A DNA stretch of 64,000 nt, taken from the NCBI GenBank assembly GCA_963995525.1, contig OZ023214.1:10158331-10222330 (forward strand), written 5' to 3'. The DNA comes from Escarpia spicata (Eukaryota; Annelida; Polychaeta; Sabellida; Siboglinidae). The position numbers and the translations under genes are program-made. The notes under the pieces are model-generated. The model did no database searches and had not been told where the DNA came from. It saw only the letters and a program-made list of their open reading frames with translations. Shown in pieces: positions 1 to 64,000 of the stretch; the first letter of the stretch is position 1, and each line of letters begins with the position of its first letter.

Positions 1-2960
1 ACATGCCAATGATGTTTTTGTGAGTAATATGTGCATTACACTACTTGGCTTATTTTTGTGTGATAAAGACAAACTTGCTGGGCCAGAATTTCACTCAAAT
101 ATACGATGGAATGTCCAAATGCTCGATGTGGTTGGCATCCGTTTTTTATGCCCTGGTCAAAAGCCTCCGTGAATTGAGAACCTTTGTATCTATGAAAGCT
201 TATACAGCACGAATACATCATGAAACTGAACAACAGAATTGTGCATTTCAGCTGATGTCATGAGAGAGATCACTAGCACTGTGGTATGGCTGTTGCTCTT
301 ACTTTTCTCCGCTCTCTTTGTTGGAATGTATAAACGTGGACGTTAACATGGCAGATGATGTATCTGTGTTTCTTTGAAGTTGGAGATAACTCAAGGAATG
401 TTTGTGTTGATTATTTTTTAGCATGGATCAGTTTCTTACAACTTGTGCTGTTTTGCCTGTTGTTGAACCCTTCCAAAACAATCGCTGGTATTTCAAGAAG
501 AATTCCAGAATATAATAGCCAATATGATCAAGAGTCCAACCATGGTCATCTGTGCATAACTCTCCCAGCTGGTGTCAGTATATAATTAATTTATATATAT
601 ATATAATATATATATATTGCAACTGCATTTTACTCCAAATAAGCCAGTGGTTGTTAACCTTTTCGGCTGCGACTCATGTTCCATTTGCATGACTTGCTTT
701 GCGACCGACACCTTCAACTAATTAATTTATGATTTAAAATTAATAATGCAATAAATAAATAAGAAATAAATAGGTATTACATAAATACATAATGAATGAG
801 AATATTTGTTGATATTGTGTCACACAGCATTTCAAATTCGTGCAACATCTGCCACATTCATCTGACTGTTGACCGAAGGCATTACACTTTTTGTCTTCAG
901 CATAACTATAAGTGAGCAATAAAAGACGTGGATTTATTTCAAAATTCAGAAGTAATGCTTATTGCAGATAAACGCTTCAGGATTCTAGGTCGATGGTGTT
1001 TACTAATATGTAGTATGCGATTACTTATTTTTTCAGGCTTCTGTTATTTGCCTTTTGGCAGATGCATGATGTGGCTTTAGTTAATCCATTTTGGAACCGG
1101 TGTGGTTTTCATCATCATTGTGCAGCCGTAGAGTGTCCTGTGGTTAGGCGAATGCCTCTAGCATGTCGTTTGTGGTTTTACAGAAAAGTTACTGAGTGGA
1201 AGCACTTGACACTTGTACTCGATTGCACCATTTGTTAACGTACCAACAACATTCTCGCTTCGTTTATACAATGTTACTGCTTGTTTACTCTTGAGTTATG
1301 GTTATGTCAGTTTTTTTACTGTATTTACATATGATTGGCACTTATTACATTCAGCTTGTTACAGTCAGTGTGTGGCAGTCCTGCCCAAGTCAACCAGTGC
1401 CATAGTGGTATGTATGTTAGTCTTTAGCAGGTGCAGATTTTTGCGAATATAGAATGCCAATGTATGAAATGGTTATCCAGCTGTAAAATATTGATGTTTT
1501 ATGATAAAAGAGAATGCGTATGGGTAATTGTTGTTGCTATTGTTTTTATATAGGCAATACAGCATGGTTTCCAGTTCTTAGCAAATTGCACTGCAGTGAC
1601 TGACAGCCCTTTCATTCGAACACCATCTCAACTTCTCTGTTAGTGCATTTAATGGCTCCAGTAAGCATTCATCTCTCTTATCTCTACATGGTCATTCTTT
1701 TGGTACTGAAACATCAAACAAACGAGACAACTATCAACATTTCTTAAGCATTTAGGCATTGCAGTGTTTGCTATTACTACTTGTCATTGACTTGTGAGCA
1801 TTGTTCTCTTGGCACAGCCTTACCTTGCTCGAGTCCAGTCTCAGAAACAGGCCATCCTCCTTTGCCAAATGTTAAAGTCTTCCATTATTTAATCTGATCA
1901 TGCCTACCACCTTACTTTCCGACTTCTCCTAGGTACAGAGTATATTCTACATAACCTACGTTGCATTCCATATTCTATACATACAGTACTAGGCATTTAG
2001 TCTGGCCACGCAGTTGTAGCATTGTCGGGTTTTCTCAAAATTCATTATGCAGTTAAGTTTTAACTTTCACTTGTTGCGAACAGACCGTGGGCCCACCGTA
2101 GATACTTTGCTGCAGTAACCTAAAACCTATTCCTTTTTAGTACATTGGTTGGTTCACCAACCCAACAACGCAACACGATACATCTCATAGGCAGTGAGAA
2201 AGTCTGACATTTGTAGGGTCTTAACGAGGACTCCAGAAAGAAGTCTAGTGTGGGTGGGGGCTGTTTGAGTCAAAATGAAACAGACATCCTACCAAATCTT
2301 TCCAGTGAACTCGGAATGTTACACTTTAGTAAAAACCATAACCTGGTGTTCTGACTTGGCTGAAATCCAGAGCGACATGTTAAAACCTATGTTAGCATTA
2401 GAATAAATCTGCTTTGATTTGTTAAATAGCTGTGCAAGGGAAATGTACTATGACAGTCATTGGTAAAAATCTCTCCTGGACATTGGGACACTGTTGCAAT
2501 TACAATGTATTGGTTTTTATAATGTTTCAGTTGACAAAAAATATCCATACAAAGTGTGTTTATATCATTATTTTTCATCAAGTAATCTTTTTGAAAATAC
2601 ACCATTTGGCGATGTAGTAAAATATGCTACTTTTATAAGCAACAAATCTTCACCATTGAAGGTGAAACATAAATGTATACCTGATGATTTATTGGTCTGT
2701 CAGATTCCATTCTATAATATTTTTGAAGATAATTGTACTAAATGCAGCAAAAAAGATTAAAACATGACATGTAAAACTTTTATTTGGTGTAGACTGAGAA
2801 ATGAAGAGAATTTAGCCATTTCAGTTATATTATACTGCATTGAAATTAACTGATGAAAATCACCGTACACTCTCTTTAAGATGACACGGTGTCAAGAACT
2901 CTAACACTCTTGTGTTGTTGATTTAGATTGGATTGGCTGTTTCTTGTAGGAGCCAAAAAC
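1..2960. other. intergenic DNA without a recognised gene
   Basis: AT-rich sequence with only short chance reading frames, none with a recognisable domain. A short TA-rich tract lies near 586-617. Around 1605-1640 there is a degenerate piece resembling the middle of the SINE seen at 18366-18685, with shared words such as CGAACACCATCTCAACTTCT. No promoter, RNA gene or exon could be supported. Confidence 0.5.
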
Positions 2961-5172
2961 TACAGTTTCTCCTATCTAATGTTTCCCGCATCCTTGACAC
3001 TGTGTAGGTGTTGATGGTTAGTAATACCTTACAGAGATGCTACAGTTTCTCCTATCTAATGTTTCCTGGGACCTTGACACTGTGTAGATGTTGGTGGTTA
3101 GTAACACCTTACAGAGATGCTACAGTTTCTCCTATCTAATGTTTCCCGCATCCTCGACACTGTGTAGGTATTGGTGGTTAGTAACACCTTACAGAGTTGC
3201 TACAGTTTCTCCTATCTAATGTTTCCTGCAACCTTGACACTGTGTAGGTGTTGGTGGTTAGTAACACCTTATAGAGATGCTACAGTTTCTCCTATCTAAT
3301 GTTTCCCGCATCCTTGACACTGTGTAGGTGTTGGTGGTTAGTAACACCTTACAGAGATGCTACAGTTTCTCCTATCTAATGTTTCCTGCAACCTTGACAC
3401 TGTGTAGGTGTTGGTGGTTAGTAACACCTTACAGAGATGCTACAGTTTCTCCTATCTAATGTTTCCTGGGACCTTGACACTGTGTAGATGTTGGTGGTTA
3501 GTAACACCTTACAGAGATGCTACAGTTTCTCCTATCTAATGTTTCCTGGGACCTTGACACTGTGTAGATGTTGGTGGTTAGTAACACCTTACAGATATGC
3601 TACAGTTTCTCCCATCTAATGTTTCCTGGGACCTTGACACTGTGTAGATGTTGGTGGTTAGTAACACCTTACAGAGATGCTACAGTTTCTCCTATCTAAT
3701 GTTTCCTGCAACCTTGACACTGTGTAGGTGTTGGTGGTTAGTAACACCTTACAGAGATGCTACAGTTTCTCCTATCTAATGTTTCCTGGGACCTTGACAC
3801 TGTGTAGGTGTTGGTGGTTAGTAACACCTTACAGAGATGCTACAGTTTCTCCTATCTAATGTTTCCTGGGACCTTGACACTATGTAGATGTTGGTGGTTA
3901 GTAACACCTTACAGAGATGCTACAGTTTCTCCTATCTAATGTTTCCTGGGACCTTGACACTGTGTAGATGTTGGTGGTTAGTAACACCTTACAGAGATGC
4001 TACAGTTTCTCCTATCTAATGTTTCCTGGGACCTTGACACTGTGTAGATGTTGGTGGTTAGTAACACCTTACAGAGATGCTACAGTTTCTCCTATCTAAT
4101 GTTTCCTGGGACCTTGACACTGTGTAGGTGGCTACAGTTTCTCCTATCTAATGTTTCCTGGGACCTTGACACTGTGTAGGTGTTGGTGGTTAGTAACACC
4201 TTACAGAGATGCTACAGTTTCTCCTATCTAATGTTTCCTGGGACCTTGACACTGTGTAGGTGTTGGTGGTTAGTAACACCTTACAGAGATGCTACAGTTT
4301 CTCCTATCTAATGTTTCCTGGGACCTTGACACTGTGTAGGTGTTGGTGGTTAGTAACACCTTACAGAGATGCTACAGTTTCTCCTATCTAATGTTTCCTG
4401 GGACCTTGACACTGTGTAGATGTTGGTGGTTAGTAACACCTTACAGAGATGCTACAGTTTCTCCTATCTAATGTTTCCTGGGACCTTGACACTGTGTAGA
4501 TGTTGGTGGTTAGTAACACCTTACAGAGATGCTACAGTTTCTCCTATCTAATGTTTCCTGGGACCTTGACACTGTGTAGATGTTGGTGGTTAGTAACACC
4601 TTACAGAGATGCTACAGTTTCTCCTATCTAATGTTTCCTGGGACCTTGACACTGTGTAGATGTTGGTGGTTAGTAACACCTTACAGAGATGCTACAGTTT
4701 CTCCTATCTAATGTTTCCTGCGTCCTTGACACTGTGTATATGTTGGTGGTTAGTAACACCTTACAGAGATGCTACAGTTTCTCCTATCTAATGTTTCCTG
4801 CAACCTTGACACTGTGTAGATGATGGTGGTTAGTAACACCTTACAGAGATGCTACAGTTTCTCCTATCTAATGTTTCCTGGGACCTTGACACTGTGTAGG
4901 TGTTGGTGGTTAGTAACACCTTACAGAGTTGCTACAGTTTCTCCTATCTAATGTTTCCTGGGACCTTGACACTGTGTAGATGATGGTGGTTAGTAACACC
5001 TTACAGAGTTGCTACAGTTTCTCCTATCTAATGTTTCCTGCAACCTTGACACTGTGTAGATGTTGGTGGTTAATAACACCTTATAGAGATGCTACAGTTT
5101 CTCCTACCTAATGTTTCCTGCGTCCTTGACACTGTGTAGGTGTTGGTGGTTAATAACACCTTATAGAGATGC
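2961..5172. repeat. 80-bp satellite array, 28 units
   Basis: A head-to-tail array of an 80-bp unit beginning TACAGTTTCTCCTATCTAAT: 27 full units plus one of 52 bp at 4081-4132 that shifts the register. Each unit contains an imperfect inverted repeat (GGTGTT ... AACACC). Three variants differ near unit position 27-33: CGCATCC or CGTCC, GGGACC, and CAACC. The GGGACC type fills an unbroken run in the middle (about 3761-4692), while the ends are mixed. No coding potential is seen. Confidence 0.95.
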
Positions 5173-5424
5173 ATCCGTAAATAACTTGCAGCATGGTAGT
5201 TACGGTTTCTGTCTTACGTAAGCTTTCGTTACTTGACCTTGCGATTGGGCTTTCTATCAAAAAACAACTGCATAGTAAATCTGGCGTATCCATCAGCCGT
5301 CGAAACTATTTGTGTTGCCGAGATATGGCAGTTTAGTAAGAGATGCCCCCAATGCCCCCCATTGTGAGATATGATGGCTATTTTAACCATTTAACTATAT
5401 TAGTAATTACTATTTTATTATACC

Positions 5425-5603
5425 AATGTTGAACCTTGTTAATCTAACACTTTGCTCCCTTCTCCCCAATAAATGTGTCTGGATTAACAAGTTTTCTGGA
5501 TAAACAAATGCTAATAAATTGTAAAGTCCATTCCCGTTAAATTCCAGATGACAATGTTTACATGTTATCATGGTCCAAATTAACAAAGTTCCACTCTACA
5601 TGA
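5425..5603. mobile_element. small MITE-like element with inverted ends
   Basis: The left end reads GTTGAACCTTGTTAATCT and the right end, reverse-complemented, reads GTGGAACTTTGTTAATTTGG, so the ends are similar inverted repeats about 20 bp long. An inner copy of GGATTAACAAG pairs with the left end as well. There is no coding sequence. It is probably a non-autonomous DNA transposon relic, although its ends are diverged and no target duplication is clear. Confidence 0.4.
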
Positions 5604-7799
5604 TGTTGTCATTCACTTTTCAGTAATGGAATGAATTGTCACTGTGTAACTACGACACTTGGTAATAACAATTATAGTAGTTTTAAGGTAAATCTGTTTG
5701 TTAGATAATTTGTTTTATTATTTGCCAATATAAAATTCTGCGTTGCCAGTGTGACATTCTACGCTGGCAGTGTTGTATGAACCTTAAAACCACAGTTCCT
5801 TGCCCTAGGGATGTGCCAGAGGGTTGTATTTGTTCAAGAACCCTGTCCCAGGACCCACCTTGTGACCGGCCATGGGAGATGTCACAAGACATACACAGAC
5901 AACTGTTATCACTTGTCCTGTCTGGCAAAAAAAACTAGTTCTTTCTCACAACTGTGTTGCTTAAGGGGTGCATTAAATGGGGCAGTTCTAGCAGTAGACG
6001 TGTGTCACAACTTTCAAATAGCTGGGTGTATGTGCTTGAAGTTTCTGAACAAATTGGAATTTGAGAATTTTGTTTAAGATTTACGAAGATTGCCAACAGG
6101 TGGATGAATTGGCTTACCAATGATTTTTTAATCCTGACACCTCCCCTCCCTCCCTCCCTCCCTCCCTCCCTCCCTCCCTCCCTCCCTCCCTCCCTCCCTC
6201 CCTCCCTCCCTCTCTTCCTCTCTCCCTCCTCCCTCCCTCCCTACCCTTAGTTTCCTCCCTACTTCTATCTCCCATCTCCCCCAACTCACCTCCACTCTAT
6301 ATGTGTATACTGATAATTTGATGTAGATGTATTACATTTTCATCTGTATCACCAGTGTAATAAAAATGTTACAAGACATATTTAATAGACAACTATAGAA
6401 CACGATATCCGTATCAATATACAGTATATGAACGTTTCTTGAGATGCTTTGAAATGTTCAACGCTAAAATGTGTAATTCAAGCGAGGGACACGGTAGACA
6501 GATAGACGGACAGATATGTTCAGAGGCTACAGCCTTGCGTGGGTCATGTACATCTGCCTGTCTATATCTAGCAATAAAAACCGTTGGTTGCAGACATACA
6601 CAGGCCTCTTTAATCAGTGAGAATGGATTGCGTGGTGCCGTTGATTGACATTATGTCTGCCCAGTGTGAAACCTGCATAATGGATGGAGAGATGGAATAA
6701 AAACAAGGAAGGATGAGGAACACCGAGATATTTTTATAGATGCTGATGCTTAGAAAGCACATTTGATGCTAAATTTCATGAAAGTAGATTTTTTCTTGTC
6801 TTTAAAGGTGTTTTCACAATTTGATTTTTTGCTTATCCCATTTCAAGTTGATTTTGTATAAAAGCAAACCTATCTAATATCCACTAAGACATGCTGCCTC
6901 GAATGTGTAACTGTTGTAATGTTGTTTTGGTAAAATCATCAAGCAATATATTAACTTCTTAATTCTACATGTAGAATCAGTTGAAGTAATCCTCAAAATT
7001 GGAATCTCCACGTGAATCTGTGATTTGATTATTCGCCTGTTTCTGAGTTGATTGCGTCGACTTTCTTTGCTCTTGACTTTAAAATAACAAGTCGTGAAAC
7101 GCTCATGGAATGACCAGCTGAAATGTAATCAATCATTAACAATCTAACTGATTTGCCTACAATGCCCTATTGTATGTTTCCTATTGCTTTTTTGAGACAC
7201 TTTGTTGCCTAACAAAATCAGACACATATGCAGCTGTTAATCAGTACCCACAGGCTGTGCCAGACAGAAATATCTCCAGATTTCTACTTGGCAGGACCAA
7301 GCAGCAGCAGGTGTTTAGAAGTGGCAAAATTATGCTAAACTATCTCGGCTGTGAACTTTGTGGGTCACTGGCCTATGTCGAGTTTTGTTTTGTTAAAAGC
7401 AGCTCCTATGATTTCTCCATTGCGAATCAAATTTGTTTGTGGTCAGATTTGTAGTGTGTAACTAGCTTAATTAATATCCATAGTCTGTATAATGAGAGAT
7501 TGCTTTCTTTTGCTGCTCAAATCATCTAAGGGATTGAGTTTGTTTGGTAGATCAGGCAACTGAAATTGTAAATAGCTTCGTGTAATATAGTATAGACTAT
7601 AATACATAGAATCAGCCAGCAGATTTAGTTTTAAATAATTAAATTGTTAGTATTATGATTTCACCAAAACTAAAGATCAACATTGTGCAAACAAGCTATC
7701 GTGTAGTAGTTAGATAGGTTAATTTTTCATGAAAACAAGTGTGAAGTGAGGTATTTAATAACATCAGCATGTATGTTGTTACCGGATTCAGTTATGTTC
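5604..7799. other. intergenic DNA with a CCCT tract
   Basis: No exon or RNA gene is recognised here. A (CCCT)n polypyrimidine microsatellite occupies about 6137-6245. The rest is unremarkable AT-rich sequence with short chance frames. Confidence 0.5.
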
Positions 7800-8038
7800 A
7801 TAATTGGAAGTATGGAAGTTACCTTTCCGAATCCTTGATGTCTCTTACGGAGCTTTTGGTGTCCTCACAACAACCTCCCCGCGATCTTCTTGGAACTGCT
7901 GTCATGTAATGACCATCAACGAAGTCACATGACAACCGAGAGTTAGCAGTCCAACGCAGACGAGGGTGTCATGAGGACACCGAAAGCTCCGTAAGAGACA
8001 TCAAGGATTCGGAGAGGTAACTTCATACTTCCAATTAT
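7800..8038. mobile_element. fold-back MITE with about 67-bp inverted repeats
   Basis: The left arm 7800-7867 and right arm 7972-8038 are near-perfect inverted repeats; the left arm starts ATAATTGGAAGTATG and the right arm ends CATACTTCCAATTAT. The spacer keeps partial complementarity (GGAACTGCTGTCATGT against ACATGAC ... AGCAGTCC), so almost the whole 239 bp can fold on itself. There is no open frame of note. This is the form of a non-autonomous DNA transposon (MITE). Its superfamily is unknown and no clean target-site duplication is seen. Confidence 0.75.
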
Positions 8039-9055
8039 TTAATAACAGTTTGAATTGAGTATGTACCGTTAGAAGCACCCACTACACATGTCAATATTTG
8101 AATGATTAATTAATTTAAAATCTCCAAGCCATTTCTTGCTGGTTTATTTTTTGCTCCTGATCACTATCTCCAGATTTCTTCATGAAAATTGATGCAAAAA
8201 TGAAGTCATGATACAGATTAGTTAGCCTTAATTGTGTAACATGGTTTTGAAATGGCAGTAACAAATGTATGGCACCTTTGATGAAGAGTAAAAATGGAAC
8301 ATGTTTGTATTTAATCAAACATATGTAACTGTTGCTCGGGTCACTGGGATCCATCCAGCAATCACTAAAGACTCTGATAGCACCATGACGTGAATTGACA
8401 TGTTGGCATCTGGGATCAAACATGTGGTTTTTGCCTGCGATGCATCAGCTTAAAAAGTCATGGCTACTGTGAGTGAGGGACTGTTGTTCATTGTTCACAC
8501 GCCTGATTTGAGGGAGCGTTGTTCGTGGTTCACACACCCTACTTGCACGATATGGCTTTCAGTCTGGGTCAGAGGTTATGAGAACTTAGGTTTGAACCTG
8601 GGAATTTAGGTCATCACAGAAGTGCAGCGTTTTGTGATTTGCATTATTTCGGTGTTAGTCAGGCAAAGGTTAATTTACATTGTGATTAAGAATATCATTG
8701 CAAAACTTTGATTTTGATTATCATGGGTAAATTCTTGATTATTATTATCATTATAAAATTTTGTAATACGAATGCTGATCAAAATATTAATATGGTTACA
8801 AATATGTCATTAATGACTGAATCTTTGATGACAATAATGTAGCAACATTTTTCAAAATGCTTGTGTCTAAATCAATATTCACTGTTACTAATATTGAGAT
8901 GGTGTTTCACTATGTATATAAAATGTATTTCTCTGAGCATAATCAGTTGCATGTTTCAGTTAAAAAGATCAAAGAACATGTTTGCAGTAGTTTTATATGA
9001 TTAGTATTACAGTATTTCATGTAGTCCTCAATCAGTCAATCCCAAACCTGAAGTT
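8039..9055. other. intergenic DNA, nothing recognised
   Basis: AT-rich sequence. A minus-strand frame at 8115-8423 (102 codons) has no recognisable motif and is taken as chance. A weak direct duplication around GTTGTTC...GGTTCACAC occurs near 8484-8542. Confidence 0.4.
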
Positions 9056-10385
9056 TGTTAAGTACTGAGAGACACATACAAACGAGTAAAAACAAATAAT
9101 TCAGTTGACATAGCATTATTCATTTCAAAGACATTCAGTCACATTTTTTCACAAGTGTGCAAACCAATTTGGATTTAAAAAGCATCATTCAACCAAGATG
9201 CTCATATTTCTATTAAAAGAATTTTTTTCAAAACTACATATTGAATGGCTCTTCTATGTATGTCACTATGCTGGATGCCTCCAAGGCCTTTCACAAAGTG
9301 AACCATAGCCAAGCTAATCACTAAACTAATTGACCGTGGCTGTCCTGCTTTTATTGTGCGCATTCTGTACCACTGGTACAGTACACAGCAATTCACTGTC
9401 GGATGGTGTCGGAGCTTTTCTAGATATTTTACTGTCTCAAATGATGTTAAACAAGGTGGAATCCTTTCTCCCCACCTTTTTAATGTGTACATGGACAACT
9501 TAAGTTTAAATCTTAACAAATTACAAATAGGATGTCTTTATGCAGGCACCATAATGAATCACTTGATGTTTGCAGATGACCACTGTATTTTTTCAATTAG
9601 TGTTTCTGGGTTGAGAAAACTAACAGATGGTTGTGCCAAGTATGGCGAAATGCTTAACATAACATATAATGCCAACAAGTTATATTGTATGGTTAAATTA
9701 ACAACAAACCTTAGGACATGACAAATAGTCATCCTGTCACTCTCAATAATCATCCTTTACCTCACACTATTAAATTCAAATATCTGGGTCATATCATTAA
9801 AAATAATCTTGCTGATAATGGTGACATTGTCAGACAGAAAAGATGCATATATACTCAGGCCAAAGTCTTAGCACAAAAATTTCACCTTTGCAGCTCTACC
9901 ATTAAAACTTCCCTATTTCTCTCTTACTGTGGTACTATGTACACCTCAAGTCTGGTGTAAATAAAAAAAACAGAGTTTGAGTTTGGGATTACTGTTGCGT
10001 ATAATAACAGTTTTAGAATTTTACACAATTTATCATCACGCTGTAGTGCAAGTTTTATGTTTGCTACAAACTGTGTTAAATCTTTTAATGAACATATGCG
10101 TTGATCCATATTTAGCTTATTAGGTCATCTTCAACAGTCTAAAAATCCACTTTTTGTGAATTATTTGTATACTGATATACATTTTAGAAGTTCTATGTTT
10201 AAATACTGGACTACCAAATTTTATACTTGAACGCATATTATATATATAGTTTTTATTAACCATCTATTTTTATTCCATGTGTGTCTATATCTTTGTATTT
10301 TATGTAATTATTTACTTGTATTGTGTATATACATATGGACTTTTGTGTGAAATAAACATTATTATATTATTATTATAAAAGGTGA
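9056..10385 (+). pseudogene. decayed non-LTR retrotransposon, 3' part with reverse transcriptase
   Basis: Reverse-transcriptase motifs can be followed through frameshifts and stops. Around 9150-9300 the conceptual translation gives a palm-like MLDASKAF stretch. The frame at 9356-9721 carries VKQGGILSPHLFNVYMDNL and the catalytic box FADD at 9569-9580. A further frame at 9718-9960 continues with the KFKYLGHII motif, followed by broken C-terminal sequence to about 10230. An AATAAA and an AT-rich tail near 10352-10380 mark the 3' end. The endonuclease region is absent, so the copy is 5'-truncated as well as decayed. The clade cannot be assigned with confidence. It lies just downstream of the convergent LRR gene. 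Confidence 0.8.
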
Positions 10386-10658
10386 TAGTGACATTAAATG
10401 ATCTCACGGTGCAAACTGACACAGCATTATACAATGTTCATTCATTGACTTACGGAAGCAGTTCTTGTCTTGCCAGCAGACAATGTTAATCAGTCTCTTG
10501 TCCAGCAAGAAAGCATCATTCATTAGCCTACGCCATGCTGTGTGATCTATTAGTACAACCAGCTTCATTTCTCGAGCAAACACTCACTTGAATGCTTTAG
10601 TTGCATCTAAAAACGCACCGCAAAATGAAAACATTGTCGTCCCAGGCTTAATGCTTTC
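10386..10658. other. spacer 3' of the LRR gene
   Basis: About 270 bp between the LINE remnant and the LRR stop codon, presumably 3' untranslated sequence of the LRR gene. No clear minus-strand AATAAA is seen inside it; the nearest TTTATT words on the plus strand (about 10250-10273) lie within the LINE remnant. Confidence 0.4.
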
Positions 10659-13025
10659 CTAGTCAATGTCGTTATCAAATTTATTCTTGTCAGCAGACCG
10701 TGCCCGGTTTGCTCTGTCTTTCTCTAGTTTCGTTTTACCCTTTGATTTGTCTGAGTAGTTTGTAACTTTGGTTACGTGCCAAGAGTGCCTCGTTTTTTCC
10801 GGAATTGGTATGGATGAGAGATAGCGCTGTTGTTTGTGTTCTGGTTTATGTGTTGTGTGTAATTCTGTTTTTATCGCAGTCTGTGTTACGATATGTAGTG
10901 GTAGAGTTTGTTTTAGTTTCTCTCTACTGTCTTGTGGCACTTGTGAGCTGTCTGACAGGTTTTGATGTTCTGTTGCGTGAATTCTGTTCACGTGTTGCAT
11001 AGTCCTGTTGTTTATTTGTCTTTCACTGGTATCGGCTGACAAGCCGATGTGTGTCTGTTTCTGGCCTAGCTCATTGGTTGTCATTGTCTTTCCTGCACCA
11101 GCCATTTTATTGGGCACATTGCTTCTGTTTCTGTTGCTGTCATTTGCCTGGCTGCCTTTCTGCGGCCCTGTCGAACTCGGTCGGTTGTCTGAGGCATTCG
11201 ACGGGTGAATTGGTGCAGCCACAGGCATGTGTTTGATCACATTCTGTCTCGTTATTCTGAAGACATATTTCTCTTCGTACGTGATTGGAACACGAATGGG
11301 TCCAGAGTTGTCATTGATGCTGCGCCGAGGTTGGTTGGTTTGGCGATGCGACGTGAGGTTGTGCTTCTCCACAGAACCTTTCAGTTCGCTCTCATGTAGG
11401 TATAGGAGTGGTCGGCCTTTGAGATTGGGCGGAGTCTCACACATCATGTGCTCGGGTGCAAAGAACGACACAGAGTTATTGCGCACCCACATGACGAGCC
11501 AGTAGATGGACTTGTCACAATGCCACGGGTTGCCTGATAACTTGATGGCTTGCAACGAGGGGAAGTGTTTAGGGAAGTCAGAGGGGAGACTCCGCAGATT
11601 GTTGTTCATCAGATTGAGGTTCTCCACTGAGTCGAGATAGTCCTCGTAGAAGGCGTCCTGCTCCATGTGACCAGTAAGCATTGGTGTGTTGTGCATGTCA
11701 AGGAAACGCAGGTTCCTCATGTCCTTGAAGAGCGAGAGTCTCGCAAAGTGAATATTGTGACTGATCGATGCCAGCTGGAAGATACGCAGCTTGTGGAGTC
11801 CAACAAATGAATTGTCCTCGATTTTTGTGATCGGATTATTGGACAGGTCGAGCAGGTCGAGATTCGACAGGTTGCAGAAGGTGTAGTGCTTGAGCAGCTT
11901 GATTGAGTTTGTGTTGAGGTCGAGACTGCGCAGGTTATGCAGCTCGTCGAACGCGTTGTGGTGCACCATCTCAATCTTGTTGTTGTTCAGATAGAGGTGC
12001 TCCAGCTGGTTGCCGCGCTGGAACAGCCGTGGCGGCACTCGCCCGATGTTGTTGAAGTTTGCATACAGCCCCTGCAGACTCATAGGCAGGTTGCGGGGCA
12101 TACGCTTGATGAGATTCTTACCGATGTACAAGTTGTTGAGCACTCGCAGTCCGGTGAAACTGTTCCGGTGAATGCGGCTGATCCGGTTACGGTTCAGATC
12201 GAGCACCTGGATCTGACGCGTTTTCCGGAAGTCCCGCCGATCGATCCGAGTGATATTGTTCTCGGACATGCGCAGGTCTTTGATGCTGTATGGGAGACCG
12301 CGCGCCACTCGAGTCAGACTGCAGTTTGTGAAGTCTATCAACTCCAGATGGTACTTCGGTCGGAAGTCAAATGCTATTGTCTTTATTGGATTATCACGTA
12401 GCACGAGAAACTTCAGCAGTGGCAGATAGCGGAACGTGCGTCGGTGTATGGTCGTGATGCTGTTGTTGCGCACGTCAAGCACGCTCAAGCGCTTGTTCGT
12501 CACGAACGCATGGCGTCCGATGCGATGGATGCGGTTATTTGCGATGTTAATCAGCTGCACGTTTGTGAGATCAATGAAGATGTCATCGATGCGTGTCAGT
12601 TGGTTGTCCCGCAGCGATATCACGCGCAGTCGTCGCAGCCCGTAGAACGTCTCCGTGGCGACCCGCCGCAGCTGGTTCTGCGTGAGACTCAACGAGATGA
12701 GGGAGGTGAGGTTGAGGAACGTGCCACGCTCGATGCGTGCAATGTGGTTGTTCTTGAGCAGGAGATGTTGCAGCCAGGGCAGCTGGTCGAACCACGTCAC
12801 ACGCAGTCTCTTTAGCGCATTGTTGCGCAGGTAGAGGACTGTGACGTTCCGGTGGAATGTCGGCACAAACTGAAGGTGTTGGTTGTCGCAGTAGGCCTGA
12901 GTGACGTGACACAGACACATGGAGGGGCAAGAGTCTAGGTGCTGGGCGTCCATTGACTGCTCGGCGTGGGTCAGCACCAGTAGTAGGAGGAGTGTCGCAG
13001 GCTGGACATGGTCAGTGCCACCCAT
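10659..13025 (-). CDS. secreted leucine-rich-repeat protein, intronless
   Basis: An uninterrupted frame of 788 codons. The first residues form a short hydrophobic signal (LLLLLVL at about 12-18), followed by an LRR N-terminal cap with clustered cysteines (CPSMCLC at about 33-39). About 18-19 leucine-rich repeats of 21-26 residues (LxxLxLxxN pattern) fill roughly residues 60-500. Some repeats are short, as in small leucine-rich proteoglycans. A C-terminal cap starts at NPWHCD and includes a later MC pair. The last 230 or so residues are polar, rich in Ser, Thr, Asn, Lys and Arg, with several N-glycosylation-type sites and no membrane segment, so secretion or matrix location is inferred. The start is the first Met before the signal peptide. 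The family resembles chondroadherin, podocan and slit-type LRR proteins, but no orthologue can be named. A short duplication lies just upstream (13022-13130). Confidence 0.9.
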   Translation of the reverse strand: MGGTDHVQPATLLLLLVLTHAEQSMDAQHLDSCPSMCLCHVTQAYCDNQHLQFVPTFHRNVTVLYLRNNALKRLRVTWFDQLPWLQHLLLKNNHIARIERGTFLNLTSLISLSLTQNQLRRVATETFYGLRRLRVISLRDNQLTRIDDIFIDLTNVQLINIANNRIHRIGRHAFVTNKRLSVLDVRNNSITTIHRRTFRYLPLLKFLVLRDNPIKTIAFDFRPKYHLELIDFTNCSLTRVARGLPYSIKDLRMSENNITRIDRRDFRKTRQIQVLDLNRNRISRIHRNSFTGLRVLNNLYIGKNLIKRMPRNLPMSLQGLYANFNNIGRVPPRLFQRGNQLEHLYLNNNKIEMVHHNAFDELHNLRSLDLNTNSIKLLKHYTFCNLSNLDLLDLSNNPITKIEDNSFVGLHKLRIFQLASISHNIHFARLSLFKDMRNLRFLDMHNTPMLTGHMEQDAFYEDYLDSVENLNLMNNNLRSLPSDFPKHFPSLQAIKLSGNPWHCDKSIYWLVMWVRNNSVSFFAPEHMMCETPPNLKGRPLLYLHESELKGSVEKHNLTSHRQTNQPRRSINDNSGPIRVPITYEEKYVFRITRQNVIKHMPVAAPIHPSNASDNRPSSTGPQKGSQANDSNRNRSNVPNKMAGAGKTMTTNELGQKQTHIGLSADTSERQINNRTMQHVNRIHATEHQNLSDSSQVPQDSREKLKQTLPLHIVTQTAIKTELHTTHKPEHKQQRYLSSIPIPEKTRHSWHVTKVTNYSDKSKGKTKLEKDRANRARSADKNKFDNDID

Positions 13026-13131
13026 AGTCGCACTCTACAACACAACACAGTATATGAATGGTGCGCATAGTCGCACTCTACAGTCTACAATACAGCAGGT
13101 AGACAGCTACACAGTACATGAATGGTGCCCA
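13022..13131. repeat. short direct duplication at the LRR gene 5' end
   Basis: CATAGTCGCACTCTACA occurs twice, followed each time by related sequence including the word ATGAATGGTGC. The first copy overlaps the LRR start codon, so the duplication copied the start-proximal region and 5' leader. Confidence 0.7.
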
Positions 13132-13199
13132 TTGTATGCCAATGTGTATATCATACCAATAATCCTAACAGTTAAAGCTATATATAGTTTGAAGAAAAT

Positions 13200-13350
13200 G
13201 TAAAGGGACATCAGAAAATGAAGATGTAGGAATTAAGAGTTTGGTATGGAGAAACACGTGAGATGAGTGTGAGATGGGCAGGACATGGAGAGAGAATGAG
13301 TGAGGGGAGAAAGACAGACAGAGCATGGGAATGGAAGAGACTGATAGAAC
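13200..13350 (+). pseudogene. possible LINE C-terminal scrap
   Basis: One conceptual frame reads VRWAGHGERMSEGRKTD and continues AWEWKR, like the C-terminal R-W-x-G-H-V-x-R-M motif found after the reverse transcriptase in many non-LTR elements. It is short and flanked by unrelated sequence. Confidence 0.4.
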
Positions 13351-14334
13351 TTCATTCACTGCAGCTGTAGTACACTAGCAAAAACTGCCCGACTGTGGGT
13401 GCTGTTCAGTACCTGTAGCAGTGCCTCCAGTCACGGTACATGCTGTATGATCCTTTGGTACCCCACAATCAACTACGGACCCTGACAGTCCCTAGGCCGG
13501 CACTAATGGATATAAACACAAAGACTGTATACAGAAAAGAGCAACTTCCGAGCCTCACAAATACGGTGTCCTACATCAAATCGCATCATTTCTCATCGGA
13601 ATCGTTACTTACACAGATAGTGACACAGTGCAATTACATGAACTTGACGCTCAGAAAGAAGTTGTTCACAACAGTGCCTCGTGGTGTATCAGTGCCTCGT
13701 GGTGTATCAGTGCCTTGTGGACTACCTCCTGTTGCTCCGACAGACGTCTCACTCCCGGAACTATCCCATTAATTGTTCCACAGAGCTGAACGGAGGCCAG
13801 CCACCTGTGTCGGTCGCCGGACGTCATCATGTATTTAGTGCGGAATAAGTGTGAGAAAACTATGCAGGTTTTTGGCAGTCTGTCAGGAAGGTGAGGTGCA
13901 CTGTTTTGATAGCGGTTTGTTGACTTCCGGGCTGCACTGGTGCGACGTGCCTCGATATGCCCGCAGCCCCACTTGATGCCACGCCGAGCCAAAACAGTCG
14001 TCCTTATCATGTCATTGCTTTGGCAAGTTTTCAATCTCGGGTCGTAACATGGGCGTGCAAGGCGGTGCATTGCTTTTATCCGCTCCTGCCACTGTACTGG
14101 AGAACGGCGGGATTCGATTACGGCATCTCTGTTACAGTTATAATCATGATTACGCTAAGCCAAAAGAAATGTGTTGCGATTGATTACAATATCATTACAA
14201 TTATGCTGTTCAAAGAAAAAATTCGTCTAGAAGACCACCAAAAGAGGACCTCCATAAGAAAAGAAAATGCAGCCGAAAGATATTAGAAATACTTTGTACA
14301 GGTTGTGTAAATTGCCAGCTAAGGAAAGGTAAAG
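13351..14334. other. spacer with a CpG-richer block
   Basis: No recognised gene. An 18-bp unit (GTGCCTCGTGGTGTATCA) is repeated about three times at 13676-13727. The block 13750-14110 is richer in CpG than its surroundings and could be a promoter or 5' exon of the divergent LRR gene, but no splice-consistent exon was demonstrated. Confidence 0.3.
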
Positions 14335-14490
14335 TAAAAAGTAAAGGTAAGTTCTTATATAGCGCAGTATCCAGTCCGTAGGACTGCTCAAAGTGCTTTC
14401 TATTTTACTCCCTGGCAGACCTGTTTAAGTGAATACCATCTCAACGTCTGGGAAGCATTCAGCCACACTGTGACTGTCCCATTTTAAATA
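14335..14490 (-). mobile_element. SINE family 2, truncated copy (3' part)
   Basis: Shares the block AGTTCTTATATAGCGCAGTA followed by TCCAGTC...GGACTGCTCAAAGTGCTTT and the downstream GAAGCATTCAGCCA with copies at 18366, 41776 (inverted) and 63837. The tRNA-like head is missing. The sequence before the tail is a short GTAAAGGTAA-type repeat. Confidence 0.85.
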
Positions 14491-14781
14491 GAATGTTAAA
14501 TACTGTACGTAGAAAATGTGTTATTTCTTGTGGCATTCAGTAATAGTTTCCTCAATTGGCATTTTATGTACAGCCTGTATTTCTATTTTCTGTCATCCTT
14601 TTTCTGTTTCTTATAGATGTCATTTTTGGTGGTGGTGGAAATGTTTTCAGAATGGTATCAAGGGATGTTGATTTCTGTTGTTTGAGAGGATGCAATGAAA
14701 ATGATTACAAATGATGAAATTAAATTTGGCGACTCTGATCACTTGGAATGCTAAAACATCAATCTAAGGTAGTAGAGAACA

Positions 14782-14974
14782 GAGTGGAACCTTATGATTA
14801 AGGTCACCCTCGGAACTGTTCAGGAGTGACCTCAATAGTGAGGTGACCATATTAACAGGACTAATTTGCTATACTAAACTGTTATGGAAACAATTAGGGA
14901 CTGTCCCAGGGTGACCTTAATTGTGAGGTGGCTATATTACTGAGGTGGCCATAAAATAAGGTTCAACTGTACCA
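14782..14974. mobile_element. short fold-back element
   Basis: The outer ends AGTGGAACCTTAT and ATAAGGTTCAACT are imperfect inverted repeats. A perfect inner 14-bp inverted pair lies at 14797-14810 and 14908-14921 (ATTAAGGTCACCCT and its complement). The spacer holds repeated GAGGTGACCATATTA-like words. There is no coding sequence. The ends resemble those of the element at 5425-5603, so the two may belong to related MITE families. Confidence 0.5.
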
Positions 14975-16011
14975 ATAGTTCTTTGAAAGTATATTGCTTC
15001 AAGTTCAAAACCATGGCAACGTCTGCATAACCAGACATACCCTCAGAAGTCTTCCATCCTGGTTTAGCTGTGACGCTGGCCTATTCGTGTATCTCTACTA
15101 AATTGCTTACTTCCAGTCAGACATTGCCCGTGGATTGCGAGAATGACAAATTCGCCTTACGCTGTTACACGTGCAACTTAATTCATCCATGACAAATGTA
15201 GTCCAGGGGGTCTGAAGCCATTCCAAGAAATCATCCACGGCGCTGTCAATTTGCCCCAGTTATAGCGGGGGCAAGGGCAAAACCAGGACTTGATGTGTTG
15301 GAGTGTGAGAACTGCAAATGATGTCTCTCGCTGCCTGCCGTACAACACATGTCTGTCACGTCGGTCTGTTTTACTGCTGCCTCTTTCGGGCGCCAGACCA
15401 GTTAAAAACACACTTTGCTACACACGGTAAATGTGCTAGACAGGCTGTGGTGTTTTTTGTTTTTTTTTGTTTTTATTCCTGTGATTCGCACCTGAATCCG
15501 ATCTGTTTGTCTAGAGAGGCTGATCATGTTTCAGATGCAGTTATGACTTATGAGTGGGGTTTATGTGCTGGTGAAATTTCACATTGTTTCACTACTGAAT
15601 CACTAGCTGGCTGATGTGAAATCTTGCTTGCATACTGTTTGTTTCAATGGCATTGCAACATGGTTACTATTGGGGGTCTGAGCCAGAGCTGGAGCGTCAG
15701 CACTTTGCTGTTGTTGGACATAACATCGAAAGAGTGTTGAAGGTTTCATGGGAGGTAGTGTTGGAATTTATTGAGATCAACCGTGGGATGGTGTAGTTGC
15801 ATCACAGATGTTGCAACTCGGATGATGGGAGCGGATGTTGTTGCAGATTTTTTTTGGTGCCTCCAACTGCACCACCCTTGACGCACAGCAAAAACATCAA
15901 CAAACTTCACAAGATATTGGGCGCTCAGCCCCTCCAGCCTTCTGTTGCTGCCTATGTATTTACATAGTTTTTTACACACAGTTTATTTATTATTACTGTT
16001 TATTTATGTAA
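14975..16011. other. spacer, nothing recognised
   Basis: Short frames on both strands (for example minus 15178-15411 and 15746-15979) show no family motif. The block near 15150-15420 is more GC-rich than its surroundings and could be repeat-derived, but no related copy was seen in this window. Confidence 0.4.
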
Positions 16012-16538
16012 AGGGTGTCTAAAAAAATGTACCGGATTTCATCTTGCTAGCAAAAATATAGTAAGCAAAATTTTCCAATTGTGTTTTGCATGATTTTTAA
16101 GCTAAAGATTCTAAGTTTATGCCTCACTGTTAATTTTCCATCAAAGCGTTCACTTTATGGCAAATTAACCGTTTTAATTTTTCGTGACATGCTCAATGTA
16201 AATGCCTCGTTCGCCGATCACTGCTTGCATCCTGACAGCTACATTGTCGACATCTCGGCTGAACGAGGTGTCCTCTTTCTATCACTGTGTCCTTTGTTAA
16301 CATTACATGCAGTTCAGCTATAGAAAACTTAGCAACTGTCATATGGACAATCCTCTCAGTTGGAGCTTGAGTGGTATTGAAATGTCTGCGATTATTGCAT
16401 TGAATCTGCACATGTTCAGTGAGCTGCCAAAAGTTCGTAATTGCTGTCTTCTGAATAAGAGTCAGTTGTGATTGTGCCATGTTCCAAATGTTCAGTTGTT
16501 TGTGGAACAAACTTAAGGTACATTTTTTTAGACACCCT
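16012..16538 (-). mobile_element. internally deleted mariner-like element
   Basis: Perfect 22-bp terminal inverted repeats lie at 16012-16033 and 16517-16538; the left one begins AGGGTGTCTAAAAAAATGTA. On the minus strand, starting at an ATG at 16480-16478, a frame reads through a helix-turn-helix-like segment including HFNTTQAPTERIV, which resembles the N-terminal DNA-binding part of mariner-type transposases (RHFNT.QAPT). It then loses frame, with no DDE catalytic domain. At 527 bp the element is well under the usual 1.3 kb, so it is a non-autonomous deletion derivative. TA-containing sequence flanks both ends. Confidence 0.75.
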
Positions 16539-16572
16539 ATATAGTTTGTTTACATATAGTTTGTCTACATAC

Positions 16573-16640
16573 AGTTTAATATGTATATATATATATATAT
16601 CTATATATATATATATATATATGAATATATAAATATGTAT
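16573..16640. repeat. TA-rich microsatellite
   Basis: Runs of (TA)n between 16579 and 16640 just beyond the mariner-like element. They produce chance I/Y-rich frames on both strands that are not genes. Confidence 0.9.
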
Positions 16641-16773
16641 ATAAATATTCTTCTGTGTGACTTGGCTGTCGCAGGCAATGGCAAAAATGGCCCTCAAAAC
16701 CACTCTTGTAGCAGTTCTTGTAGCAGTTCTGTTCCTCTCCTTCCAAACCATGTTCATAGACTGTCTGTTATTG

Positions 16774-17404
16774 CAAATTCGAAACTTTCATTTTTCATAT
16801 CCAAGAATCATGTTAAATTACCTGGTAGAGGCTTTCGTTGACGTGTCACGTCGACTTCATCAGTACCTATGACGCTGAATGACGTCATCGTACACGTGAG
16901 GCAGTTCGTAATTGCCCTCGTCTCTGTTGATGGGTGTTTGGGTTTTTCTGATCCAGATGGCTTCCTTGATTTGCCGAATTCTTCTGTTGGGTTCTTTGTC
17001 AACAATTTTCACTCCCTCCCAGTCTATGATATGGTTTTCAGTTGTCGCATGGTCTGTAAGGGCGGATTTATTGATGGTAGACATCAATCTTTTTTTTCCG
17101 CTCCTTGTGTATTTCTCATTTTTCGTGTTGTCTACTGAGTAGTCTTCCTGTCTCCCCAATGTATTCCCCACCACAATTCTTGCACGGTATTTGGTACACC
17201 AGTTCGCCCTGTTCTTCTAGCTGTACTTTGTCCTACCCAAACACCCAACAACAGAGACGAGGGCAATTACGAACTGCCTCACGTGTACGATGACGTCATT
17301 CAGCGTCATAGGTACTGATGAAGTCGACGTGACACGTCAACGAAAGCCTCTACCAGGTAATTTAACATGATTCTTGGATATGAAAAATGAAAGTTTCGAA
17401 TTTG
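16774..17404 (-). mobile_element. Penelope-like element remnant with long inverted arms
   Basis: Two arms of about 170 bp (16774-16943 and 17235-17404) are near-identical inverted repeats. Between and into the left arm, the minus strand encodes a GIY-YIG-type endonuclease tail: VYQIPCKNCGGEYIGET from about 17215 down to 17160, then after a one-base frame change NKSALTDHA, ENHIIDWEG and MNRDEG-like (INRDEGNYELPHVYD) motifs, ending in a stop near 16860. These are features of the C-terminal domain of Penelope-like retroelements. The reverse-transcriptase part is absent. The right arm is an inverted copy of the ORF end plus 3' flank, so the remnant is a fold-back structure. Confidence 0.75.
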
Positions 17405-18365
17405 AAAACGAACTATCCTGAAGAATGTTCAGTAATGTCTGTTATTGCTATTCTGTGAGGTGGTCTCCATTATTTCTCTCAATCTTTCCTGTGTTACACA
17501 TCAGTGTAGATAAAGTCTCAAAACATTGACGTTTCAAATCATTTTAATTTTGTCTACAAAAGTAGCATTAACCTATATGCTGAGTACAATGTCCTCGTAG
17601 ACCGGTGACGTCTGACGTGTTTGTGTTGTGGTCTTTATTGCCTGGATATCAACAAACATAATTTAACTTACCACAGCTGTCAGGGTAATTAACCTGTTAA
17701 ATCGTGTTTTATAAAAAAAAGCATGCCAGTGGGGTGATTGATAGGGCTGTGTGTGGACTGACGGCACCGTGCTATGATGATGAACCATCGTTGTTGTTTG
17801 GGGTGGAATGGGCTTAGTTGGCACACAGGGCAGGTGAAGGGGGTGGAGGTGTGGCAAGAATGTGGGGTCTCTACCCAGGGGATGGCTCTCACAACCAGCA
17901 GATTTACCTGTTTTCAAGGGTAACATGACACCCCGTTAGAATGTACTGCAATGGTACTCCTTGGTGTATAGATGAGGAGAAACCATGACAGACAGACAGC
18001 TAGACAAGGGTGTACTGACAGACAGAACCCAGATTGAAGGAGACACTGTAGTCGTCTATCAAACACCTCTGGCAGATTTATACCCACAGAGATGTGTTTG
18101 TAAACTCCCCATGCAGTGTTTACACCCTAAAGAACCTATCATTTATGCCCTCCAGGACATTCCCTGAAATGTATATATCCTGCTATTTATGCCTTCTTCC
18201 CATGGTTCAGGGTGTTGATTGATTACAAATAGTATCACGTGTTGAGTATTTGTGGAGAGACACTGATATCAATACAGAGGACATCCTTACTTCAATACTG
18301 ATTCTTTTGTTATTTTTTTGCAGCTGTTAAAAATAACTTAAGTATTATTCAGCATAAATATAATG
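17405..18365. other. spacer, nothing recognised
   Basis: Short overlapping minus-strand frames at 17663-17926 are proline- and histidine-rich, without a family motif. No RNA gene or exon is supported. Confidence 0.4.
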
Positions 18366-18685
18366 TAAAGGAGTTCTTATATAGCGCAGTATCCACTCCT
18401 CAGGACTGTTCAAAATGCTTTACACTTTACTCCCTGGCAGACTTGTTCAGTCGAACACCATCTCGACTTCTCTGGGAAGCATTCAGCCATGCTGCAATTA
18501 ATGCACAAAGACTATTCATACATAAATATCCACCACTATCTATAACCAGGTACTCGTTCATACAGCTGAGTGAACTGGAGCAACGTATGGTGAATGAACT
18601 TGTACAAGGTTCGACACTGCCGCACAGGATTCGAACCCGGGTTCTCTCAGTTGAGAACCCAAAGCTCAAGGCACTACACACATAC
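18366..18685 (-). mobile_element. SINE family 2, near full-length tRNA-derived copy
   Basis: Read on the minus strand, the element starts with a tRNA-like head (about 18685-18610) containing a B-box-like GGTTCGAATCC and an anticodon-arm-like inverted repeat (GGGTTCTC ... GAGAACCC). It runs through a body with GAATGCTTCCCAGAGAAGTC and ends with the tail ACTGCGCTATATAAGAACT at 18366-18390. The same tail recurs at 14335, 41776 and 63837, which defines the family. A polymerase III promoter in the head is inferred from the B box. Confidence 0.85.
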
Positions 18686-18789
18686 AGCCCTGTATGTAAA
18701 GTATATAGTGCACAGCTCAGATCGTGGGTAACTTCAACAATTTGTACTATAACTAAATATGCTGAATAAGTTGAACATTTACTCACACG

Positions 18790-18804
18790 TCCACACACAC
18801 GCGT

Positions 18805-18891
<87 letters not shown>

Positions 18892-18968
18892 TGCAAACAC
18901 ACTCAAACACATGCCCACACGCACACGCACACGCACACGCACACGCACACGCACACGCACACACACAC
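18790..18968. repeat. CA/CACACG microsatellite
   Basis: A long (CA)n tract at about 18797-18888 is followed by AAACACATGC-type units and a run of CACACG at about 18915-18962. Long Val-Cys, Thr-His or Ala-His frames across it are artefacts. Confidence 0.95.
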
Positions 18969-21900
18969 CTTTCAATTAGTGATTTAATGATAATTAATAA
19001 CTGTAAGATTAATAACCGAGGAGTTTGATTATTGATGGTCAACAAATAGCCATTATACTTTGTTTCTTTTGAAGGGCAGGCATTCCTAACCCCTTTTTTA
19101 AATCAAAAACCTGTTACTTTATTTACTATGGTCATTCCATTACAACATGTAAGTATAATTTCAAAAGTTGAAATATAGTTTCCTTTGTTCTGCTATTAGT
19201 ATAGACAGATTAAGTGAGGAGTGTGGAAATGGAAGAGGATGATAAAACTACACTGTCTGTCTTCATTCATTCAGGCTGTAGTGTGACTTTATCTAGGATA
19301 CAGACGGGAAGTGTAAAACCCTTTCACATGTGTCTTGAAAGAGGACAGTACCTGGAGGTTGCGTGTGTGTGTTGTCTCCCTTTTGCCAACCTTGCTACAA
19401 TGTCTCGACATACAAGAGTGTATCTGGTTGGTATCCTGTGTCAGTTGCTCAACCATCCATCCTGTCTCCTATATCTTTTGTTAGTCAAACTCGCTATTGG
19501 TTTTTTATCGTCTGGTAGACACATAGAGTCTTTTAGTGGAAAGTTCCTTTTCCTGTTGGCTGCATTGAACAAGGTGATATTGCTGACACGCTGATGTAAA
19601 TGATGGTGTGATCGATAGGTGATGCTTATCATAATGACAAGAACATCTAGGAAGACATTGTGGCCTATATAGTTTGTTATATAGACCGGAAAATGTAGCA
19701 GAAATACTCAGATATAATGATATTTGACACGATGAAAACAAGACCAATGTGTCACTTATAACCTATCGTTTATAGGGGGAGAAAGGAGACATATATACAG
19801 AATAGCAACAGAAAGTAAACAACAACTATCAGGAAGTACAGCTACCATTCCGAGTGTCTCTTTGGTCCTTGACAGAGCCTCACATAAGGTTAAAAAAGGT
19901 TAATGACACATCTACAGTGATAGAAGGATGTGAACTTTGCTACTTTCTGAGTGTACACAGAGAGCAGAGAAAGTGAACGGTGTACCTGCAGTTGACTTGG
20001 CCATCAGTGGTCTCCAGTGGTGTCCAGTGCAAGCTGGCGTCTAGTCTCTCATTGACCAGCGGTCAAACATCGCTGCAGGCAGGCAGCACTGCTGACAGGA
20101 CAGTTAGTGGACACACTGTACCCCCATGTCTCTCTTAATCCAAGCCGCTGTCCCTACATCACTGTCGACTTGTCGGCTGCACTGGTGAACTGATAGTAGG
20201 TACGTAGCCCAGGGTGGGCTGCGATCTTACTCCAGGGTCAAGCATCATATCCACATGTCTGGCGGTCACTCTTACACTTGTCTGTGCGCCCACTGACGTC
20301 TGTCAACTCATGCGATCTGTGGAGAGAACACAATAGCAAGCACACTTTCACTGTCTGTGGCGTACCGGTGAATCCTCCTCCGTGTATGCACAGCAACTGT
20401 CGCTGTGAGAGTGGGTCGGCAGCAGCTGCATATGCATCTTATCCTATAGATTACAGCCTCAGACCCTCCCTCACTGGTCCCGTGCCATTTTCATGTAGAG
20501 AAACACTGGAGATGCTACGAAGGCTAACGGTGCAGAACCGCGGTGCGTGTTTGCTCGCTGGCGCTCAAGTGTTGGTATGGGGGGAGAGCAGGTCAGGTCA
20601 CATGATGCCGTGTCCCGGGGGTGAGGGATACACCCTGCTGGGGCTGCCATTGTTCGACCCATCGCAGCGGGGTAATATGTGCGGGTTGCAGCGAGGCTGG
20701 CGTACACTGACCCCACTTAAAGGAGGCAAAAAGTGGCGTGCTGACAGCGCCGTTGAGGCTAACATTAAAAGAATCTAATGACTGTTTTTGTGACCCACCC
20801 CACTGCAGTGCTTCGTACTAGTGCACCACGGTGCCCCTTGCGGTGCTGCACTGGGCCAGTTCACCATGCACTATACAGGTCAGTGCACAATGCTCATGTG
20901 TGTTCACACAAACTGTCGACATGCTCACGTCAGCATCTCCCCACCCATCATTGTTCTCTATCCCTGTGACCTAACCCAGCCCTGACCCTACCCCGCCTCC
21001 CTCCAGATCCCATTTGTGGTGTCTGCGGTTTTACCCAGGCAGAACAAAATCTATTTAGTCTGAAAGTGTTGAAACTTCAGACTCCCTTGCCTCTCCTTCT
21101 GATTGGCTTCGGGTTTTTCTGTTCTTTCTTTGTCATCCCAGTACGTGTGGCTATGAAAACACATTCCAAGAACATATCTGGAGAATGCACGGTTTGCATA
21201 AGTAATGTTTACATATGAGAAGGTCTATTAAGTGTTAAATTTGCATCAATTCAATTTGGCAGTTGTAAATTAAATGTGCTGGCTAGGCTTCCAACTTGGC
21301 TAATGACACAGTTGAAGTAAAGCTGTAGACAAAATTGCTACCAAAAAGTCACACAGGGTGCACATGTATCGCAGTGCCTTTCAATGAAAACACAAAATTT
21401 GTCAGAAAAGCCTTCAAATATTATGAACATTAAACTAAATGGTGATTTTTGATAGAGGTTGTGTTTTAATTAGGATTAAGAGAGACATTGGGATGCAGTG
21501 TGTCCACTATGCGTTTTCCATTACACTGTTAATAGGCTCTACAAGTGTATTTTAGAAATACCCCAGTAGGGCATGTTTATGATGAAACTTTAGATGCGTC
21601 TAAGCTGCATTGGGGCAGTCTTATCGGCATGGTAAATTACTCTTTGCCACGTAACATGAAAGGAACCGTGACAAAATGGTAATTCAGTACAGCCAGCCTG
21701 TAATTGTAGGTGGATCCATGTGTTGCTGGGCTCACACCCAAGTGAAAGACTAAGCTGAAACGTTTCGGTGTAAGAAAGGTTGCATTACTGGCTGATTGTG
21801 TATTATTTTCAGTTGATAAGGGGACCATTTCAGTAGCATTTATTTGCTCATCAAAATCTAGTTTCTCCTTCACAGTGATCTTGTGCAGTGAAAACTGTCA

Positions 21901-24900
21901 ATGCCGGTTTGCACCACCAGGACACTTGCTGGTGTGTAACATAAATAGTGTCCTCGGTGAAATGGCTGCATTTATCAAGTGGAGAGTAATGACATCTGGC
22001 AGTGATATTCTGTGTTCACAAAGATTTTCATTATAAACGAAAACCACAGGTGCATTAAATAGTCCAACTTTATCCACTGTGTCATTGTTCTGTTTTTCTC
22101 ATCCATATGAAATGCAGTGGTTTTATAGTTTGGTTTCATGATTACCACAGCTTCTCGGTTCTGGCTTAGGTGACCACTGTGGTAATCTAATCCATCTTCC
22201 ATTTTGACAGCACTCAATCACTCAAAAATGGTAAGGTGCAGCAATTAAGTTATATTAAATTTAAGAACTGCCAGTGCAAAGAAGAGCAGTGGAAGACTTT
22301 ACCAGTAGTAGCGCAGGTGCCCATGCTTCCATTACAGGAATATACAGTTTGCTACTTCCTGTGTACTGTGAAAGTCACTTGCTGTGTTCCAAAGTGTGTC
22401 CAATGTGTATTGATACTTCTATGCATACAGGATGCACTGCTGTCACTCACCTTCAAGGGTATAAAAACGTGTAACAATTTACCAAATAAGTTAACACAAT
22501 TTTAAAAAGCATTCAAGTTGTCATTACTTTCTACATATTTGTGAATTGTTAACTGAAGATGACGTTTTGTTAAACCCATGTATTAGTAACACAAGCACTA
22601 TGGTAAAAAGTTGATATATGAGTTGTGAATATTATTTTGTAATTTATTTATAATTTGTGTTGTATTTATTAAGTTTTTTGAGTTTGAGAAGGGCATAGCA
22701 ACACATAAGTCTATGACTTCATCTATGTCCTTTCAGCAGCAGCAGCAGCTCACCATACTGTGCATGTATTATGTTGTTGAATAAACATTCATTCATTCAT
22801 TCATTCATATATACTGTGTTGTGCACATGTTGTCAGCCCTGAAGCAGTGCCAACATGTCGTTCAGCTTCTGTTGGACATGATGCCTCTATTGCATATGAC
22901 ATCTGCACTGACCCCTGGACTCAGTTTAAACCTCGTCCAAGTCATGTCACATGACTACAGGTTCCCCATACTGTCGTGGTTGTTGAACTATTGGTCCTAT
23001 TTTGACAGCAGTAGGTAACACCTCAACGAGACACACAAAACATGTAATAATATATATATATATATATGGTGCTGACCTGTATTATGACCCAAAGTTAGAG
23101 AGTCAGCGTTGCACAGTGCTCACCTCAACCTAAAGCTTTCCATTGATCAGTTTGATGAACGTACTTCAATACATGTTGTATGGTATGGCATAGTCATAGT
23201 CTGTAGTAAATCATTCACTGGAAGCTTAAAAGTTAAATGTGCCGCCCGATCCCTGTAAGAATGGGGTCGTGACCTGTAGGTGTGGCGGTGTATTTCTTGT
23301 ACAGACTGCTAACTTAAATTAACAGACTCATCCACTGGTAACCGTTGACCAGCAGAAGAAGTCAACCTTCAAGGAGTGGTCACAAAGTCACAAAATACAT
23401 AAAGCATTACTTTGGGGATTTGGTTGTCACTGTGTGTTGTGCTACAGTGGTGCCACTAGCAAGTGAAACAAAATGTTTTTGCACATTGAAGGTAATAGTC
23501 ATGCTGACTTGTAAAAATCAGACGTCCCAAACCATGTATCGGTACTGAAAGGTCGTAGATTAATCCCTGAAAATTTGGTGCCCGAGATGCAAGCCACCTA
23601 GGAGGAAAACATACACTATACCCTCCCCGACACATGCACATACATAACTCAATTATAGGTGGATTATTAGTTATAAGACCCAAGCTGAGACTGGCTTATG
23701 AAAGTTAATAGTACATGCAAGTTACAAAGTGACAGTCTAACGCATAATAACATGTGTGGTTGTCTGAGTGATGTCTTTATGTGTGGCAGTTCAGCTGTTG
23801 TGTACAACTGTGAAACATCCACCCCCCCACACCCCCTTCCCTCCTGTACCCGCCCTCCTCCCTGGCACCCTTCCAGTCCTAGCTTTCCGCTGAACAAGAT
23901 ACACGTTGATTTACAGTGTATGTTGTCTTGTATGTGGGTGCAACTAAGTCATGTCTAGATATCTGACCTGCATTTCTTGTGGTGGTGCAGTGGTGCTGGT
24001 AGCAATGGTGCCGGTAGCAGTGGTGCTGGTAGCAGTGGTGCTGTGTATATATAGGCCTAAGAATGAAAGAGCATCTAGCTTGTCATTATCAGTCATCAGT
24101 GAACACAAACAGAACACAAGTCATCAGTGTTCTATGAGTGAAGTAAAGATACTGCACCTGAAAGACACAGGTGAAAAATCAAAGAAGTCCCAAACGACCG
24201 AGTGAAAATCACATTGTCAACATGACAAGGTCATCATCGTGAGATGAAGCTCCTAACCGTCCTTCTGCGGCTTGTGTCACAAGATGCAGGTCATGTGACA
24301 CACCCATGGCTTGGCATCAACATTTTGCTGATGAAGATTGCGATGCAATCGACATATTTGAACACAAAAGTTTCTTGAGAGGTAATGTTAACAAATATGT
24401 GGTACAGTGTTATCCTCAGATGTGTCCAGTTCTGAATCCAGAGACTAACAATAATACATCCTGTGATCTTTTGGTCTGACTATGAACAACACTGATGTAA
24501 AATTGTGATATATCCCCAGGTGGTAACAACTGAATATTGACAGAACTATATTTTTTTAATCTAATGGAAAATGAGAGATAGTTTGCCATGATACATTGGC
24601 GTAATTTACTCTAGGAGTCTCTTAATCATGTTTTACATAGTGGAAATAAAGTCTATAAAATCTAGAAAAATTTGTTTGAAGTTAGCTGCTTCCAAAGCAC
24701 AGGAAACAAAGACATATTAAGAGAGATGGAAACCAGAATTAAACTAGTAAAGTCGATACCTCTACAAGGAAGATATCAGTATATACGTAATTTTATAAAT
24801 GTACATCAAATTTTCAAATAGCTATTTTGGGGTGCGTCAGTGGATTAATAAATGAGCATGGAAAGATTTAGTGAGGCAAAGAAACAAATGACACAGTTGT

Positions 24901-27900
24901 TTTGCTATCAATAGCCAAGGTAAAGATAAAGGTAGGTTTTTCTGCCGCTGAAATCTGCCACATGTGTTGGCTCATATATACCAGGCAGTGACAACAGGTT
25001 GAGCTGCCAGCACATACACACACTGATAGTGTTTGTCTATGTCTGCACCTTTTTATCTGTTTGCCGAAATCATCCACTGGCATGGATCCCAGGAAATAAT
25101 CTTCCTGTGATGGAGACGTTGCACAGAAATGTGCAAAATCAGACTGTTGAACTTACAGAACTTACCACCGGTCTTAAGGGGGTGTCGTTGCTCAAAGTGC
25201 ACATCACTGCTGAACTAACTATGGGACAAAGACAGAGGGTATTTCTTCCTTACACAAAAGGAGAGCAGAACAATCATATTATTTGTTGTCTCTGAAAGAT
25301 GTCCTTATCTGCTGGCATATGTCTCCGTGCCAGATCTTCAGCAGGACAGTGATAAGGGGAGAGGGATAAAAATAGCACTGGAACATGTGTAAATGGGTAT
25401 TGAGAGCAGTGATATGGACCAAGTGGCTAACTACTGGGACGATACCCAGATAGGCAGAGATTATAAGGGAATGCGATATATTCACTGTTGTTTTCCTTTT
25501 TGCCAGCCTCCTGACTTGACTCACCTTCAGTATGTGTGTTCCAACCTTGCATGTCTTAGAAACACCTGGGAGAAACCATCACCAGAGACAATGGTTCTTG
25601 TAGAATTTCTGGATTACCGTCCCATCCAGAACTGTGTCACCCTTAGCACTGCCATTTCACACAGGGCACTGATGTCCATCAGTCAGGAGGACACTGATAG
25701 TGATCACCCAGGGCGCTGACCCATCCCAGGGGTCAGTACTGGACCAATCATGGGTGCAGAGACAAGCACAAGGGGTCAGACCAATATTATATCTTTTCAC
25801 AACACACAATATGTATATCGCATGCACATCAGGAAACTGACATCTGTAGTGTTAGTCACTGCAAGTTGTATGTGTACATTATGTAGCAGCGTTGTGCTGG
25901 GTAGCAAGTATAGCCTGTGGATACAATCCCCAAAAGCCAATATATCACATTTTATCGTGCCAAAATATAAGTATTTTGTATGATTCTGTCGATGTGTATT
26001 TGGCAGTGATACTTTTTGTGCCAATACCAGTAGTTTCCAATGAAAACTAGCCCACATAGTTCAGCTTTTACTCACCATATGCTGTATATGTTGTGATTAT
26101 TGTCTATTGGGTACACAGTTTTTAGTTTCTGTGTTATCTATGTTATTTGTTAATACTTATTTGTAGAAATTGGGGGGTATTGACCAAATTCAGTAACTTT
26201 TCTATTGAAAGTCAACATATCATGTGCAAGAATATGTTGCCAGCCAGTCACTAGAAATTTAAGTATCTTAATTCCTCAGAGAACCATAACTTTGTTCAAA
26301 AACAGTTTTCATGGATCAAGAAAATTGTCAAAGGCTATAAAATTGGCTGCATTTCGTTCATCTTTGATGAATCGTAAAGAAATTGGAGGCTGACAGTAAC
26401 ATCTCTTGAGTCTGCAACACCCTTTATAATGCAGTCCCACCTGCACTGATCAAACTGTTGCTCAGTGGATGGATATGGTGTAGCCACACAGGACAAGTGC
26501 TGCTCCTGGTATACTTCAGTTAAACTAGTGTCTTGACCTCTTTAATCTGAGGGTCTGCCTAGTGATGGTTGGCGTGTTTATTTACTATTGGATGTAGCAC
26601 TTAGTAAGGTTAATTAAAACGGGATACATGGACATACTAGTATGACCAAGCTAGAAGTGCTGCAGATATTGCGTGTGTGACATTATGAAGACGCAGGTAG
26701 AGCAACATATGCATGACAGTGGTGCAAATGCAATAACAGGGTCTTATTGAAACGACACACCACCTCGGCCAGTTCTCTTCTTTTTTTAATGTTTCCCCTC
26801 ACCAGACTCTTAACGAGGATAGTGGAAAGTGCTTGCGAAATAACCTACTGCAGTTCTCTTACAGTTTATATGTGAGTAGAAGAGTTTTGGACAGGGTCAT
26901 TTAATCAGCTGTTAAAAACTTGTTTACATCGTCCAATCTAAGTGGTCGAAAGCCATCCAAACACAATCAATGTTACAATATTGTTCAATGTCGACAGCGT
27001 TATGCGGTTTATAGTTTGTGCGAATGGCTGTGAAAATAAGTCTTTTGATCCTACACCTAACTCTGATTTATTTGTGTTGGAATGTATACAACATAATCTA
27101 CTATAACTGAATAATGATAAATCTACAGTGAAATGTTAGTTTTTATCTGTTTCTTGAATATCTGCTGCGTAGGGCACTAGACGGGAGCCTGACGTCTGGG
27201 AAAGCTTTGACTGTAAGACAATCAGGTAGTCGTATAAAAACAAATCTTAACGGGATGTTTCTTTAAAGGGTTTATGCAGGATTACAGTGTGTGTGGTCTA
27301 TCATGGACTCCATGTCTTTCAGATTACCAAGAAGTTCGTTATAAAAACAAGTAGCTGACGTTGGTGTCACATTTCTGTTTGGTTTATGATTTCTGCTGAG
27401 CAGTCTGAACTGTTGAACAGTTTCATACATGGCTTTTTAATTTGGCATCATGGTTAGGATTGTGGTACAGGAAATGGAGAAAATATGTTGTTCTTTTTGT
27501 AAAGATAAATGTATGGTGGTTTTATAGCATTTATCTTATTCCCAGCACAAATCTAGGCACTTCTTCACATTGCCTTGTTCACATGCACACCAGCACCATG
27601 TTTGCAGAGAAGCAGTCAGCATTGCTGCAGTTATTGCCTAAAATGTACATAACAGTACGTTAGATTTGTTCTGCAGCATCATGTTTGTTTGCAGTATTAT
27701 ATTTATTCTGCAGTATATAAAAGCTAAAATGATTATGTAGTTACCATTGTTAAAAAGTATGCACGGTTCACTACAATCCCACCACCCCAAGCAGATTAGG
27801 AAAATTTTCTTTCCAGTCATGGTAATTGCTATCCTGAAAACTTTGTCAACAGTGTCAGTGTCAAGATGTCATATGTCATAATCCCCACTTCTTCACCTCA

Positions 27901-29125
27901 CGTATGTGACAGTTCACGACAATTCAGACATTACTGCACATTTTGGCGCTCTGGGGTTATGAGGGTCTGAGGGTCATGTTAAAGGGCAACATTTCAGTTT
28001 TACAAAAATCTCAGTGTTATCTGTGTAAGTCAGTTTGTTGCAAGATTATCGCTGGTTGAACTGCTCCACTCAAAGAATTCAAGTTTTGAGACAGATGGTA
28101 TCAAACTTTCAAAGTGAGGTATTTATGTGTCGAGTCTTGTAAACCATTCAAACCAAAATGTGCATCAAAGACACTTTCAACGTAGTAACTAGTGTTCTGT
28201 TGTCTTCTCACACCAGCTCTGTGCACGGGTTGTTTCTGTGCAGTTAGACCGTGAGTGTGAGAACTGTGTCAGTAGGTGTTTTATGTATTGTCGTACAGCT
28301 CTATGGCCCATATCCTTCCATGTCACTGGCACCGGCTGTTGTGCTAGCAGTGTATAAATGCGTTTATCTGATTTGATGTGGTCGGCACACATTCATCTGT
28401 AGGTATTATATAAATATGTTTGACAGTCTGTTTGTGCACAGTCAACCTTGTGTGTGCACGCGACGTGTGTGCGTTCACTCAAAGCAAATGCACTAAGTAT
28501 GGGTTTACATGCAGTGTGGGGACTGCTTGAGTTTAAATTTATTTACTCTATGACAATGTCTCACTTGAACCATGAATGAGGCTAGCACTTATGCGCACAG
28601 ACACAAAGGCTGGCGTGGCCTGCATATGAACACATGCGTCTTTCCTTTACATAGGGGGGCTGCAGTTCGTCACATGGTGTGGTTCCGTAATCGTGTGTGT
28701 GTGTGTGTGTGGTGGGAAATAAAGGAAAACGAAGGAAGTGGGAGCATTGGGTTAAGACAGGGTGTTGAGTTGCCAGGGAAGGTTCCACGTGCCCCAGGTG
28801 CTGGAGCAGCTGTGACCATTGGCTGCGGTGATTAGTGAATGAAAGACTTGAATACAAACACTGCCTTGCGATGTGTGTAGATGCGGCCACCATGTTGAAG
28901 AAGGAATATCAGTGCCAGGGTAGTTCTTTCTCTTGCTGTCGTCAGTGTTTGTGTGGTTTGTGTGACAGGTGCTTCAGTAATGATACCGCTGAGGTCAGTG
29001 GCATTAAGTTGTGGCATGTTGTGGGAGGTTTTCTCAGGTGTTTCTCAAGGTAAAGCGTGTTTTCTTTGTGTCAGTTCTCTTGGATTTTTTGTTTTGGTGG
29101 TGTTAACAAAACAAAGGCATACTGC
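18969..29125. other. 10-kb stretch without a recognised gene
   Basis: No exon with a recognisable domain was found on either strand. Noted pieces: a CpG-richer block at about 19970-20780 that contains a 166-codon plus frame (20278-20778) without any family motif; a CAG run and (ATTC)n run near 22735-22810; a TA run near 23050; a C-rich stretch near 23820-23880; and a short GT run near 28695-28711. If the missing 5' (BAR) exons of the ACAP gene lie on this contig, this is where they would be expected, but I could not identify them. Confidence 0.4.
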
Positions 29126-30405
29126 TGGTACAGTGGTGGGATAGTGTAGGTATGGTGTTGGTACAGTGGTGGGATAATGTAGGTATGGTGTTGGTACAGT
29201 GGTGGGATAGTGTAGGTACAGTGTTGGTACAGTGGTGGGATAGTGTAGGTATGGTGTTGGTACAGTGGTGGGATAATGTAGGTATGGTGTTGGTACAGTG
29301 GTGGGATAGTGTAGGTACAGTGGTGGGATAGTGTTGATACAGTGGTGGGATAGTGTAGGTATGGTGTTGGTACAGTGGTGGGATAGTGTAGGTATGGTGT
29401 TGGTACAGTGGTGGGATAGTGTAGGTATGGTGTTGGTACAGTGGTGGGATAGTGTAGGTACAGTGTTGGTATAGTGTAGGTATGGTGTTGGTACAGTGGT
29501 GGGATAGTGTAGGTATGGTGTTGGTACAGTGGTGGGATAGTGTAGGTACAGTGTTGGTATAGTGGTGGGATGGTGTTGGTATAGTGTTGGTATAGTGTAG
29601 GTATGGTGTTGGTACAGTGGTGGGATAGTGTAGGTATGGTGTTGGTACAGTGGTGGGATAGTGTAGGTATGGTGTTGGTACAGTGGTGGGGTAGTGTAGG
29701 TATGGTGTTGGTACAGTGGTGGGATAGTGTAGGTATGGTGTTGGTACAGTGGTGTGATAGTGTAGGTACAGTGTTGGTATAGTGTAGGTATGGTGTTGGT
29801 ACAGTGGTGGGATAGTGTAGGTATGGTGTTGGTACAGTGGTGGGATAGTGTAGGTACAGTGTTGGTATAGTGGTGGGATGGTGTTGGTACAGTGTTGGTA
29901 TAGTGTAGGTATGGTGTTGGTACAGTGGTGGGATAGTGTAGGTATGGTGTTGGTACAGTGGTGGGATAGTGTAGGTATGGTGTTGGTACAGTGGTGGGAT
30001 AGTGTAGGTATGGTGTTGGTACAGTGGTGGGGTAGTGTAGGTATGGTGTTGGTACAGTGGTGGGATAGTGTAGGTATGGTGTTGGTACAGTGGTGGGATA
30101 GTGTAGGTACAGTGTTGGTATAGTGGTGGGATGGTGTTGGTACAGTGTAGGTATGGTGTTGACACAGTGATGGGATAGTGTAGGTATGGTGTTGGTACAG
30201 TGGTGGGATAGTGTAGGTATGGTGTTGGTACAGTGGTGGGGTAGTGTAGGTATGGTGTTGGCACATTGGTGGGGTAGTATAGGTATGGTGTTGGTACAGT
30301 GGTGGGGTAGAATAGGTATGATGTTGGTACAGTGGTGGGGTAGAATAGGTATGGTGTTGGTACAATGGTGGGGTAGAATAGGTATGGTGTTGGTACAGTT
30401 GTGCT
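29126..30405. repeat. 33-bp minisatellite
   Basis: About 1.28 kb built from a 33-bp unit (GGTATGGTGTTGGTACAGTG then GTGGGATAGTGTA) with shorter, related units mixed in. Unit lengths are mostly multiples of three and lack stops on the minus strand, so two overlapping minus frames of 397 codons (29071-30264) and 512 codons (29103-30641) and several plus frames stay open. They encode monotonous TIPPLYQHHTY-type repeats and are not considered genes. Confidence 0.95.
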
Positions 30406-31153
30406 ATGGTGGTAATACAGTTTTTATACAGATTGGCACAGTGTTGGCAGTATTGGCAACATGTCGCCTGCTGGCACAGTGGTAGTACAGTGAAGGCAGG
30501 ATATTGGTAAAATGGTGGTATAGTGTTGGTATAGTGTTGGCACGGTGTCAATGTGTACCATTGCCTCAGCATAGCACACAACATGTGTGCAACGTAGGCT
30601 GATACAGATTCTTCTAATTCAGTGATGTTTTTATTATTCAATTTGGGAATTAGTGCTTTCTGAATGGCACAAACAAAATATATTTTACTTTGGTTTTAGT
30701 CTAGTTTCTGCGCAGTTCTTTGGGTCCCTGGACCTCCCATTGTGACTTCAGACCACATTTTTATCCCTGGGCTAAGCAGTTATTTTAATTAAATATAAAC
30801 TGGTTGCAACTTGCTGATCAATCTTCTGAATAAAAGGGAAAGGAGCTACACATGGCTTTCATGTGATACTACAATAACAGTTCCTGGCATTTCTGTCACA
30901 GACAACTGAAATTTAAATTTCCCATGTGTAACATCCACACAGGCCATGAATTGTGTCTTTTTGAAATGAAAGTCCACAATTTTTATCTTTATGTCAGATA
31001 CATTTTAACCAAGTGTATAAACTACACCTATCTACAAACATACACTGCACTATCAATATGGATATTATATGAGATATTGCATCTTGTGTATACTGTTTTG
31101 TTTTGTGACATAGTAGAACAAAACAGTGATTCAATTACATTGTCGTGTTACAG
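30406..31153. other. spacer or intron before the first ACAP exon seen
   Basis: AT-rich sequence without a recognised exon. The sequence just before 31154 ends in a usable acceptor (TGTCGTGTTACAG), so this is presumably the 3' end of a long intron. Confidence 0.5.
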
Positions 31154-34100
31154 CAAGAGATATCACTGGCAGCATTGTCACCCGAATCACATGTGACCAT
31201 AGAGAGAGATGATGACGTCAACATGGAGGGCTACCTCTTCAAGAGGACAACCAACGCGTTCAAGTCATGGGTCAGGTAGGTTGTCTTACCCCCAACACCC
31301 GCTCCTTGGCACACGTTTTTGCATTTCTCTTTGTCCCTGTCTTCAGGGGGGGTGGGGTGAGGTTGGCCTCATAACTGGTCCTTCATTCCTCTTTGTTTCT
31401 GTCTTCAGGGGGGGTGGGGTGAGGTTGGCCTCATAACTGGTCCTTCGTTCCTCTTTGTTCCTGTCTTCAGGGGGGGTGGGGTGAGGTTGACCTCATTACT
31501 GGTCCTTCATTCCTCTTTATCTCTGTCTTCAGGGGGCTGGGGTGAGGTTGACCTCATTACTGGGTTTCATTCCTCTTTGTCCCTGTCTTCAGGGGGTGAG
31601 GTGAGGTTGGCCTCATTACTGGTTCATCATTTTTGTTTCTTCTGTAATTAATTTGCACCACTGTCAACACCTCCCATGTCCAGTCCCCATCTCATATTCT
31701 CCACTCCCTCCCAATACCACCAAGTCTCTCTTCACACAGTCCTCCCATCTTAGTCGTGGTCTTCCTCTCCACCTTCTACCCTCCGCACTGAGGGTTTCAC
31801 TCTCTCCATAACCCGTTCTTCTTCCATTCATTCCACATGTCCAGTCCATGTCTGTCTACTCCTGCATCTTCCCCTTGAAGCATGCTTCCCCCATCTTTCC
31901 CTTGAAGCATGCTACCCCACATCTACCCCTTGAAGCATGCTTCCCCCCATCTACCCCTTGAAACATGCTTCCCCCCATCTACCCCTTGAAGCATGCTTCC
32001 CCCCATCTACCCCTTGAAGCATGCTTCCCCCATCTACCCCTTGAAGCATGCTTCCCCCATCTACCCCTTGAAGCATGCTTCCCCCATCTACCCCTTGAAG
32101 CATGCTTCCCCCATCTACCCCTTGAAGCATGCTTCCCCCATCTACCCCTTGAAGCATGCTTCCCCCATCTACCCCTTGAAGCATGCTTCCCCCCATCTAC
32201 CCCTTGAAGCATGCTTCCCCCATCTACCCCTTGAAGCATGCTTCCCCCATCTACCCCTTGAAGCATGCTTCCCCCATCTACCCCTTGAAGCATGCTTCCC
32301 CCATCTACCCCTTGAAGCATGCTTCCCCCATCTACCCCTTGAAGCATGCTTCCCCCCATCTACCCCTTGAAGCATGCTTCCCCCATCTACCCCTTGAAGC
32401 ATGCTTCCTCCCATCTACCCCTTGAAACATGCTTCCCCCATCTACCCCTTGAAGCATGCTTCCCCCATCTACCCCTTGAAGCATGCTTCCCCCCATCTAT
32501 CCCTTGAAGCATGCTTCCCCCCATCTACCCCTTGAAGCATGCTTCCTCCCATCTACCCCTTGAAACATGCTTCCCCCCATCTACCCCTTGAAGCATGCTT
32601 CCCCCATCTACCCCTTGAAGCATGCTTCCCCCATCTACCCCTTGAAGCATGCTTCCCCCATCTACCCCTTGAAGCATGCTTCCTCCCATCTACCCCTTGA
32701 AACATGTTTCCCCCATCCTCCCCCCTCAGCTTATCCATTCTTTACCTGTCTATTGTTTTCACTCCACATGAGAAACATTGTAACTTCTGCTTCCCAACTA
32801 TGTCTTGTTCTTCCTGATTCAGGAAGTGATGCTTTCATTGAACAGTTCTATAAACATGTTTCGCATCAAGCTGGAATGATGTTAGACCTTTTGTGATGGT
32901 TCTGTGGTGTTTGCTTTGATTACTGAAGCATATTTCTTGTTTACTAAGATGTTTTAAGACTTGTCTCTTTCACATAGATGCACCCATCTTACACTTTTTC
33001 ACTATGGCTAACCATATATTTTTGCTTGAGTTTTATAATAAATTATGATAATATTAATATTGATGTATTTATTCACCCACATAATGTTGTATTTTATTTC
33101 CAGTGCATCGGTCCGCAGGTTAGAAAAATGCTTTACATTGGCAATTGACTGATACTGTTCATGTTACTGTTTGTTCTAATTCAGTTTCACTTTTTGCTAG
33201 ATGTGATCAAGTTAGGCCAATTGGCAACTGATTCTTGTATTTGAAGCCTTTGAGCAGCGTATGACATGTTGAATTTGACGTATTGAAGCTTAAAACCATT
33301 TTACAATCCACAGCAAAAAATTAGGCTTCCAAAAACTGTACATAATTATGAAATTAATTTGTTTTTATCTAAAATATGTAACATTTATTAGATTACTAAC
33401 ATTTAATTTGAGTTAAATATCAAAGTATATTCATTCATGTTTTCTCTTATTGTGCAAATACTCACCTTTTTCTATGGTTTTCCACCCTACAAAACTTGCT
33501 TTGTTCTGACAAAACTAGTTCAGCTTAATTTACTTATGCTTATTTTCTGTACACACCTGTACTTGTCTTTTATAAACATTAAATTTTATCTTTTCAATTG
33601 ATTATAAATGACTTTAATATTACATTTCCTTTGAACAGGCTTTTATTCCAGACACATGTCACTTTACAAATTTATAATAATAATAATAGTAAAATAAATA
33701 TAAAATGCAATTTTCCATTCACAGACGCTGGTTCATGATTCAAAACAACCAGCTGGTGTATCGGAAGCGAACTAAGGACTGCCTCACTGTGATGGAGGAA
33801 GACCTTCGACTGTGCACAGTGCGACCTCTAGTGGAGATCGACCGACGCTTCTGCTTTGAAGTTCTCTCCCCGTGCAGGTGTGTCAGAGTTCAGGGGTCAG
33901 TTTCATGAAGCATACCTGCCATATGGGGACATTTGCGTAGTTTATGTACATAACTGTCAAATGTCATCACATGGAGGTTTCTTACATATGAATGCTTTCT
34001 TCTTCCATTAATGACCATTGGTCAAGCAGTTGACCAGTATTGTCGTGTGGGTATGAGAAATGAGTCCACGCCAGGTTTTTCCATTTCCCTGCACGGGATC

Positions 34101-34809
34101 TTTTACTTACCCTGGCATAGACACCCGGTAGAAGGGACCAACGGCTTTTAGTGTCTCTTCCGAAAGACACAGGCAACATAGGCTGAACGAATTTGTTCAA
34201 ATTTCGACCCAGCGGCCAAAGCAGTACAAAACCCCTGCCCGGCAGCACGAGGGTTCAAACCCCGGTTCCTCCGAACGACAGTCCAGCACTCTAACCACTG
34301 CGCCTCACAGTGTAACTGGACCCAGGTCCATTACAAATGTAATTGATTACATTGCAAATGTCAGTTATGTAATCACAATTGTATCTGTACAGTGCAGACA
34401 TTAGTGACAGTAAAATGTGTAGATACGCCAACAAAATGTGTCCCCATTTCATATCTGCAGCTAATTTTGATGCGATTAGTGGCACCAAGTTGGGATCATT
34501 TAAATGTGTCACCATTGCCTACAATATGTAACGTAAAATGTCAAGGAATTATATTTCTGCTGCACCTGGAATATCCTTTTTTTAAAGAAATGGTATAAAT
34601 CATCAATAAGTTCGCCAAAACTGTCCTGTATTTTCTTGCGCCCTCTTGAATTGGATGAGTGTGTGTAGTCTGTGTACATGTGTGACATCTTTTGTCGTCA
34701 TAGGAGTCACGTTCTGCAGGCTGATTCGGAGGCTGACTATCACGCATGGATGAATGCGATCCAGGCAGGAGTGTCTACTGCCTACAATAACCACCAGAGG
34801 GACGACAAG
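31154..34809 (+). CDS. ACAP: ACAP exons 1-3 seen here: PH domain
   Basis: Exons 31154-31275, 33725-33877 and 34704-34809 encode the membrane-binding PH domain, from [17 protein letters not shown] through [29 protein letters not shown] and [20 protein letters not shown] to [14 protein letters not shown]. The first exon begins in phase 0 with QEISLAALS, which sits where the linker after the BAR domain would be. Both junctions split an arginine codon (AG|A and AG|G). The 2.4-kb intron after the first exon contains the 62-bp and 27-bp arrays; the next contains a SINE. Confidence 0.93.
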
Positions 34810-36878
34810 GTAGGGTACCAATGTGATGAATGTAACCCCGCTCCAAAGTGAACTCACCTGAACAAACTTGGAATCTGTTTTTCCTAAATGCTATGTAAAC
34901 TGATGGCATTTTGTGCTAGGATTTCTGTGGTTTTGTTTTGCATCATAGATCATATATTGATGATTTAATAGTTACTATTCGGCATATATTATATCTTGTT
35001 TTGGTTTTTCTGTTTGCAAATCCACAAGATATATATTGATTAATAATGTAGTATTTCATACCCTGCCATTTTCAAAACATCAAAACTATATATACAAAAT
35101 CTTTAAATGAGGAAATCTTTTTATTGCCCTTATTTTATACATATTATTCTGGCCAGTTTATGAAATATATTTAGGGTATTCAACACAAGATGATGTAGAC
35201 AGAAACTTAATCTCAGTTGACATTATGGAGTCCTTGAATGCGATCCCTGTCTATGACTGACTGTCAGACAGCTGCCAGGTCGGTTTTTGGAACAAATCTA
35301 GGATTAAATTTATATTCGTGGTTAAAAAGTGAACTGGTTGTGTTAGTTTGTTAGTCGACTTTGAACTGATCTTTGCTGCCACAAATATGTTATTACAGGT
35401 CACTGTTTCACCACAATGTGTTTTCAGGGCCCTGACAGTCACAGTGACACTCAGTCCGGTGACAGCTCTGCCAGTGGTGACAGCCAGGCCAAAGTCCAGG
35501 CCACACAGCCACCTAGCTATGAAGCAGAGAAGTATGTCATCGCCATCGACTCATCGAGACACATAGGGAGAGTCCATTAATTGCATTGATGGAAACATGT
35601 GTAACTTGTTAGCCACAACATAGTATCATGCTCTTTCTCCCTCATTCCCTCCCTCCCTCCCTCCCTCCCTCCCTCCCTCCCTCCCTACTTCCCTTCCTCC
35701 CTCGCTCCCTCCCTCCCTCCCTCGCTCCCTCCCTCGCTCCCTCCCTCCCTCGCTCCCTCCCTCACTCCCTCCCTCCCTCACTCCCTCCCTCGCTCGCTCC
35801 CTCCCTCGCTCGCTCCCTCCCTCCCTCACTCCTTCCCTCCCTCCCTCGCTCCCTCCCTCGCTCCCTCCCTCCCTCGCTCCCTCCCTCGCTCCCTCCCTCC
35901 CTCACTCCCTCCCTCGCTCGCTCCCTCCCTCGCTCGCTCCCTCCCTCCCTCACTCCTTCCCTCACTCCCTCGCTCCCTCCCTCGCTCCCTCCCTCGCTCA
36001 CTCCCTCGCTCCCTCGCTCCCTCACTCCCTCCCTTGCTCCCTCACTCCCTCCCTCGCTCCTTCCCTCGCTCCCTCCCGCACTCCCTCCCTCGTTCCCTCC
36101 CTCGCTCCCTCCCTCCCTCGCTTCCTCACTCCCTCCCTTGCTCCCTCCCTCCCCACTTGCCTCCTTTGTATGGATGTTATTTTTAACCAACCAACATGTT
36201 ATAAATTGTAAATGAAATACTGTTGAAATGTCCATCAAACATTTGTTATGTGTCATTGGCATGTCACTGTTTCATCTACATGATTGTCACTGTGTGTCAT
36301 TGACATGTCATTGTAGGTGTCATCTACATATCACAGTGTGTCACCTACATGTCACTGTGTATCACCTACATGTCACTGTGTGTCATTGACATGTTGCTGT
36401 GTATCACTGACATGTCACTGTGTGTCACATGTCACTGTGCCACTGACATATCACTCTGTGTCATTGACATGTCACTATATATGTCACTGTGCGTCATGAC
36501 ATGTTGCTGTGTCGCCAGGTTCAGTCGGATGTCCCAGATCTTGTCTGTGGCGGGTAACACTGAGTGTTGTGACTGTGGGTCCGAGGAGCCGCGCTGGGCC
36601 AGCATCAACCTCGGCATCACCCTCTGTATAGAGTGCTCGGGCATACACAGGTGAGGGCTCATCTCCCACAGCAATGAACACCAGGATAATACTCATCTTT
36701 AGTTGTCTTGTCATATTTGTCAAAGTATATTGTAATAATTAACCCCTATTGTAATGTCTAGCTATATGTACATAATTTAAAGAAGACAACCGTTAATATA
36801 TTCTGGTGTATTTTTGTTTTTATAGTCTGTTATAAAATTAATTATGTTAAAATAAAACATGGGTGATCCTATGACAGC

Positions 36879-36926
<48 letters not shown>

Positions 36927-39900
36927 TTGCATGCGAGTGTGTGTATAGAGTTCTGTATGTGTATTTGTGCATGTTTCAGGAGTTTTGGGGTGCACATGTC
37001 GAAGGTGCGTTCACTGACACTGGACTCCTGGGAGCAGGAGCTACTCAAGGTGATGTTGGAGCTCGGCAACTCCGTCATCAACCAGATATATGAAGCCAAC
37101 GTGGACGAGAGCAAGTTTGTGCATGCCACGCCTCATTGTAACAGGTAGATGGCGCCACAAACACCACACTGAGTGAATTTTTATTACATGGTCAACGATG
37201 AAGTGACATGTGCCAAGAAACACTTGCTGGTTTGGCAGCCTGTAAATGTTGTGGTGTGAAGGCGGTGTGTGCACTTGAACATTATTTGTCTGTGTCCAGG
37301 TTTAAAAGATTGTCATTTAGATTAACATGTTAATTTATTATTTTCGTTACAGTTTGTTTTGTATTGCCAATCAGGTATACTTTGAAACTTGGACTTAATG
37401 TAACAGGCAAAAAGATGTATGCGAGGCTATGATAAAGTGACAAAATCTATTAATTTAACTGTACAAGGTGGATCAGTTCACATTCTATGTTTATTGTCTT
37501 GTGCACTTAGAATTAGAATGTCGGGATACAAAAGCAAACAAACCAGTTTTATGTGATCAGTTTTGTGTATTATCGTGACTGTGTTACCTGTCCCAATTCG
37601 TTCTTTGTTTGTTGAGTAGTGATAAAATATTCAGCTGACAGTTTGCGACTTTTAAGGCTTTGTTTTAAGAAATACAAGGTGACTTTCCAAAAAGGTAAGA
37701 TAAATGTTTGTTTATGTAGAGAAGTTCGGGAGGCGTGGATACGTGCCAAGTACATTGACCACGCCTTCGTACGCAAACTTCCCCAACCAGAGGACAATGA
37801 GAAGCCGTCGTCTCCAAAGACCTGGAGCGTGAAGAAATGGAAACGACGGTCGTCACCAAGTAAAACAACTAAGTCACCATCACCAGGGGCAACAGGAGCG
37901 CCCTCTGCTGGAGACGCTCCAGCTGTGGCGGAGAAGGGAACTTTGGTCGAAGGTATGTTATCGCGTTTCATCTATCATCATTCGTAATGATGTTGGTCAA
38001 ATGTAATGTAAGGTTTGTCGAGTTTACTTTAAATAGTTTCTGAAATACCTATTATGTTCTGCATAACCAAAGCAGTTGGTACTGACATTCAGATTTTAAG
38101 GCCAGATATCTCGGGTGAAATGGTGTTTTTGGAGTAAAAATACTCTAAATGGTTTTCTACCAGATTATGATATCTTTGTATGTATAGTATCAATAAAGTT
38201 AACTTCTATGACAGTTACATACCTCTAGGTGAGCTTTAATCATGAACCAACCATGTCGATATTAAATAATCAAGTCCATTATGCAATCTTTGACAGCCAT
38301 TATCTCAAAAACATTTTTTCTTAAATTTCTGCAATTGGAAACGGGATATCTCTGGGAGTAAAGATGCTATACAAGTAATACCCATAGTCCGCTTAATAAA
38401 AATGTGGTTAGTTTTTGTTTAATTGGTCGAAAGAATTTACTTTGTTAATTAAATCTGGCTATTTCTATTTGCTAAAATCAGTTGCTGATCCAGTTGTTAG
38501 CCTTCAAACCACTGAACTTGCCAACCGTGGGTTTTGAGAGAGGGCAACGAATGTAGGCAATATCAGCATAGAATCATATATTGCATTCTCTTGAATATTC
38601 CAATTTTAAATCGCATGAATTAATGTTTGGGCAAACATTAAGTTAATAATTTGTCTGGCGTTTCACCAAAACCACATAAAAATGCACAAATGAGACAACA
38701 CGCAGTAATGGATATAGGGTAGGTTTGCTTTTTCACCAAAAGAATTTGAAATGTGATCAGCTAAAAAAAATGTATTGAGGCACCTTTATCTAACATTCTC
38801 AGTTGTAAATGGCTTTATGAACAGGAGTTGATGTGTGTAATACTGTGTACGTTGTCCATGATGACTGGACTTGCCACTGACCACTGTTTGCAGGCCAGAG
38901 TCAGGACAGTGGACTTGGCGGCAGTACACAAGACGTCATTGTGTTTGGCACTGCGACCACAGAGCACCCAGTCACCACCCCGGCCGGTCAGTGATTGTCC
39001 ACTGTTTATCTGGACACATCTATTAATACGCTAACATTGGGACAGTGTAACAGAATCTCCTCCCAGGTGCTGAGGTCCAATCTCTTTCTATGGGCATTTG
39101 CTTCCTGGGACAACGTGCCTCAGATCTACCAATTGGTATTGTATTTCAGAAAAACAATGATAATTATTTATAGAGTTATTTGCTAAAAATTATTATTTTC
39201 TTTTGTTTTAAACTGTAGAGAGGTGAACTGCTGTACAGAGGGCACCACTGGAAACTCGTTTGATATTGAAATACTGTAATGCTAATAACTGATGTCCTTG
39301 GTTTGTTGCTCCATCGATGTGTGTAATGCTAACAACTGATGTCCTTGGTTTGTTGCTCTATCGATGTGGGTAATGCTAATAACTGATGTCCATGGTTTGT
39401 TGCTCCATCGATGTATGTAATGCTAGTAACTGATGTCCTTGGATTGTTGCTCTATCGATATGGGTAATGCTAATAACTGATGTTCTTGGTTTGTTGCTCC
39501 ATCGATGTATGTAATGCTAGTAACTGATATCCATGGTTTGTTGCTCCATCGATGTATGTAATGCTAATAACTGATGTCCTTGGTTTGTTGCTCCATCGAT
39601 GTATGTAATGCTAATAACTGATGTCCTTGGTTTGTTGCTCCATCGAAGTGTGTAATGCTAGTAACTGATGTCCTTGGTTTGTTGCTCCATCGATGTGTGT
39701 AATGCTAGTAATTGATGTCCTTGGTTTGTTGCTCCTTCGATGTGTGTAAGTTAGTTTCATTACAGCCATGCAGCACAGTGCTGTAGTAAGTTAGTTTCAT
39801 TACAGCCACGCAGCACAGTGCTGTAGTAAGTTAGTTTCATTACAGCCATGCAGCACTGTGGTGTAGTAAGTTAGTTTCATTACAGCCATGCAGCACAGTG

Positions 39901-42900
39901 CTGTAGTAAGTTAGTTTCATTACAGCCATGCAGCACTGTGGTGTAGTAAGTTAGTTTCATTACAGCCATGCAGCACGGTGCTGTAGTAAGTTAGTTTAAT
40001 TACAGTCATGCAGCACGGTGCTGTAGTAAGTTAGTTTCATTACAGCCATGTAGCACTGTGGTGTAGTAAGTTAGTTTCATTACAGTCATGCAGCATTGTG
40101 GTGTAGTAAGTTAGTTTCATTACAGCCACGCAGCACTGTGGTGTAGTAAGTTAGTTTCATTACAGTCATGCAGCACGGTGCTGTAGTAAGTTAGTTTCAT
40201 TACAGTCATGCAGCACTGTGGTGTAGTATGTTAGTTTCATTACAGCCATGCAGCACTGTGGTGTAGTAAGTTAGTTTCATTACAGCCACGCAGCACTGTG
40301 GTGTAGTAAGTTAGTTTCATTACAGCCATGCAGCACGGTGCTGTATTAAGTTAGTTTCATTACAGCCATGTAGCACTGTAGTGTAGTAAGTTAGTTTCAT
40401 TACAGCCATGCAGCACAGTGCTGTAGTAAGTTAGTTTAATTACAGTCAAGCAGCACGGTGCTGTAGTAAGTTAGTTTCATTACAGCCATGTAGCACAGTG
40501 CTGTAGTAAGTTAGTTTCATTACAGCCATGCAGCACTGTGGTGTAGTAAGTTAGTTTCATTACAGTCATGCAGCACAGTGCTGTAGTAAGTTAGTTTCAT
40601 TACAGCCATGCAGCACAGTGCTGTAGTAAGTTAGTTTCATTACAGCCATGCAGCACTGTGGTGTAGTAAGTTAGTTTCATTACAGCCATGCAGCACTGTG
40701 CTGTAGTAAGTTAGTTTCGTTACAGTCATGCAGCACGGTGCTGTAGTAAGGTAGTTTCATTACAGCCATGCAGCACTGTGGTGTAGTAAGTTAGTTTCAT
40801 TACAGTCATGCAGCACAGTGCTGTAGTAAGTTAGTTTCATTACAGCCATGCAGCACAGTGCTGTAGTAAGTTAGTTTCATTACAGCCATGCAGCACGGTG
40901 CTGTAGTAAGTTAGTTTCATTACAGCCATGCAGCACTGTGGTGTAGTAAGTTAGTTTCATTACAGCCATGCAGCACGGTGCTGTAGTAAGGTAGTTTCAT
41001 TACAGCCATGCAGCACTGTGGTGTAGTAAGTTAGATTCATTACAGTCATGCAGCACAGTGCTGTAGTAAGTTAGTTTCATTACAGCCATGCAGCACAGTG
41101 CTGTAGTAAGTTAGTTTCATTACAGCCATGCAGCACAGTGCTGTAGTAAGTTAGTTTCATTACAGCCATGCAGCACTGTGGTGTAGTAAGTTAGTTTCAT
41201 TACAGCCATGCAGCACTGTGGTGTAGTAAGTTAGTTTCATTACAGCCATGCAGCACAGTGCTGTAGTGAGTTAGTTTCATTACAGCCATGCAGCACTGTG
41301 GTGTAGTAAGTTAGTTTCATTACAGTCATGCAGCACTGTGGTGTAGTAAGTTAGTTTCATTACAGTCATGCAGCATGGTGCTGTAGTAAGGTAGTTTCAT
41401 TACAGCCATGCAGCACTGTGGTGTAGTAAGTTAGTTTCATTACAGCCATGCAGCACTGTGGTGTAGTAAGTTAGTTTCATTACAGCCATGCAGCACAGTG
41501 CTGTAGTGAGTTAGTTTCATTACAGCCATGCAGCACTGTGGTGTAGTAAGTTAGTTTCATTACAGCCATGCAGCACTGTGGTGTAGTAAGTTAGTTTCAT
41601 TACAGTCATGCAGCATGGTGCTGTAGTAAGGTAGTTTCATTACAGCCATGCAGCACTGTGCTGTAGTAAGTTAGTGTCATTACAGTCATGCAGCATGTTG
41701 CTGTAGTAACGTAGTTTCATTACAGCCATGCAGCACTGTGCTGTAGTAAGTTAGTGTCATTACAGCCATTGCAGTGTGACTAAATGCTTCCCAGAGATGG
41801 TGTATGATTGAACTAGTTGCCAGGGAGTGATGTATAAAGAACTTTGAGCAGTCCTGAGGACTGGGTACTGCGCTATAGAAGAACTTACTTGTTTTTATTG
41901 TGGTCCTGTTGTTGATGCAGATGAGGACGAGGACTCCATGAGTGAACCAGAGACCGATCCAGACACACAGTCGACGACATCTTATGAAGACTTCAGTAAG
42001 CTGCACCCTGACATGTTGCTGTATAAGGCCGCCCGGGCCCGCAATCTGCCTGTGATGCGAGAGGCACTGGCAAACGGGGCCGACCCCAACTGGCAGGACG
42101 AGGAAGAACACCACCAGACCCCCCTCATGAAGGCCATCGCCAGTGTGAGTGTCATGCGAAATGTTTGTCACGTGTATTTCTTCTAATGATACAATAACCA
42201 GACTCTCTCATGAAGGCCATCGCCAGTGTGAGTGTCATGTGAAATGTTTGTCACATGTATTTCTTCTAACGATAAATAATCAGACTCTCTCATGAAGGCC
42301 ATCGCCAGTGTGAGTGTCATGCGAAATGTTTGTCACGTGTATTTCTTCTAATGATACAATAACCAGACTCTCTCATGAAGACCATCGCCAGTGTGATTGT
42401 CATGCGAAATGTTTGTCACGTGTATTTCTTCTAATGATAAAATAACCAGACTCTCTCATGAAGGCCATCGCCAGTGTGAGTGTCATGCGAAATGTTTGTC
42501 ACGTGTAATTCTTCTAATGATAAATAACCAGATTTTCTCGTGAAGGCCATCGTCAGTGTGAGTGGCACGCGAAATGTTTCTCATGTGTATTTCTTCTGAT
42601 AAAATAACGAGACCTAACTCTTGAAGGTCATCACCAATGTGTCACGCGAAATGTGTACTGTGTGTACTTCTTCTAAAAGTTATATAATAATAATTCTAAT
42701 AGTGTCAGACTTGTGTCAACTGTGTGTTGTTTTTGTGTGTGATGTTGCAATATATTTTATTAAATATGTACCGGTTCATACTCTAAGTCACAAACTCGTG
42801 CTTGGACCATTGTATGTAGCTCACGTGTATTGCATTTCAATGTGACAAATGTCAAATATGAAAAATAATTAATCGATCAGGAAAATCAGGTTCCAGCTGG

Positions 42901-45900
42901 TAGTTAAAGTTAATAATTTCCCATCATATTTTAAATCAGCTGGAACTGTATGGCATTGGCTAAAAATCTAACATCATGACCATGCTCTCACACACATGAT
43001 AACCATTTTCAACCATCTGTTGACAATATTTAATTGAACGCAAACAATTGCAATTGACTCTCCATTCAATCTCCCAATAGTTTAGACACTAGAATAAATT
43101 GCATTTGTAGGGGTCAATGGTCCCTGTGGAGTTCCTGCTCATCAACGGTGCAAAGTTGGACGCTAAGGATGACAGAGGACAATCTGCTCTGCATCACGCC
43201 ACCCTTTTGGGGCACACAGGGTATGTAAGGCAGACAGACTAAACCCTCTATGCTCGGTGCTTTCAAGCCCATGGTTGACTTAACATTTGTTATTTGCATT
43301 CAGTGTTTTGATTATGTTTGGTGGATTCATAATAAATATTTGTTGGGAAAATTTTACATCTTATAATTTGTAAGCTGAAACTACAACAGACACACATAAG
43401 AATTGTAGCAAAAGGTGCATTGTATGCAAAATTATGAATGTTACATATAAAATGTTTCAGCTAGTAAATGTGGATGTATACTTTTTTTTCACTGTATAGT
43501 ATTTGTAATAAAGGATAATACTGGTTAGGCATTAATTGTTGCTTAATTGGAACATATATGCAGAAGAAATTATTGGCTTTGAATTTTGTATATAATCTAC
43601 CATTGCATGACAATCTCATTTGACTATTTACAGACAAGTTTGCCAGCTACTGAAGAGAAACGCCAACCAACAAGCAGTGGATGAAAATGGCATGGTTAGT
43701 TTGACTGATTGTAAATTTTAATACAATCATGTTTTGTTTATCTGCTCACCTTGGTTCCCAATGGGTTTGGCTGGATTAACAAAGCGTGCAGATTGATGAA
43801 ACACCATATTTTTGCCCAAACTATAACTATTGGTAATATACATGTAATATATTGACATTTGTGTATATTGTCTCCTTGATTCCAGTAACTGAAAAGACCT
43901 TGAACATAGAACAATGTTCCTGTGATGTAAAGACAATTACACACACTGATTGTCTGATGTGCTATTTCCTGTGATGTAAAGACAGTCACACAGACTGATT
44001 GTCTGATGTTGTGCTATTTGAAGTTACCTGAAACATACTTCTTAAGTGAATGATATTAGAGTCGGTTCCCCCCCCAGCAGTGTGCGGGAATGTGAACAAA
44101 GGAAGATTAAAGAAGCAGTTTGCCATGTACCGAGTTTCTCCCCACAAAAACATGCAGAGTATTGAAGAAAAAACATCAATTAATAGATTAACAAGACAAA
44201 ATATGTATATTTGATGTTGGGAGAAAGCAATAGTAGAAGATGAGTAAGTGGTTTGTCTGTGTTCTGTCCATCAGACCTGTTTTCTGTCTTCTCATTCTCA
44301 AGCGTCATTACGCTTCTAATTATTTGGACTCTTTACGAAAATATTCTTACATATTGGCAAACCTCTTTGCTGTTACTTGCAATTAGAGAAACGACAAATA
44401 TGAGGGCCAGCAGACGCTTGATGCCAGTGTTCCGTTACTTGTTGCAGGATCCATTGTCTATAGCAATAAGTGAGGCCAATGCTGACATTGTCACCATGTG
44501 AGTACATGTTTTCAATAGTAGCAGAATGAAAACTAACCCTTTCTGAAGACACTTGGTTAATGTAGGTGAAATATATAAGTAATTATTGAATGACGTATTT
44601 CTAAATATATTGTTAACAAATATTCACATGTTGGATATGTTGAAAAGAACTCGTTTGCATAGAAATGAACTATCCTGAATAGAATATTCAGCAGTCAAAA
44701 ATAATGGTAACATGATTTAAGCATAGAAAATGCATTTATATAAAAAACATGCGATGCTCCAATGAGCTCTGTGAGGATGGACAAAAGTTTGTTTAGAACC
44801 AGGGTTTTTGTTGAGAGCCGGGACACGGGTAATTTACCCGGCTTTCGCGATCCAGGTACCCGGCTATCGAGAACGGAGAAGGGAAGTTTTTTATTAGCAC
44901 CCATGATTCGACACCGCTTTTGAGTGCCTCTGCGTTACAAATTATGCTGTACAGCAACTATAAGTTCCACAAACAGTTCAGCGCATCAATGATTACAACA
45001 TATTGCAACAAAACAGACTGTCATTTTGGTGTTAATATATGGCCAGTTGGTTTCCCGACTTTCTGGTTCATGTCGTTCCTTTGAATTGACTTGCCACAAT
45101 TCTTAGCGTTATTTGTTATTCCCGATAGAGTCTGCCACTGCGCCCCTATTTTAAAAATTAAAACAATAATACTAAGGTAAGAAGCAGAAATGTGAGAAGT
45201 CGTGGAATATAGCCACATATGATTATTAATTATTGCGGGAGTTTTACGGAACTGGTTAGTGCTAATACTGCTACGCCAGTCATGCGCTGCCTGTTTGCCA
45301 CTGTCGTGTCGAAGACAAAGTCTTTAAAAGCGAAACTGTCTTTCTTTGGCATCTAAGATAAGCATCAACATGCGCTCTACATTTTGTCACTATGTTATGT
45401 CACTCTACGTTATGCAACTCTTTTCGTTGCAGCCTCCTCAAGGCATGTGCAGTAGGAAACTTTTAGTCCAATGATTTTCACCTACACATAACCCACCCTT
45501 TAAGATATTTATCATTGGTATTTTTAAACATGCTCACACCTAGAATTAACCCAATCAACTTGCTGGATTCATTCAAAGTATGACATTTCTATAGTAATAT
45601 ATGTGATTTATGAAGATTTGACTCTGCCTAGCGGCAAATACAATAAATAACATATTGATATTAATAATAAATCTTGTTTTCATTAAAAGAAATGATAGAC
45701 TGACAATGTATATCAACTCAATGAATACGGATTATTAGTTAGTTTTACAATGGTCATGTTTCAAATATAAAACTTATGATACCACTGTGAAGTACTTAAA
45801 TATTATGTTAAATATTTATTTTGATAGTTATTAATATTATGAAACCAACCTATGAGCACAACAAGCCTTCTCTGCTTCGACTTAGAGCTGGATTAATCCT

Positions 45901-47302
45901 CGCAATTCCTTGATGCATGGACTCCATTTCCACTATAGTGGTAAGAGAATGAATGCCCTCATAGCATTGTCTACAGACAGCAGTGTCTGTAAAAAGTCTG
46001 TCTGTAAAAAGACATGCGTGGGGCTACATTGTATATTAAATTAATACTGATTTTTTTAAACAATTAACAAGGATGGAGCTTAAGTTACAAAAGTCAAAAC
46101 AAATTGTGTATGATTTAATAGTGTTACATCATATTATAGTTCTGTTTTATCCGCAGTGGTCTGCGATGCGCTGTCACTTGGGCAGAGCATGTTATGTGGT
46201 CCCTGCCTTGGGGGTCATGATCCCTGCTATCAGCACACTTAACAAACACCCAGAGAACTACACAAAGAATATTGGTTAAATATATAGCATCAATAAATAA
46301 AGTAATAAAAAGCTTTGATAAAATGTTTATTATATTTCGTGTTACTGGTGATTCTGATGATGCTTGGTTTTCTTTTAGATTACGACTATCAAAGCTGAAC
46401 CAAGAGATGAAAGAAACGGAAGGAATGTATGGAATACAAGGTCAGTCGATGTTAATATTTAGCTTTGTATCAAGGTAGATTACACTGCTTATAGGATCAA
46501 ATATACTCTAGACAGGACTTGTGTATATGCAGGAGTTTGGAATCAGTGTAGTAGATCATGGCCAAGGGGGGGCATGTCGTTTCTAGCATGGCTTATATTG
46601 TATAGTTTGTTAAACTAAGTAGTTGTGAGTTAGTTATCTGTCCATCACATGACCTATTACCTAGAAACAAGGTCCATTAAGCCATAAAAATGGATGCTAG
46701 ACACGTGGAATGTTCAGACTTTCCATTGTGTATTGTTAAAATTCTAGTCCCAAATGTTTTATTTATGAGAAAAACATAAGGCAAAGTTGTTCAAGTGAGA
46801 ACTGCATGTGGGAAAGGTTGATCTAGCAGATGTCACGCCGTACTAATAGAGTGTGTAATGTAATGCGCATACTTGTTACTTACATAAAGATTGTTGGCGA
46901 AGCAAAGCTTGATAGAGGTCACACCCGTAACTATGGATTGTGACATAGGCACACAGCGACATACTGGATCCATCAATTGTATTACGGGTTATTTCATTGC
47001 TTATTTCCACCCATTGAATTCCTTTCGATTGGTATGAGTAGCACGTGAACAGGCCATTGACACAGTAATGTTACAATTAATAGTTCTGCAAACTATTCAA
47101 CAACTACAAGTGTATGCAATCTACATTTAAGTTTCATCATCCATCTTCTAAGTTTTTTCTAGAGTTTTAAGTATATATTTCCACCGGCATGCAGTCTGAT
47201 ACTTTGTTTGTGGTTGCAGGGGACGAAACATTCAACGAAGTCTTCCGAGACTTCACTTCAATGGCCAACAATGCACCAGAGAAGCTCAACCGAAACAAAT
47301 AG
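31154..47302 (+). CDS. ACAP: ACAP-type Arf GTPase-activating protein (PH, Arf-GAP, ankyrin), 5' incomplete
   Basis: Fourteen exons, all with GT/AG borders and compatible phases: 31154-31275, 33725-33877, 34704-34809, 35428-35531, 36519-36650, 36980-37144, 37720-37952, 38894-38986, 41921-42144, 43111-43220, 43634-43694, 44448-44497, 46379-46440, 47220-47302 (stop TAG). Joined, they give 565 residues. A PH domain starts at MEGYLFKR (fragment residue 24); the Arf-GAP zinc finger is C178-x2-C181-x16-C198-x2-C201 with the arginine finger at R206; ankyrin repeats span about 403-530; the end is [11 protein letters not shown]. The order matches ACAP1/2/3 (centaurin-beta), which stimulate GTP hydrolysis on Arf6-class GTPases at endosomal and plasma membranes. 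The N-terminal BAR domain of the family was not found upstream, so its exons are either further away or missed. Introns are loaded with tandem repeats. Which of the three vertebrate paralogues is closest cannot be settled. Confidence 0.93.
31325..31630. repeat. 62-bp tandem array (5 copies) in ACAP intron
   Basis: Five copies at about 62-bp spacing, marked by GTCTTCAGGG at 31339, 31401, 31463, 31525 and 31585. It begins about 50 bp after the 5' splice site of the first ACAP exon. Each unit holds a pyrimidine stretch followed by CTTCAG and a G run, which resembles a 3' splice site. Confidence 0.9.
31664..31849 (-). pseudogene. LINE C-terminal remnant
   Basis: The 61-codon minus frame includes [19 protein letters not shown], the Arg-rich GRPxxRWxDCVxxDL motif typical of the extreme C-terminus of several non-LTR retrotransposon polyproteins. 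There is no reverse-transcriptase sequence nearby. It directly abuts the 27-bp minisatellite. Confidence 0.65.
31863..32718. repeat. 27/28-bp minisatellite with a palindrome in each unit
   Basis: About 31 units of CCCCCATCTACCCCTTGAAG plus CATGCTT, 27 bp with occasional 28-bp units. GAAGCATGCTTC, a perfect 12-bp palindrome, recurs in nearly all units. Frames along it (for example minus 31979-32359) are repetitive artefacts. It lies in the first ACAP intron seen. Confidence 0.95.
32719..33724. other. ACAP: ACAP intron, non-repetitive part
   Basis: AT-rich intron sequence between the minisatellite and the second PH exon. No further exon or element is recognised. The acceptor before 33725 is TTTTCCATTCACAG. 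Confidence 0.6.
33990..34310 (-). mobile_element. SINE family 1, tRNA-derived copy in ACAP intron
   Basis: On the minus strand the head, from about 34304, reads GGCGCAGTGGTTAGAGTGCT (A-box region) and continues to GGGGTTTGAACCC (B box) near 34251-34265, as in a tRNA. The body contains the stretch around GACACCCGGTAGAAGGGACC (plus-strand reading, about 34121-34140). Pieces of the same element flank the LINE nest at 55800-55923 and 60281-60400. The left end is not sharply defined. Confidence 0.8.
35428..35531 (+). CDS. ACAP: ACAP exon 4 seen here: PH to Arf-GAP linker
   Basis: Encodes the polar linker [18 protein letters not shown] continuing to QPPSYEAEK. The exon ends GAGAA before GTATGT, splitting a lysine codon that is completed by the G starting the Arf-GAP exon. 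Low complexity and Ser-rich, as expected of a flexible spacer. Confidence 0.85.
35630..36165. repeat. CCCT-type polypyrimidine array in ACAP intron
   Basis: About 535 bp of CTCCCTCC with interspersed CGCTCC and CACTCC, one strand almost purely pyrimidine. The Ser/Pro/Leu frame on plus and Glu/Gly/Arg frame on minus are artefacts. It lies between the linker exon and the Arf-GAP exon. Confidence 0.95.
36238..36505. repeat. TGTCAC-based imperfect tandem array
   Basis: Imperfect units of about 18-24 bp built on CATGTCACTGTGTGTCATTG, running up to within about 15 bp of the Arf-GAP exon acceptor (GTCGCCAG before 36519). Confidence 0.85.
36519..37952 (+). CDS. ACAP: ACAP exons 5-7 seen here: Arf-GAP domain
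   Basis: Exons 36519-36650, 36980-37144 and 37720-37952. They encode the zinc finger ([19 protein letters not shown] through [10 protein letters not shown]), the conserved [15 protein letters not shown] and [20 protein letters not shown], and then the charged segment [20 protein letters not shown] followed by a Lys/Pro/Ser-rich linker. The four zinc cysteines and the catalytic arginine are all present, so GAP activity is expected. A (GT)n run at 36883-36925 lies just before the middle exon. Confidence 0.93.
36883..36926. repeat. GT microsatellite
   Basis: A (GT)n run in the intron directly upstream of the ACAP exon at 36980; it also supplies much of that acceptor's upstream T content. Confidence 0.9.
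38894..38986 (+). CDS. ACAP: ACAP exon 8 seen here: linker before ankyrin repeats
   Basis: Thirty-one codons, [19 protein letters not shown] continuing to HPVTTPAG. Acceptor GTTTGCAG, donor GTCAGT, phase 1 on both sides, so skipping it would keep the frame. No domain is visible. Confidence 0.75.
39276..39747. repeat. 47-bp tandem array (about 10 copies) in ACAP intron
   Basis: Unit GTAATGCTAATAACTGATGT plus CCTTGGTTTGTTGCTCCATCGATGTAT (shown in two parts only to mark it), 47-bp spacing. It runs straight into the 40-bp array without a spacer. Confidence 0.9.
39748..41770. repeat. 40-bp satellite (about 50 copies) in ACAP intron
   Basis: Unit TTAGTTTCATTACAGCCATG plus CAGCACAGTGCTGTAGTAAG, about 50 copies over 2.0 kb. 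Two variants, CAGCACAGTGCTG and CAGCACTGTGGTG, are mixed. Every unit has a TTACAG acceptor-like word and a GTAAGT donor-like word 20 nt apart. Confidence 0.95.
41776..41890 (+). mobile_element. SINE family 2, 3' part, next to ACAP exon
   Basis: Plus-strand copy reading AATGCTTCCCAGAGATGGTG through TTGCCAGGGAGTGATGT, GAGCAGTCCTGAGGACTGGG and the tail ACTGCGCTATAGAAGAACTT. It abuts the end of the 40-bp satellite and ends only about 30 bp before the exon at 41921, so it may supply the branch-point region of that acceptor. Confidence 0.85.
41921..44497 (+). CDS. ACAP: ACAP exons 9-12 seen here: acidic segment and ankyrin repeats
   Basis: Exons 41921-42144, 43111-43220, 43634-43694 and 44448-44497. 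An acidic stretch ([15 protein letters not shown]) is followed by ankyrin repeats: [74 protein letters not shown], and [17 protein letters not shown]. The 41921 exon ends exactly at the first of a series of tandemly copied 5' splice sites (see 42120-42650). Phases 0, 2, 0 and 2 link the exons without gaps. Confidence 0.92.
42120..42650. repeat. 83-bp tandem duplication of exon end and 5' splice site
   Basis: Seven copies, the last degenerate, at 82-83 bp spacing. Each carries CTCATGAAGGCCATCGCCAG (the last bases of the exon at 41921-42144) plus GTGAGT and following intron. Donor positions are 42145 (used in the model), 42228, 42310, 42393 (mutated to GTGATT), 42476 and 42558; the seventh, near 42640, has lost the donor. 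Confidence 0.95.
44498..46378. other. ACAP: ACAP intron, nothing recognised
   Basis: A 1.9-kb AT-rich intron. Short frames on both strands show no motif. A small block near 44810-44880 has repeated CCGG-containing words (TTTACCCGGC, GTACCCGGC) but no identifiable element. Confidence 0.5.
46379..47302 (+). CDS. ACAP: ACAP exons 13-14 seen here and stop
   Basis: Exons 46379-46440 and 47220-47302 encode [20 protein letters not shown] and [20 protein letters not shown] followed by EKLNRNK and a TAG stop at 47300-47302. The ending matches the conserved C-terminal GDET...F.DFS.MA...PEKLNR pattern of ACAP proteins, so the 3' end of the gene is complete. Confidence 0.92.
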
Positions 47303-48119
47303 CAGGCGATGTGGGGGACTCGGTGGCACTCGCCGGTACTCGCTGGTCAAACCAGTGTGTCTTACACAGACTAGCGGAACAACACGTTGGACAGGCACAC
47401 GATGTAAATAGGAGTCCGTTGTGCTTTGTGACTTTGTAGCTTCTGCATTTCCCCCAGTGGAGCGTGTGAATTAAAGAGCATGGTGCTGACCAGGGTCACA
47501 CAGTCTCAGGTTGCGTTGCTTTGCTGCGCCAGTATGTTGTAAGATATGTTCGGATGAAAATTGTCAACAACATGAGAGATTTATCTGGAGGAGTTGATTC
47601 ACATGATTGTGATAACTGTGGTGCATTTGTCTCAAGTGGTTGTGCTTACCACATCTTTGTGGAGGAATAGTTCAAGTAACAGACAGCAGCATTGAAGTGC
47701 CAAAGGTTCTAAACAATGACAAGTTCTGCAGTGTGACACCAAGTGGCTGATGAGGGTGTTCGTGTAAAAATCAAGTAGTTATTTTGCTATTTTTGTATGG
47801 CGTAAATGTGATGCTTTGGCTGTTGCTTTATTCGCCAGTTACTGTTCCCGTGAATATTGTACACTTACGGACCTCTGCCGATTCCCTTTTTGTGGCAGTT
47901 TACACCTTTAGACGATGACTTAATGGACCATGAGTTGAAGGTAATGGTAGTTAATATGTTATAAATAATATAGTGTATAAGATGTTTGTTGTATAGATGT
48001 ACATTCTCTTGTGTTGTGGATGTTGTTTGAACAAGTTGTGAAATGGATTGAATGGTTTGCATTGCAGGTAAGTTTATCTGCCTACATGCAAATGAACATG
48101 CACACTTGTGCATAATAAA
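47303..48119 (+). promoter_or_regulatory. ACAP: ACAP 3' untranslated region with poly(A) signal
   Basis: The first clear AATAAA after the ACAP stop is at 48114-48119, followed by T/G-containing sequence, giving a 3' UTR of about 0.8 kb. No other exon is recognised in between. Confidence 0.55.
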
Positions 48120-48159
48120 ATACAGTGTTCACGAATGTCTCAATGACTAAAGTTTCTTC

Positions 48160-48391
48160 TAAACATCTTAGATTGTATTTCAGAATCATCGTCCTGACAG
48201 TATATCTACATACATCGGTATAGACGTACAGCAGACTAAACATCTTAGATTGTATTTCAGAATCATCGTCCTGACAGTATATCTACATACATCGGTATAG
48301 ACGTACAGCAGACTAAACATCTTAGATTGTATTTCAGAATCATCGTCCTGACAGTATATCTACATACATCGGTATAGACGTACAGCAGACT
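48160..48391. repeat. 77-bp tandem repeat, three copies
   Basis: CATCTTAGATTGTATTTCAG recurs at 48164, 48241 and 48318 with identical downstream sequence in all three copies, so the duplication is recent or constrained. It starts just past the presumed ACAP poly(A) site. Confidence 0.95.
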
Positions 48392-51300
48392 CAAACTTTA
48401 TGGGGCATTTTGGCTGTAGGCCTAATTCTTTCATATAATCATATATAAACATATAATATATAGCACACCAAAGCCAATCTGTTTAAAGTTTTGACCCCTG
48501 GTTGCGTGTGATAATATGTTTTTATTTAAAATTCAAACTGTTATTACACATAATACAATCATAAATACAAAATTATAATGATGTGTAATTATTTGCACCA
48601 AACAAAATTATTTTCATGAATTTGAGAGCTTAGTTGTCAGCAGTTGTATATCCTATTTCGTATAATGGAGGGTCTGTCACATACAGCACTACCTTATATG
48701 CATAACTGGTCTGCTTACGGTGCATTTATATATAATTTATATATTGGCACGTCTGTTGGCATGATCACAAAGGCTTTATAAGGGCAGAGACAAAATTTCA
48801 GTCAATCTGGTGACTTCAATCAGGTCACTAACTTGTAAAAGGGGCCAATCCACCAACCCAGCACATTTTCACCTCATAAAATAATGTGTAAACCACTAAC
48901 TTATTGCTTGGACAGCAAACTATCAAATTGATGGTACTGTAGTCCACTATCCTTTTAGCCCCAGTATCATGGGGGTATCTATTTATTGTCTAAAACGTAA
49001 AAAAATTGGGTAAGACTGAATTGCAGTTTTTATGTTCACTGCAAGAATACATAATGTTTAAGTATTAATGTATTTATTTTAGTTGAACCGAGGTCTTTGC
49101 TGTGTGTGTTGTTGTTGTTTGTGCATGAGCCTGATAGTTGTTATATGCCTTGTCCCAATATTCAGCTTTCCAAACTGGCAAGATTGGACATTTTGCGAAC
49201 AAACGGGTAGTTGACCAGATTGATCAACATTGGCGCTTGAAGCTTTTGAACAAAATGTGTAACAGAAATGCGTTATCTTTGAAGGAAAATCACAAATTGA
49301 GTATGTGACCAGATTTAATAACTTTGACACTTGAAGCTTTTGAACAAAACGCATAACAGAAATGCGTTATCTTTGAAGGAAATTAATGCGATATTGGAAC
49401 CAATCGATGAAGGTCACACAGCTTTTAGTCTTTTGTGTAATAGCTGTGCTTGTAATTACTATAGTTTGGGTTAGCTTTGTTAACCAGCTATAACGTGATT
49501 TTATTTGATATCATAAAGGATGGTCTCATTAAGTTTGTAAAGTCCAAAAAACAATGCATTTAGTATTGTTTCAACCCCCTTTCCTCACCCCCACCATTTC
49601 TACTATCCAAAATTGCTATTAGCGTCAATTTGCATTAACGTATGGCTCACTCACTCTGTGGTGCCATTGGATGAATAATATTTGCCTGCGATATATGTGG
49701 TGATGAACATTAACATGTTTTGGGACTTGGTGAAATGATGCGACCACCCCTAGCACCAAACAGCATAAAATGTAATTTTATAGGATGAAACCCAATTAAA
49801 ACGTTGAACAGTTTTAATTTGCAGTGTGAAATATGTTAAAATTGTACAGCATTTTGGCCCATATGCAGACGCATAATGAATGTATGCATCCAAATGTGTA
49901 ATTTTCTTGTTTTGTTGATTCAACGGAATCACTGTCTCATATTTCATCTATTTTCCTGCATCAGAAACATAAATCTAGTAATTTTAAGAACACAATTTAA
50001 TCTTGAGACAATGCCATCATATCTTAATAGAACGCCGATACTTCAGTTTGACATTATATTCATATCAGATGATGCAACTTTGAAAATAAATTTTGTAGTT
50101 TTTCATAAATTGCATTTTAGATTCAGATCAACAAGAAGTCTTAACAATTATTATTATGCACTATTTTTTATGCATGTCTAGTTGTAAACTGCCAAAAATT
50201 TGTACATGCATTTGGTGAGTTCTGCTTAATTGAAGTATATCCGTTATATAGAGCAGTATTGTAGTCTAGCTAGTCTTTTGTTTGTCGGCAAACTGTTGTC
50301 ACCCAACATTTCTTTCCTGGCCTTTATCTCACATTGCCACAAAGAGTTCTCATGGCTCAGTTCCCAACAAATACCTTCAGAGAGTCGAGAGAATTTACAA
50401 GCTGTTATTGTTGTACATGTATATTTTAAAAGTTATGTAAAACTATGCTGTGGTTGACATTGTGTTGTTATTAAAAGTTGCAGCCAAATTGTTTATTGTT
50501 CTTGATCCTAAATGAACCAATAAATCAATCATGTAATGTGCCTTCTTAGTTCATCATGCAGATATCTGATGACAGTGTATCACATTTAAATGCCATAATC
50601 ACAGAAAAAATAAATCATTTTGACTAAAGTGACAAGACGTTGTGCCTGCCTGCATTTGTGCTCCTTTTATTGTGATGAGTATTTACAATTTGTTATAATC
50701 AAATGTACCATATGTTATGGTGCTAGTACTGTTTTTTCTTTTGTAGGTATCGTTTCGCTACATGCCACCCTTTTGGATATTCATCCATGAAGTAGTGTTA
50801 TAGGGTTAAGCCTTGCTATTCTTGATCAGAGTTTAACCACCCTTCTTTTCTATATATCTAACACCACAACAATAGATGTTAGCCAGTTACATTAATCGCT
50901 AATTGCATTCAATTAAACACTGAGCGTTTTCAGCACCATGTCTGATAAAAAGCCACTAACTTATATTTGACTTCTCGCCATACGCATCTTATTTCTGATT
51001 GTAATTTGACATACAGCAGTACATGCATGCAACACCCTACTAAGAAAACATCACCGTTTCTAAAAATGGAGGGTCGATGTTTTAAACCAAACTAAACTAG
51101 TCAACCAAGTGTGTATACACTGGTACAGCTTGACGTCAACTGTAGACCACACCAACCTATTCGAGATTCAGCTCTGTGCAAGGCATCACGAGTAACTAGT
51201 GGTCTAGCTAGTGATGATAGTTATTAGTATATTATATAAATTGCTACAATATGTACAATGGTACAATACACACAAACATGGTCTTACTGTTTCACGCAAA

Positions 51301-52070
51301 TTAGCAAACGGATGGTGCAAATGAATTTAATAATTATTTCTTATGCATCACAATGAATAAATAAACGTTTGAATTGGGACAGCCTTACAAACAAAGTAGC
51401 TTATAAAACTAGTCAAACAAATTTTAAATGAGTTATTTATCATTAACTGTAGAATACTGTCGTTAGACATGGAGTTTAGCAGACCTTAACGAAAAAATGG
51501 CGTCCCTGCTTTCTATTTTTTAATCGTTCTTCAAAATTATTTTTCATGGTTCAACTCTTCCACCATCAATCCGAAAGTAAAATAATGATCTGGCCACTCC
51601 TGTTGCTTACAAAAAATGTCCGACAGGTGGAGTAACCGTACACGGCAGGTAAAACCACTGATCAGTGGTTAAAACATACGAGGTGAGGAAACGGCGTCTT
51701 TTTTGTTGGCTCACGTAGTCTTTTATAAACAACTGCGCAGACGTAAACGCTGAAGCCGAACAGAGAATGGTTTGGACTTGATTCAGCGCAAAAACTCAGA
51801 ATATCAACTGTTTACTTTAAAATTGACATAAAAATAGTATGTTGCTTTTTATTAACTTTGTTATTTGTTAGTTTTATAAACATTATTTATGAATAAATAT
51901 TAATTCTCTTGTAACATAGTTATTATTGCTGTTCTGGATAGTCCGAACGCATGTAACACAACACTACGAGCGTAACACCGCAGGTGTACAATAGAAACAG
52001 GTCGAAAGTTGTACAGGTCTTCGTGAGGAGATTTTGTCATATCGGCTTGCCTAGCAACTGTTCGCGACCA
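48392..52070. other. intergenic DNA between ACAP and the NHR-PARP gene
   Basis: AT-rich sequence with no recognised exon or RNA gene. It contains a two-copy 94-bp direct repeat (49195-49384, marked by GAAATGCGTTATCTTTGAAG) and an 18-bp perfect palindrome AACCACTGATCAGTGGTT at 51653-51670. Frames such as plus 49876-50181 have no motif. Confidence 0.5.
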
Positions 52071-52120
52071 AGTTCCGATTTCAAGATGGCGGAGGATGTG
52101 TAAACAAATAATAACAGCGC
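52071..52120 (+). promoter_or_regulatory. candidate promoter/5' UTR with YY1-like motif and 5-codon uORF
   Basis: AAGATGGCGGAGG at 52083-52095 matches the AAGATGGCGG motif often found just downstream of animal transcription starts. Its ATG opens a tiny frame, MAEDV then stop (52086-52103). It lies about 590 bp before the NHR-PARP start codon on the same strand. Its role as that gene's promoter is inferred from position only. Confidence 0.35.
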
Positions 52121-52673
52121 GCATAACCCGAATCAGCTCAACACAACTCTATTAACAACTGTCGCAATCTTACAAAACAAAATTATAATATATAATTTAT
52201 CACATTAATTCTGCCGCCGTGTTGTAAAAACAGGGGTTTGCTTATACAAAAAACATGTTTATTATGCTGGCAGAAATGGTAAAGCAGGTTCTTGAAAACA
52301 AAAGCAATGCAGCCATTACTTTCATTTTAAGTAAATGCACTCTTGATATGAGAAAATATTTATTTGGACCATAGAATGAGTAATTTTCACGGACCAGTTT
52401 CTTTTCAACTCAAGTTCACCGTATATGACAACAGCATGGCATGTGCACATTATAAACCCACAGCCATTTCATAGCTACACAATGGACGCTGTAGTGTTTG
52501 TAGTTTACAATTTAAATGATAACTGTACTGAGTTTACCATCTCGTCAATTTTCATCTCATGATAACTGTAAGTAAGTTTCAAAAGCTGCTTGCCTATAGG
52601 TGAGCTTAATATAGTTTAAAATGTCAACGTATTTTAAGAGTTGGTCAGTGAACGGTTATTTGTAGGTGAGAGC

Positions 52674-55567
52674 ATGGAAAAACTGCAATTTCACCCCAGC
52701 TGTGGTTGCAAGGCTGAGGTGACTAATGGTCAGTGCACGGCACGTCGACCAAAGTAAGTTTCCTGTCTGTCTATGCTATAGGCCTGTCGCCTCTCACCGT
52801 AATGACCGCTGATAGTAACTTGGTTGATGCTAGGTAACGTATATGGCTACATAATTTAGAAGAATAAACAAGACCCTGATTCAGAGTACGTAGTGTAATT
52901 AGAAAGTAAACACTTATTGGCATTCCTTTGATCTTCTATTCAATATAAACTGCAATGGCTACGGATAAGGATGCAGACACTATGTTTCCAGACACTAAAG
53001 CATGACATTAATAATGTTGTTTTGCAATGTTTGCTTAATTTTGTTTAGAACATAGCGGATGATGATTGCAATGGTGGTTAGTGCTGATGGGATTCAAATT
53101 ATAACTGTTGCAACATAATCCTTTTAATTCAGACCTGCAAATGGTGTTGTAAATTATGTTTGCAGTCCTGCGGATGACTTCTCCGATGGTGGTGTGCTGA
53201 CTAATCGCACACTGCGAGCTGGCGAGATATTTGAGGTGAAAATTGATGAGATGGTTGACTGTTGGATTGGCTCACTCGAGATCGGGGTGACAATTCATTC
53301 CCCCACAACCCTAAAGTTCCCGTCTTCGATGACAAATCTCTCGTCCGGGACATGGATGTTGACAGCTTATGGTGTGAAACACAACGGTACGGTTATCAAG
53401 GACGACTATGGACAGAGTCTGGATGACCTGACTGTAAGTATCACCAACAGAGGAAGACAGTTTAAACATACAGCTGTATTTATATGGTCAATTCAATCAA
53501 TTATGTAGATTATGAAACTTTTAAAATAAAATTTACTTGTCTAACCTTATTTGATTGTACTTAACATTTTTGTTTGTTCACTTTGTTGTCTTTTCTGAAA
53601 TACTGTATGTAATGGCCGTCACTGTTGTTGAATATAAATATATGTATATATATATACATACATGTATATATATATATATACATACAGCTAGTCAGAAGAC
53701 AACATTTAGTCTTGAGGGTTGCTCAAAGTGCTGCGCACTTCACCCCGTGGCAGACCTTTCATTCCTATGCCAATGCGACATCTCTGGAAAGCATTCAAGT
53801 TAAATCGTTTGAGTTTCTGCTGGAAAAGTACCATGGAAGGGCTTACTTTGTAACCACTGGCTGTTAAGGACCAGTTGCTACATTGACTGACATTATTAAA
53901 GGAAATAAAAACAAGGCATTAACTAAATCCGTTTTCCATGTGTACACAAAGTTTAACACTGTATGTAATATTTGAGAACATTAAAAAAATACCGAAAAAT
54001 ACAATTGTAGTATAAATTCGATTTTAAATCCGTCTGTGTAGTGATTCCTGCGGAAAATAAAAATTTAATGAGTTAGGCGATCACGTGGTATCGTGATGTC
54101 ACATGTGACATATACTCGCATCAGGCCGATCCTTTCCATGTATTCAAAGCATGTTTACAAGGATAGCTTTTGGGTTGAAACAAGTGTCAGAATGAGTTAT
54201 TGTGCGATATTCCGAAGTAATACAAACACTAGTCATCATAGAGGAACAAGCAGTTATCTTATGGTTCCATATGAATCCAATTGTATTCAAACCAAAGAAT
54301 GCGAATGGGCATACAACTTACCAGTCGACCAGGCTTCGCTGAGCTTCGGCTCGTTTTCAGAATAATTATATCGATTGCAACTCACCGGAGATAATCTACA
54401 CCAATAAACATACATAGCAAACATATATTGCATCCAGGTACAGAAAGTAGTTGTATAATCTCATAATATCACTAGAATATTGATATATGAAGGAGGAGTT
54501 GTACAATTTATCCTAACATAAATTAGTCAATAAATTTCCGTTGATCTCGGTAGCTCAATCAGTAGACGCGTTGGTTTCGTGTAATTTATTTTACAATCGG
54601 GCGACACCAGTTCAAGCCTGACACCAAATCATTGGTTTTCTTGACATTTTTTTGTTTGTTTTCACGAAGTAATATAAGACAAAGAATTTTTATACTATTA
54701 TGCACTGTTTGTAAATGTTTTTAAAATGTTGTAGTAATTATTTATTCGCCACAAAAATGAAAATATGGTAATTGTATATAACGATTTTTCTAAATTTTAT
54801 TTATCCAGACAAATATAATGTAATGGATGAATAATTAATTATATATATATATATAATTAATATATAATTAATTATACATCCATCAAACAAATTGACCTGT
54901 TGCAGATATGTGTAAGTGGAACTACAATGTTGGAAATTACTTCCTTTACAATGGTTTTTTTTTCTTTTCTTTTTTTCTGACCATATTTGTTATTTCACTT
55001 TCTTCCACCACCCCCCTCCAAGAACATAGTGTTTTGATTGGTGTTTTGTAAATAATCAAGTACACATATATTCCCAATTGGTACACTAATGCCTTTTGCC
55101 AGATTCGGTTCAATATTTACAAAGAACTTATTGAATCCATCAGCAATATCTGTCTTGAGACTTGACATTATATTTACACAAACCTGAGATCAGAACAATC
55201 ATTACTGCATATAATGACATCACTGGTCCACGTAATTGGACAGGCAATATATAGGTCTACTACTATTCATCAATGTGATTCAGTCTGTATAATATGAATC
55301 AATCAAAGCCATATCGTAAAGGGTGAAACATGGTCTGATCTGACACGTGGTTGTGTACTTTAAAATATATTCCGACAGTCCGTGTTTTCTGTTGTTTCTT
55401 GCAGCGGGGCGACCGTGTAGGAGTTGTCCGGAAGGAGGACGATACCCTTCACTTCACCATTAATGGTGTAGATCAGGGCAAAGCCGCAACCGACATCCCA
55501 GCGGGAGTTTATGGGGTGGTTGACCTCTTTGCACAGGCTGCCCAGGTTACCATCGTTGACAATTCAG
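52674..55567 (+). CDS. NHR-PARP exons 1-3: Neuralized homology repeat
   Basis: Exon 1 (80 bp) carries the start of the NHR (FHPSCG...NGQCTARRP) and ends at a strong GTAAGT donor; exon 2 starts one base into the split Asn codon and runs to SLDDLT; exon 3 supplies the C-terminal strands ([20 protein letters not shown] and [18 protein letters not shown]). All expected NHR strands are covered. Reading past 55567 would add only eight residues (GGMIHIAQ) before a stop at 55591-55593. Confidence 0.88.
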
Positions 55568-58500
55568 GTGGGATGATTCACATAGCACAATGATTACTAT
55601 TTAATAATTGCGTGAACATTACTGCAGAGATGCAAACAGTTAAATAGCATATAGGCGGAAAAGTTAAATAGCATATAGGCAGACAGATGAGTGTGCGACT
55701 GAACAATGTATTGAGTATACGATCCTCGGGTTTTATTCTTAATATTGTGATGTAGGTGGATAGAGTATTATCGCGATTTCTTTTTAAAGTTGTCCTTCTC
55801 AATAGTTAGTGAGTCCACTGCAGGTTACATATGTATACCCCCGTACAGGATAGTATGCTTCTCCTGGAATAGGCACCATGTAGAAGGGACTTACATAGTG
55901 TCTCTTTCGAAATACACATGCAAGATTCAATTTATTTGACCTTGTCTACATACACATTATATACATTAATACATTGGTAATATGAATAATATGTAAGGTC
56001 GGGGAGACTCCCGTTAAGACATATACTGTCGCTAGCACGGGAGCCACCCCACAAATGTAAACACTAACAACATGTACATAGTATGATCAGATTAGTAAAT
56101 TATAATGATTGCTTTAAGGATTACAAATATAGCAATTATGATTCATAATTTAAAAGATATATACGTAGACTGTGTGTACATTTTCTGAATGATAATGTCT
56201 GGTGTATTATTAACTGTCTCAACTACACGATATCTAATGCATTTTTTGGCAAATTCACGTTTGACTCTAGGCACACGCAGATCATTTTGTTTGCGTGTGT
56301 TGTGCTGTGTTGATGAATGTCATAGTTGTGTGTGCAAGGAATAACTTTGAATTATTCAGGTAACTGATTATTAATTAATTTGTAGTAGAAATTTAGTTGC
56401 TGGAGTCTGTAAATGTCATCCAATTTTAGTAATTGAAGTGTTTTATAAACAGGACTTGTGTGAGCATTGTATTTACTTAGGGATATTATTTGCATTTAAT
56501 CAAGCTACAGCTGAAATTAGAAATTCAAAGAGAAGCTATGAAAAAAAATTAGCTAGTAATATAAAACATGACAGTAAGAGTTTTTATGCGTATATTCGAA
56601 GCAAACAGAAAGTTCAGGATAAGGTCGGTCCTCTAGAAGATAGTGCTGGAAATACAATATCAGAGGGATTCTTAATGGCAGAAGACCTGAATGAGTATTT
56701 TAGTTCAGTGTTTACCAGGGAAGATATTAGTTCACTGCCAGTACCAGAGGCTAAGTTCAAGGGGGCAGATTCAGACTATTTAGGACAGTTAGTTGTAACC
56801 TCGGAAATGGTAGCTAAGAAAATAAGGGCTATGAAGGATAATAAATCACCTGGAGTGGACGGGATTCCGCCCAAACTACTATTGGAAATTGTAGAACAAA
56901 TTAGCGCACCGCTTGCAACAGTTTTCAATTTGTCATTAGAAGAGGGAGTGGTTCCTTTAGAATGGAAAGAGGCAAACATTATACCGTTATTTAAAAAAGG
57001 TTCGAGAAACAAGTCAGAGAACTATAGACCAGTGAGTTTAACATCAGTGATTTGCAAATTATTAGAAAGACTAATTAAAGATCACATGGTGGATTTTCTT
57101 GTTAAACATAACTTGATAAACCCATCTCAACATGGGTTTTTAAAAGCGAGGTCATGCTTAACAAATATGTTATGTTTTTTGGAAGACATCACTAGGTGGG
57201 TAGATGAGGGATCACCAGTAGATATCATCTATTTAGATTTTCAAAAAGCTTTCGACAAAGTACCACATCAAAGATTACTCCTTAAGCTAAATGCCCATGG
57301 CATAGGAAATGGTATAATAAACTGGATAGAAAAATGGCTGAATGACAGAAGACAACGTGTAGTAGTTGATGGGGAGGCTTCAAACTGGAAATCGGTATTG
57401 AGTGGGGTACCACAGGGATCAGTACTAGGACCAATATTATTCTTAATATATATCAACGATTTGGACGATGATATAACAAGCAAGGTGTTGAAATTTGCGG
57501 ATGATACAAAAGTGTTTAGAAGGATTAAAAGTGATGGAGACAGACATCATTTACAAGATGATCTTGATAGGTTGATCAAATGGTCTGAAAAGTGGCAAAT
57601 GCTGTTCAATTTTGGGAAATGTAAATGCCTCCACACAGGTCATGGGAATGAAGAGGTAAAATATAAAATGGGGGGTACTGTTCTAAGTACTACTGTAAAA
57701 GAAAAGGACTTAGGGTTAACCATTAGTGCTGATATGAAGGTTTCAGAGCAGTGCGGAATTGCAGCGTCAAAGGGAAATCAAATCCTTGGATTAATTAGGC
57801 GAAATATAGCGTATAAGAAAAAAGAATTAATAGTACCGCTGTACAAAACAATAGTGAGGCCTCATTTAGAATATTGTATACAAGCATGGAGGCCATATCG
57901 CAAGAAGGACATAGATATGCTAGAAAGAGTACAGAGGAGAGCGACTAAAATGATACCAAATCTGAGGGATCTTAGTTACGAAATACGCCTAAAAGAATGT
58001 GGTTTAACAACACTAGAGACCAGGAGATTGAGAGGAGATCACATAGAAGTGTTTAAAATATTGAATGGTTATGAAAATATTGATAGAAACATTTTTTTCT
58101 CAGTTAAGAAAGATAGAAGGACCAGAGGACATGAAGGTACATTAGTAAAGGAGCAGTGTAGATTAGATATAAGAAAGTTCTCATTCTCACAAAGAACTGT
58201 AAATGAATGGAACAGATTATCTCCTGATTGTGTTGGTGCTAGTAGCGTGAATATGTTTAAAAATAAAATCGACACACACCTTAAAAAGGCGGGATACATG
58301 TAGATAAAAAGTATTGGACTCTCGATAAGCCAAAAGGCTTCCTTGTCCAACTGCCATCCAGAGTAATTTTCTGGATGGCAATCTTGTTAAATCTTGTTAA
58401 ATCATTGCTTTTTTCTCTAATTTGAAAATCCAATGTGCCTGTTGACTCTATAAGAGGATACCATAATTAATATGAGGGAGGATAAGGTAATTATACATAA

Positions 58501-61500
58501 TATATAATGTTTGAAGTGGTAAACAGTATTTAAGTTTATTTAGAATTCCTATTGTTTTAGTTATTTTATTTGTTTCTTTGTTTGTGTGACTCTGCCAGTC
58601 TAAATGGTTATTTATGGTAATGCCTAAAAAATTGAAATAATTTACACCTTCAATGTTTGTTCCATCTATTTCTACTTTCTTTTGAGGCATATAAAAATCA
58701 TAAATTTAGTTTTGTGGGTATTTAGTGAAAGTTTAATTGCTTTCAATCCATCGCTAACCTTTGTGAATCCTTTGATAATATTTTCACGTTGCATTTGGCC
58801 TTCTGAAAGTTCAGATGACCTTAGTGTATTAGTAAGGTTAGTGTAATCTGCATATGTTACGAATTTATAAAGGTCACTCGAAAAAGCTATGTCATTGATG
58901 TATATAATAAAGAGGAGTGGTCCTAAAATAGAACCTTGTGGTACGCCATAATAAAGAGGAGTGGTCCTAAAATTGAACCTTGTGGTACGCCATAATAAAG
59001 AGGAGTGGTCCTAAAATTGAACCTTGTGGTACGCCATAATAAAGAGGAGTGGTCCTAAAATTGAACCTTGTGGTACGCCATAATAAAGAGGAGTGGTCCT
59101 AAAATTGAACCTTGTGGTACGCCATAATAAAGAAGAGTGGTCCTAAAATTGAACCTTGTGGTACGCCATAATAAAGAGGAGTGGTCCTAAAATTGAACCT
59201 TGTGGTACGCCATAATAAAGAGGAGTGGTCCTAAAATTGAACCTTGTGGTACGCCAGTGGTGATAACTGTTTCTATTAACATTTTCAGTTTCTACATATT
59301 GTTTACGATTGTACAAATAACTCCTACAAAGATAAAGTACTGTATCATTTAATCCATAGTAATTATAATTTTGTAACAATATATTATGATCAATTGTGTC
59401 AACCGCTTTTGATAAATCAAGGTATACATATTAATTGGTGTAGCCGATTTACCAAACCCTTGTATAATTCTATTCATAATTTCAAGTGTCGCAAATTCAG
59501 TAGAATGTTTCTTTCTAAAACTGTATTGGCTATTATAGTATAACATCTTGGAATGGAAATATTCGTGTATTTGATCAAACATTATCCTAATTTTTGAAAT
59601 AGCTGGCAAGATTGAAATTGGACGATTTTTTTTGTCAAGGTTAGAATTATCACTTTTTTTTAATGGGAATAACTTTATCAATTTTTTATTTGTTTGGAAA
59701 TATATCAGTCATTATGGGTTGATTTATAATTAGGGTGACTGCTTTGCTAATGTCATGTTTGATCAATTTTAATATGTTGGTTGATATACCATCTATTCCG
59801 CAACTTGATTTTGGCGGTAAGCGATCAATTATGCTGACAACACTATCTTCTTCAATTGGTTTAAAACTGAAGGTATGACGTGTTGGGTTTTTCGAATAAT
59901 CCCTGCAGTTGTAGTTAACTTAGAGGCTAGAGTTGGACCAATATTTGTATAAAAAAAAGTAGTTAAATTGATTTGCATTAATGTATTTATCGCTTTCCAT
60001 TTCTGCGTCCGCTTTGAACGAATCTAGAAATGATTCTTTCTTTCGTTTTTTTCTGAATACTTTCTTTAATTAAGCACCACGTCTTATTAATATCATGTTT
60101 ATGTTTTTTTATACTTGACTGATAGTGCATTTGCTTAGCCAGTCGAATCTTTCGTTTAGGAATTATATTATAAGTATGCAAACTAGTTTTGAGTTTACGG
60201 TATTGATCCGTAATTACCAGAGTATGTTTTATTCTTGCATACAATTTATTTCTTAACTTATTTGACCTAATAATGCCCAGAGGCAACATGATGTGAACAA
60301 AATTGCTCAAGTTTCAAAACGGTGGTCGATACCATGATTTGAACCCCGGTTCCTTTGATCGACTGTCCAGCTCTCTAACCGTTCGACTGCCGCAGTAGTT
60401 ATATCCATATCACAGGCGTATACATTTAAATAAAATGTTATATCTTTCCTACTATGGTTATAATTAATACGTTGAATGTTGTAACTACAATAATACAATT
60501 TATAAATACACAATCAAAACACAGCCTGACAAATATTGGTGAAAACAGGACACAATTAAGGTTTAAAAGTAGCAGTGCTATAGTTTATGCGTCAGTAAAA
60601 TAATGTTAATGCAGCAGAAGAACCAACACAGCAGCGTTAACCTGTTTAGGGAGTAAAAGTCTTAAGTGGTTGACAATCTCCTTCTTCAACCTTTGTCCCT
60701 TGCGGGATGGGGGCACTTTGCTTTATCCGTTCCGCACCCCGAGCAGTTATCACAACTAAACGCAATCTTTTGCCATTCTCCCACTCTCTGGGATGTTCAC
60801 AGATGTCCTTGCGATGTCTCACTTTACACTAGCTCTCAGTCTATTTTCGGACTTCCTCTTTTACTTTTACCTCCCTCTTCTTTTCTCCATTCTCTCTTGG
60901 TGAATATGGCTCCTTGCCCGTTCTCTGCATGTGTCCTGTCCATTGTTTCTCAGCTCCCAGCTAATGCCATTTCCATATGTTTCCTCATTCTGATTTCGTA
61001 TCTTAATTCCACCCATCTCCCTTCTGTCCAGTCGTCTAACATTACATATATTCTTTAAGCCAAATTGTTCTTTGCCATCTGGCACCTGTAGCTTCTCGTC
61101 ACACCTCCCTATCAGTGCAGTGAGTGGTCGCATACATTGCAATAACATGGGGTATTTTGCAGACTCTTTGGTGAACACCAGATCTATCTACCTGAAACAT
61201 TACGCGGAAAAGCCAATTCGTCTTCCGGAGAACTGGAAGGTAGTGGAGAACCTCAACGAAGAGACGGTCAAAACGGTAGAAGTGGTTCAGGATCTCGCGC
61301 ATGCCATCAAACAGCTTGTAGAGCTGACTTGGGATTATTCTCACGTTGGACATGGCAAAGATGCCAGAAACTTGAAACACACCTCCATCAATGTCACAAA
61401 AGTGGAGCAGATCGAAAGTACACATCTGTACAAAGAATACGAACATCAGAGGAAGAACTTCTGTGAACGCGCTGCCAAGAAGAGCTTCCCTGAGGTAGCA

Positions 61501-61937
61501 TGTGAAAACGGTGAAAAGGAGATACAGACCTCGGTGCACGGGATTCCTCTGTTGGACAGTCAGCTCATTCCAGAAATCAACGAACATTTCCTTTTCCACG
61601 GTGCGAAAATGGAATTCATTGATGCCATATTGAAGCAGGGAATTGATTTCCGCCTAGCCAACAAAGGCCTGTTTGGCAGTGGAGCCTATTTCTGTGAAAT
61701 GTCCACGAAAGCTGACCAGTACACTGGTAAATAATAGTTAATTAAATATTTCTCTCTCCCAATAATTATTATACTAACGTTATTATCGATGTATTCGTTG
61801 CGTATGTTGTCTGTTTATATATTTATATGCAGTGGCACCGTTTGAAGTTGATTAGTGAATTTGTCAAATGAATATTATATATCATTATATATATACATTT
61901 ATAATATATATATATATATATATCATTATAATATAAA

Positions 61938-61976
<39 letters not shown>

Positions 61977-62418
61977 CCATGCGTGTGTGTGTGCGTGCAT
62001 GGATGGGTGTAATGCGTGGATGTTTGGGTATATTCTGTGTGAGTTGGTCTGTGAGACAGTTGCGAGTGCAGTTTTTATGTCTTGTGCACACAAAAAAAGT
62101 TTATGTATTTTCTACTAAATACCAAATTACCTTCTTTCAGACTCGAAGAATGGCAGAGCAGACGGAGAACATGTTATGTTCCTCACCAAAGTTATTCTGG
62201 GACACAGCTACATCGCGAAGCGGGGAAACAGCAAGATGAAACGACCCCCGTGTGTTCATCACTGCACTGGTAAATGCGAGCACATGAAGAGCGAGTTTTA
62301 CGACTCGGTGATGGGAACTCACAAGGTCGCAGACACAAGGCTTTTGTTCCGTGAATTTATCATCTTTGAAGAAAGGCAATGCTATCCAACTTATGTCATC
62401 ACATATGTGAGGAAATGA
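52674..62418 (+). CDS. Neuralized (NHR) domain fused to a PARP catalytic domain
   Basis: Five exons: 52674-52753, 53166-53433, 55405-55567, 61163-61726 and 62141-62418 (stop TGA). All borders are GT/AG and phases match (2, 0, 1, 1), giving exactly 450 residues. Residues 5-170 form one Neuralized homology repeat: [93 protein letters not shown]. Residues 171-450 are an ADP-ribosyltransferase domain: [74 protein letters not shown], with H316, Y346 and E430 at the catalytic positions. Exon 4's acceptor (ATTTTGCAG) leaves two bases that complete a codon with the G ending exon 3. The start ATG follows an acceptor-like ATTTGTAG, so a 5' UTR exon upstream is likely. NHR domains bind proteins and lipids; the target is unknown. 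No RING or zinc finger precedes it. The main doubt is whether exons 3 and 4 are joined in mRNA. Confidence 0.8.
53700..53805 (-). mobile_element. SINE family 2, degenerate copy
   Basis: Words GGTTGCTCAAAGTGCTGCGC, TGGCAGACCTTTCA and CTCTGGAAAGCATTCAAGTT follow the order of the family 2 body with many changes. It lies in the NHR-PARP second intron, downstream of a TA-rich run (53638-53685). Confidence 0.6.
54540..54636 (+). mobile_element. tRNA-like SINE head or tRNA pseudogene
   Basis: GATCTCGGTAGCTCAATCAG at 54543 looks like a tRNA acceptor/D-arm with an A box, and CCAGTTCAAGCCTGAC about 60 nt later resembles a B box and T arm. The spacing and mismatched stem argue against a working tRNA. 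It lies in the NHR-PARP second intron. Confidence 0.45.
55800..55923 (-). mobile_element. SINE family 1, left half split by LINE B
   Basis: Plus-strand words GAGTCCACTGCAGG, TAGAAGGGAC and AGTGTCTCTTTCGAAA match the body of the SINE at 33990-34310 in the same order and orientation. The match stops at ACACATGCAA, where the LINE B tail begins. The continuation (AGGCAACAT...) is found at 60281. Confidence 0.7.
56496..58404 (+). mobile_element. LINE A: 5'-truncated CR1/L2/Jockey-like element with intact RT frame
   Basis: The open frame 56438-58303 covers 621 codons, but the first 20 or so are LINE B antisense; element sequence starts near [15 protein letters not shown]. Reverse-transcriptase blocks are all present: [57 protein letters not shown] (residues about 264-278), [20 protein letters not shown] and the catalytic FADD (about 353-356), then the thumb and C-terminal RxxRGHE and [12 protein letters not shown] motifs. 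The endonuclease domain is missing, so it cannot move on its own. The 3' UTR has an 11-bp perfect stem with a 7-nt loop (58352-58380) and ends with a duplicated ATCTTGTTAA unit, typical of CR1/L2 tails. The undamaged frame implies a recent insertion. Confidence 0.9.
58352..58380 (+). other. 3'-UTR hairpin of LINE A
   Basis: TGCCATCCAGA (58352-58362) and TCTGGATGGCA (58370-58380) are perfectly complementary around a 7-nt loop, just before the tandem tail. Such a stem is a plausible recognition structure for the element's own reverse transcriptase. Confidence 0.85.
58902..59256. repeat. 44-bp minisatellite made from an RT motif (8 copies)
   Basis: GTACGCCA recurs at 58941, 58985, 59029, 59073, 59117, 59161, 59205 and 59249, always 44 bp apart. 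On the minus strand each unit encodes the [13 protein letters not shown] motif of LINE B. Because 44 is not a multiple of three, the frame rotates from unit to unit. Confidence 0.95.
60281..60400 (-). mobile_element. SINE family 1, right half (tRNA-like head) split by LINE B
   Basis: Minus-strand reading gives a tRNA-like head with CGGTTAGAGAGCTGGAC (A-box side) and GGAACCGGGGTTCAAATC (B box), then a body ending GTTGCCTC. It matches the head of the SINE at 33990-34310 and continues the piece at 55800-55923. Confidence 0.75.
60401..61162 (-). pseudogene. intron with possible LINE C-terminal debris
   Basis: The minus-strand region 60800-61080 conceptually reads [19 protein letters not shown] and LDDWTEGRW in one broken frame, resembling the basic C-terminal tail of non-LTR polyproteins. 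There is no catalytic motif, and the assignment is tentative. The remainder of this stretch, up to the PARP exon acceptor, holds nothing recognisable. Confidence 0.35.
61163..62418 (+). CDS. NHR-PARP exons 4-5: PARP catalytic domain
   Basis: Exon 4 (61163-61726, donor GTAAAT) holds a helical N-terminal part, the VTKVEQIES start of the ART fold, H316 in LFHGAKM and Y346 in [16 protein letters not shown]. Exon 5 (62141-62418, acceptor CTTCTTTCAG) holds the remaining strands and E430 in [11 protein letters not shown] Cys/His-rich insertion [18 protein letters not shown] (about 394-411) sits where tankyrase runs directly from its PP to the DSV-like strand. Glu at the third catalytic position fits H-Y-E type enzymes that can extend poly(ADP-ribose), but chain length cannot be read from sequence. 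Confidence 0.88.
61880..61976. repeat. TA-rich microsatellite
   Basis: Long (TA)n runs in the last NHR-PARP intron, followed by a GTGTGC-rich stretch. Frames rich in Ile and Tyr here are artefacts. Confidence 0.9.
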
Positions 62419-63457
62419 GATGGAACAGATATTAGGCAAGAACGTGTAGACGTTGTGTTGAAATGTGTCTTCTTAAAGAGGTGTGCCGTGTTTGTGCAAA
62501 AATTATTATAGTACCGCATTGCTGGACACAGTGACTTTACTTTGGGTTAATTCAGTTACATGTCCTGTGTGCTTGTGTGTGTGTGTGTGCGTGCGAGCAT
62601 GCGTGTTTGTGCGCGCTTGCATGCATGTGTGCGTATCATAATTATGCATATGATGCGGTTTGATATAAGGTGTGCCTCGTGTCTGCAGACAATTGCAGAG
62701 ATCGTGGAGATGAATATTATCCTTGTCAAAGAACACATTGCCGAGCTAAGAGTTGTCTTAACACGTTACTTATGTGTAGATAGTAGTATATGATTCGCTG
62801 TCTGTTGCACCTTATACACGTGCATCGAACCAGCTTATAGAAGTCAGGTACTTATGCACAATGTAGACAAACGGCACACAGAACACCGGACAAACCCATG
62901 TCACATTTACTGGGTGTTTAGACGTGGTTAGAACCTTTGTAATACCAAAGGGGCATAGCAGAGAATAGCCAATACATCTGCCTGAAACATGTTTTGAGTG
63001 TATCCTCTGTGTTTTGAAAACGTCATTGACTCGTCGTTGTTGCTGCATTTATTTTCACGTTTTTCTTCCAGTGTATTAAAATTCACAGGAAGCCGTCTAG
63101 TGAAATTTCATTGTAGGGCTAGGTATGCATACCTTTCGCTAAAGCTTATTGCAACCGTATTTATTACAGTATAAAGTTGGGGATTTCGCTAGAAAACTTA
63201 CCTTTCATTGTTCTAACTAGATACTGTAAAATCGTCGTTGAAGTGTATCCTGATAAAAATGTCAATAGTAAAACCATGTAAACGATGTTCGTAGACGTAT
63301 ACATGCATGTTTTGTTTGATATTAAACCATTTACATGTAGACTTATGCATTTTACATTATGACCTGACCATGTTGTTGTAATGTGTGAACCACGAGTGAG
63401 TGACTACCGCACTTGTGTAATGTACCTAATATTTTACAAAACTACAGAGAAAATAAA
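62419..63457 (+). promoter_or_regulatory. NHR-PARP 3' untranslated region with poly(A) signal
   Basis: The first convincing AATAAA after the stop is at 63452-63457, followed by a T run, giving a 3' UTR of about 1 kb. A GT/GC-rich alternating stretch lies at 62563-62636. No further coding exon is recognised. Confidence 0.5.
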
Positions 63458-63836
63458 ATGTTTTTTTTACAAAAGTTACACTTAATTTTTACATGATTGT
63501 CCGTGCGTGTTCTAAATCCCAATTATAATGTGTTGTGCGTGCGTGTATATATGCATGCATGCATGCGTGAAAACATTACAGGGAAGAAGGTTGCAAGGTC
63601 AATTATGTTGGCGCAAAAAAAGATATATACGCACCTGTATAACAATACGCTAAGTGCATTACAGCCGTTGGTTCAGATTTCACAGTCACACTCGAAACTA
63701 TTGTTACGTCACGACGTAGCCATTGCATTCAAAATTCGATCGTTTTGGCCTCGTACGATTACGTGATCGACTATGCCACCGCCTCAACTAGTTACAGCTG
63801 TATGCAATTAGCAAAGTAAAGTAAACAAACAATAAA
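63458..63836. other. spacer downstream of the NHR-PARP gene
   Basis: No gene recognised. A GCATGCATGCATGC-type alternating run lies near 63552-63566. Confidence 0.4.
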
Positions 63837-64000
63837 GGTAAGTTCTTATATAGCGCAGTATCCAGTCCTCAGGACTGCTCAAAGCGCTTTACTCACAGGC
63901 AGACCTGTTCAATCGAACACCATCTCGTTTTCTCTGGGAAGCATCCAGCCATGCTGCAATTAATGCGCGAAGACAAAATTTCTACACAGATATCTACCTC
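63837..64000 (-). mobile_element. SINE family 2 copy running off the window
   Basis: Starts with the shared tail AGTTCTTATATAGCGCAGTA and continues through GGACTGCTCAAAGCGCTTTA and GGGAAGCATCCAGCCATGCT, as in the copy at 18366-18685. The tRNA-like head lies beyond position 64000. Confidence 0.9.

Follow-up and report, generated by a model that had tools for sequence, protein, structure and literature searches.

Within the 64,000-nucleotide stretch of Escarpia spicata DNA analysed here (the window), five + strand exons lying within 52674-62418 encode a predicted protein of 450 aa that pairs an NHR (Neuralized) domain with a PARP catalytic domain. The coding sequence of this gene, copy A, measures 1353 nt (450 codons plus a stop). 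GT-AG borders are found at all four introns, and the frame is unbroken over the 450 codons. The parts are as follows:

52674..52753, + strand: exon 1, 80 nt from the ATG; N-terminal part of the NHR domain; donor AAA/GTAAGT
53166..53433, + strand: exon 2, 268 nt; NHR core
55405..55567, + strand: exon 3, 163 nt; C-terminal end of the NHR domain; donor CAG/GTGGGA, in phase 1
55568..61162, + strand: intron 3, 5595 nt; contains retroelement ORFs
61163..61726, + strand: exon 4, 564 nt; a linker plus the N-terminal half of the PARP domain, including the H and Y of the catalytic triad
62141..62418, + strand: exon 5, 278 nt with the stop; second half of the PARP domain

The initial annotation had described three NHR exons and two PARP exons in order on one strand, 450 codons from ATG to stop, and an in-phase joint between exon 3 (ending in G) and exon 4 (starting with AC); each of these points was borne out, and Pfam found both domains. 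A phase match taken alone fits one random joint in three.

Two exon borders in the NHR half allow another reading. Exon 2 has an alternative in-frame acceptor at 53133 that adds 11 codons, and a simple matrix ranks it above 53166 (94th vs 72nd percentile of AG sites). We dropped the resulting 461-aa model in favor of 53166 for two reasons. The two paralogues described below and the NHR3 of a NEURL4-like gene place the acceptor at the same alignment position and have a 268-nt exon, and with 53166 the Neuralized match improves, reaching 129.5 bits instead of 121.2. Several of the searches and measures below, among them the exon 3 donor ranking and the codon-usage measure, used the 461-aa model or parts of it. 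The PARP half is identical between the two models, and the 450-aa protein was rescanned with Pfam. Exon 1 is homologous to an internal exon, b1, of both paralogues (88 nt in each). An AG stands eight bases upstream of the copy A ATG (TTTGTAG/GTGAGAGCATGG) and, if used as an acceptor, would make exon 1 88 nt long as well, so a further upstream exon is possible in copy A.

For the junction between the halves, the exon 3 donor outscores 99.5% of + strand GT sites in the whole window, and the exon 4 acceptor reaches only the 89.6th percentile of AG sites. In exons 4 and 5, a codon-usage measure set the true frame apart from its two alternatives; on where exon 4 starts, it says little. The window contains no N, which rules out an assembly gap, and we found in it no tRNA and no Rfam family reaching its gathering score.

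Copy A belongs to a tandem array of three genes

Past the window, the same contig carries two tandem paralogues of copy A:

10.223-10.230 Mb, - strand: paralogue B, open frame of 625 aa
10.235-10.246 Mb, + strand: paralogue C, open frame of 626 aa

In both, NHR exons are again followed by PARP exons, with order and phases unchanged; because this arrangement recurs in two of two neighboring paralogues, it is not a product of chance. Exons 2 and 3 measure 268 and 163 nt in B and C as in A, exon 5 is 278 nt in all three copies, and the counterparts of exon 4 are 561 nt in B and 570 nt in C. The intron between the NHR and PARP halves is 5595 bp in the window copy vs 526 bp in B and 366 bp in C. 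This conserved layout, with short introns at the junction, supports the earlier proposal of a single NHR-PARP gene. B has two NHR domains according to Pfam and C has two by model; copy A has one and, at 450 residues, is the shortest member. We had 47 PARP exon matches and 49 NHR exon matches; just three of the former fall within 200 kb of one of the latter, and each of the three belongs to the array.

We calculated dN/dS for the shared NHR-b domain (AB 0.24, AC 0.24, BC 0.45) and for the PARP domain (AB 0.28, AC 0.20, BC 0.27); the ratio is below 1 in both halves. For NHR-a, the additional domain of B and C, dN is 0.25 and dS 0.93.

The PARP domain keeps the H-Y-E triad and lacks two pocket serines

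In the 450-aa protein, Pfam recovers the Neuralized/NHR domain in full (PF07177, E 1.2e-37, residues 6-168, profile positions 1-149 of 149) and the PARP catalytic domain nearly in full (PF00644, E 7.8e-21, residues 242-447, profile positions 18-197 of 199). The latter scores 74.9 bits vs a gathering cut-off of 26.7, which places it in the PARP / ARTD family, as does the H-Y-E triad. Nothing beyond these two domains appeared in Pfam at E up to 1, and an NCBIfam search with the 461-aa model or parts of it gave no match. AlphaFold2 on exon 4 alone, run without an alignment, was uninformative (mean pLDDT 34.6). The active-site features, all on the + strand, are:

61597..61599: H316, triad histidine, in HGAK, by alignment with tankyrase; A318 of the same motif stands where tankyrase has S
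61687..61689: Y346, triad tyrosine, by alignment with tankyrase
61711..61713: A354, aligned to the serine of tankyrase K-S-N-Q-Y
62251..62283: C-x-H-x-C-x3-C-x-H cluster, a candidate site for metal binding, in a segment that is inserted relative to PARP12
62353..62355: E430, triad glutamate, aligned to the glutamate of tankyrase YAEYVIY

Among PDB structures, the catalytic half is matched best by PARP12, a Clade 3 PARP (2pqf, E 1.4e-13). Unlike PARP12, the 450-aa protein has no WWE, zinc-finger or macro domain in Pfam, has E rather than I at the third triad position, and carries the extra Cys/His insertion. Tankyrases are the next best PDB matches; their triad aligns with that of the fusion, which has FG-x-G-x-YF-x-E together with K-x-x-Q-Y. 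In contrast to tankyrases, the fusion has no ankyrin or SAM match in Pfam, and its Cys/His cluster lies further along the sequence than the tankyrase zinc loop, which we take to occupy an earlier place. Closer kin are four PARP-only genes at C11:22.5-22.96 Mb, whose matches to exons 4 and 5 are 50-61% identical and broken near the same place. The Cys/His cluster is common to A, B, C and three of the four PARP-only genes. Unlike the array, these genes lack an NHR match (E 0.01) across the 8.5-14.4 kb retrieved upstream of them.

The serines of HG-S and K-S-x-x-Y have a role in the NAD pocket, that of tankyrase K-S-N-Q-Y presumably in holding nicotinamide. They are common in the PARP / ARTD family and not strictly defining. 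In A, B and C, both are Ala, and K-A-D-Q-Y is also found in all four PARP-only kin. These replacements would suit a fusion protein in which the PARP domain is a pseudo-enzyme that binds or plays a structural part on an NHR scaffold; among human PARPs, PARP13 is such a pseudo-enzyme. Against this, H, Y and E are kept in all three array copies and, as judged by eye, in 4/4 PARP-only kin, and the PARP half has dN/dS of 0.20-0.28. We regard a pseudo-enzyme as unlikely, while giving it more credence than the other alternatives considered below.

The window copy is probably intact and its halves probably one gene

A second alternative is that copy A alone is decaying and that B and C are the working genes. 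When the NHR-a domains of B and C were searched against the window (tblastn, E below 1), only the known NHR-b exons were matched, and the 5.6 kb intron carrying retroelement ORFs might likewise be read as a sign of decay. However, 450 codons run without a frame break, each intron is GT-AG, and copy A compared with B or C gives dN/dS of 0.20-0.28, next to 0.27 and 0.45 for B vs C. Decay of copy A thus seems quite improbable.

What lies between the halves also bears on whether they are joined. The initial annotation had seen nothing but mobile elements there. This stands for two of seven intron 3 ORFs, which encode reverse transcriptase (PF00078; 56375-58300 on the + strand and 58675-59010 on the - strand), and not for the other five, which gave no Pfam match at E 0.01. 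Reading through exon 3, an in-frame stop at 55593 ends the frame 8 codons on. Each of the three copies has an in-frame ATG around the beginning of exon 4: it stands 16 nt upstream of the exon in A and 82 nt upstream in C; in B it is the exon's second codon. Intron-like sequence has such an ATG within 18 nt in 12% of cases, and since the three ATGs stand at three different places, there is no conserved start at exon 4. In B, intron 3 has a poly(A)-like ATTAAA 307 nt from its start; in C, AATAAA occurs twice, at 132 and 141 nt. No such motif appears for 1272 nt in A, so this argument has little weight.

The stop after exon 3, the ATGs and the poly(A)-like motifs, along with the lack of upstream NHR matches in the PARP-only kin, could point to two genes side by side: one with only the NHR, ending at 55593, and one with only the PARP domain, starting from the ATG at 61147. 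B and C would be divided likewise. The ATGs and the poly(A)-like motifs slightly weaken the one-gene reading. Yet the phase-1 donor after exon 3 and the in-phase exon 4 acceptor are kept in 3/3 copies, the donor is strong, the corresponding introns of B and C are short, and the ATGs differ in position, which together leave two genes as the least probable of the three alternatives.

The fused NHR domain is kin to NHR3 of a neighboring NEURL4-like gene

A NEURL4-like gene with six NHRs is found about 32 kb past C. In a tree of 18 NHR rows, the fused NHR-b domains cluster at 100/99, and NHR3 of the six-NHR gene joins them at 98/96; the NEURL4-like NHRs in this tree are joined tblastn segments with approximate ends, and NHR4 includes some non-coding residues. 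The NHR3 exons are 268 and 163 nt long, identical to those of the fused NHR, with donors ACT/GTAAGT and CAG/GTGGGG. Six other sampled NHRs of the same genome are, in contrast, 19-32% identical to the fused NHR. NHR1 of the six-NHR gene is 64% identical to the human NHR structure 2e63 (KIAA1787), which we take to be NEURL4, and forks with it at 86/89. NHR-a is 67% and 55% identical to NEURL4 NHR1, a kinship that has no supported fork in the tree. The array family has the appearance of a partial duplication of NEURL4 to which a canonical PARP was joined.

Relation to known systems

NEURL4 is described as six NHRs followed by a C-terminal ART-like domain (PMC8509805, PMC7955679). This domain is given as H-L-E and undetected by Pfam in one (PMC7955679) and termed H-Y-E-like in the other (PMC8509805). 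Human NEURL4 has been put forward as a mitochondrial ADP-ribosyltransferase (PMC8003356, PMC8509805), and a domain survey (PMC10450202) describes it as 'PARP-related', though arguably no PARP itself. NEURL4 and the array proteins thus share NHR domains and an ART fold within one protein. They differ in that the array proteins have one or two NHRs, and in that the array ART clearly matches PF00644 and has H-Y-E, whereas the NEURL4 ART is diverged and, in PMC7955679, escapes Pfam. Neuralized E3 ligases of the NEURL1 type also have an NHR domain; unlike them, the fusion has no RING match in Pfam. Other unusual NHR pairings have been published, for example with TIR in a centipede and an oyster (PMC5094078).

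Our literature searches found no published description of an NHR and a canonical PARP in one protein and no paper on PF07177 with PF00644, and 'neuralized' occurs 0 times in the main text of Citarelli 2010, Perina 2014 and PMC9688111. As far as these searches go, the novelty that had been attributed to the architecture is limited to an NHR with a canonical PARP and does not extend to NHRs with an ART-like domain, for which NEURL4 is a precedent. In searches with the 461-aa model or parts of it, prokaryote contigs gave five pattern matches, none confirmed, and viral contigs no relative. Among phages, a protein search turned up a single weak hit, to the PARP half (E 7e-4, 27.3% identity, query coverage 30%), and a DNA search with exon 4 returned none.

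A model for the origin and role of the array

We consider it very probable that the locus holds a one-gene NHR-PARP ADP-ribosyltransferase within a three-gene array of NEURL4-duplicate origin. Copy A would be transcribed as one mRNA and yield a 450-residue chain, with an N-terminal NHR and a C-terminal canonical PARP catalytic domain. Most likely, the NHR1 and NHR3 exons of the neighboring NEURL4-like gene were duplicated, presumably in the direction from that gene to the array, and joined to a PARP domain. The window copy may then have lost its NHR1-type domain or never had one, and its NHR-PARP intron was probably enlarged, at least partly by retroelements. The NHR could dock onto proteins and so carry the PARP domain to clients, possibly NEURL4's own, which would then be ADP-ribosylated using NAD+. 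The targeted ADP-ribosylation enzyme suggested in the initial annotation is a putative one, in part because two NAD-pocket serines read alanine.

More tentatively, and with the balance tipping slightly against it, the array may represent lineage-specific NHR-guided ADP-ribosyltransferases, in which NEURL4 NHR1 and NHR3 were copied onto a canonical PARP beside NEURL4. They would be a second, independent pairing of NHRs with ADP-ribosylation, and the window copy its minimal, one-NHR form. If so, NEURL4-type clients would be subject to canonical PARP activity, either in addition to the diverged ART of NEURL4 or competing with it. As a natural fusion of NEURL4-type NHRs with a canonical PARP, the array would show which NHRs stay with an ART, and its compact window copy would suit tests of whether NHRs direct ADP-ribosylation to clients. 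The locus looks like a new enzyme architecture that arose by partial duplication beside its parent gene, with the exon lengths still identical.

A five-exon gene model encodes a Neuralized domain joined to a PARP domain

The gene under study (copy A) was modelled with five exons, the first three encoding a Neuralized (NHR, PF07177) domain and the last two a PARP catalytic (PF00644) domain.

Exons of copy A, in window coordinates
52674-52753, plus strand, exon 1
53166-53433, plus strand, exon 2
55405-55567, plus strand, exon 3
61163-61726, plus strand, exon 4
62141-62418, plus strand, exon 5

The initial annotation had read these exons as one 450-codon frame, and that reading held: every intron is GT-AG, and the frame stays open to a stop. 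Run on the 450-aa protein, Pfam recognized the Neuralized domain in full (residues 6-168, E 1.2e-37) and the PARP domain almost in full (residues 242-447, E 7.8e-21), with no third family at E up to 1. A tblastn search of the window with this protein returned the five exons only and nothing further at E < 3. We also considered a 461-aa model with an in-frame exon 2 acceptor at 53133, which ranks higher in a simple matrix (94th percentile versus 72nd for 53166). This model was dropped, because 53166 occupies the same alignment position and gives the same exon length in the paralogues and in NHR3 of a NEURL4-like gene (both described below), and because the Neuralized domain scores 129.5 bits with it, against 121.2 bits with 53133.

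Tandem paralogues argue for one gene

In the host assembly (1.06 Gb), the window occupies C11:10158331-10222330. Two paralogues lie directly downstream, and in each the NHR exons precede the PARP exons.

C11:10230314-10223189, minus strand, copy B
C11:10235490-10245716, plus strand, copy C

Within C11:10223189-10245716, B and C carry two NHRs each, and one copy is inverted relative to the rest of the array. In both, the extra N-terminal domain (NHR-a) has two exons and the domain common to A, B, and C (NHR-b) has three (Pfam was run on B). The open frames are 450 (A), 625 (B), and 626 (C) aa long. Exons of 268, 163, and 278 nt recur in all three copies with identical phases; exon 4 measures 564, 561, and 570 nt, and the NHR-to-PARP intron 5595, 526, and 366 bp (A, B, and C, respectively). 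Pairwise dN/dS (NG86) is 0.24 (AB), 0.24 (AC), and 0.45 (BC) for NHR-b and 0.28, 0.20, and 0.27 for PARP.

Are the two halves nevertheless two genes? In copy A, the exon 3 donor outscores 99.5% of plus-strand GT sites, which counts for one gene, whereas the exon 4 acceptor reaches only the 89.6th percentile, which counts against it. Two genes would also fit the in-frame ATG near exon 4 in each copy (16 nt before the exon in A, 82 nt before it in C, and at its second codon in B) and the poly(A)-like motifs within intron 3 of B and C. However, copy A has no such motif for 1272 nt past exon 3. Because each copy has its ATG at a different position, whereas donor, acceptor, and phases are shared by all three, we consider the fusion very probably genuine as far as gene structure goes. 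The single gene first proposed is supported, in its structure, by the same exon order and phases in B and C.

With NHR-a of B and C as queries, every tblastn match in the window at E < 1 fell in the already known NHR-b exons. Exon 1 of copy A is the counterpart of internal exon b1 (88 nt) of B and C, and an AG is kept before it at the b1-equivalent distance (TTTGTAG/GTGAGAGCATGG). Since exon 1 matches an internal exon, keeps this AG, and belongs to a gene with NHR-b alone, copy A may be a truncated gene whose start lies in what was once an internal exon; perhaps a further exon lies ahead of it.

The fused NHR resembles NHR3 of a neighboring NEURL4-like gene

On the plus strand, 32 kb beyond C, we grouped six NHR domains from NHR exon matches (C11:10277588 to ~10301976); the grouping is our own and covers the NHR part of the gene. 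NHR1 shares 64% identity with the NHR of KIAA1787 (PDB 2e63), which we take to be human NEURL4; on the strength of this identity and of the six NHRs, we call the gene NEURL4-like. A tree with 18 NHR rows places the fused NHR-b domains in a single clade (100/99), which NHR3 of the NEURL4-like gene joins (98/96). By identity, NHR-a comes closest to NHR1 of that gene (67% for B and 55% for C), a fork without support in the tree. The NHR3 exons (268 and 163 nt) equal those of the fused genes, and their donors (ACT/GTAAGT and CAG/GTGGGG) are nearly the same. These sequence comparisons make it highly likely that the fused NHR is kin of NEURL4 NHR3. Probably, part of NEURL4 (NHR1 and NHR3) was duplicated beside the parent gene and joined to a PARP domain. 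In the simplest history, NHR1 and NHR3 would have been copied, PARP joined, and the product duplicated in tandem with one inversion; we infer the direction, from the NEURL4-like gene to the fused genes.

Both families are large, and our counts of PARP (47) and NHR (49) exon matches are lower bounds. Three of the at least 47 PARP matches have one of the at least 49 NHR matches within 200 kb, and all three belong to the array; the next nearest pair is 1.27 Mb apart. The best PARP kin found were four genes at C11:22.5-22.96 Mb (exon 4/5 matches, 50-61% identity); the 8.5-14.4 kb examined upstream of them contained no NHR match at E 0.01. The other PARP loci examined, including stretches of C9 and C13, were compared by tblastn only (three by ORF list) and gave weak or no PARP match, with NHR matches confined to the array. 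Exon 4 of the four PARP-only kin opens with a common stretch around VGAK/VGSK, unnamed by Pfam above cut-offs, that looks KH-like.

Other features of the window

Tandem repeats comprise 80-bp units over 2.2 kb (2960-5172), 50.7 copies of a 40-bp unit (39746-41774), and eight 44-bp units (58904-59256, 99% matches) that are located in and next to a reverse-transcriptase ORF on the minus strand and repeat an 11-residue coding stretch. On the plus strand, an ArfGAP-domain ORF is followed by an ankyrin-like ORF below Pfam cut-offs (36304-42183), perhaps one ACAP-like ArfGAP-ankyrin gene. About six tandem copies of an 83-bp unit occupy 42124-42641; the unit begins in the ankyrin-like ORF (LMKAIASV), as though the end of an exon had been repeated along with the sequence after it. 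A 791-codon minus-strand frame (10662-13034) holds many leucine-rich repeats.

Catalytic site and proposed function

The PARP half aligned best with PARP12 and second best with tankyrase. The triad of copy A is histidine 316, tyrosine 346, and glutamate 430; PARP12, in contrast, aligns an isoleucine at the third place. Excerpts of one paper discuss two roles of the catalytic glutamate, activating NAD+ and, in the case of PARP1, elongating the chain (PMC10789625), so with this residue present poly-ADP-ribosylation by copy A is possible. Tankyrase has serines in HG-S and K-S-N-Q-Y, whereas all three copies have alanine at both, which calls for caution over catalysis; the second of these serines holds nicotinamide. 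All four PARP-only kin read K-A-D-Q-Y. A C-x-H-x-C-x3-C-x-H insertion (from residue 396 in A), present in all three copies and three of the four PARP-only kin, may bind metal. On balance, we think it reasonably likely that the PARP domain is active.

The initial annotation could not name this architecture from well-studied animals. NHR and ART are already known together in NEURL4, according to excerpts of PMC7955679 and PMC10450202, but there the ART fold is diverged, whereas the fusion has a canonical PARP domain; for that combination, the excerpts of open-licence literature searched gave no description. Relatives may well exist in other species. Excerpts of further papers describe NEURL4 NHRs as protein-interaction scaffolds (PMC8509805), with NHR3-4 bound by p53 with more affinity (PMC5617467), SPRY-like domains, including the Neuralized repeat, coupled to effectors in eukaryotic immunity (PMC8195603), and NHRs in other unusual domain combinations in invertebrates (PMC5094078). 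The likeliest mechanism is that the NHR would dock clients, which the PARP domain would then ADP-ribosylate.
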